Shown: piece by piece, positions 1 to 32,414 of the stretch
Position numbering within the stretch: the stretch's first letter is position 1
How the letters are laid out: the number at the start of each line of letters is the position of its first letter
Assembly: GCA_018334875.1 (NCBI GenBank)
Contig: JAGXLC010000015.1
Coordinates: 1-32,414 of the forward strand
DNA length: 32,414 nucleotides
Origin: Bacteroidales bacterium
GTDB lineage: Bacteria > Bacteroidota > Bacteroidia > Bacteroidales > UBA12077
Direction of reading: 5' to 3'
Program-made: the position numbers and the translations under genes
Notes under the pieces: generated by a model
What the model saw: the letters and a program-made list of their open reading frames with translations, nothing else
Told to the model about the DNA's origin: nothing
Database searches by the model: none

Positions 1-317
1 CATTTTACCGGTGACATCAATAAGAAGATCGGTCGACCAATCATCTCACCGATATTCCGAATCATTTCATCGGTAATATTAATCATCTCATCGGTAAGGG
101 TATTCATTTCACCGGCAACATCAATAAGGAGACCGGTAGGACCATTCACTTCACCGGTGACATCAGTAAGGAGATCGGTATGACCAATCATTTCACCGAT
201 GAGGTCATTCACTTTATCGGTATGCTTATTCATCTCATCGGTATGATCAGTCACTTCAAGGATATGACAATTCATTTTACCGATAAGACCATTCATCTCA
301 TCGGTAACCCTATTCAT
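1..317 (-). CDS. possible heptad-repeat coiled-coil protein (partial, runs off left edge)
   Basis: The minus strand is open from about 464 to the window start. The first ATG is at 317, and a GTG at 383 is also possible. The translation is a run of heptads such as VTDEMNG and LIGKMNC, with hydrophobic residues spaced 4-3, the pattern expected of a coiled coil. The frame survives the apparent one-base loss near 34. No TAnnTTTG box was found upstream. The competing plus-strand frame (ATG 180, stop 449) reads MTNHFTD EVIHFIG and has no obvious structural logic. The repeat could equally be non-coding, so this call is tentative. No family is recognised. Confidence 0.3.
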   Translation of the reverse strand, partial: MNRVTDEMNGLIGKMNCHILEVTDHTDEMNKHTDKVNDLIGEMIGHTDLLTDVTGEVNGPTGLLIDVAGEMNTLTDEMINITDEMIRNIGEMIGRPIFLLMSPVK

Positions 318-374
318 TTTATCGGTATGATCATCTACTTCACCGATAAAGTTATCGAAGAGATCGGTACGACA
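1..374. repeat. 21-bp tandem repeat (minisatellite), heptad-coding
   Basis: About 17 contiguous, diverged copies of a 21-bp unit built around ATTCATTTCAYCGGT are seen, with no spacers between them. At the left, two unit types alternate (one with CATTTCACCGG, one with AATAAGGAGACCGG), which gives a 42-bp higher-order period. One base appears missing near position 34. Because the core ACCGAT/ATCGGT is nearly self-complementary and the period is a multiple of three, long frames stay open on both strands. The minus strand reads as seven-residue units of the type L-T-D-E-M-N-x. The plus strand reads x-I-H-F-I/T-G/D-x. The array continues past the left edge. Confidence 0.9.
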
Positions 375-596
375 CGACAGCACGACTGCACGATGGAGCG
401 ACTGAACGAGGAACAATTCAGCCAATTCAAACTGAGCTTTTATCTTTAACGAATAAAAATCCAATCACCATCTAAAGACTTAGTTATCTTAACGGTCTTA
501 GATTCCCCTGCTTCAGTCAGCGGGGGAGGCGCCTCTACACTATCGTTATAGCCCATGCTAAAAGTCATAGGTTTTAGAAATATCGATATTATTTTG

Positions 597-604
597 TAAT
601 TTTG
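597..604 (+). promoter_or_regulatory. -7 promoter box of the vapBC-like operon
   Basis: TAATTTTG matches the Bacteroidota -7 consensus TAnnTTTG. It lies 17 nt before the antitoxin ATG at 622. A T-rich stretch (GGTTTTAG) lies roughly 20 bp further upstream, as expected for the -33 element. Confidence 0.55.
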
Positions 605-621
605 TTAAAAAATAAAGGATC

Positions 622-858
622 ATGATCACAGATAAACAAAGAAAAAATCTAATATTAAGGCGAATTCAGAAGTTACCTCCTGACAAAATTAAGGAACTTA
701 ATAAATTCATGGATAAGCTTGAGCAAGAGACTCCAAGAAAAAGGAAGATTTTATCCTACGCTGGTGCCTGGAGTGATATGGATGAGTCTACTTTAGATGA
801 TCTTACAAAAAATTTAATTTCCAGAAGACAAAAAAATAAGAGAAGATTTGAAGAATAG
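622..858 (+). CDS. putative antitoxin of a VapBC-type module
   Basis: This is a small 78-residue charged protein directly upstream of a PIN-domain toxin and overlapping it by 11 bp, which is the usual layout of type II antitoxin genes. The N-terminal half (about residues 1-38) is predicted by eye to be helical and basic: MITDKQRKNLILRRIQKLPP, then DKIKELNKFMDKLE. The C-terminal half is rich in charged residues (WSDMDESTLDDL, then RRQKNKRRFEE) and resembles the toxin-wrapping tail of such antitoxins. No AbrB or ribbon-helix-helix signature was clear enough to assign a DNA-binding fold. A TAnnTTTG box 17 nt upstream probably drives both genes, and autoregulation would be expected. The antitoxin role is inferred from context. 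The gene itself looks real. Confidence 0.75.
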   Translation: MITDKQRKNLILRRIQKLPPDKIKELNKFMDKLEQETPRKRKILSYAGAWSDMDESTLDDLTKNLISRRQKNKRRFEE

Positions 859-1261
859 AGCACTTATTGATACAGATATACTCTCTTATTATTTTAAAGG
901 AGAACGCAATGTTCTCAGGAATTTTGAAAAATATCTTGAGACTTTCGAAATAATAGAATTAAGCATTATCACCTATTATGAAATCTTAAGTGGTTTACAA
1001 GCTAAAAATGCTTTCAGACAATTAGAAATATTTGAAGAATTTGCCAAAGACAACATTGTAATCCCTTTAACTGAAAATTCCTGTAAAATATCCGCCGAAT
1101 TATATTCCAACTTAAAACAAAAAGGTGAACTTATCGATGATATTGATTTATTAATAGCTGGAATAGCTATCGAGAATGAAATGACGATAGTGACTAATAA
1201 TGAGAAGCATTTCCAGAGAATCCCGGGATTAAAAATTGAAAATTGGGCGCACGGCCTATAA
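848..1261 (+). CDS. vapC: PIN-domain ribonuclease toxin, VapC-like
   Basis: This 137-residue protein has a complete PIN fold signature. An N-terminal ALIDTDIL carries acidic D8 and D10, E45 sits in YYEIL, D97/D98/D100 sit in the LIDDIDLLIAGIA helix, and VTNNEKHF supplies N118 and F122. These acidic residues coordinate Mg2+/Mn2+ in VapC toxins, which cleave tRNA or rRNA. Start choice: TTG at 848, inside the last codons of the antitoxin. No ATG fits, since the next in-frame Met would remove the first active-site strand. The overlap implies translational coupling to the antitoxin. The length is typical of the family. The RNA target cannot be read from sequence. Confidence 0.9.
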   Translation: MKNRALIDTDILSYYFKGERNVLRNFEKYLETFEIIELSIITYYEILSGLQAKNAFRQLEIFEEFAKDNIVIPLTENSCKISAELYSNLKQKGELIDDIDLLIAGIAIENEMTIVTNNEKHFQRIPGLKIENWAHGL

Positions 1262-1654
1262 CATTGCATATATTCAACAGCGGGTGATGCAGAAGCTTAT
1301 GGTTTTTAAAACTCAGCAAATGTCTTGTTTCGGGGATAAGGATGTAAGTCCAACCCCGCTGAAGAATATATGCCTTTCCGTTCCGGCCGGAATAAACCGT
1401 AAGCTGAGGTATATCTAAGAATATAACTAATGGCCACTTCATGACTACCTGATGACAATCAATGACTATTATATACATCTGTCAGCTACATCATTTCTGC
1501 CCTCAAACCCGCCTGCTGTCGGGCAGCATTCAAACTCCTGTCAAACTCCCGTCAAACCATTTCATGACCACCGAATGCCAATCATCCAATCCCGCATTTC
1601 GGCCGGCAGGCCCGCCTGTCCCAGTCGGGCAGGCAACCAATCAATCAAACTTTT
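1262..1654. other. intergenic region with GC-rich inverted repeats, no gene seen
   Basis: 393 bp between vapC and the 3' end of the sulfatase. Short ORFs here are overlapping shadows without protein-like composition. Two related GC-rich motifs stand out: CCCGCCTGCTGTCGGGCAG at 1508-1526 and a diverged copy at 1611-1634 that adds a CCTG/CAGG stem. Both can form small hairpins and look like members of a dispersed CCCGCCTG..CGGGCAGG repeat. The spaced words CAAACTCC, CAAACTCCC and CAAACC also recur at 1531-1558. No terminator with a clean T-tract was found. Confidence 0.5.
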
Positions 1655-3082
1655 TCATTTATTCTCTGCAACCTCTGCATTCACTTCTTCAGCAAACTCC
1701 TTCATTTCCTTTCTTATTTCCTCAACAATTTCCGGCTTTTCCGGTGCGCGGTTGAAGCGTTCACCGGGGTCCTCCTGCAGGTTGAAAAGCTGGGTTTTCC
1801 CATTCACTTCCCTGAGTTTCCATTCGCCCTTACGCATGGCCTGCAGTTCATTGCCCCTGAAATAGTAATATTCATTCCGGGGAGACTCATCGGTTTCCCC
1901 TTTCAGGAAAGGCAGCAGGTTGTATCCGTCGAGGGGATGGTCCGGCAGTTCAGCACCTCCTATTTTCAGCATTGTTTGGTATATATCCTGGGTTGCTGCC
2001 AGCTCATCGGTAACCCTGCCTTCCCGGATCATTCCAGGCCATTTCATCATGGCAGGTACACGGGCACCGCCTTCATAGGTTGTTGCTTTATGGCCCCGCA
2101 GCGGACCGGGTGATCCTGCGTGCCAGGGTTTGTTTCCTTCCTGCAGCATCCGGTCGGGCAGATCGAGCCAGGGGCCGTTGTCGGATGCGAAGAAAACAAC
2201 GGTGTTTCCTGTGATGCCTTCTTCTTCCAGGGATTGGATCACCTGCCCAACACTCCAGTCGATGGTTTGGATTACATCCCCGTAAAGGCCTGCATTGGAC
2301 TTTCCCCTGAATTTTTCTGTAGTATGAATGGGGAGGTGGGGCATGTTATAGGCCAGGTAGAGGAAGAAAGGCTTTTTCTTTCCGGCATGTGAGCTGATGA
2401 ACTGACGTGCTCTTTTCGTATACCTTGTGGTAAGGGTGTTCTGGTTAACCGGATGTTCCACCATGGTGGTATCCTCATAAATGCCCAGCGGTACATCGGT
2501 TTGTACCCACGGCTTGCGCATGTCGTTGGAGTAGGGGAGTCCGAACCACGAATCGAAGCCCTGATTGACCGGAAGATACTTCTTTTGGGCATAGCCCAGA
2601 TGCCATTTACCCAGCATGCCTGTTGCATATCCTGCTTCCTTAAGTCCTTCCGCCAGGGTAAGCTCGCTTTCAGGCAGACCGCCCTGACCACCTGAACCGG
2701 TTCCACCGCCGAAGTTCACCCGCTGCCTGTAGCGACCGGTCATCAGCTGGCAGCGGGAAGGAACACTCACCACTCCTGTTACAAAGGAGGTGAAACGGAT
2801 GCCGTCACTGGCCAGCGAATCGATGTTGGGGGTGCGAATGGTGGCATTGCCATAGCAGGAAGGATCGCCGTAGCCCATGTCATCGGCAAACAGGATGACA
2901 ATATTGGGGCGCTTTTCACTGGTTTTTTTCTTCTTTTGCTTTTCCTGCTTACAACTGCTAATACCAAGGGCGATCAGAAATACCAGGATGAGTTCATGGA
3001 AATGCTTGAAAAATGGGTTTTGCTTATGGAGGCAACAATCAATAAGTTGTTCCCAACTGTTTATTTTTGGGATCTTTTTCAT
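1655..3082 (-). CDS. lipoprotein sulfatase, arylsulfatase A-like, Ser-type
   Basis: The protein is a formylglycine-dependent sulfatase that hydrolyses sulfate esters, probably on polysaccharides. Numbering starts at the chosen ATG (3082). Residues 31-44 form a hydrophobic stretch ending LGISSC, a lipobox, so the enzyme is probably a lipoprotein. RPNIVILFADDMGYGD gives metal ligands D67/D68. SVPSR at 106-110 is the modification motif with Ser instead of Cys, followed by LMTGR. Later come KWHLGY, the ASDNGPW metal-site block and EGGARVPAMMKWPG. The length of 475 residues is normal. A longer frame opens at 3166, but a TAnnTTTG box at 3140-3147 lies inside it, which favours 3082. The 22 residues before the hydrophobic segment are long for a signal peptide, so the exact start is uncertain. 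The sugar substrate is unknown. The gene is divergent from a GH5 gene. Confidence 0.9.
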   Translation of the reverse strand: MKKIPKINSWEQLIDCCLHKQNPFFKHFHELILVFLIALGISSCKQEKQKKKKTSEKRPNIVILFADDMGYGDPSCYGNATIRTPNIDSLASDGIRFTSFVTGVVSVPSRCQLMTGRYRQRVNFGGGTGSGGQGGLPESELTLAEGLKEAGYATGMLGKWHLGYAQKKYLPVNQGFDSWFGLPYSNDMRKPWVQTDVPLGIYEDTTMVEHPVNQNTLTTRYTKRARQFISSHAGKKKPFFLYLAYNMPHLPIHTTEKFRGKSNAGLYGDVIQTIDWSVGQVIQSLEEEGITGNTVVFFASDNGPWLDLPDRMLQEGNKPWHAGSPGPLRGHKATTYEGGARVPAMMKWPGMIREGRVTDELAATQDIYQTMLKIGGAELPDHPLDGYNLLPFLKGETDESPRNEYYYFRGNELQAMRKGEWKLREVNGKTQLFNLQEDPGERFNRAPEKPEIVEEIRKEMKEFAEEVNAEVAENK

Positions 3083-3139
3083 AGGCGTGTATTTTGAAGT
3101 TTGATATCCTAATGGCTTACAGAGATGTTCATCCCTTAA

Positions 3140-3147
3140 CAAATATA
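3140..3147 (-). promoter_or_regulatory. -7 promoter box of the sulfatase gene
   Basis: On the minus strand the sequence reads TATATTTG, matching TAnnTTTG, 57 nt upstream of the ATG at 3082. A TTTTGC stretch about 16 bp upstream could be the -33 element. Its position inside the longer open frame argues for the shorter start. Confidence 0.45.
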
Positions 3148-3311
3148 GCAAATATTCGCTTTGCAAAAAACCTTAAAATAATTACTTTTGATAAAGATTG
3201 GTATGTTCGGCGGTTTTTGAGAATATAGCATTGTAATTGCCGGTTCATTCAAAACGTGGATGCTCTGTTTGAAAATAAAAAAGCAATAAACAACATAACA
3301 AATTGAATTCC

Positions 3312-4376
3312 ATGAATTATTTTAAATCTTTTCAGCATCTGTTCTTTATCATGTTTTTTACCGGTTTTGTTGCACTAAACGTTCAATGTTCCAATTACCA
3401 ATCTCCGGAACCGGATAAAGCCGAAAAACAAAACCAGCGGCTGGGCCGGGGCATCAACCTGGGAAACGCCCTTGAGGCACCATCATTAGGTGAATGGGGC
3501 GTAGAGCTTAAAGAGGAGTATTTCGAGATGATATCGGAAAAAGGATTTAATTCCGTCCGCATTCCCATACGCTGGAATGCCCACACAAAAAAAGAAGAGC
3601 CTCATCAGATCAAGGAATCTTTCTTTGAAACCGTTGACTGGGCTATCGAAAACAGCCTGGAGAACGGACTGTATGTGGTGATCAATTTCCATCACTATGA
3701 ACCGCTTTATGAAGCTCCGGAAGAGGAAAAAGAGCGGTTTCTGGCCTTGTGGGAGCAGGTGAGTGAACGTTACAGGGGCTACCCGGACAGTCTCTTCTTC
3801 GAGATACTTAACGAACCCCATGGCAACCTGACAGCCGAAAAGTGGAATTCGCTTTTAAAAGAAGCGCATCAGGTAATCCGTGATCGGCATCCGGAACGGA
3901 CGCTTATTGTGGGTACTGCAGAATATGGTGGGGTAGGAGGCCTGAACAAGCTTGAGCTACCTCCTGATGACAACAATATCATTCTGACGGTGCATTATTA
4001 CAATCCTTTCCACTTTACCCACCAGGGAGCAGGATGGGTTGACGGTTCCGATGAGTGGCTGGACACACCGTGGAATAATACCCCGGAAGAAAGGGAAAAA
4101 GTAAAAGAAGACCTGGAAGCTGTTATCAGCTATTCTGAAAAGCACAATGTTCCTGTTTATATGGGAGAATTTGGTGCTTACAGCAAAGCGCCCATGGATT
4201 CGCGGGTGCGCTGGACCAATTATTGTGCCCGGTTATTTGAAGAAAAAGGCTTTAGCTGGGCTTACTGGGAGTTTTGTTCAGGTTTTGGAATCTACAATCC
4301 CAACGACAAATCCTGGAACCAAGGGCTGGTTGATGCTTTGCTGCAAATGCGCATGCCTGAACCCTCGGATCAGTAA
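3312..4376 (+). CDS. GH5 family glycoside hydrolase (endoglucanase-like), lipoprotein
   Basis: This 354-residue secreted glycosidase should hydrolyse beta-linked glucan or mannan by a retaining mechanism. Residues 1-26 form a signal peptide ending in LNVQC, a lipobox, so it is probably lipid-anchored at the surface or in the periplasm. The TIM-barrel landmarks of GH5 are in order: RGINLGNALE (46-55), VRIPIRW (82-88), NFHHYE (125-130), EILNEPHG with acid/base E168, HYYNPF (228-233) and MGEFGAY with nucleophile E286, then WAYWEF. A TTG at 3303 precedes the ATG but the ATG is preferred. The neighbour is a divergent sulfatase, so both may act on a shared polysaccharide. No SusC/SusD pair is in view, so this is not a full PUL. 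The exact subfamily cannot be settled by eye. Confidence 0.92.
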   Translation: MNYFKSFQHLFFIMFFTGFVALNVQCSNYQSPEPDKAEKQNQRLGRGINLGNALEAPSLGEWGVELKEEYFEMISEKGFNSVRIPIRWNAHTKKEEPHQIKESFFETVDWAIENSLENGLYVVINFHHYEPLYEAPEEEKERFLALWEQVSERYRGYPDSLFFEILNEPHGNLTAEKWNSLLKEAHQVIRDRHPERTLIVGTAEYGGVGGLNKLELPPDDNNIILTVHYYNPFHFTHQGAGWVDGSDEWLDTPWNNTPEEREKVKEDLEAVISYSEKHNVPVYMGEFGAYSKAPMDSRVRWTNYCARLFEEKGFSWAYWEFCSGFGIYNPNDKSWNQGLVDALLQMRMPEPSDQ

Positions 4377-4688
4377 AATTTTCGGGGGTGTGAGATATTC
4401 ACTAATCGTTCATTTTCTGAAAATCCGGTGTAATCACCTTGGATTTCGTTCAGTGGAATTTCAATTATCTGGAAGCTTAGCTCACCTCATTATACAATTG
4501 GAATTTTCTGGTTATAATAATAGAAAAATCCATGAAGTTATTGGCCGGGAAAACGATTATAAATAAATCAAGTTGTTTACTAGGGTTATTGTCACACAAT
4601 TCGAATTGTAATCTGAATGTTAAAAACAAAAATTTTATCCTTCTATTCGTTTTTTACATAAATTAATTTAGTAGTGACAATACTAGCC
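4377..4688. other. intergenic region, no gene seen
   Basis: 312 bp between the convergent GH5 and ketoacyl synthase genes. An open frame continuing from inside GH5 to 4566 is a shadow. The one notable element is a perfect 14-bp palindrome, ACAATTCGAATTGT, at 4596-4609. No T-tract terminator was found. Confidence 0.5.
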
Positions 4689-5777
4689 TCAGCTTTTCGG
4701 GAACTGATAAATGATCGAATTGATGTTCATGCCTGCACCTACCGAAACCAAGACAATGGGATCGCCAGGATTCAGTGTCTGGTTTTCCATTTCTCCCTTG
4801 AGGATGAGATCCAGCATAATGGGTATGGTGCCCACTGAATTGTTACCAAGTTTGGAAATGGTCATGGGCATAATGTCTATGGGTATGTCTTTGATGCCAT
4901 ACAACTTGAAAAACCGTTTCAGCATGGCCTGGTCCATTTTTTCATTGGCCTGGTGGATCAATACCTTTTTTAAATCATGTACATCTACCCCCGCTTTTTC
5001 AACAGTCTGCTTAACTAGTGGGGGCACGGTATTGAGCGCATATTCAAATTGTTTTCTGCCATTCATTTTGAGAAAAATTTCGTCGCCCGGATAATTGGGA
5101 TTGTTTGACTGTTCCATCCACATCAGGTAAGCTTCATTCAGAGCATCGGAACGGGTCAGGTGGGTGAGGATACCAACAGGTTTATCACTTTCTTTGGCTT
5201 CCAGTATTGTAGCTCCGGCACCGTCGGCAAATATCATACTGTCGCGATCGTGGGGGTCTGAAACTCTGGAAAGAGCCTCAGACCCAATTACCATAACCTT
5301 TTTTGCATCTCCGGCCTGGATGTAATAATTGGCCTGTATTAGCCCCTGTATCCAGCCGGGACATCCGAAAATGATATCATAGGCTACAGTAAAAGGATTT
5401 TCAATACCCATCTTTTGTTTGATCCTGGAAGCCAGACTGGGTAACATATCTACACTTCCCGTCGATTTTTTGACATCCCCGAAATTATGGGCCACAATAA
5501 TGTAATCCAGTTCTTCCCGGTCTGTTTGTGCATCTTCCAAAGCCGCTTTGGCAGCCAAAAAGCCAAGGTCTGAATTTACCTGGTGGTCTTCGAGATATCT
5601 TCTCTCATGAATGCCGGTAATTTCCATGAACTTTTGAATGATCTCCTCATTCTCTTTGTCCATTTTCACTCCCGATTCATCATAAAACGTAGCATCTAAA
5701 AAATCTTCGTTTTTTACAACTTTGTTGGGAATGAAACTTCCCGTACCTTTTATGACAGAATAATAATTTTTTTGCAT
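4689..5777 (-). CDS. 3-oxoacyl-ACP synthase III (KAS III/FabH-like)
   Basis: This 362-residue thiolase-fold condensing enzyme carries the KAS III catalytic triad: C139 in IFGCPGW, H275 in LIHQAN and N312 in LGNNSVGTIP. KAS III enzymes condense an acyl-CoA with malonyl-ACP to start fatty acid or polyketide chains. The N-terminus (IKGTGSFIPNKVV) and the EITGIHERR block are family-typical. It differs from housekeeping FabH in an insertion at about 31-45 (YDESGVKMDKENEEI) and in FGCPGW replacing the usual GCAG. It could therefore be a specialised paralogue with a different acyl donor. It stands alone, with a gap of about 165 bp to the next gene. It is not an HMG-CoA synthase. The general class is secure and the substrate is unknown. 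Confidence 0.88.
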   Translation of the reverse strand: MQKNYYSVIKGTGSFIPNKVVKNEDFLDATFYDESGVKMDKENEEIIQKFMEITGIHERRYLEDHQVNSDLGFLAAKAALEDAQTDREELDYIIVAHNFGDVKKSTGSVDMLPSLASRIKQKMGIENPFTVAYDIIFGCPGWIQGLIQANYYIQAGDAKKVMVIGSEALSRVSDPHDRDSMIFADGAGATILEAKESDKPVGILTHLTRSDALNEAYLMWMEQSNNPNYPGDEIFLKMNGRKQFEYALNTVPPLVKQTVEKAGVDVHDLKKVLIHQANEKMDQAMLKRFFKLYGIKDIPIDIMPMTISKLGNNSVGTIPIMLDLILKGEMENQTLNPGDPIVLVSVGAGMNINSIIYQFPKS

Positions 5778-5943
5778 GGCTTATTTCTACAATAACGTTT
5801 GTTAGTTCCTGATCATTCTCTTGTATACGATGCCAAACAGAATGCCGGACAAAAATGATAAAAAAATGTTTGCATATCGATAAAAATACAAAATTAATGC
5901 AGTCTGGTTTTGATAATAAATTTATGGTGAAGTAATTATATAA

Positions 5944-6546
5944 TTATTGTTTTTGCAGGTCATTAAATATATTGATCACCTTTTTGGATTGCCAGTTAAC
6001 GGCACCTTCTTTTCTGAGAATGATCCTGTTATTGCGGCCAATTATCATGGAGGTGGGTAAAACGGAATAGGAAAATGATCCTTCAGGTTTTGATACCAAT
6101 CTGTAAGAAGGGAAATCATAATCTTTTTCTTCCAGATACTTATGTTGTTCGGAAAAAGGCTGGTTGGAAAGGATTAAAAAGTGAACATCCTCACCATATT
6201 GTTTATATAGTTTTTCTATTGTAGGCATTTCCGCGCGGCAAGGTGGACACCAGGTTGCCCAGTAATTAATGAATACAGGTTTATCCAGGAAGTCAGTAAG
6301 TTCATAGCGATTACCTGCATCGTCCTGAAGTACCACACTGTTTTGGCCGTTCAAACTGGATGTCTCTTCTTTTGTTTCAACAGAAGTTAAGTACATCCTG
6401 ATTTTCGAGCCGTAAGTCATCAGTTCCTTTCTGCTGGCCGGTATTAGCAGCAGAATAAGAATCAGTATAAAAAGCAAATCCGTTATTTTTCCAAACCAGG
6501 ATTTTCTTTTGAATTTATGATATTCTTTTTTAAAAAATTTCCTCAT
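5944..6546 (-). CDS. membrane-anchored TlpA-like thioredoxin
   Basis: This 200-residue protein has a basic N-terminus, one membrane segment (about 21-38, rich in Leu/Ile) and a periplasmic thioredoxin-like domain of the TlpA/ResA type. The redox motif is WCPPC with C100 and C103, in the block INYWATWCPPCRAEMP, and the cis-proline loop is SVLPTSMIIG. Such proteins reduce periplasmic disulfides, often for cytochrome c or other cofactor maturation. The gene begins 2 nt after the UbiA-family prenyltransferase gene, so the two form an operon. That pairing suggests a role in respiratory quinone or membrane redox chemistry, but this is inference. Confidence 0.88.
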   Translation of the reverse strand: MRKFFKKEYHKFKRKSWFGKITDLLFILILILLLIPASRKELMTYGSKIRMYLTSVETKEETSSLNGQNSVVLQDDAGNRYELTDFLDKPVFINYWATWCPPCRAEMPTIEKLYKQYGEDVHFLILSNQPFSEQHKYLEEKDYDFPSYRLVSKPEGSFSYSVLPTSMIIGRNNRIILRKEGAVNWQSKKVINIFNDLQKQ

Positions 6547-6548
6547 AA

Positions 6549-7487
6549 TTAAAAGGTTTCCATTATTACGGCAATGGCAATAAGTAGATCGGTTGACAGC
6601 ACTGTCAGCACATTCATTCCAAGCGCCGGTATTAGTTTGGGGGTGTCATAACCATGTTTGAGGGCTCCCATAGAGGCTTTAAAGGCAAAAGGTATAGGAA
6701 TGAGTGCCAGCATGAACCACGGTGAAACGATATTGAAAAGGGCTGCCCCTATAATGATCCCAAAGGTAGCTATCATTCCTGAAATATATACATAGGCAGC
6801 TTTTTTTCTACCCAGCCAGATCACCAGGTGATTTCTGCCACCCTGTTTATCGGCTTCCATATCCGGAAACTCATTGATAAGCAGTAAAAGGGCTGTCAGA
6901 ATTCCCGGCGGAATGGACATTAGCAAAACATCCTGGGGAAACAGTTCTGTTATGGCCATGCTGGGACTGGCTGTCATTACAACATAAGAACCCAGCACTA
7001 CAAAAGTCCCCAGGGTTAGCCCGGAGAATAATTCTCCCAACTGAAGTTTGGCCAGGAAAGTGGTGTAAAAAAGAATGCTGAAAGCTCCCAGCCCTGCCAA
7101 TATAAAAATTATCCAGTGAACGGTGAAGGCAAAATAGATACCAATGGTCAGCGCTATGAGAAGGGTTATGACTGCTGCTTTGAATACACTGGCTGATGAA
7201 AGCAAACCTGAGCTGAGAACGCCGCTCCCTCCGCTGAAAGGCGTACGGGGCGTATTGTGATCGATTTTGGTTTTATTATCTGAATACTCATTGAAGAGGT
7301 TTACAGATATGTGGGAGGATACCACTCCAATTAATAAAAGCGCCGCATACAACGGATTGAATGTTGTTCCCGGCGGGTGATATTTCCAACCAAACGCCAG
7401 CCCTATAGCTACCAGTAAAACTGCAAGGATTAAAAAGGGGGCTCTCATTTCGGCGAGCCATAGTTTCATTTTTTCTTTCGTGCCCAT
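6549..7487 (-). CDS. UbiA-family prenyltransferase (MenA-like)
   Basis: This 312-residue polytopic membrane protein has about eight or nine hydrophobic segments. The first prenyl-diphosphate/Mg2+ binding motif is N66-EYS-D70-NKTKI-D76, and the second is NEFPDMEADKQGGRNHL near 204-220. Together they define the UbiA superfamily, which moves a polyprenyl chain onto an aromatic acceptor. The protein most resembles MenA-type enzymes that prenylate 1,4-dihydroxy-2-naphthoate for menaquinone, but other acceptors are possible because no men genes are adjacent. The start ATG at 7487 lies 19 nt after a TAnnTTTG box. It is co-transcribed with the downstream thioredoxin. Its prenyl substrate would ultimately derive from the mevalonate route encoded at 9719-15018. 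Confidence 0.85.
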   Translation of the reverse strand: MGTKEKMKLWLAEMRAPFLILAVLLVAIGLAFGWKYHPPGTTFNPLYAALLLIGVVSSHISVNLFNEYSDNKTKIDHNTPRTPFSGGSGVLSSGLLSSASVFKAAVITLLIALTIGIYFAFTVHWIIFILAGLGAFSILFYTTFLAKLQLGELFSGLTLGTFVVLGSYVVMTASPSMAITELFPQDVLLMSIPPGILTALLLLINEFPDMEADKQGGRNHLVIWLGRKKAAYVYISGMIATFGIIIGAALFNIVSPWFMLALIPIPFAFKASMGALKHGYDTPKLIPALGMNVLTVLSTDLLIAIAVIMETF

Positions 7488-7506
7488 ATTGTTTTTATTT
7501 GGGTAA

Positions 7507-7514
7507 CAAATATA
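7507..7514 (-). promoter_or_regulatory. -7 promoter box of the prenyltransferase/thioredoxin operon
   Basis: The minus strand reads TATATTTG, an exact TAnnTTTG match 19 nt before the ATG at 7487. A TTTG lies about 25 bp upstream on the same strand, slightly farther than the usual -33 spacing. Confidence 0.5.
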
Positions 7515-7564
7515 AGAAATATTGTGTTTAAACGACGGTCAAATATTTTTGAGATGCTCTAAAT

Positions 7565-7742
7565 AGAGTCTGTCTATAATATCCGCTGGCTGCGTTACGC
7601 TCGTTTTTCATGCCAGTCAATTATATTTGGTGGAGACATACGGCCGTACGTCTCTAAATTGGCATTCAAAACTCGCAAGCCTTGCCAGCGAATATTCCAG
7701 ACGAGACTCTTTCAAATCTCTTTGACTTTATGGACAAACACT
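7565..7742 (+). mobile_element. MITE, copy 1 (178 bp, non-autonomous)
   Basis: The ends are imperfect terminal inverted repeats: AGAGTCTGTCTATAA at the left and, read from the other strand, AGTGTTTGTCCATAA at the right. It is flanked by a 4-bp direct repeat AAAT at 7561-7564 and 7743-7746. Inside, a second long imperfect inverted repeat (left arm 7565-7607, right arm about 7668-7710) would fold the element into a long hairpin. A further near-perfect palindrome at 7633-7654 (GAGACATACGG and its mirror) is unique to this copy. No coding potential is seen. Copy 2 at 9038 shares an identical first 43 nt and a right part of about 75 nt with three mismatches. The parent transposase family is not recognised. 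Confidence 0.85.
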
Positions 7743-7891
7743 AAATAATCTCTGATCTGGAACATTTTCCAATGTACTCACGTATGCATTGGCTAAAGAT
7801 ACCGGTTCTAAACCGTAAAATTCCTTATGTTTTGCATTGGCACATATGGCAGTATTTGCCTTAAAAGCCTAAAATTTTAAATGACAGATAT
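7743..7891. other. leader between MITE copy 1 and the cyclase gene
   Basis: This stretch starts with the right target duplicate AAAT. It includes two spaced copies of GCATTGGC and an ACCGGTTCTAAACCG inverted repeat near 7800-7817. No exact TAnnTTTG box and no ORF were found. Confidence 0.3.
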
Positions 7892-8977
7892 ATGATTACA
7901 TGGGATAAGTTTGTTATACGTTTCAATAAAATGTTACATAATCTTCTGTCTCATTTTGTCTTTTGGTATGTGAGTTTTTTGTTTTTTGTATTTCTTACCG
8001 GTGAAGATCAGATTTTTAAGATCCATCTGAATGTATTACAGTTAAAGAATTTGTATTTGATTATCCTTTTTTTAAGTGCCGGTGTTGCCCTTTTGTTCAC
8101 TTTTCTTGACGGCATCTTTTCCGACCGGATATTAAGGTTTTTCCCAAGACGGCTAATGATATTCCTTAAATCGATGGTATATTTTGTTTCAGCCTTTATT
8201 CTGGCATTGTTGGCAGCCAGGCCTTCACTCGATTTTCCCGGTGAAGGGAATTATGGGGTGATATTACAGCAACTGCCGGCGATGGATATTCATTTTGCCA
8301 GATTTCTTGTATATTTCTATCTCTGTGGTTTTTTTATCAATTTTCTAAAAGGGGTTATGAGAAAGGTGGGCAAAGGAAATTTCAGGAGCTGGCTTTTGGG
8401 AATGCTTAATAAACCAATGGAACAGGAGCGGATTTTCATGTTTCTTGATATGAAATCGTCTACTTCTATCGCGGAAAAGCTCAATCATAAGAAATTCAGT
8501 CATTTGATTCAGGATGTATTTAACGATCTGGAAGTAGTGGATAACTATCAGGGAGAAATTTATCAGTATGTGGGCGATGGTGCCATTATTTCGTGGAAAT
8601 TGAAGGATGGACTGAACAACAACAACTTTCTGCGGGCTTATTATGCTTTTAGAAGGCTTATTCACCGGAGAAGAAGATATTACAGGAGGAAATACGGACA
8701 AGAGCCCAGGTTTAAAGCGGGAGTGCATGCCGGTAAGGTAATGGTGCTCCAGATTGGTCAGATAAGACGGGATATTTCCTACAATGGCGATACCATAAAC
8801 ACGGCTGCCCGAATTGAATCCAAGTGTAATGACTATAAGCAGGATATATTGATATCAAAAGATTTATATGATCGGCTCGAAATGAAAAACGGGTTCAGCT
8901 TTAAACATATCGGTGATGTTCAATTGGATGGTAAAAGAAAAGCGGTTGGCATTTATAAGGTGAAAAATAAAAAGTGA
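7892..8977 (+). CDS. membrane class III adenylate/guanylate cyclase
   Basis: 361 residues. The N-terminal half has about four hydrophobic segments (roughly 21-36, 53-72, 88-108, 137-152), then a cytosolic class III cyclase domain from about 178. The catalytic landmarks are metal-binding D186 in FLDMKSST and D229 in YVGDG, D294 in RRDISYNGD, and N303/R307 in DTINTAARIES, so the domain should be active and make a cyclic nucleotide. The position that normally holds the adenine-reading Lys is Q225 (IYQYVGDG), so base choice cannot be assumed. The gene stands alone between two direct MITE copies, with no receiver, CRP-type regulator or phosphodiesterase beside it. Confidence 0.9.
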   Translation: MITWDKFVIRFNKMLHNLLSHFVFWYVSFLFFVFLTGEDQIFKIHLNVLQLKNLYLIILFLSAGVALLFTFLDGIFSDRILRFFPRRLMIFLKSMVYFVSAFILALLAARPSLDFPGEGNYGVILQQLPAMDIHFARFLVYFYLCGFFINFLKGVMRKVGKGNFRSWLLGMLNKPMEQERIFMFLDMKSSTSIAEKLNHKKFSHLIQDVFNDLEVVDNYQGEIYQYVGDGAIISWKLKDGLNNNNFLRAYYAFRRLIHRRRRYYRRKYGQEPRFKAGVHAGKVMVLQIGQIRRDISYNGDTINTAARIESKCNDYKQDILISKDLYDRLEMKNGFSFKHIGDVQLDGKRKAVGIYKVKNKK

Positions 8978-9037
8978 TTAAAATCTGTTTTATGGATAAA
9001 TATTATATTATCTGTATTTTTGTAGAACGATGTAATT

Positions 9038-9194
9038 AGAGTCTGTCTATAATATCCGCTGGCTGCGTTACGCTCGTTTTGAATGCCAGTCGATTACATC
9101 AAGTAAACTCCTGGCATTCAAAACTCGCAAGCCTTGACAGCGAATATTCTAGACGAGACTCTTTCAAATCTATTTGACTTTATGGACAAACACT
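9038..9194 (+). mobile_element. MITE, copy 2 (157 bp, non-autonomous)
   Basis: Same orientation and same termini as copy 1 (AGAGTCTGTCTATAA at the left, TTATGGACAAACACT at the right). It is flanked by a 4-bp direct repeat AATT at 9034-9037 and 9195-9198. It is 21 bp shorter than copy 1 because the central palindrome is replaced by a short unrelated loop. Its right end lies 23 nt before the hicB ATG, so the hicBA promoter must lie inside the element or have been displaced by it. A near-match to the -7 box (TCTATTTG) occurs at about 9168-9175 within the element. Confidence 0.87.
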
Positions 9195-9217
9195 AATTAA
9201 AAATTAGCATTCATTTT

Positions 9218-9469
9218 ATGAGCAGAAAAAAAGCAAAAGAGATACACTTGCCCATTCTGGTGGAACAGGATGAAGACAACTACTTTATTGTGAGCTGTCC
9301 GGTATATAAAGGTTGCCATTCCTATGGGGAGAGCATTGACGAAGCCCTGGAAAATATTAGAGAAGTTATTGAGATGTGTATGGAGGAGGAAAAAGAGAAA
9401 GAAATGGAGGGTAATAGATTTATTGGATTCAGAGAAATAAAGATATCCCTTAAAGATAGAGTTGTTTAA
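9218..9469 (+). CDS. hicB: HicB-family antitoxin
   Basis: This 83-residue protein has the HicB partial RNase H-like fold: strand HLPILVEQDEDNYFIVSCP, then the GCHSYGESIDEALENIREVIEMCMEE helix, the hallmark of HicB antitoxins. There is no C-terminal helix-turn-helix or ribbon-helix-helix extension, so this short form may repress weakly or not at all. It precedes hicA by 9 nt, the reverse of the common hicA-hicB order. A MITE ends 23 nt upstream. HicB binds and neutralises the HicA mRNase. Confidence 0.9.
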   Translation: MSRKKAKEIHLPILVEQDEDNYFIVSCPVYKGCHSYGESIDEALENIREVIEMCMEEEKEKEMEGNRFIGFREIKISLKDRVV

Positions 9470-9478
9470 TATATTCCT

Positions 9479-9718
9479 ATGGCTTCGCCTCCCGTTATTT
9501 CAGGAAAAGAATTATTGGGCTTATTAAAATCTATTGGTTTTGAGGTTGTTCGGGTAAGAGGTTCCCATCACCGTTTAAAACATCCGGATGGACGCATTAC
9601 TACGATTCCTATACATAGTAATAAAGACCTGCCAAAAGGATTATTACGAAAAATCATTCGTGAGGATCTGAAATTGACCATGGAACAGTTTAATTTACTT
9701 TATGAAAAATATGAATAG
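9479..9718 (+). CDS. hicA: HicA-family mRNA interferase toxin
   Basis: This 79-residue double-stranded-RNA-binding-like protein has the HicA signature: SGKELLGLLKSIGFEVVRVRGSHH with the catalytic His in GSHHRLKHPDG, then TTIPIHSNKDLPKGLLRKIIRE. HicA cleaves mRNA when not bound by HicB. The gene follows hicB by 9 nt. Its TAG stop (9716-9718) directly abuts the stop of the convergent mevalonate kinase gene at 9719, leaving no intergenic base and no room for a terminator. Read-through from either side would produce antisense RNA over the other. Confidence 0.93.
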   Translation: MASPPVISGKELLGLLKSIGFEVVRVRGSHHRLKHPDGRITTIPIHSNKDLPKGLLRKIIREDLKLTMEQFNLLYEKYE

Positions 9719-10687
9719 TTATCTTATCTGATGTACATAAACCGGTATGACTTCCAGGTCTTTCTTTTCCATCATTCTTCGCACTGCGGGTAAGTCATTG
9801 GTAAAACCCAAAAGAAAGCCGCCGCCTCCTGAACCACAGAGTTTCAAATAATATTTCCCGGTATCCAGCCCTTTTTTCCAGATGCTGTGAAAGCCTTCCG
9901 GGATCATGGCATCGAAATGTTTTAGCTGATAGTTGGATAAATCTTGTAAAGCATTGAAAAACTCCCTGTTATTTCCTTTAATAATGGATTGAATGGCCCG
10001 TTGGGTCATGTTATTTAAATGGCCAACATGAATGCCTTGCTCACCGGCTTGCTTTGTTTTTTCCAGAAATATGTTAACCAGTGGACCGGTTTCACCCCTG
10101 TTGCCTGAATTCAGAAGAAATACCGCAAAATCCCGGTTTTTTGCAGGCAGATGGATGTCCACCTTGCGGATTTTACCGTTGCCTTCAAACAGCAATGGCC
10201 TTTTCATATAGGAATTGAGCGGATCAATGCCTGAGCTGGTCCCATGATAGAAGGATTCCAACTGGGCCAGTTGATTTTTTAACGCCACCATATCCCTGGA
10301 AACCATTTGGTCAGGTGAAGGCTTGTTTTTCACGTATCGGTTAAACAAGGCAGCTATCAGGGCGCCCGAACTCCCTATACCATAGCCTTCGGGAATGGTA
10401 GATTCAAAATACATTCCCTTGTTCAGATCTTCAGCAAAAGTTTCCACATCGAACGCGCTCATCAGGCTGTTTTGATCCTGCAATTTTTTTATATATCCCA
10501 ATAAATTGTATAATTCCAGATTGGACTGTTTGGCAAAATCGTAGTCGGTATATTGGTTATCATAGATATAGCTTAGCGCTCCGTTGAAATGTGCATAAGG
10601 AACAGTGAGCGCCATGCTGTTCTTAATTACCGAATATTCGCCAAACAGCATGATTTTGGCATAGTGAACATTGGGGTGTTTGTTCAT
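9719..10687 (-). CDS. mvk: mevalonate kinase
   Basis: This 322-residue GHMP kinase phosphorylates mevalonate with ATP, the first step after HMG-CoA reductase in the lower mevalonate pathway. Landmarks in order: KIMLFGEYSVI (11-21), the ATP loop PEGYGIGSSGAL (99-110), GTSSGIDPL with catalytic D155, and the C-terminal LCGSGGGGFLLGF motif 3. The GTSSGID block matches mevalonate kinase rather than homoserine kinase or galactokinase. The start ATG overlaps the stop of the decarboxylase gene by 4 bp (ATGA), so translation is coupled. It is the last gene of the nine-gene array. Confidence in substrate is high because all the other mevalonate steps are upstream. Confidence 0.92.
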   Translation of the reverse strand: MNKHPNVHYAKIMLFGEYSVIKNSMALTVPYAHFNGALSYIYDNQYTDYDFAKQSNLELYNLLGYIKKLQDQNSLMSAFDVETFAEDLNKGMYFESTIPEGYGIGSSGALIAALFNRYVKNKPSPDQMVSRDMVALKNQLAQLESFYHGTSSGIDPLNSYMKRPLLFEGNGKIRKVDIHLPAKNRDFAVFLLNSGNRGETGPLVNIFLEKTKQAGEQGIHVGHLNNMTQRAIQSIIKGNNREFFNALQDLSNYQLKHFDAMIPEGFHSIWKKGLDTGKYYLKLCGSGGGGFLLGFTNDLPAVRRMMEKKDLEVIPVYVHQIR

Positions 10688-11787
10688 AGATTCTGATCTT
10701 TATCCGGTTGCTCCGGTCCATTCCCGGTAAAATCGTTCAGGGTTCTGCCGTTTTCACAAAGCCCCCTTAGCTTGTTATCAATAAAATTTCGAATATTTTC
10801 CTTTTCTTCAGCCGGATACAGCAGGTGAATATTGGGTCCGGCATCCAGTGTAAATGCCATCTGTGCACCTGTTTCCTGACGGTATGCACGAACACGGTCC
10901 ATAATCTTTATAGATGCATCATTGATCAGAATAAAGCCGGGATTCGATGAAAGCATCAGGGCATGGAGACTAAGCGCCTCGTTTTCTATTGTTTCAGTAA
11001 ATTTTTCAAAGTTACCGGTTTTCAATGTTTCCTTCAATTGTGAAAAGTTTATTCTGGCCTGGCTTATCCTATCCTCTTTGTAAGGGTGATCATTCATTAA
11101 TGAATGACCCTGGGAACTGCTTATTTTTTTGGGTTCGGATGAAGTGATCAATACGGTGTCGTACAGAAATTTCATGTTTTCACTGACTTCTGAGGTAAGC
11201 GGTGTTGCAAAATCGTCTGATCCGTTCCCGGATGCACCCCATTCTACATAATTACCGTATACAGAACGTGCAGCGCTGCCTGAGCCCAGCCGGGCCATAT
11301 AAGATGCTTTTTGCAAGAAATCTTCTGTGCCGGAGTATTCTTCTTTTAGTTGTTTTTCTACGGAACAAATACATAAAGCCAGCGAAGAGAGAGCAGAGGC
11401 CGATGAAGCTATACCGGCGGAATGAGGAAAGTTGTTTTTGCTATAAATAAAAAGCTCCATGTATTTTAGAAAAGGGAAAAAAGGCAAAATCTTATCTATA
11501 AACGCTTTTACCCTCTCTTCAAATGCCGGGTGTTTTTCTCCGTTAAATTTGAATGTAATTCTGCCATAGTTGTTTTCGGCTTTTCTGTATTGCAATTCCG
11601 TTCGGGTATGAGAACTGCTTAAGCTCATACTCAAAGAGGGATTAATTGGCAATTGGTTACCCTTTTTACCCCAGTATTTGATCAGTGCAATATTAGCCGG
11701 TGCTTTCCAAATTACTGATTTGGCAATAGATGAAAGGTCTTCCCGTTTAAATTGAAGTATCTCTTCCAAATATTTGCTTTCACTCAT
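10684..11787 (-). CDS. mvaD: diphosphomevalonate decarboxylase
   Basis: This 367-residue GHMP-fold enzyme converts diphosphomevalonate to isopentenyl diphosphate with ATP. The family blocks are APANIALIKYWGKK (29-42), INPSLSMSLSSSHT, HSAGIASSASALSSLAL, ARLGSGSAARSVYGNYVEW and LDAGPNIHLLY with catalytic D315. The position usually Cys in GSGSACRS is Ala, as in some bacterial forms. The frame is open to 11847, but the ATG at 11787 is chosen. It overlaps the upstream kinase gene by exactly 8 bp (ATGAGTGA holds this start and that stop), and the extra 20 residues have no family counterpart. The last roughly 30 residues are polar and probably disordered. Confidence 0.93.
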   Translation of the reverse strand: MSESKYLEEILQFKREDLSSIAKSVIWKAPANIALIKYWGKKGNQLPINPSLSMSLSSSHTRTELQYRKAENNYGRITFKFNGEKHPAFEERVKAFIDKILPFFPFLKYMELFIYSKNNFPHSAGIASSASALSSLALCICSVEKQLKEEYSGTEDFLQKASYMARLGSGSAARSVYGNYVEWGASGNGSDDFATPLTSEVSENMKFLYDTVLITSSEPKKISSSQGHSLMNDHPYKEDRISQARINFSQLKETLKTGNFEKFTETIENEALSLHALMLSSNPGFILINDASIKIMDRVRAYRQETGAQMAFTLDAGPNIHLLYPAEEKENIRNFIDNKLRGLCENGRTLNDFTGNGPEQPDKDQNL

Positions 11788-12706
11788 ATTTTCTATTTTT
11801 GACCAGCTCACTCCATGAAAAGAAAATCTCCATATTATGGGAGTCAAGGTATTTTTTTAATTCTTCCTTTGATTCTTTCCAGGTAATCAGCATGAAGTCT
11901 CCTCCCCAGGCCCCCAGTGATTTAACCACCCCAGGGTAGTCCTGGAATGCTTTCTCCTGTATCGGCTCTTCATCCAGTACGGAAGCAATAAGCTGCTCAT
12001 GTTCCCAAAGTGCTTCTTCGAATTCGCGTAGCCACTGACAATGGATCATTCGACGATTGATCTCTTTAATTACGGGAAAAAGGTGGCTATAATCTTTCGG
12101 ATCCTCCAGGAAATTTTTTACTTCATTGAAAGTGTTTTGTTTTTTTCCGGTATATACAAAATATAAGTATTCTTTAAAAGGAAAGTCCAGGTTAATTTCT
12201 TTATAAGCAGGGTATTTATCTATGATGTTATAAAGAATGGGGCTTTCACTCAGAGCACATGCTATATCATAGCCTGAGCCATTGGTTAACGTTCGGTTTA
12301 AGCGAAAAGGGTTGATGTTCAGCCATTTTGCAATATTTGTTATTAGCGTGGAACTGCTCCCCAGACCCCATTTCAACGGAAAATCAAGGATGGCTTCAAA
12401 ATAATAGCCGGGAATTCGGGACAAAGCCGGCACGAATTCCACGGCTTTCTTTAACAAATTCTGAATATATAAGGCCTGATTTTCATTGCTGGCCTGAACG
12501 ATATTAAGGTTTTTGTTGGAAAACACCGCTTCGAGGAAGGGCTCATCCTGGTATATGCTTTGCCATATGATCTTATTATCCTCTATGGGTTTTGCTTTTA
12601 ACGTTTGTCCTTTCGTCAGGGGAAGGGCCAAAGCTTCCGCACCTTTTAAAACCAGATATTCAGCAGTCAGGAGAAGTTTTCCATTGGAATGGTATTCGTG
12701 AATCAT
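11780..12706 (-). CDS. GYDIA-family GHMP kinase, probable phosphomevalonate kinase
   Basis: 308 residues. It has GHMP kinase motifs: HSNGKLLLTAEYLVLKGAEALALP (6-29), the phosphate loop KWGLGSSSTLI (112-122), then NGSGYDIACALS, which contains the GYDIA motif (145-149) that names this Bacteroidota family. Motif 3 is degenerate (LGAWGGDFMLI). By elimination it should phosphorylate 5-phosphomevalonate. The array has reductase, mevalonate kinase and decarboxylase but no classical phosphomevalonate kinase, and this gene sits between reductase and decarboxylase with 4-bp and 8-bp overlaps. The kinase fold is seen, the family name is established, and the substrate is inferred. Confidence 0.85.
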   Translation of the reverse strand: MIHEYHSNGKLLLTAEYLVLKGAEALALPLTKGQTLKAKPIEDNKIIWQSIYQDEPFLEAVFSNKNLNIVQASNENQALYIQNLLKKAVEFVPALSRIPGYYFEAILDFPLKWGLGSSSTLITNIAKWLNINPFRLNRTLTNGSGYDIACALSESPILYNIIDKYPAYKEINLDFPFKEYLYFVYTGKKQNTFNEVKNFLEDPKDYSHLFPVIKEINRRMIHCQWLREFEEALWEHEQLIASVLDEEPIQEKAFQDYPGVVKSLGAWGGDFMLITWKESKEELKKYLDSHNMEIFFSWSELVKNRKYE

Positions 12707-14007
12707 ATTTTTCCTTCAATAAATGCCTTAACTTTTTCGTGGGTAACCTCTTTATCCTTAAAATAGGCTCTGATCTTATCTTTCATATCCTCATCAACAT
12801 CAAAAGCCATCAGAATGTTTTCCAGATGGAGTTTCATGTGACCTTTTTGTATGCCTGTTGTGATAAGTGAGGTTATGGCGCTGAAATTACTTGCCAGTCC
12901 CACGGCAGCCGTAATTTTCATCAGTTCTTTTGCATCCGGCTGACCCAATATATCCAGTGATTTGGCGGCAAGTGGATGCAGCCGGGTTACACCTCCGACT
13001 GTACCCAGGGCCAGTGGGATATTGATCTGAAAAGTAAATGTGTCCTCGACGATTTCGCATTTGGTTAATGAGGTTGGTTTTCCCTTCGTAATACTAAAAG
13101 CATGGGCCGCTGCTTCCAGTGCCCTGAAATCATTTCCGGTGGCGATTGCCACAGCATCAATACCGTTCATGATGCCTTTGTTATTTGTAACAGCCCTGGA
13201 TACGCTATGATTAGCAATTTGAGCCGCTTTTTTAAACTTTTCCGCAAACTGAACTCCGTTTAAAGAAGGGTAAAAATCTTGAAATGCTTCAACCGGGCAT
13301 TCAACTTTCATTTTGACATAGGAGCCCGGCGTGTAATTGGATAAAATGGACATAAGTATTTCAAGTTTTCCAGGGTGTTGATGATCAACAAATTTCTTGA
13401 ATTCCTGTGCTGTCTTTTCCAGAACCGAATTGATAAAATTGGCTCCCATTGAGTCAACGGTTTCGAGAGATAATCCAAGCAGATAATAATTATCCATTTC
13501 GCTTGTCATATCTGTAATCCATGTTTCGTTTATTCCACCACCCCGTGCATCCATATTCCTGGTTACATCGGCAAGTTTATCCTTAATATCCGCTTCGAAT
13601 TCCTTAAACAGCGATTCCAGTTCATCAGGTGCTCCATACCACAGAACGTGTACATGACCGCGTTTTGCGGTTCCAATTTCTTCTGTCCGGAAACCTCCAT
13701 GTTGATACCAGAATTTGGAGGCTTTGGAGGCCGCAGCAATCACTGAGCTTTCTTCAGTGACCATAGGGACCTGGTACACTTTTCCGTCAATAAGAAAATT
13801 GGGAGCAATGCCATAAGGCATATGAAAATTTGAAATCGTATTTTCGCTGAATTGTTCGAATTTTTGCTGCAGGGAACTGTCCTGAAAGCGATAATCTTTT
13901 AATTCGTTGACAAACGCTTCAGGGTCTTCCATGGTGTTTGCAAGCAATTTTATTTTTTCGTCCCTGTTAAGCTTGCTGAATCCTTTAATGAATTGATTGT
14001 CTGACAT
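12703..14007 (-). CDS. mvaA: class II hydroxymethylglutaryl-CoA reductase
   Basis: This 434-residue HMG-CoA reductase interconverts HMG-CoA and mevalonate with NAD(P)H. The class II signature ENTISNFHMPYGIAPNF is at 55-71. The catalytic Glu is E85 in VTEESSVIAA, Lys and Asp lie in NNKGIMNGIDAVAIATGND, and the mobile C-terminal His is H390 in GHMKLH. Class II enzymes occur in bacteria and archaea and include both degradative (NAD) and biosynthetic forms. Here the kinases and decarboxylase downstream point to biosynthesis. The stop overlaps the next gene by 4 bp (ATGA). The four genes before the isomerase make its substrate from leucine. Confidence 0.95.
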   Translation of the reverse strand: MSDNQFIKGFSKLNRDEKIKLLANTMEDPEAFVNELKDYRFQDSSLQQKFEQFSENTISNFHMPYGIAPNFLIDGKVYQVPMVTEESSVIAAASKASKFWYQHGGFRTEEIGTAKRGHVHVLWYGAPDELESLFKEFEADIKDKLADVTRNMDARGGGINETWITDMTSEMDNYYLLGLSLETVDSMGANFINSVLEKTAQEFKKFVDHQHPGKLEILMSILSNYTPGSYVKMKVECPVEAFQDFYPSLNGVQFAEKFKKAAQIANHSVSRAVTNNKGIMNGIDAVAIATGNDFRALEAAAHAFSITKGKPTSLTKCEIVEDTFTFQINIPLALGTVGGVTRLHPLAAKSLDILGQPDAKELMKITAAVGLASNFSAITSLITTGIQKGHMKLHLENILMAFDVDEDMKDKIRAYFKDKEVTHEKVKAFIEGKI

Positions 14008-14025
14008 AATAATTGATTTTTTGGT

Positions 14026-15018
14026 TTATATGATTTTAAGATAATTATTGGCAAATTGTAAACCTTCTATCTGGCCTTTCGCAAACTGTTTGAGCGACTG
14101 ATAATCCTCCCTGGCATGTTTGAGAAATCCTGAAGCCATTCCGTAAACTGAAGGCATTTGACTTATATTGATCAAATAATACCCGTCAAGGAAATTTTTA
14201 ATCCCGCCGGAAATGACCAGGTTTTCCGTTTGTACAGGAAGTTCCTCTTCAAGCAATTGATTAATTAATACGACCATTTCTTCGGCAGTTTGACCGATGT
14301 AGGAAAGGGGTTCCAAAAGGCTGGCATTAGCATCTTCGTTTCTCATGAGTTCAATTTTGGCAAAATTGGTTCCGCCAAAGGCCCCGAATTCTATTGCAGT
14401 CAGAGGTAGCTGTAACAAGGTTTTAAGACTTTGTTTGCCCATGCCCTGACCCACTTCTTTAACTATGACATTAAAGTCTGCAACATCCAGCAACCTGCTT
14501 ATGCTGTCGATGGGTGGATGTTTGATATAATCCCCTTCGGGCTGAAGCCATTCCTGCAGAGGATTGACATGAATGATCAGGCCATCGGCCTTCAATAAAC
14601 TAACGAGATCTTTTAGGGTTTGGATGTCGTCTTTTTCAAGATACTGTTCAATTTGGGCAATGCCCAGATTGGCATAAAACGGAACTGCATCACCAATGAT
14701 CGGCTTCAGATTGAAGTCGGGCAGATGCCGCTCATCTTTAAGCAGTATATGACAGGATCCCAGCCCCATTCCAAGTCCGAATTCAGCAGCCACGGCAGCC
14801 AGATTGTGATTTATTTTACGTGCCTCCGGGGTACCTCCCGTCATACTGGAGATCCATACCGGGGCTTTCATTGTTTTTCCGCCTAATGTTGTTTCGGGCA
14901 GGGAACCATTTGGATGTCCACTGATCATGGGTTCATAGAAAAACCGCGTGTCCTTTTCGGATATGGTTGTCTTATTGTTTAAAGCCAGAGAAATATGATC
15001 ACTTTTTCTGTTATGCAT
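14026..15018 (-). CDS. fni: type 2 isopentenyl-diphosphate isomerase (FMN)
   Basis: This 330-residue TIM-barrel flavoenzyme interconverts IPP and DMAPP. The start RKSDHISLAL matches the family opening. WISSMTGGTPEARKIN (55-70) binds FMN, and HVNPLQEWLQPEGD contains Q155 and catalytic E156. VIVKEVGQGM, the FGAFGGTNFAKIE flavin-phosphate loop and LVISGGIKN follow. It is the first mevalonate-half gene, 94 nt after the dehydrogenase and 18 nt before the reductase. The 94-nt gap is AT-rich with no hairpin terminator and no exact TAnnTTTG box, so read-through from the leucine half is likely. Confidence 0.94.
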   Translation of the reverse strand: MHNRKSDHISLALNNKTTISEKDTRFFYEPMISGHPNGSLPETTLGGKTMKAPVWISSMTGGTPEARKINHNLAAVAAEFGLGMGLGSCHILLKDERHLPDFNLKPIIGDAVPFYANLGIAQIEQYLEKDDIQTLKDLVSLLKADGLIIHVNPLQEWLQPEGDYIKHPPIDSISRLLDVADFNVIVKEVGQGMGKQSLKTLLQLPLTAIEFGAFGGTNFAKIELMRNEDANASLLEPLSYIGQTAEEMVVLINQLLEEELPVQTENLVISGGIKNFLDGYYLINISQMPSVYGMASGFLKHAREDYQSLKQFAKGQIEGLQFANNYLKII

Positions 15019-15112
15019 AAAACGGCTGATTCTTTTTAATTAATGTGTTTACGAAAGAGGTTGGTATATTTTATTGATATTTAGTGATTTTTTAAAGATA
15101 AAATTTTTTTTA

Positions 15113-16258
15113 TTAAATCCCAATTTTTTTTGAGATGATCAACTTTAATATCTCTGAGGTCCCTTCTCCGATTTGAAGGATACGCTGATCCCGGTAGAAC
15201 CGTTCCATATCATATTCCTTAATCAGGCCGTATCCACCAAATATTTGCACCCCTTCATCGGCTATTTCTTTTGCAATTTCCGAGGCGTAAAGTTTGGCCA
15301 TAGCGGCTTCCTTCCCAAACGGCTGGCCGTTTACTTTAAGCCATGTAGCATTATAGAGTGTATTTTTAGCCAGTTCTATCTTTGTAGCCATATCAGCTAG
15401 TTTAAATGAAGTGGATTGAAATTTGCCTATGGGTTTGCCAAATTGTACCCGTTTACCTGCATAATCCCGTGCCATTTCAAAGGCACCGATGGCCAGGCCG
15501 AGTCCCATGGCTCCAATGGTGAGCCTTCCCGAATCAAGTGTTTTCAGCATGATCTTATGACCTTTTCCTCGTTCGCCCAGTAAATTACTTTCAGGCACCT
15601 TAACATTATCGAAGGTAAGTTCGCCGGTATCGGCGGCTCTCCATACCAACTTATCTTTGATGGGCCTCCTGGTATAACCTTCTCTGTCCGATTCCACGAG
15701 GATGGTGGAATATTCATTCTGATCTCCGTTCTTTCCTGTTATGGCCTGGAGTGTAATGCCTCCTGAAATCTCCGAAGCCGCATTGGAGATAAACATTTTG
15801 GAGCCGTTGATGTGCCAGTAACCATTTTTCAATTCTGCCTTTGTTTGGGTACCACCGGTATCGGAGCCGGCTTCCCTTTCCGTAAGGCCAAAAGCCCATG
15901 TCTGCCCTTTCCTGGTAATGGGAGGAAGGTATTGATTCTTTTGTTCTTCTGTACCATACTGATAAATAGGTTCTATCCCCAGAGAATTAAGGGCAGCAAC
16001 CGTTGCTGCCTGCGAGCCGTCAATCCTGGCCATTTCTTCCACTGCAATGACCAGCGACATATAATCTAATCCTTGCCCTCCGTATTTTTCAGGGATTGCA
16101 ACACCAAAAAGTCCGTTTTCAGACATCTTTCGGGTTAACTCCGCAGAGAATCTTTCCTCTGAGTCAAGTCTGCGAGCCTCCGGTTTTACCACTTGCTCTG
16201 CAAAAGAGCGAACGCGCTGGCGAAATGCTTTATGTTGGTTATTGGTATATGGGTTCAT
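15113..16258 (-). CDS. acyl-CoA dehydrogenase, probable isovaleryl-CoA oxidising
   Basis: This 381-residue FAD enzyme has standard acyl-CoA dehydrogenase blocks: YGGQGLDYMSL, AFGLTEREAGSDTGGT (the TEREAGSD flavin loop), KMFISNA, RVQFGKPIGKFQ and the C-terminal QIFGGYGLIKEYDMERFYRD. Position suggests isovaleryl-CoA to 3-methylcrotonyl-CoA, because it lies 29 nt after the carboxylase alpha gene. However, the catalytic Glu is E365 in IGEGTSE, as in short-chain and butyryl-CoA dehydrogenases. Known isovaleryl-CoA dehydrogenases have Ala there and use a Glu from another helix. The name is therefore contextual, and butyryl- or 2-methylbutyryl-CoA are alternatives. Its electron acceptor (ETF) genes are not in the window. 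Confidence 0.85.
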   Translation of the reverse strand: MNPYTNNQHKAFRQRVRSFAEQVVKPEARRLDSEERFSAELTRKMSENGLFGVAIPEKYGGQGLDYMSLVIAVEEMARIDGSQAATVAALNSLGIEPIYQYGTEEQKNQYLPPITRKGQTWAFGLTEREAGSDTGGTQTKAELKNGYWHINGSKMFISNAASEISGGITLQAITGKNGDQNEYSTILVESDREGYTRRPIKDKLVWRAADTGELTFDNVKVPESNLLGERGKGHKIMLKTLDSGRLTIGAMGLGLAIGAFEMARDYAGKRVQFGKPIGKFQSTSFKLADMATKIELAKNTLYNATWLKVNGQPFGKEAAMAKLYASEIAKEIADEGVQIFGGYGLIKEYDMERFYRDQRILQIGEGTSEILKLIISKKIGI

Positions 16259-16287
16259 CGTTGTGATTTTTTCCGTTTGTAACTGCT

Positions 16288-18276
16288 TTACAAGAAATAG
16301 GTTTCCATGATAATTTGTCCGTCTTTTACTTGTTCACCTTCTTTTATGGCTATGTGTTTTATCTTGGTATCGTAAGGAGCCAGAATATTGTTTTCCGTTT
16401 TCATGGCTTCCACAATGGCAAGGGTTTGCCCTTTTTTAACAACCATATCTTCTTTTACCCGGATATCCAGTACTTTCCCAAACATAGGGGATTTGATCGG
16501 TTCTCCGTTTTGGGATTCTTTATGAATGTGTTTTTTCTGAGCTGTGATTTCCTGGTAATCCCTGTCAAATAACTGGAATAAATGTCCGTGAATAAGCATA
16601 TCGGTTTGGGACTTGTCAATCCTGGTGTAATAGACAGTTGTCCAGCTTTCCTTTGTGCCAATTACAAGATAGCCATCATGTATTTCCGACAGCTCTGCAC
16701 GGAATGCTTCACTTTCCGGATGAAGGATGAGCATCCGGTTGTTTCTGGTAAAATTAAAGCGACATTCCTGATTGCCTATGGTTAAACTCCATTCCATATA
16801 AGGCTGCCAGTAGCCCAGGTGGTTCCAGACATGCTCCCGGGTATTTTTCTTTCTGTTGATGCTTTGAAGAAAAATATAGGCCGCAATCAGCAGTCTGGTA
16901 TCGGTTTGTTCTCTTTGACCGGTGATGGTTTCAATGAATTGTTTATGATTGTGATCAATCAACCGGGTAGTGAACCGGTTATTCCGGAAAGATTCATCCA
17001 TCAAAATGGTTTTCAAATAATTCAGGTTGTGGCGAACACCCATAATAATAGTTTGATCCAGGCCTTTTCGCAAAAGATCAATAGCTGATGTTCTGTTATC
17101 GTTCCATGCTACTATTTTGGCTATCAAAGGATCATATTCGGGTGGTATTTTGCTGTTTTCCGTTATCCCGCTGTCTATTCTTATCCCCTTGATTTTAGGA
17201 AAGACCAATTGGCGGATTGTGCCGCTGACCGGAAGAAAGTCATTTTCCGGATTCTCGGCATATATCCTTGCTTCAATGGCGTGGCCTCTGAAATTTATAT
17301 TCTCCTGATTCCACCGCATTGGTCTGCCTTCTGCAATTCGTAACTGTTCACTAATCAGATCTGTATTTGTGATCATTTCAGTTACGGGGTGTTCCACCTG
17401 AATGCGGGTGTTCATTTCAAGAAAATAGAAATTGATGTTTTCGTCTATCAGAAATTCTACAGTACCAGCCCCTGTATAATTGATTGCGCGGGCTATTTTT
17501 ACTGCCGCATTTCCCATTTCCCTTCGGGTGGTATCATCGAGGGTGGGAGAGGGGGATTCTTCTAAAATCTTCTGATGTCGTCTTTGCACGGAACATTCAC
17601 GCTCAAACAGATGCACGTAATTCCCGTGCTGATCACCCAGTATTTGTATTTCAATATGTTTGGGATTTTCAAAGTATTTTTCGATATAAACCGTATCATC
17701 TCCAAAATAACTGTAAGCCTCTCTTGCCGTTGATTTTAATGCCTCCTTAAGGTGTTCTTTTTCCCGGACAATGCGCATTCCTTTGCCTCCTCCACCTGCA
17801 GCGGCCTTAATTATAACCGGAAAATCTTCATCGGTAATCTCTTGACTCAATTCCTCCTGAGTACCCTTGCTGATGTGAGGGATGGGGATATTGAGTCCGG
17901 AAACAAATCTGCCTGCCTCGGTCTTATTGCCCATCACACGAATGGCTTCAGCAGAAGGGCCAATAAAGGTGATGCCGTTTTCCTCACATGCTTTGGGAAA
18001 TTCAGGATTTTCCGCAAGGAAGCCATAACCGGGATGAATGGCATCGGCTTTACCTTGTCTGGCAAGCTCCATAATTTTCCCGATATTCAGGTAAGTTTCC
18101 CTTATGGAACCCCATCCTAGCGAGAGGGATTCATCTGCTTCACTGGTGTGAAGGGCATGTCTGTCCTGTTCTGAAAAAACAGTGATGGTGTATATGCCCA
18201 TCTTATTGGCTGTGTGGATAATCCTTACGGCTATTTCTCCCCTGTTGGCTATAAGCAATGTTTTGACCGGCTTCAT
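16288..18276 (-). CDS. 3-methylcrotonyl-CoA carboxylase, alpha (biotin) subunit
   Basis: This 662-residue protein has an N-terminal biotin carboxylase (LLIANRGEIAVRII at 7-20; ATP-grasp block IIKAAAGGGGKGMRIV; EMNTRIQVEHPVTEMI), a linker of about 130 residues, and a C-terminal biotin carrier domain. The biotinylated Lys is K626 in VEAMKTEN, where T replaces the usual M of AMKM. It carboxylates its own biotin with ATP and bicarbonate for transfer by the beta subunit. The order N-BC-BT-BCCP and the length match methylcrotonyl-CoA and geranyl-CoA carboxylase alpha chains. It lies 12 nt after the hydratase gene and 29 nt before the dehydrogenase. Propionyl-CoA carboxylase is less likely given the neighbours. 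Confidence 0.9.
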   Translation of the reverse strand: MKPVKTLLIANRGEIAVRIIHTANKMGIYTITVFSEQDRHALHTSEADESLSLGWGSIRETYLNIGKIMELARQGKADAIHPGYGFLAENPEFPKACEENGITFIGPSAEAIRVMGNKTEAGRFVSGLNIPIPHISKGTQEELSQEITDEDFPVIIKAAAGGGGKGMRIVREKEHLKEALKSTAREAYSYFGDDTVYIEKYFENPKHIEIQILGDQHGNYVHLFERECSVQRRHQKILEESPSPTLDDTTRREMGNAAVKIARAINYTGAGTVEFLIDENINFYFLEMNTRIQVEHPVTEMITNTDLISEQLRIAEGRPMRWNQENINFRGHAIEARIYAENPENDFLPVSGTIRQLVFPKIKGIRIDSGITENSKIPPEYDPLIAKIVAWNDNRTSAIDLLRKGLDQTIIMGVRHNLNYLKTILMDESFRNNRFTTRLIDHNHKQFIETITGQREQTDTRLLIAAYIFLQSINRKKNTREHVWNHLGYWQPYMEWSLTIGNQECRFNFTRNNRMLILHPESEAFRAELSEIHDGYLVIGTKESWTTVYYTRIDKSQTDMLIHGHLFQLFDRDYQEITAQKKHIHKESQNGEPIKSPMFGKVLDIRVKEDMVVKKGQTLAIVEAMKTENNILAPYDTKIKHIAIKEGEQVKDGQIIMETYFL

Positions 18277-18288
18277 AGTCCATTTATA

Positions 18289-19080
18289 TTAATTTTCGAG
18301 CCATTGCGGTTTTCTTTTTTCCAGAAAGGCTTTCATTCCTTCCTGTCCGTCTTCACTGACCCGCGCCTTCGCAATTGCATCAATACTCATATCTTTTATT
18401 TCACTGAACCGGCTGGTTCTTCCAATATCATTAATTAGTTTCTTGATTTGTCTGACGGCTTGCAAACTGTTTTTCCCGACTTCTTCCAGTATCAGTTCAA
18501 GCTCTGTGTCCAGGCTTTCCTTATTGCCTGAAGCATCTATAAGGCCAATTCGAAGCGCATCCTTAACGTAAAAGGCTTTTCCGGTGAGCATGTAGTATTT
18601 GGCAGCATGCTCTCCGGTTCTCTTGATAACATATGGAGTTATAGTTGCGGGAACCAACCCGATACGCACCTCACTGAACCGGAACTGGGTTTGGTTTTCA
18701 GCCAGAACGATATCTGAGGCTGCCGCAAGCCCGTTGGCACCGCCGATACAAGCACCATGAACCATTGTAATCGTTGGTACAGAGAGCATGTAAAGGCTTT
18801 CAAATAATTGCTGAAGCTTTTCGCTGTCTTTTCGGTTTTCTTCATAAGTATAGTCCACTACTTGTTTCATCCAGTTCAGGTCGGCTCCGGCACTGAATGC
18901 CGGACCATTGCCACGGATTACCAGCGCTTTCACCTGAGTGTCATTCTGAATGTCCCCGAATGCTTCTTTTAGTTCATCAATCATCTTGTCATTGAATGCA
19001 TTTCTTACATCGGGTCGATTCAGGTATATGTACCGAATGTTTCCGGTTGTTTCAACTGATATGGTTTGTAAATTTTTCAT
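18289..19080 (-). CDS. methylglutaconyl-CoA hydratase (enoyl-CoA hydratase family)
   Basis: This 263-residue crotonase-fold protein should hydrate 3-methylglutaconyl-CoA to HMG-CoA. The oxyanion-hole blocks are FSAGADLNWM (62-71) and HGACIGGANGLAAASD (108-123), followed by FRFSEVRIGLVPATITPYVI with E137. FSEVRIGLVPATI-PYV is characteristic of the leucine-pathway hydratases (AUH/LiuC type). It lies between the two carboxylase subunit genes with gaps of 11 and 12 nt, which supports the substrate. The product HMG-CoA is the substrate of the reductase encoded four genes later. Confidence 0.9.
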   Translation of the reverse strand: MKNLQTISVETTGNIRYIYLNRPDVRNAFNDKMIDELKEAFGDIQNDTQVKALVIRGNGPAFSAGADLNWMKQVVDYTYEENRKDSEKLQQLFESLYMLSVPTITMVHGACIGGANGLAAASDIVLAENQTQFRFSEVRIGLVPATITPYVIKRTGEHAAKYYMLTGKAFYVKDALRIGLIDASGNKESLDTELELILEEVGKNSLQAVRQIKKLINDIGRTSRFSEIKDMSIDAIAKARVSEDGQEGMKAFLEKRKPQWLEN

Positions 19081-19091
19081 TTTTTTTCTGT

Positions 19092-20681
19092 TTACATTCT
19101 GAATACGCCATTATGCGGCTCACCGTATGGTTTGTTTCTTGAAATGGCAATACCTATTGCCAGCACTTTGCGAGTATCTACCGGATCGATGATACCGTCA
19201 TCCCATACCCGGGAAGTACTGTAGTAAGCTGAACTCTCATACTGATACTTTTCCAGCATTTTGTTTTTAAAATTTTCAATTTCTTGTTCATCAAGTTTTT
19301 CTCCGGCCTTCTCCATCTGGGTTTTTTTAATGCTGGTGAGTACACTGGCTGCCTGTTCTCCTCCCATAACCGAGATCTTCGCATTGGGCCACATGAATAG
19401 CAAACGGGGATCGTAGGCTCTTCCTGCCATTGCATAATTACCCGCTCCAAAAGATCCGCCAATGATGACGGTAAATTTGGGTACATTGGCATTGGCCACG
19501 GCATGGATCATCTTTGCCCCGTCGCGTGCGATGCCCTCATGTTCGTATTTCTTTCCGACAATAAAACCCGAAATATTCTGTAGAAAGACCATGGGAATTT
19601 TACGGTACTGGCAAAGTTCAACAAAATGTGCTCCTTTTCTGGCTGTTTCTCCGTAGATTACGCCGTTGTTGGCCAATATCCCAACCGGGTAGCCCATTAT
19701 TCTGGCAAAGGCTGTGATTAAAGTAGTTCCGTAATCTTTCTTGAATTCCTGAAATTCACTGCCGTCTACTATCCGATTGATGATCTCCCGGATATTGGGC
19801 TGTTTTTTAAGATCAACAGGAGCCAAATCATAAAGATCCTCCGGACTGTATGCAGGTTCCCTAGGTTCAGCAACATCTAAAGGTTCTTTATAGGGACGGG
19901 GGAGTTTGGAAAATATATTCCTGCAGATATCAATGGCATGCAGATCATCTTCCGCTATATGATCAGCCACACCCGATATTTGGGTATGTACCCGGGCCCC
20001 GCCCAGCTCTTCATCGGTTACTTCTTCTCCGGTAGCTGCTTTTACAAGAGGGGGGCCGCCTATAAAGATCGTTCCCTGGTTGCGGACAATAATGGTTTCA
20101 TCGCTCAGGGCAGGAACATAAGCCCCACCTGCCGTGCAGGAGCCCATCACAATCGATATCTGGGGAATACCTTCTGCCGACATTTGAGCCTGGTTGCGGA
20201 ACAAACGTCCAAAATCCTCCTTATCAGGAAACACCCTGGATTGTTCAGGAAGAAAAATGCCCCCACTGTCAACCATATAAACTACCGGCAAATGGTTTTC
20301 CATAGCTATTTCCTGGGCCCGGACATGTTTTCTTATCGTCTCTCTGACATAAGTTCCGCCTTTTACTGTGGCATCGTTGGCTATGATCACACTTTCCCGG
20401 CTATTAATAACACCGATACCCGTTACTATACCTGCCGAGGGAAAACTCCCGCCATACTGATCATTGGCTGCAAGCGGGGAGAGTTCCATAAAAGGAGTCT
20501 GAGGATCGATCAATTGTTCAATGCGCTCTCTGGCTAAAAGTTTACCTCTGTTCCTGTGTTTGGTAACCGCTTTTTTACCCCCAGCCTGATGCACTTCATG
20601 CATCATTGATCTGTAACGGTACATTATCTCGAAAAATTCGTTATTTTCCTTTTTTGACTTATTATGGGTATCGCTTGCCAA
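19092..20681 (-). CDS. 3-methylcrotonyl-CoA carboxylase, beta (carboxyltransferase) subunit
   Basis: This 529-residue carboxyltransferase has acyl-CoA (crotonase-like) N and C halves. Typical blocks: RGKLLARERIEQLIDP, VYMVDSGGIFLPEQSRVFPD, GSCTAGGAYVPALSDE, IFIGGPPLVKAATGEEV and GGSFGAGNYAMAGRAYDPR. GIFLPEQSRVFPD and GGPPLVKAATGE fit methylcrotonyl-CoA rather than propionyl-CoA carboxylase. The start is a TTG at 20681. It is kept because the residues it adds (ENNEFFEIMYRYRSMM) align with the family's N-terminal helix. The ATG at 20624 would cut that helix. It is the first gene of the array, 63 nt downstream (minus strand) of a large inverted repeat. Confidence 0.92.
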   Translation of the reverse strand: MASDTHNKSKKENNEFFEIMYRYRSMMHEVHQAGGKKAVTKHRNRGKLLARERIEQLIDPQTPFMELSPLAANDQYGGSFPSAGIVTGIGVINSRESVIIANDATVKGGTYVRETIRKHVRAQEIAMENHLPVVYMVDSGGIFLPEQSRVFPDKEDFGRLFRNQAQMSAEGIPQISIVMGSCTAGGAYVPALSDETIIVRNQGTIFIGGPPLVKAATGEEVTDEELGGARVHTQISGVADHIAEDDLHAIDICRNIFSKLPRPYKEPLDVAEPREPAYSPEDLYDLAPVDLKKQPNIREIINRIVDGSEFQEFKKDYGTTLITAFARIMGYPVGILANNGVIYGETARKGAHFVELCQYRKIPMVFLQNISGFIVGKKYEHEGIARDGAKMIHAVANANVPKFTVIIGGSFGAGNYAMAGRAYDPRLLFMWPNAKISVMGGEQAASVLTSIKKTQMEKAGEKLDEQEIENFKNKMLEKYQYESSAYYSTSRVWDDGIIDPVDTRKVLAIGIAISRNKPYGEPHNGVFRM

Positions 20682-20743
20682 TGTTGTCTAATTTTTTAAT
20701 ATCCGTGTGTATCGTCTTATTTGTGAAACAGAAAACAGCTTCT

Positions 20744-20777
20744 ATTGTTTAATATCTAAAAAAATATATTAAACAAT
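20744..20777 (-). promoter_or_regulatory. inverted repeat in the leader of the leucine/mevalonate array (candidate operator)
   Basis: ATTGTTTAATAT at 20744-20755 and ATATTAAACAAT at 20766-20777 are perfect reverse complements separated by 10 A-rich bases. The element lies 63 nt upstream of the first start codon and 79 nt from the sia terminator. On the minus strand its spacer and arm edge include TATTTTTT, one base from a TAnnTTTG box. A protein bound here could therefore block the promoter. No regulator gene is adjacent. An RNA hairpin is possible but would be weak (all A-U except one pair per arm). Confidence 0.5.
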
Positions 20778-20825
20778 TTTATTCAGGGAATTTGTTGTCT
20801 TTACTGAAAAGAAAAAGGGTAGGAC

Positions 20826-20867
20826 AAAAAAAAGCCACGCAGAATTTTTGCTGCGTGGCTTTTTTTG
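20826..20867 (-). terminator. intrinsic terminator after siaC, usable on both strands
   Basis: A perfect 10-bp stem (AGCCACGCAG at 20833-20842 and CTGCGTGGCT at 20851-20860) closes an 8-nt loop. It is flanked by A-runs on the left and T-runs on the right, so both strands end in a U-tract. It lies 17 nt after the siaC stop and separates the sia operon from the carboxylase-led array transcribed in the same direction. Confidence 0.93.
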
Positions 20868-20883
20868 TCAGATTAGAAGGCCT

Positions 20884-21264
20884 TTAGTCTACAATTTCAA
20901 TCATTTTAAAAGGTATCCGAATGATGGATTCGTAATCTTCACCCGATTCCAGCATATCTTCATCGTCTTCTTCGTAATACCAGTTGATAATTACTTCGTT
21001 GCGTGATTTTTTGAGCGACTCCAATTTTTTAAAAATATCCAGAATGCATTTTGAAGAACTTGTGTTGAAGTATTCCAACTGTACATTCACCGTTGTTTTT
21101 TTATTCGGGTTTTTTGCATATTCATCAAGCCATTCCACAATAGGACGATAAAATTCAATTGAATTTTCCGGGATTGAACGCCCTTTGATTTCAATGACCC
21201 CAGACACCGGATCCAGTTTTACGCTTGGGGTCTTGTTTGTACCTTCAATTGATAATGATTCCAT
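20884..21264 (-). CDS. siaC: SiaC-family regulatory phosphoprotein (DUF1987)
   Basis: This 126-residue anti-sigma-antagonist-like protein belongs to the family typified by Pseudomonas aeruginosa SiaC. The opening is LSIEGTNKTPSVKLDPVSGVIEIKGRSIPENS (4-35). The conserved YFNTSSSK block holds T68, the same number as the phosphorylated Thr of P. aeruginosa SiaC. There, dephospho-SiaC activates the diguanylate cyclase SiaD, SiaB phosphorylates SiaC and SiaA dephosphorylates it. Here only B and C are present, with siaB 23 nt upstream. The C-terminus is strongly acidic (YYEEDDEDMLESGEDYE). The partner output protein is not in view, and a c-di-GMP link is unproven. Confidence 0.9.
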   Translation of the reverse strand: MESLSIEGTNKTPSVKLDPVSGVIEIKGRSIPENSIEFYRPIVEWLDEYAKNPNKKTTVNVQLEYFNTSSSKCILDIFKKLESLKKSRNEVIINWYYEEDDEDMLESGEDYESIIRIPFKMIEIVD

Positions 21265-21287
21265 ACTTTTATTATTGTTTATTTTCC

Positions 21288-21833
21288 TTATACATATATT
21301 TCGAGGTTAAAAAAAGAATACTCCTTATTGTAAACGGTAAATTTATATTCTATCTTTCCATCCGTCCGCTTTGCCATGTCAACCAACCCAAGGCCAACAC
21401 CTCCTTTTTGAGTAAATTCCTGATGATTGAGAATACTCTTGTAGAGTTCCTTCAGTTCATCTTTTGATAACGACTTAATCTTTTCCAGTCTTTGCTTTAA
21501 GGGTTTGATTTTTTCATTTTTTATAAAATTCCCGGTAGAAACCTTATAATGATCTTTATTTTGGGCAACTACAAATATTCCAAAGTGAATATCGAATTTT
21601 CCGTTGCTTGTATCCGGCAGATCATCAATATGATGGTATAAATTTTGCAAACTCTCAACCAGTATATTGTAAAGTTTCTTCTTAATGCTTTTTTTCACAA
21701 TCATATCCTCCAGCTTGGCATCCATTACTTCAAGAACATTGGTAATTAATTCAGAGGAAATACTGCCTTTGTAAGCCAATATGGTATTCCCCGAATTTAA
21801 CTGTGAATAAAAATCATCAATGTTGAAGTCCAT
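21288..21833 (-). CDS. siaB: SiaB-family protein kinase
   Basis: This 181-residue protein has an atypical GHKL/HATPase-like fold. The N-box is YNILVESLQNLYHHID (55-70, with E60, N64 and H67) and the G-box is QKGGVGLGLVDMAKR (142-156). In P. aeruginosa SiaB phosphorylates SiaC on a threonine, and the siaC homologue follows here after 23 nt. The frame opens at a TTG at 21845, but the ATG at 21833 is preferred. A TAnnTTTG box lies at 21876-21883, and ATG fits the family length. There is no membrane segment, so it should act in the cytosol. Confidence 0.9.
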   Translation of the reverse strand: MDFNIDDFYSQLNSGNTILAYKGSISSELITNVLEVMDAKLEDMIVKKSIKKKLYNILVESLQNLYHHIDDLPDTSNGKFDIHFGIFVVAQNKDHYKVSTGNFIKNEKIKPLKQRLEKIKSLSKDELKELYKSILNHQEFTQKGGVGLGLVDMAKRTDGKIEYKFTVYNKEYSFFNLEIYV

Positions 21834-21875
21834 CCAAGTCTGCAAAAGATATAGCTTTTAAAATTAAAGATTTAG

Positions 21876-21883
21876 CAAAAATA
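21876..21883 (-). promoter_or_regulatory. -7 promoter box of the siaBC operon
   Basis: The minus strand reads TATTTTTG, matching TAnnTTTG, 42 nt before the siaB ATG at 21833. No clear -33 TTTG at standard spacing was found. Confidence 0.4.
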
Positions 21884-21962
21884 GCAAAATTGTCGCTGAA
21901 TGTATTATATATCATCCCGGTTTTATTTATTAATTTGCTTTCTGTTTACGTAAAAATTCCAA

Positions 21963-23108
21963 TCAGGTTTGTTTGTTTTTTAAACTTCCTTCATAAATTT
22001 TGTATTTTTGAAATTTACATTCCAAAGGACCGTTGAAAAGGGTCATTTTGTTGGTAGCATGAAGTCCGATACACTTTAGTGCTTGTTTATGATTGCTAAA
22101 TATCCATACATCATAACCGGTATATTTCTTTTTCAATATATTACCGATTTTCTTGTAAAAAGCCTGGATATCGTGTTCCTTTAATTTATGACCATACGGA
22201 GGGTTGATGATAACGGTTCCAGTTTTTTCTGAAGGTGGTTGATAATCTGAAACGGACTGTGGAAAAAGTTCAACGTTTCTGCTCATATTCGACTTCTCCA
22301 GATTTTTGCGCGTTATTTCTATGGCTTCTTCCGATATGTCACAGCCATGGATTTTCACCTTACTTTGAGGTCTTGCTCTGAATTGGTTTTTGATGGACCG
22401 AAAAAGAGTGGGGTCAAAATCGTGCCAGTTTTCGAAACCGAACGCTTCCCGGTAAATTCCCGGCGGAATCTCGTTTGCCAGCAGTGCAGCTTCGATAAGC
22501 AATGTTCCCGAACCACACATAGGATCAATAAAGGGGCTTTTTTTGTCCCATCCCGAAAGTATTATCAAACCAGCGGCAAGTGCCTCATTTAAGGGAGCCT
22601 TGACATTTTGGGTCTTGTAGCCTCTTTTATGCAATGAGTCTCCCGAGCTATCCAGTGATAACGTACATTGATCCCCTGATATGTGCAGATTGATTCGGAA
22701 ATCGGGAAATTTTTTGTTTACGGAAGGCCTTTTGTTGTATTTATTTCGGAATCGATCCACTATGGCATCCTTTGTTTTCAGGGAGGCATATTGGGAATGC
22801 TTAAAAAAACCGGAATTTACCACACCGTCAATTACAAAAGTGTTATACAAATTGAACAGTTTCTCCCATTCGTATTGATAAACTTCCCGGTAAAGGACAT
22901 TTTCTGATTTTGCCTGGAATGTTTTCAACGGGACCAGTATTTTAAGGGCGGTTCTTGAATAAATATTCGATTTATAGAGCATGGATTTATCCCCCTGAAA
23001 TTTAACCGCCCTGTTCAGTATTTCGGTATTTTCAGCTCCCATTTTCTTCAGTTCTTCTTCCAGAACTTCCTCCAGACCCCAAAAAGTTTTGGCTATGTAT
23101 GTATTCAT
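21963..23108 (-). CDS. rlmL: THUMP-domain RNA (guanine-N2) methyltransferase, RlmL-like
   Basis: This 381-residue SAM-dependent methyltransferase has an N-terminal ferredoxin-like/THUMP region (about 1-155, including HISGDQCTLSLDSSG), then a Rossmann domain. The methyltransferase motifs are IDPMCGSGTLLIEAALLANEIPPG (194-217), GCDISEEAIEITRKN and the N6/N2 methylase motif INPPYG (301-306). This is the arrangement of RlmL N-terminal/YcbY-like enzymes, which make m2G2445 in 23S rRNA. The C-terminal RlmK half found in enteric bacteria is absent, as in most Bacteroidota homologues. The upstream hairpin at 23129-23161 lies in its leader. Confidence 0.9.
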   Translation of the reverse strand: MNTYIAKTFWGLEEVLEEELKKMGAENTEILNRAVKFQGDKSMLYKSNIYSRTALKILVPLKTFQAKSENVLYREVYQYEWEKLFNLYNTFVIDGVVNSGFFKHSQYASLKTKDAIVDRFRNKYNKRPSVNKKFPDFRINLHISGDQCTLSLDSSGDSLHKRGYKTQNVKAPLNEALAAGLIILSGWDKKSPFIDPMCGSGTLLIEAALLANEIPPGIYREAFGFENWHDFDPTLFRSIKNQFRARPQSKVKIHGCDISEEAIEITRKNLEKSNMSRNVELFPQSVSDYQPPSEKTGTVIINPPYGHKLKEHDIQAFYKKIGNILKKKYTGYDVWIFSNHKQALKCIGLHATNKMTLFNGPLECKFQKYKIYEGSLKNKQT

Positions 23109-23128
23109 TGAATTGCTCTTTTTTCTCT

Positions 23129-23161
23129 TTAACCCGAGTTATTCTGAATGATTCGGGTTAA
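23129..23161. repeat. hairpin between metallophosphoesterase and rlmL
   Basis: TTAACCCGA (23129-23137) pairs perfectly with TCGGGTTAA (23153-23161) around a 15-nt loop. The outer TCT/AGA sides partly extend it. There is no T-tract on either strand, so a classical terminator is not supported. It could be a leader structure or protein site. Confidence 0.45.
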
Positions 23162-23282
23162 GAGACCCTTTCAATAATGGCAGAAATTTACTTCAAATAT
23201 TTGGCTATCCCATAAGACCATTTTATGGAGGGTTTTGTTTTGATATCCCGCGAGAACAGGTTAATAATGGGTCCGATCCGGA

Positions 23283-23777
23283 CTATCGATCCGTTTCATA
23301 TACTTCCATATCTTTTATGTGTTCTTCATCTATTTGAAAACGTACTGCGGTTCTTACTTTATGAAATCCTGATATACCCGCTGCACCGGGATTCAGGAAA
23401 AGAAAATCCCACTTTTCGTCATATTGGATTTTTAATATGTGGGAATGCCCACATATGAATAGGTTCGGTGATTTTGTTTTTAGCAGACGTTCGGCAGAAT
23501 CGTCATATTTTCCCGGGCGGCCTCCGATATGCTTCACGAGAACGTCCACCGATTCACATGTGAATTCCTGATATTCCGGCCAAAGATGTCGAATTTCAGG
23601 CCCGTCAATATTTCCGTAAACAGCCTTAACAGGTTTAATCAATTCCAGGTTTTCTATTACCCGGTTGTTCCCAATATCACCGGCATGCCATATTTCATCA
23701 CATGCATTCAGGAATTTAATAAAGCCTCCTTCCAGCACTTTACCGTGGGTATCGGAGATAACTCCAATTTTCTTCAT
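23283..23777 (-). CDS. YfcE/MJ0936-type metallophosphoesterase
   Basis: This 164-residue calcineurin-like phosphodiesterase has two metal-site blocks: GVISDTHG (D9, H11) and HAGDIG (D34). VYGNIDGP (N56), FICGHSH and LNPGAAG follow, all in the standard order of the YfcE family. Such enzymes hydrolyse phosphodiesters in vitro and the natural substrate is usually unknown. The frame extends to 23909, but the ATG at 23777 begins the first beta strand as in relatives. The longer form would also run into the divergent rsmE gene. Convergence with no neighbour of related function gives little context. Confidence 0.9.
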   Translation of the reverse strand: MKKIGVISDTHGKVLEGGFIKFLNACDEIWHAGDIGNNRVIENLELIKPVKAVYGNIDGPEIRHLWPEYQEFTCESVDVLVKHIGGRPGKYDDSAERLLKTKSPNLFICGHSHILKIQYDEKWDFLFLNPGAAGISGFHKVRTAVRFQIDEEHIKDMEVYETDR

Positions 23778-23822
23778 ATTTTGGCTTTTTATTTTGGGTG
23801 TGCCATCCAAGTTGAAAATCTT

Positions 23823-23830
23823 TACATTTG
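23823..23830 (+). promoter_or_regulatory. -7 promoter box of rsmE
   Basis: TACATTTG matches TAnnTTTG 15 nt before the rsmE ATG. The implied 5' leader is very short. Confidence 0.45.
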
Positions 23831-23845
23831 ACAAAAATATAAAAT

Positions 23846-24547
23846 ATGCATCTTTTTTATTCTCCCGATCTGACAGATAATCGCTATGAACTCTCACAGG
23901 AAGATTCAAGACATTGTATCAGGGTGCTGCGGCTGAAAAAAAATGATTTAATCCATCTTACAGATGGTAAGGGCAGTTTGTACAAAGCGCGGATTATTAA
24001 AGACGACCCAAAGGGATGCATGGTTGAGGTTGTTGAAAAGACCAGTGAATATGGGAAAAGACCATACTATATCCATATTGCCATAGCACCGACAAAGAAT
24101 ATTAAGCGGTTTGAATGGTTTTTGGAAAAGTGCACGGAAATTGGGATTGATGAGATCACACCGCTGATTTGCTTTCACTCGGAGAGAAAACATTTGAAAA
24201 CCGAACGATCAAAACGGATCATCACTTCGGCGTTAAAGCAATCGCTGAAGACCTATCATCCTGTGCTTAATGAAATAACAAATTATAATGAATTTGTTAA
24301 TAAGCCTTTTGAGGGTACCAAATTTATTGCTCATTGTGAATCAGGGCAAACCCAACATCTCAAGCATCTTTATTCTGCCGGAGAAGATGTTACCCTTATC
24401 ATTGGCCCTGAAGGAGATTTTAGTGAAAAGGAGCTCAGAAAAGCTGAAACCTTTAATTTTATTCCTGTTAGCCTGGGCCAAAGCCGTTTGAGAACCGAAA
24501 CAGCGGGAATTGTAGCCTGCAGTATTGTTAACCTGCTCAATGAATAA
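23846..24547 (+). CDS. rsmE: 16S rRNA (uracil-1498-N3)-methyltransferase
   Basis: This 233-residue SPOUT-class methyltransferase makes m3U1498 in 16S rRNA. It has an N-terminal PUA-like part (HCIRVLRLKKNDLIHLTDGKGSLYKARI), then the SPOUT knot: IAPTKNIKRFEWFLEKCTEIGIDEITPL, TLIIGPEGDFSEKEL, and the C-terminal SLGQSRLRTETAGIVACSIVN. GPEGDFS and LG-RLRTETA are diagnostic for RsmE. The length is normal. It is transcribed alone, divergent from the metallophosphoesterase, and ends 14 nt before a strong hairpin. Confidence 0.96.
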   Translation: MHLFYSPDLTDNRYELSQEDSRHCIRVLRLKKNDLIHLTDGKGSLYKARIIKDDPKGCMVEVVEKTSEYGKRPYYIHIAIAPTKNIKRFEWFLEKCTEIGIDEITPLICFHSERKHLKTERSKRIITSALKQSLKTYHPVLNEITNYNEFVNKPFEGTKFIAHCESGQTQHLKHLYSAGEDVTLIIGPEGDFSEKELRKAETFNFIPVSLGQSRLRTETAGIVACSIVNLLNE

Positions 24548-24554
24548 GGTCCGT

Positions 24555-24601
24555 AAAAAAGTTCGTCTCCCATTTTTAAGAGAGAAAAACCGGAGACGAA
24601 C
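24555..24601 (-). terminator. intrinsic terminator of the small minus-strand gene
   Basis: A perfect 10-bp stem (GTTCGTCTCC at 24561-24570 and GGAGACGAAC at 24592-24601) surrounds an inner TTTTT/AAAAA pairing. On the minus strand it is followed directly by six Ts (A-run 24555-24560), so it terminates minus-strand transcripts. On the plus strand it has no T-tract but may still protect the rsmE 3' end. Confidence 0.88.
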
Positions 24602-24628
24602 ATCATTTAACAACTTGTGTTTGTTGTT

Positions 24629-24829
24629 TTAGTACCCGGAACCTGGGTAACTTTGGGCGAAACTTATTACTTCCCCCATTATTTCTTCATCTACCTGTAT
24701 GGTATTTTTTTCAAGGAATTCAAAAATATCGGAAAAGTTTTCAATTCCCAGAAATTCATCCCTGTCCGGGCTGTAAACCAGTTGATTGGAATCATCTTTC
24801 GATGCTGAAGGTGTAAAATGATGTTTCAT
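24629..24829 (-). CDS. small acidic protein of unknown function
   Basis: 66 residues, starting MKHHFTPSASKDDSNQLVYS and ending SYPGSGY. The middle (FSDIFEFLEKNTIQVDEEIMGEVISFAQS) looks like two acidic amphipathic helices. There is no signal peptide and no recognised family. Support for a real gene: a TAnnTTTG box 20 nt upstream, a minus-strand terminator 28 nt downstream, and protein-like composition. It follows the ECF sigma gene in the same direction after 113 nt. A small regulator of that sigma factor is a guess only. Confidence 0.6.
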   Translation of the reverse strand: MKHHFTPSASKDDSNQLVYSPDRDEFLGIENFSDIFEFLEKNTIQVDEEIMGEVISFAQSYPGSGY

Positions 24830-24849
24830 AGGCCTCTCTGTTGTGATTT

Positions 24850-24857
24850 CAAATTTA
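24850..24857 (-). promoter_or_regulatory. -7 promoter box of the small acidic protein gene
   Basis: The minus strand reads TAAATTTG, an exact TAnnTTTG match 20 nt before the ATG at 24829. This suggests the gene can be expressed separately from the sigma factor gene. Confidence 0.45.
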
Positions 24858-24942
24858 ATCTCAAAACGATTGTTTCGGTTTAATTATTGTAAGATAAATT
24901 AACAATTATTAACAGAAGAAGGGGATAAATGATTCTGAATGA

Positions 24943-25533
24943 CTATGTAGTGTTAAGATTGAGGTTTTTATTTTTGATCAGTTTTCTTAAATTGATGAGC
25001 GCATACCTCATCCTGCCCAATGCTGTATTGATGCTTACATTGGTCTGATCGGCAATTTCTTTAAAACTTAATCCCCCGTAATGGCGTAACAGTACGACTT
25101 CTTTCTGCTCTTCGGGAAGATAATCTATGAGTTTCCTTACATCATCAATGATTTGATTTCTGACCAAATCATCCTCAATGGTTTTTTCAGAGAATTTTTG
25201 GGAATTAAATATATCCATTTCATAATCATCATTGGAATACATCCTGGATTGTTTCCCTTTTCTGAAATGATCAATGATGAGATTGTGAGCAATACGAATT
25301 ACCCAGGAGACAAACTTGCCACTTTCCTGGTATTTGCCCTGGTGTAACGATTTAATGACCTTTATGAATGTCTCCTGGAATATATCTTCAGCAAGATGCT
25401 CATTTTTAACCATTAATAAAATATACGTATATACTTTATCCTTGTAACGGCTGATTAGCCGTTCAATAGCAGTCTGTTTACCGTTAAGATATTCCCGGAT
25501 TAATTTTTGATCAGTATTTTCTTTTTCTGCCAC
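24943..25533 (-). CDS. ECF-type RNA polymerase sigma factor
   Basis: This 196-residue sigma-70 family protein has region 2 (about 20-95: AIERLISRYKDKVYTYILLMVKNEHLAEDIFQETFIKV, then WVIRIAHNLIIDHFRK) and region 4 (about 130-185: IDYLPEEQKEVVLLRHYGGLSFKEIADQTNVSINTALGRMRYAL, containing the HTH). It lacks region 3 and so belongs to the ECF group. The start is GTG at 25533, chosen because a strong AGGAGG site lies just upstream, unusual in this phylum. No transmembrane anti-sigma factor follows. The next gene encodes a 66-residue acidic protein. A 15-bp palindrome lies in its promoter region. Confidence 0.94.
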   Translation of the reverse strand: MAEKENTDQKLIREYLNGKQTAIERLISRYKDKVYTYILLMVKNEHLAEDIFQETFIKVIKSLHQGKYQESGKFVSWVIRIAHNLIIDHFRKGKQSRMYSNDDYEMDIFNSQKFSEKTIEDDLVRNQIIDDVRKLIDYLPEEQKEVVLLRHYGGLSFKEIADQTNVSINTALGRMRYALINLRKLIKNKNLNLNTT

Positions 25534-25536
25534 TAT

Positions 25537-25545
25537 CTCCTCCTC
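25537..25545 (-). promoter_or_regulatory. strong Shine-Dalgarno site of the sigma factor gene
   Basis: The minus strand reads GAGGAGGAG ending 3 nt before the GTG start. Most genes in this window lack such a site, so this one fixes the start and suggests efficient initiation at a weak start codon. Confidence 0.7.
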
Positions 25546-25565
25546 TTTTTGAATTAATAAAACCT

Positions 25566-25580
25566 TTGTTTATTAAACAA
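25566..25580. promoter_or_regulatory. 15-bp palindrome upstream of the sigma factor gene
   Basis: TTGTTTATTAAACAA is a perfect palindrome with a single central base, 32 nt upstream of the GTG. Its half-site TTGTTTA is also in the arms of the larger inverted repeat at 20744-20777. AT-rich palindromes of this size can arise by chance. Confidence 0.3.
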
Positions 25581-25660
25581 TTATTGCATACTTCTGGTTT
25601 AGATTTTATGCAAATAAATAAAAATTTTCCGGAATTCAAAATAATTAATCAAACATATTG

Positions 25661-25668
25661 TAATTTTG
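25661..25668 (+). promoter_or_regulatory. -7 promoter box of uvrA
   Basis: TAATTTTG matches TAnnTTTG 33 nt before the ATG at 25702. Its last three bases are the TTG that would be the alternative start, which argues that translation begins at the ATG. Confidence 0.5.
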
Positions 25669-25701
25669 CAATCTTTTACCTATAATGAATTTTCAATAAT
25701 C

Positions 25702-28536
25702 ATGCCAGAGCGATCAGGCAATCATGTTCCTCAAATAATTGTTAAAGGAGCGCGAGTCCACAATCTTAAAAACGTTGACATTAACCTCCCTCGTGATCGG
25801 TTTATCGTAATAACGGGGGTTTCGGGCTCGGGCAAGTCTTCTCTTGCTTTCGATACCCTTTATGCTGAAGGCCAAAGACGATACGTTGAAAGTTTGTCAT
25901 CCTATGCAAGACAATTTTTAGGTCGGATTGAAAAACCCGATGTGGAGTATATCCATGGGCTACCTCCGGCCATTGCCATAGAACAAAAGGTCAACACAAG
26001 AAATCCCCGCTCTACGGTAGGTACATCCACCGAAGTGTACGATTACCTGAAGTTGTTATACGCCCGGATCGGCAAAACCTTTTCACCGGTCTCCGGGAAT
26101 CTTGTTCAAAGGGATACAGTTACCGATGTTGTGGATTATATTTTTAAATTTCCTGAAAATCAGAAGCTGGTAATTCTTTCTTCACTCAGCCCCCCCAGGA
26201 AAGGCGATATGAAGAATTATCTGGATATTTTGGCCAATCAGGGCACTACCCGCCTGGAAAAAGACGGGAAATTTTATAAAATCAGAGACCTCTTGGCTAA
26301 TGACTCCCATAAAGAAGAAGATTTTACGAATTTTAACGTGGTTATCGACCGGATCAAGGTGAAATATGATGAAGATTCGCAATCAAGAATCGCTGATTCG
26401 GTTCAGATAGCCTTCTCCGAAGGCGAGGGGGAGTGTATAGTAAAGGTGCTTGGAGATCAGGATATCATCGAGACGAGAAGTTTTTCCAATCGCTTCGAAC
26501 TGGACGGCATCAGCTTTGAAGAGCCAACAGAAAACATGTTCAGCTTTAACAATCCGATTGGTGCCTGCCCCAAATGTGAAGGTTACGGGAAGATCATCGG
26601 GATAGATGAAGATTTGGTGGTTCCCAATAAAAGGCTTTCAGTGTACGATGATGCCATTGCTTGCTGGCGGGGAGAAAAAATGCAGGAATGGAAAAATCAA
26701 CTCATAAGACATGCGGATAAATTTAATTTTCCTATACATAAACCTTATTCTCAGCTTTCCGAAGAACAGAAAAATTTATTGTGGACCGGAAATCCTTACT
26801 TTCATGGTTTAAATGCCTTTTTTCGACATCTGGAAAGAAAAAAATACAAGATACAATACCGGGTGATGCTTTCCAGGTACCGGGGAAAAACGGTTTGTCC
26901 CGAATGTAATGGTACCCGTCTTAAAAAGGAGGCTTCTTATGTAAAGGTAAGCGGAAAATCGCTCCCTGATCTCGTTTTAATGCCAATAGACCGGTTGTAC
27001 CAATTTTTTGCTCAGATTGAACTGGATGAATACGAAGCAAAGGTTGCAGAACGTATCCTTAATGAAATACAAAGCAGACTTAGGTTCCTTTTGGAAGTTG
27101 GTTTGGGTTATTTAACCCTGAACCGCCTTTCATCCACATTGTCAGGAGGTGAATCGCAGCGGATCAATCTTGCCACTTCCCTGGGCAGCAGCTTGGTGGG
27201 TTCCATGTACATTCTGGATGAACCCAGCATCGGTCTGCATCCCAGAGACAATAACAGATTGATCAATGTGTTGAAAAGGCTTCAGAAGATAGGGAATACG
27301 GTTATTGTAGTTGAGCATGATGAGGACATCATACGCTCGGCAGATCAGATTGTTGATTTGGGTCCCCTTGCCGGCCGGCTTGGAGGAGAGCTGGTATTTC
27401 AGGGCACCCCGGAGGAGATCAAAAAGGTGCCCGAAAGCTATACCGGTCAGTTCCTGCTTAAAAAAGATTATATAGAGGTACCCGGACAAAGGAGAAAATG
27501 GAACAATTATATTGAAGTGAAAGGAGCCCGGGAAAATAATCTGAAAGGCATTGATGTCAGGTTTCCTCTTAATATTATAACAGTGATCACCGGAGTGAGC
27601 GGTTCGGGAAAATCTTCACTGGTCAAGAGCATCCTCACCCCGGCATTGAACAGGTATTATAAGGCAGTTGGACAAAAAGCCGGAAAATACGATGAACTTA
27701 CAGGAGATTTGAACCTGCTGTATGATGTGGAATATGTTGACCAGAACCCCATTGGAAAATCTTCACGCTCTAACCCGGTGACCTATATAAAAGCTTATGA
27801 TGAGATCAGGAAATTGTTTGCCAGCCAACAAAGCGCAAAGATCAATAACTTTAAGGCTTCTCATTTTTCTTTCAATACTCCGGGCGGAAGATGCGAAGAA
27901 TGTCAGGGTGAAGGAGTGATTCAAGTGGAAATGCAATTTATGCCGGACATCACATTGACCTGCGAAGCCTGCAATGGCATGCGCTTTAAGGAGGAAGTGC
28001 TGGAAGTGAATTACAGGGAAAAGAATATTTATGAGGTTCTGGAGATGACCATTAATGAAGCCATTGACTTTTTCGGTGGCAAGAAGGGTACCCAGGAAGA
28101 TAAGGTAGTCAGGAAGCTTTCTATACTGCAGGAAGTGGGGCTGGGTTACCTGAAGCTGGGTCAGTCATCAAGCACACTGAGCGGCGGAGAAAGCCAAAGG
28201 GTAAAGCTGGCTTCATTTTTAAGCACGGAAAGTCAGAATACACCCACGCTTTTTATATTTGATGAGCCCACTACGGGCCTGCACTATTACGACATCTCCA
28301 ACCTGCTGAAATCGTTCAATAAACTGATACAAAAAGGTCATACTGTTGTTGTGATCGAGCACAATATGGAAGTGATTAAATCGGGAGACTGGATCATAGA
28401 TCTCGGACCGGAAGGCGGTGAAGGAGGAGGTTATATTGTATGCCAGGGAGAACCGGAGGAGGTAGCAGATAACACACAATCATTCACCGGGGGATATCTT
28501 TCGGAAAAATTAGGGGCAAAGGCAGCCAAAGGATGA
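25702..28536 (+). CDS. uvrA: excinuclease ABC subunit A
   Basis: This 944-residue DNA damage sensor of nucleotide excision repair has tandem ABC ATPase modules. The first Walker A is GVSGSGKSS (39-47) and a second [10 protein letters not shown] lies near 620. Two signature motifs LSGGESQR are present, as are Walker [14 protein letters not shown] and [13 protein letters not shown]. Zinc-binding Cys pairs occur as [24 protein letters not shown] and CEACNGMR. It works with UvrB and UvrC. The length is standard. It is transcribed alone, divergent from the sigma gene, and starts at 25702 because the longer frame begins inside the promoter box. Confidence 0.97.
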
Positions 28537-28600
28537 TAAACCATCAAAAAAAGCTGATAATCCTTATACATACCGAGCTTTACTGATTTTATTGTGAATA

Positions 28601-29038
28601 TTAATCTTTGACACCAATCATGACCGATACACACCCGCTGACAGGAATCTCGCTTTCCTTTGTGCTGTTATCTACCTTAAGAGATATAAGCACTTCCTGG
28701 CTTGAATCGGGTACGAAATCCCATTTGGTTTTATAATCGTCATTTTTATTGTCGTAAATCACAGTTTGGTTCCTATCCTTTACCTGGAAATGGATTCCGG
28801 GAATGTTTTCAGAGCCACAAACATATATGCGGTAATTTTTATGGGCATCGAGTGTTTTATATATTTTTGCGGTTTCTCCTTCAGAAAGAATGGATACATG
28901 ATAATTGCCATCATGAATATATGGAGTGAGCTCTTTTTCACAAACCTTTTTTGCAAAAGGTTTGCATTGACTTTTACCATTAGTCGGAGCCATTATGAAC
29001 GCCATCAAAAGAAGTATTAAAGCATAAAATTTTTTCAT
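28601..29038 (-). CDS. secreted cysteine-containing protein of unknown function
   Basis: This 145-residue protein has a clear signal peptide (MKKFYALILLLMAFIMAPTNGKSQ) and a mature part beginning CKPFAKKVCEKELTPYIHDGNYH. The rest is beta-rich, with IYVCGSENIPGIHFQVKD and WDFVPDSSQEVLISLKV. Four Cys in the mature protein could form two disulfides. The layout resembles a small periplasmic or secreted beta-sandwich, but no named family is recognised. The ATG at 29038 is chosen because it starts the signal peptide, although the frame extends to 29068. It is convergent with uvrA and has no functional neighbour. Confidence 0.8.
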   Translation of the reverse strand: MKKFYALILLLMAFIMAPTNGKSQCKPFAKKVCEKELTPYIHDGNYHVSILSEGETAKIYKTLDAHKNYRIYVCGSENIPGIHFQVKDRNQTVIYDNKNDDYKTKWDFVPDSSQEVLISLKVDNSTKESEIPVSGCVSVMIGVKD

Positions 29039-29126
29039 AACGGAACTCCATCCTTTATTTACAAACAATTTGACACATTATTTTAACGTAAAAGTACCTG
29101 TAAAGTTTCAGTTCTGTAAATTGTTA

Positions 29127-29134
29127 TATTTTTG
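29127..29134 (+). promoter_or_regulatory. -7 promoter box of the HEAT-like/exonuclease genes
   Basis: TATTTTTG matches TAnnTTTG 27 nt before the ATG at 29162. It contains the TTG (29132) that opens the longer frame, so that start is unlikely. Confidence 0.45.
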
Positions 29135-29161
29135 TATCGTAAGAAAAAACGGGATGGTGTT

Positions 29162-29698
29162 ATGGAAGATTATCAAAAGAAATTCAGAGAGATGAGGTCA
29201 GGATTGAGCAGCAATGACACCAAAATCCTGGCATCTACACTTCAGGAAGTGAAGAAATCGGGAACTTCTGCATTAATTCCCGACTTAATAGGACTTTTGA
29301 GACGGACCAATAAAAAAGAGGTTAAAAGTCAAATACTGGAGATACTTAACAATCTGAAGACTCAGGCTTCTGCTAAGGAATTGGCTCAGGCAATCAGAAC
29401 AAACAAACAGAAAACTCTGCTTTCCTATCTTGTAGCGGCATGCTGGAAGAATGGCCTGGATTATTCCGATTTTATCGATGAATTTATTGATGTTTTCATT
29501 CAGTATGATTATTTAATCGCATTGGATGCCTTTACCGTTATCGAAAATTCAACCAGGGACTTGTCAAAAGATTTACTCGAAGAGCGGATTCACAAACTAA
29601 AAGACCGGCTCCCTGAAATGGATGATCACAAAAAAGTGCTGACAAGAGAATTGATTCGCATGCTCCGCAACAAAACAGAAGAAGATCATTATGAATAA
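29162..29698 (+). CDS. HEAT-repeat-like helical protein
   Basis: This 178-residue, all-helical protein has two to three degenerate HEAT-like hairpins: NDTKILASTLQEVKKSGTSALIPDLIGLLRRTN, then KKEVKSQILEILNNLKTQASAKELAQAIR. A third helical pair follows at YLVAACWKNGLDYSDFIDEFIDVFIQYDYLIALDAFTVIEN. There are no catalytic motifs. HEAT proteins act as scaffolds. It is followed after 12 nt by the exonuclease/GIY-YIG gene, so the two are probably co-transcribed and may share a nucleic-acid task, which is inference. Confidence 0.82.
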   Translation: MEDYQKKFREMRSGLSSNDTKILASTLQEVKKSGTSALIPDLIGLLRRTNKKEVKSQILEILNNLKTQASAKELAQAIRTNKQKTLLSYLVAACWKNGLDYSDFIDEFIDVFIQYDYLIALDAFTVIENSTRDLSKDLLEERIHKLKDRLPEMDDHKKVLTRELIRMLRNKTEEDHYE

Positions 29699-29710
29699 AA
29701 TATCCCTGTC

Positions 29711-31048
29711 ATGTATGCCATTGTTGATGTTGAGACTACCGGCCTGAGCCCCAAATACGAAAAATTAATCGATATCGCCCTGGTTATACACAACGGAAAG
29801 CAAGTTGTGGATGAGTTTTATACACTGATCAATCCTGAGAAAAGCATACCCGCCCATATTACACGCCTTACCGGTATTACCAATGGTATGGTTAGAGAGG
29901 CTCCGAAATTTTGGGAGATTGCCCGCGATATTGTTTTGATGACCGAAGGAAAAACCTTTGTGGCCCATAATGTGAATTTTGATTATCGTTTTGTGCAAAG
30001 CGAATTTGCTGAACTGGGATACGATTTTAAAATGAAGAAGCTGTGCACACTAAAGCTCAGCCGCAAATTGCTTCCCGGAAAGAAGTCATACAGCCTGGGT
30101 AATTTATGCCGGGAACTTGGATTCGGGGTCGATAACCGGCATCGTGCCTATGGTGATGCCCGGGCAACTGCGATTCTCTTTCAACACCTTATGAGCTTTG
30201 AAAATGGCGCAAAGAGTAAGATACGTTCTCCAATATCCGATATGTCTATATTACAGAATCTCCCTGAAGAAACAGGCGTGTATTATTTTTTGAATCATCA
30301 ACATGAGGTCATCTATATAGGCAAGAGTAAAAATATAAAATCCAGGGTATTGAGCCACTTTCAGGAATCTCCTTCCCGTCGGGCTAGTAATATGATTGAA
30401 CAGATCGGGGATATCAATTATGAGGTAACCGGAAGTGAGCTTGTGGCTTTGCTGAAAGAATCACACGAGATAAAGGAACAAAAACCTTTGTATAACCGAC
30501 GACAGAGGAGATCTTCCTCAGATTTTGGTATATATCATTCTGAGGATACAAATGGTTATATTCGTTTGAAAATAGAAAAATTCAGCATAGAGGAAGGTTT
30601 GTTGACCACATTCAACTCCCACCGGGAAGCAAAGGAATTTTTGTTTGGTTTGTGTGAACGTCATAATTTGTGCCAGAAGCTTTGTGGTTTGTATGAGACG
30701 GAAGGGGCCTGTTTCTATTATCATGTCTCTTCCTGCCGGGGTGCCTGTATTCAGGAAGAACCCCCGGAATCTTATAATATGAGGGCATACCAGGCTATCA
30801 GGAAATACGACCTGGATCATGAAAATGTCTTCATAGTGGAAAACGGACGTACAGAAGATGAAAAAGCGGTGATAAAGATTGAAAACGGACGTTATGCCGG
30901 GTACGGATTCATCGATGCCGGCATGGATGGATTAAATCCTGATTTATTGCATGATGTAATCCGCTCATATCCCCCAAATCAGGATGTGTACAGAATTTTG
31001 CGGAATTATCTTAGAACCCGGAAAGTAAATACCATCATTGGCTATTAA
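29711..31048 (+). CDS. DnaQ-like 3'-5' exonuclease fused to a GIY-YIG nuclease domain
   Basis: 445 residues. The N-terminal DEDDh exonuclease (about 1-165) shows D6/E8 in IVDVETTG, HNVNFDYRF and HRAYGDARAT. A UvrC-type GIY-YIG domain follows (about 190-265): GVYYFLNHQHEVIYIGKSKNIKSRV, then ELVALLKESHEIKEQKPLYN with its catalytic Glu. The C-terminal region carries Cys-rich blocks (LCERHNLCQKLCGLYE, and SSCRGAC), resembling the UvrC Cys region, and ends without an RNase H or HhH domain. Similar two-domain proteins are known in several phyla. A role in repair or DNA processing is plausible. The family annotation is secure and the biological role is not. Confidence 0.9.
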   Translation: MYAIVDVETTGLSPKYEKLIDIALVIHNGKQVVDEFYTLINPEKSIPAHITRLTGITNGMVREAPKFWEIARDIVLMTEGKTFVAHNVNFDYRFVQSEFAELGYDFKMKKLCTLKLSRKLLPGKKSYSLGNLCRELGFGVDNRHRAYGDARATAILFQHLMSFENGAKSKIRSPISDMSILQNLPEETGVYYFLNHQHEVIYIGKSKNIKSRVLSHFQESPSRRASNMIEQIGDINYEVTGSELVALLKESHEIKEQKPLYNRRQRRSSSDFGIYHSEDTNGYIRLKIEKFSIEEGLLTTFNSHREAKEFLFGLCERHNLCQKLCGLYETEGACFYYHVSSCRGACIQEEPPESYNMRAYQAIRKYDLDHENVFIVENGRTEDEKAVIKIENGRYAGYGFIDAGMDGLNPDLLHDVIRSYPPNQDVYRILRNYLRTRKVNTIIGY

Positions 31049-31189
31049 GATTCCATTGAGTTGGTGTTTTAATCTTTGGAATATGCAAAAAACAAAGGAT
31101 TAGAGCGGCTTGACTGATCCTTTTATAGTTAAGCGAACGTTTTTATTTGATAAATTTGTAATAAACGCTTATATTGGTAAGGCAAGACA

Positions 31190-31197
31190 TATTTTTG
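31190..31197 (+). promoter_or_regulatory. -7 promoter box of the P1 peptidase gene
   Basis: TATTTTTG matches TAnnTTTG 26 nt before the ATG at 31224. A TTGG lies about 16 bp upstream. Confidence 0.4.
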
Positions 31198-31223
31198 TAC
31201 CCATCATACATAACCCAAATAAA

Positions 31224-32414
31224 ATGCGCAACAAGAAATTTGATTTATTGGTGAACCGGATTATATATCCAAAATTTTTTATATTCCTGTATTTTATGGC
31301 GTTCATTTTATTTTTTTGTGGCTGGTCTCCCTGCTCTTATAGCCAGGACAAACGTCCCCGTGAACGAGGCATTGAAGTTGGGGTACTAAAACCCGGTAAT
31401 TATAATGCCATCATCGATGTCCAGAGCGTTCGGGTCGGTCATGTTACACTCAAAAAAGGTGGGGAAGTTCGTACCGGCGTCACAGCTATCCTTCCTCATC
31501 CGGGCAATATCTTCCAGGAAAAGGTCACCGGAGCCATTCATGTGGGCAATGGTTTTGGCAAGCTTGCAGGTAGTACGCAGGTAAGGGAACTGGGAAACAT
31601 TGAAACACCGGTTATTCTGACCAATACTCTCGCGGTTCCCACTGCTGCAGATGCGCTTATTGATCATGCATTGTCGTTTAAGGCAAACCGGGAAGTGCAA
31701 TCGATAAATCCGGTGGTAGGGGAGACCAATGATGGCTGGTTAAATGACATTCAGGGAAGGCATGTTAAGAAAAAACATGTGCTGAAGGCCATTGAAAGCG
31801 CCAAAGGCGGGAAGGTAGAGGAGGGTAATTTGGGTGCCGGAACAGGGACCATGTGTTTTGGTTTTAAAGGTGGTATCGGCACCTCATCACGTGTGCTACC
31901 TGAGGAAAGAGGTGGTTATTCTGTGGGAGTATTGGTACAGACCAATTTCGGGGGTGTGCTCCAGATTGCAGGGGCACCCGTGGGAAAAGAACTAAACCGG
32001 CATTATATGAGCGATGAATTGAATGACGATCCCAACGGCTCCTGCATGATTGTATTGGCTACAGATGCACCGGTAGATTCCAGAAATCTGGAAAGAATGG
32101 CGAAACGGGCGATGCTCGGTATGGCCAGAACCGGAGGGATCAGCTCAAACGGCAGCGGCGATTATGTGGTTGCTTTTTCCACGGCTGAAGAGCTCAGAAT
32201 TCCTTACAGAAAGGAAGATCGCTTCAATTCCGGAAAGGTGCTGAGGAATGATGCGATGTCGCCTTTGTTTATGGCAACCATCGAGGCTACGGAGGAAGCT
32301 ATACTGAATTCCCTGTTTGCTGCAGAAGATATGAAAGGCCGGGATGGCCGCACCGTTGAGGCGTTGCCGGTGAATAGAGTGATGAAGATACTGGAGAGGT
32401 ATAATGTAGTGAAA
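31224..32414 (+). CDS. P1 (S58) family peptidase, DmpA/BapA-like (3' end outside window)
   Basis: 397 codons are open to the right edge. Residues 19-33 form a hydrophobic signal segment ending near CSYS-Q, so the enzyme is exported. The DmpA-like domain starts at RERGIEVG. Then come VGHVTL, GVTAILPHPGN, HVGNGFGKLAGS, TNTLAVPTAADAL, NLGAGTGTMCFGFKGGIGTSSR and VQTNFGG. The autoprocessing/nucleophile site is NGSCMIVLATDAP with S273. Family members self-cleave before this Ser and act as N-terminal aminopeptidases or beta-peptidases, some with D-residue preference. The frame reaches the window end without a stop, so the C-terminus is cut off here. Confidence 0.93.
   Translation, partial: MRNKKFDLLVNRIIYPKFFIFLYFMAFILFFCGWSPCSYSQDKRPRERGIEVGVLKPGNYNAIIDVQSVRVGHVTLKKGGEVRTGVTAILPHPGNIFQEKVTGAIHVGNGFGKLAGSTQVRELGNIETPVILTNTLAVPTAADALIDHALSFKANREVQSINPVVGETNDGWLNDIQGRHVKKKHVLKAIESAKGGKVEEGNLGAGTGTMCFGFKGGIGTSSRVLPEERGGYSVGVLVQTNFGGVLQIAGAPVGKELNRHYMSDELNDDPNGSCMIVLATDAPVDSRNLERMAKRAMLGMARTGGISSNGSGDYVVAFSTAEELRIPYRKEDRFNSGKVLRNDAMSPLFMATIEATEEAILNSLFAAEDMKGRDGRTVEALPVNRVMKILERYNVVK

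Follow-up and report, generated by a model that had tools for sequence, protein, structure and literature searches.

What does a SiaB-SiaC phosphorylation switch control when neither its phosphatase nor its diguanylate cyclase is encoded beside it? In Pseudomonas aeruginosa, SiaB phosphorylates SiaC at T68 and SiaA is the phosphatase; when it is not phosphorylated, SiaC binds SiaD at its helical stalk and activates it, which phosphorylation of T68 prevents (PMC7647112, PMC8457831). The question is raised by a locus in a genome from uncultured Bacteroidales, where a kinase gene and a substrate gene form a unit on a contig (C15) in which family searches detected no SpoIIE or GGDEF match. We analyzed the whole 32,414-nucleotide stretch of DNA surrounding the pair (the window) along with the rest of the assembly (4.72 Mb in 533 contigs, 96.3% complete, 2.4% contaminated) and with related loci of the family and phylum, in which ORFs were called with a simple longest-ORF caller and small home-made profiles served to label SiaB, SiaC, SpoIIE, GGDEF, Che, and transporter genes, except where Pfam is named. 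The explanation that best accommodates the observations, to which we give an even chance, is a SiaB-SiaC switch served by a SpoIIE phosphatase in trans, whose output is not a cyclase but ancestrally an ABCG-type transporter carrying a TerB domain (TerB-ABCG), and which now acts in trans.

Identity and Organization of the Window Pair

Both genes of the unit (table 1) could be assigned to their families by several independent profiles. The window SiaC matched Pfam PF09345 (E 7.5e-47; 158.4 bits against a gathering threshold of 24.5) and P. aeruginosa SiaC (6kko_C; phmmer E 9.2e-18), with 36 of 120 aligned residues identical, and the window SiaB matched DUF6272 (PF19788; E 1.9e-39, 134.8 bits over a threshold of 26.6) and SiaB 6kko_A (phmmer E 5.6e-10), passing the cut-off of the NCBIfam model NF038262 "SiaB family protein kinase" (156.1 bits, cut-off 85). 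Unlike the P. aeruginosa proteins, the two stay under the equivalog cut-offs for true SiaB (NF038264; 70.9 vs. 225 bits) and for the biofilm regulation phosphoprotein SiaC (NF038265; 102.7 vs. 150 bits). Weak matches, far below the NCBIfam cut-offs, were also produced with the cyanobacterial slr1658 and slr1659 superfamily regulators, to which the pair is possibly akin at a distance.

In the alignment to 6kko_C, a Thr is found exactly at residue 68 of the window SiaC, within the sequence YFNTSS of the conserved Y-x-N-T-S loop, in agreement with the predicted phosphorylation site. In SiaB, a glycine-rich GGVGLGL box occurs at position 144, which we take to be the ATP lid, and Glu60 and Asn64 align with a Glu and an Asn of 6kko_A. 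If a numbering offset is assumed, Glu60 is presumably the counterpart of Glu61, the predicted catalytic residue of P. aeruginosa SiaB (PMC7647112). On the strength of these families and residues, the pair very probably conserves the phosphorylation chemistry of the P. aeruginosa system. The SiaC residues contacting SiaD outside N67-T68-S69 differ in the window protein (D79K, R103D, L107S, and D114I); these four positions are also changed in GGDEF-linked SiaC proteins of the phylum (L098 and L101), and hence they cannot tell partners apart. Comparison with three congeners yielded pN values of 0.05–0.07 for siaC and 0.14–0.15 for siaB, with pS, which is saturated, at 0.78–0.90 and 0.87–0.88, respectively, indicating purifying selection on both genes. 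A SiaC 89% identical to the window protein is carried by the record CAJXLK010000023.1, entitled "uncultured Bacteroidetes bacterium."

Table 1. Coordinates of the features discussed in the window
Feature	Position	Strand	Basis or remark
siaC, SiaC-family phosphoprotein, 126 aa, Thr68	20884..21264	-	Pfam, NCBIfam, phmmer, alignment
siaB, SiaB-family (DUF6272) kinase, 181 aa from ATG	21288..21833	-	Pfam, NCBIfam, phmmer, alignment
Near-symmetric (two-way) terminator-like hairpin 3' of siaC	20823..20869	.	Fold energy
129-bp gap 5' of siaB	21834..21962	-	Contains TTAATA-18-TATAAT match at 21933-21904
rlmL-like methyltransferase gene (UPF0020, THUMP, RlmL_1st), control neighbor upstream of the pair	21963..23108	-	Pfam; kept in many relatives
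Acyl-CoA carboxylase beta-subunit-like gene	19092..20681	-	Named by eye from translation
Small secreted protein gene, weakly similar to small proteins accompanying TerB-ABCG genes	28601..29068	-	Sequence comparison

The original prediction of a two-gene operon closed by its own terminator agrees with the 23-nt spacing between siaB and siaC and with the hairpin located 15–61 nt past siaC. Its core (GCCACGCAG-CAAAAATT-CTGCGTGGC) is flanked by A and T tracts, and it folds at -27.2 kcal/mol (z -8.4), a stability equaled by 0 of 200 shuffled sequences; the designation as terminator rests on this fold, since a stock terminator scan listed no site there. A TTG at 21845, upstream of the siaB ATG, would add four residues if used as the start. 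The sigma-70 scan detected eight sites in 20600-22000 against 6.2 expected, so that the promoter-like match 5' of siaB occurs at chance frequency, and an Rfam scan around the pair returned nothing over threshold. The G+C content around the pair (0.32–0.35) is lower than that of the carboxylase genes (0.42–0.47). Elsewhere in the window we observed a class III nucleotide cyclase (PF00211) at 7892-8977, the N-terminal half of which is hydrophobic by eye, a PIN-domain protein (848-1261), a HicB-like protein (9218-9469), and degenerate tandem repeats with a 21-bp unit (39-342), lying partly within an ORF at 180-449. A mevalonate-pathway-like cluster at 4689-15018, named by eye from the translations, comprises HMG-CoA synthase, kinases, a decarboxylase, HMG-CoA reductase, and a type 2 IPP isomerase.

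SpoIIE and GGDEF Domains in the Genome

Family searches of the assembly detected 16 SpoIIE domains, ten SiaC, and four SiaB. The claim that the phosphatase is missing thus stands for the locus and its contig and fails for the genome, which conserves two SpoIIE-SiaB-SiaC operons on other contigs (C104 and C78); the proposed recourse to a distant SpoIIE-type phosphatase gains from the same result, and such an enzyme probably serves the window SiaC. A 1114-aa protein with Reg_prop, Y_Y_Y, and SpoIIE domains encoded on C9 (L222) was the best match for 5 of 14 SpoIIE domains found near orthologous pairs, although near ties in this similarity ranking leave it as a candidate only. The absence of a diguanylate cyclase was borne out, as the assembly held no GGDEF domain in a search that was positive in 8 of 14 control genomes; no siaD-like partner acting as in Pseudomonas emerged.

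The operon on C104 (L023) runs in one direction through two cheR-like genes, cheB, a GAF gene, a GAF-PAS-PAS-SpoIIE gene, siaB, siaC, a TerB-ABCG transporter gene, and genes for a lipoprotein and a small secreted protein, with a SiaC 54% identical to the window SiaC; the name of the second cheR comes from similarity or inspection instead of Pfam. On C78, REC-SpoIIE, TPR-SpoIIE, siaB, and siaC likewise follow each other in one direction. The C104 operon and its counterparts in family f10 share the kinase and substrate families with the window pair but have their own phosphatase and transporter, neither of which adjoins the latter.

Expecting this rewiring "in this phylum" was too broad, because canonical SpoIIE-SiaB-SiaC-GGDEF operons also occur there (L098, L101, and L102, family f29). 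These employ the same kinase and substrate families and, unlike the window pair, keep the phosphatase and the GGDEF protein within the operon. Nor are the missing genes special to the window locus: in 24 SiaC loci from 16 other SiaC-bearing genomes of a 296-genome phylum sample, covering up to 8 kb on each side, GGDEF follows siaC in three, SpoIIE is found in 18 and lacking in six, and a full-length TerB-ABCG transporter follows siaC in four (convergent in L103; in the same direction in L117, L118, and L119). One 625-aa ORF directly before siaC (L120, 8462-10339) matches both the SpoIIE and the SiaB home-made profiles and is likely a phosphatase-kinase fusion. The window pair is hence a true and fairly common SiaB-SiaC pair, one of several in its genome, and not an isolated oddity.

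The TerB-ABCG Transporter as Recurrent Neighbor

A different output, as originally proposed, is suggested by the gene neighborhood. Of 24 further family genomes examined, 20 have a window-type siaB (59–76% identity). Among 20 loci of the orthologous pair, 19 have a convergent TerB-ABCG gene directly after siaC, truncated in some by the end of the contig; in the exception (L078, G015) a gene of this type lies on another contig (C178). The window genome has the carboxylase-like gene at that spot. Upstream, rlmL is present in 15 of the 20 loci, and among the other five, one siaB starts 366 bp from the contig end.

The transporter, of about 1030 aa, matches the Pfam TerB, ABC_tran, and ABC2_membrane families, with Walker and ISGGQ motifs recognizable by eye. 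In its predicted structure (mean pLDDT 78.0, pTM 0.62), residues 243-1009 match ABCG half-transporters (8i3d_A; Z 32.9, rmsd 4.1, 523 residues aligned) and the best Foldseek hit was 7r89_A (E 1.4e-21), while residues 1-141 are helical and residues 153-222 beta-rich, both being barely covered by the fold search. An FHA domain suspected from the sequence gained no support, in that eight TerB-ABCG stretches produced no FHA match, but the unassigned beta-rich residues leave room for one. The gene is often followed by genes for a lipoprotein of about 300 aa and a secreted protein of about 150 aa, neither of which matched a known family among the examples tested. The former, labeled a lipoprotein from an invariant Cys after the leader seen by eye, produced no Pfam match and no PDB sequence match, a MazE match far below cut-off in one of two NCBIfam scans, and a mainly helical model (mean pLDDT 75.9) for which Foldseek returned nothing at E <= 0.001; a PhnD-like identity was dropped for want of a family, PDB, or fold match.

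This linkage recurs in different arrangements. The same-direction order cheR-cheB-GAF-like-SpoIIE-siaB-siaC-TerB-ABCG-lipoprotein-small protein was found in the window genome (L023), in G003 (L134), and in three f10 genomes (L117-L119); a third configuration, lipoprotein-TerB-ABCG-siaC, was found in G013 (L126), and a convergent transporter also lies beside siaC in family f9 (L103). Among the matches listed, with SiaC matches reaching down to about 2.6e-35 and 78 transporters counted, 37 of the 40 type I and type II transporter genes (type II being the window type) had a SiaC within 600 bp, where random placement predicts 1.3 of 78 across all types; of the three without one, two begin at a contig end. 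The other TerB-ABCG paralogs scored 0 of 38, a lower bound that undercounts, given that L126 has a SiaC nearby; the count omits shorter transporter fragments, two of which (G007 and G019) do adjoin siaC. Second transporter copies in three f10 genomes (L227-L229) showed no SiaC within the fetched stretch. In a transporter tree, the genes beside window-type pairs (those of the family and of seven further loci used) form one clade with full support, C104-type and f10 genes form another, and L103, L188, and L200 form a third branch adjacent; type I and type II transporters are thereby close kin, such that one ancestral linkage with subsequent rearrangement is possible. The window genome itself encodes transporters of the C104, C6, and C192 types. 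More distant TerB-ABCG paralogs have other neighbors, with SpoIIE genes lying divergently from one of them (L124 8775-9989, REC-SpoIIE by Pfam, and L125 5334-6551) and a REC-histidine kinase gene preceding another (L128).

We further scanned a species-genome collection with the SiaC alignment, which confirmed at least 538 loci, of which the best 80 were kept; these all come from records titled MAG, with Bacteroidota names except for one (L214, Chlorobiota), and at least four, judging by their length, are contigs of family genomes already counted. A SiaC ORF was called in 78 (the two others, L163 and L205, both have a transporter), and four of the 78 had no downstream gene. In the 74 remaining loci, the next gene after siaC was a convergent transporter in 42 and was not in 32, with L188 and L189 having a transporter 3.1–3.4 kb downstream. 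A SpoIIE gene lay within up to 9 kb upstream in 10 of 78; the order SpoIIE, lipoprotein-like, siaB, siaC was observed in six loci (L170, L189, L196, L204, L208, and L215), and L188 was similar with a larger gap.

These counts bear equally on the reading, which we consider possible though not probable, that the pair is a working switch and the transporter a mere neighbor by inherited gene order, the output being another protein, for example a sensor/GAF protein or a partner shared with SiaC paralogs. Both flanks could be read in 69 of these loci, of which 40 have rlmL, 40 have the transporter, 30 have the two together, and 19 have neither; since rlmL is an equally conserved neighbor, part of the transporter linkage is inherited gene order, and since the window genome and the 32 loci above have no transporter as next gene, the pair does not need one there. 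This is the main evidence against a transporter output. Inherited order does not readily account, however, for a linkage recurring in three orientations with three types of SiaC, one arrangement being a single-direction operon that includes the phosphatase in two families, which is the main support for the transporter.

Inherited order also fits poorly with the distribution in the phylum. In the 296-genome draw (taken to be the same for all three counts from equal number and handles), SiaC was found in 17 genomes and GGDEF in 157, and, scoring two candidates per genome, full-length transporter matches (>1200 bits, covering the model from position 1 to about 1020) were confined to five (G000, G069, G073, G170, and G210), all of which have SiaC and, unlike every other SiaC genome, no GGDEF match. 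The overlap has P 3e-7 if genomes are independent, and P of about 0.003 by family (3 of 3, assuming 50 families). Partial matches to the ABC part (E <= 1e-60) occurred in two genomes with SiaC (G299 and G307) and two without it (G164 and G204), and G100, of family f10 like three of the five, was listed with neither SiaC nor transporter. The other 12 of the 17 SiaC genomes have GGDEF matches and no full-length transporter match, which makes the transporter no more than one output among several. Five of these, all f29, have 6–10 GGDEF matches at E 1e-47 or better, and the other seven a single weak one (E 1e-11 to 1e-18) that may not be a cyclase; a strict mutual exclusion of GGDEF and transporter, considered initially, was softened accordingly. 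Weighing both sides, we put the TerB-ABCG transporter as ancestral output of this SiaC type, as the gene linkage would have it, slightly short of an even chance.

Numbers of SiaC, SiaB, and GGDEF Proteins

The ten SiaC and four SiaB of the window genome raise the alternative of a cross-talking SiaABC network, in which many SiaC share few kinases and some SpoIIE phosphatases, the window SiaB serving solo SiaC proteins or the pair competing for phosphatases. SiaC (1–19 matches) and SpoIIE (5–24 matches) are present in all 24 family genomes searched, the window genome included, and of 24 family genomes with listed matches to both SiaC and SiaB, 23 have more of the former, the ratio being 1:1 in G002. 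On C101 (L026 8149-9481), three tandem siaC genes without siaB, one of them with Ser replacing Thr (YVNSSSSQ), have a TPR-SpoIIE gene some 2 kb away, and solo siaC genes occur on C20, C56, and C149. Nevertheless, siaB lies directly upstream of siaC in 74 of the 78 best loci with a SiaC call, and in the other four siaC starts less than 600 bp from the end of its contig; this points to a dedicated pair and makes the shared network unlikely.

The fourth siaB lies on C4 (L025 8182-12150), within a string of STAS, rnz-like, guaA-like, siaB, siaC, and S41 peptidase genes, the names rnz and guaA coming from similarity or inspection instead of Pfam. In many genomes of the sister genus this type of string is located just upstream of the window-type pair, which places two different SiaBC pairs within about 5 kb. 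Double-length SiaB ORFs (about 345–392 aa) were also seen, in L104 (4720-5814) and in several sister-genus genomes, the latter with two SiaB matches in one frame.

An output through c-di-GMP as in Pseudomonas would require a diguanylate cyclase missed in an assembly that is 96% complete and in 533 contigs; canonical operons do exist in the phylum, and a GGDEF match was found in 9 of 24 family genomes, one of which (G018, 78% complete) has an intact GGEEF. The remaining eight matches, from the sister genus, are nonetheless one 195–198 aa protein in which we found nothing resembling GG[DE]EF (the copy read, L080, has NGDEF), and no SiaC was present in the flanks of about 1.5 kb of any of the ten GGDEF loci fetched. 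Five genomes of the window genus, four of them at least 93% complete, had no GGDEF match, and no GGDEF gene was detected within up to 9 kb on each side of the 78 best loci. Such an output is therefore highly improbable, and the window pair almost certainly does not act through c-di-GMP.

History of the Window Locus

The window SiaC groups with the type II SiaC of G003, G010, and G017 (support 99/97). No member of the type II transporter clade was seen in the window assembly, and the congeners G001, G003, and G004 have one. Between siaC and the convergent transporter gene, G004 conserves a hairpin with a core similar to that of the window, and G001 and G003 have none as strong; the window hairpin may thus be a two-way terminator that remained when the module was lost, judging from one relative. 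An ortholog (55–58% identity) of the small secreted protein gene of the window adjoins the lipoprotein gene of about 300 aa in G001 and G003, a gene that was not found in the window. The carboxylase gene matched nothing in any of the 80 best loci, hence its junction with siaC is rare, private to the window genome, or an assembly artefact.

Loss of the partner module, with no transporter beside the pair and the lipoprotein gene missing nearby, could have left a functionless relict, but the intact frames, key residues, hairpin, and selection values make this scarcely credible; as far as substitution patterns tell, the pair is kept under purifying selection despite the transporter loss. Equally hard to sustain is an output through the window's own class III nucleotide cyclase, whose gene is 12 kb distant. 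The idea has the precedent that Pseudomonas SiaC activates a nucleotide cyclase, but none of the ORFs in the 20 family loci had the window cyclase as best match, and it produced no match at E 1e-20 in the 80 best loci.

A Proposed Non-Cyclase Output for the SiaB-SiaC Switch

The preferred explanation, a switch with a SpoIIE phosphatase in trans and a non-cyclase output, would operate as follows. SiaB would phosphorylate SiaC at Thr68, and at least one SpoIIE phosphatase encoded elsewhere in the genome, for which the C9 protein is one candidate, would remove the phosphate. Unphosphorylated SiaC would then bind a partner and set its activity, and this partner would not be a diguanylate cyclase, given that the genome search detected no GGDEF domain. 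The ancestral partner would be the TerB-ABCG transporter, encoded convergently in relatives and directly downstream of siaC in the C104 operon; SiaC may bind the cytoplasmic N-terminal region of this transporter much like the SiaD stalk in Pseudomonas. Since the window pair persists with no transporter module next to it, it would act in trans, on a paralogous transporter or another target, a step we regard as evenly balanced.

Compared with P. aeruginosa SiaABCD, the window operon conserves siaB and siaC adjacent and in the same order, Thr68 in its loop, and SpoIIE phosphatases in the genome, but the operon has no SpoIIE gene and the genome no detected GGDEF. In the parts of the literature consulted, Mycobacterium tuberculosis Rv1747-PknF offers a parallel of an ABC exporter genetically tied to Ser/Thr phosphorylation (PMC3908365, PMC5549992), although it involves the kinase PknF and FHA domains, whereas the TerB-ABCG proteins tested had no FHA match and the kinase here is of the SiaB type. 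The STAS-type partner switches HsbA and BgrV, as presented in PMC8457831, follow the same logic of kinase, STAS-like substrate, and phosphatase, but SiaC/DUF1987 and SiaB/DUF6272 are separate Pfam families and the window neighbors are rlmL-like and carboxylase genes. A literature search that left subscription journals and preprints outside found no account of a SiaBC-transporter circuit in Bacteroidota, and in a word search DUF6272 was unmentioned and DUF1987 almost unmentioned.

The interest of the pair lies in an expanded SiaABC set within a GGDEF-free genome and in the recurrent transporter neighbor. A common function of modulating "adjacent proteins" has been proposed for DUF1987 proteins (PMC8457831), and a lineage with many SiaC and no GGDEF makes this idea testable, with the recurrent ABCG-type transporter bearing a TerB domain as a concrete candidate for the SiaC output. 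Tentatively, and at rather less than an even chance, SiaABC may be a general-purpose switch with a swapped output: in part of Bacteroidota, where the genomes have no diguanylate cyclases, SiaC would gate a TerB-ABCG-type export machine that has a lipoprotein and a secreted partner of its own, Che-type methylation enzymes would provide an extra input, and the window pair would be a free-standing remnant of this wiring. If true, this would add control of an export machine by Thr phosphorylation for the phylum.
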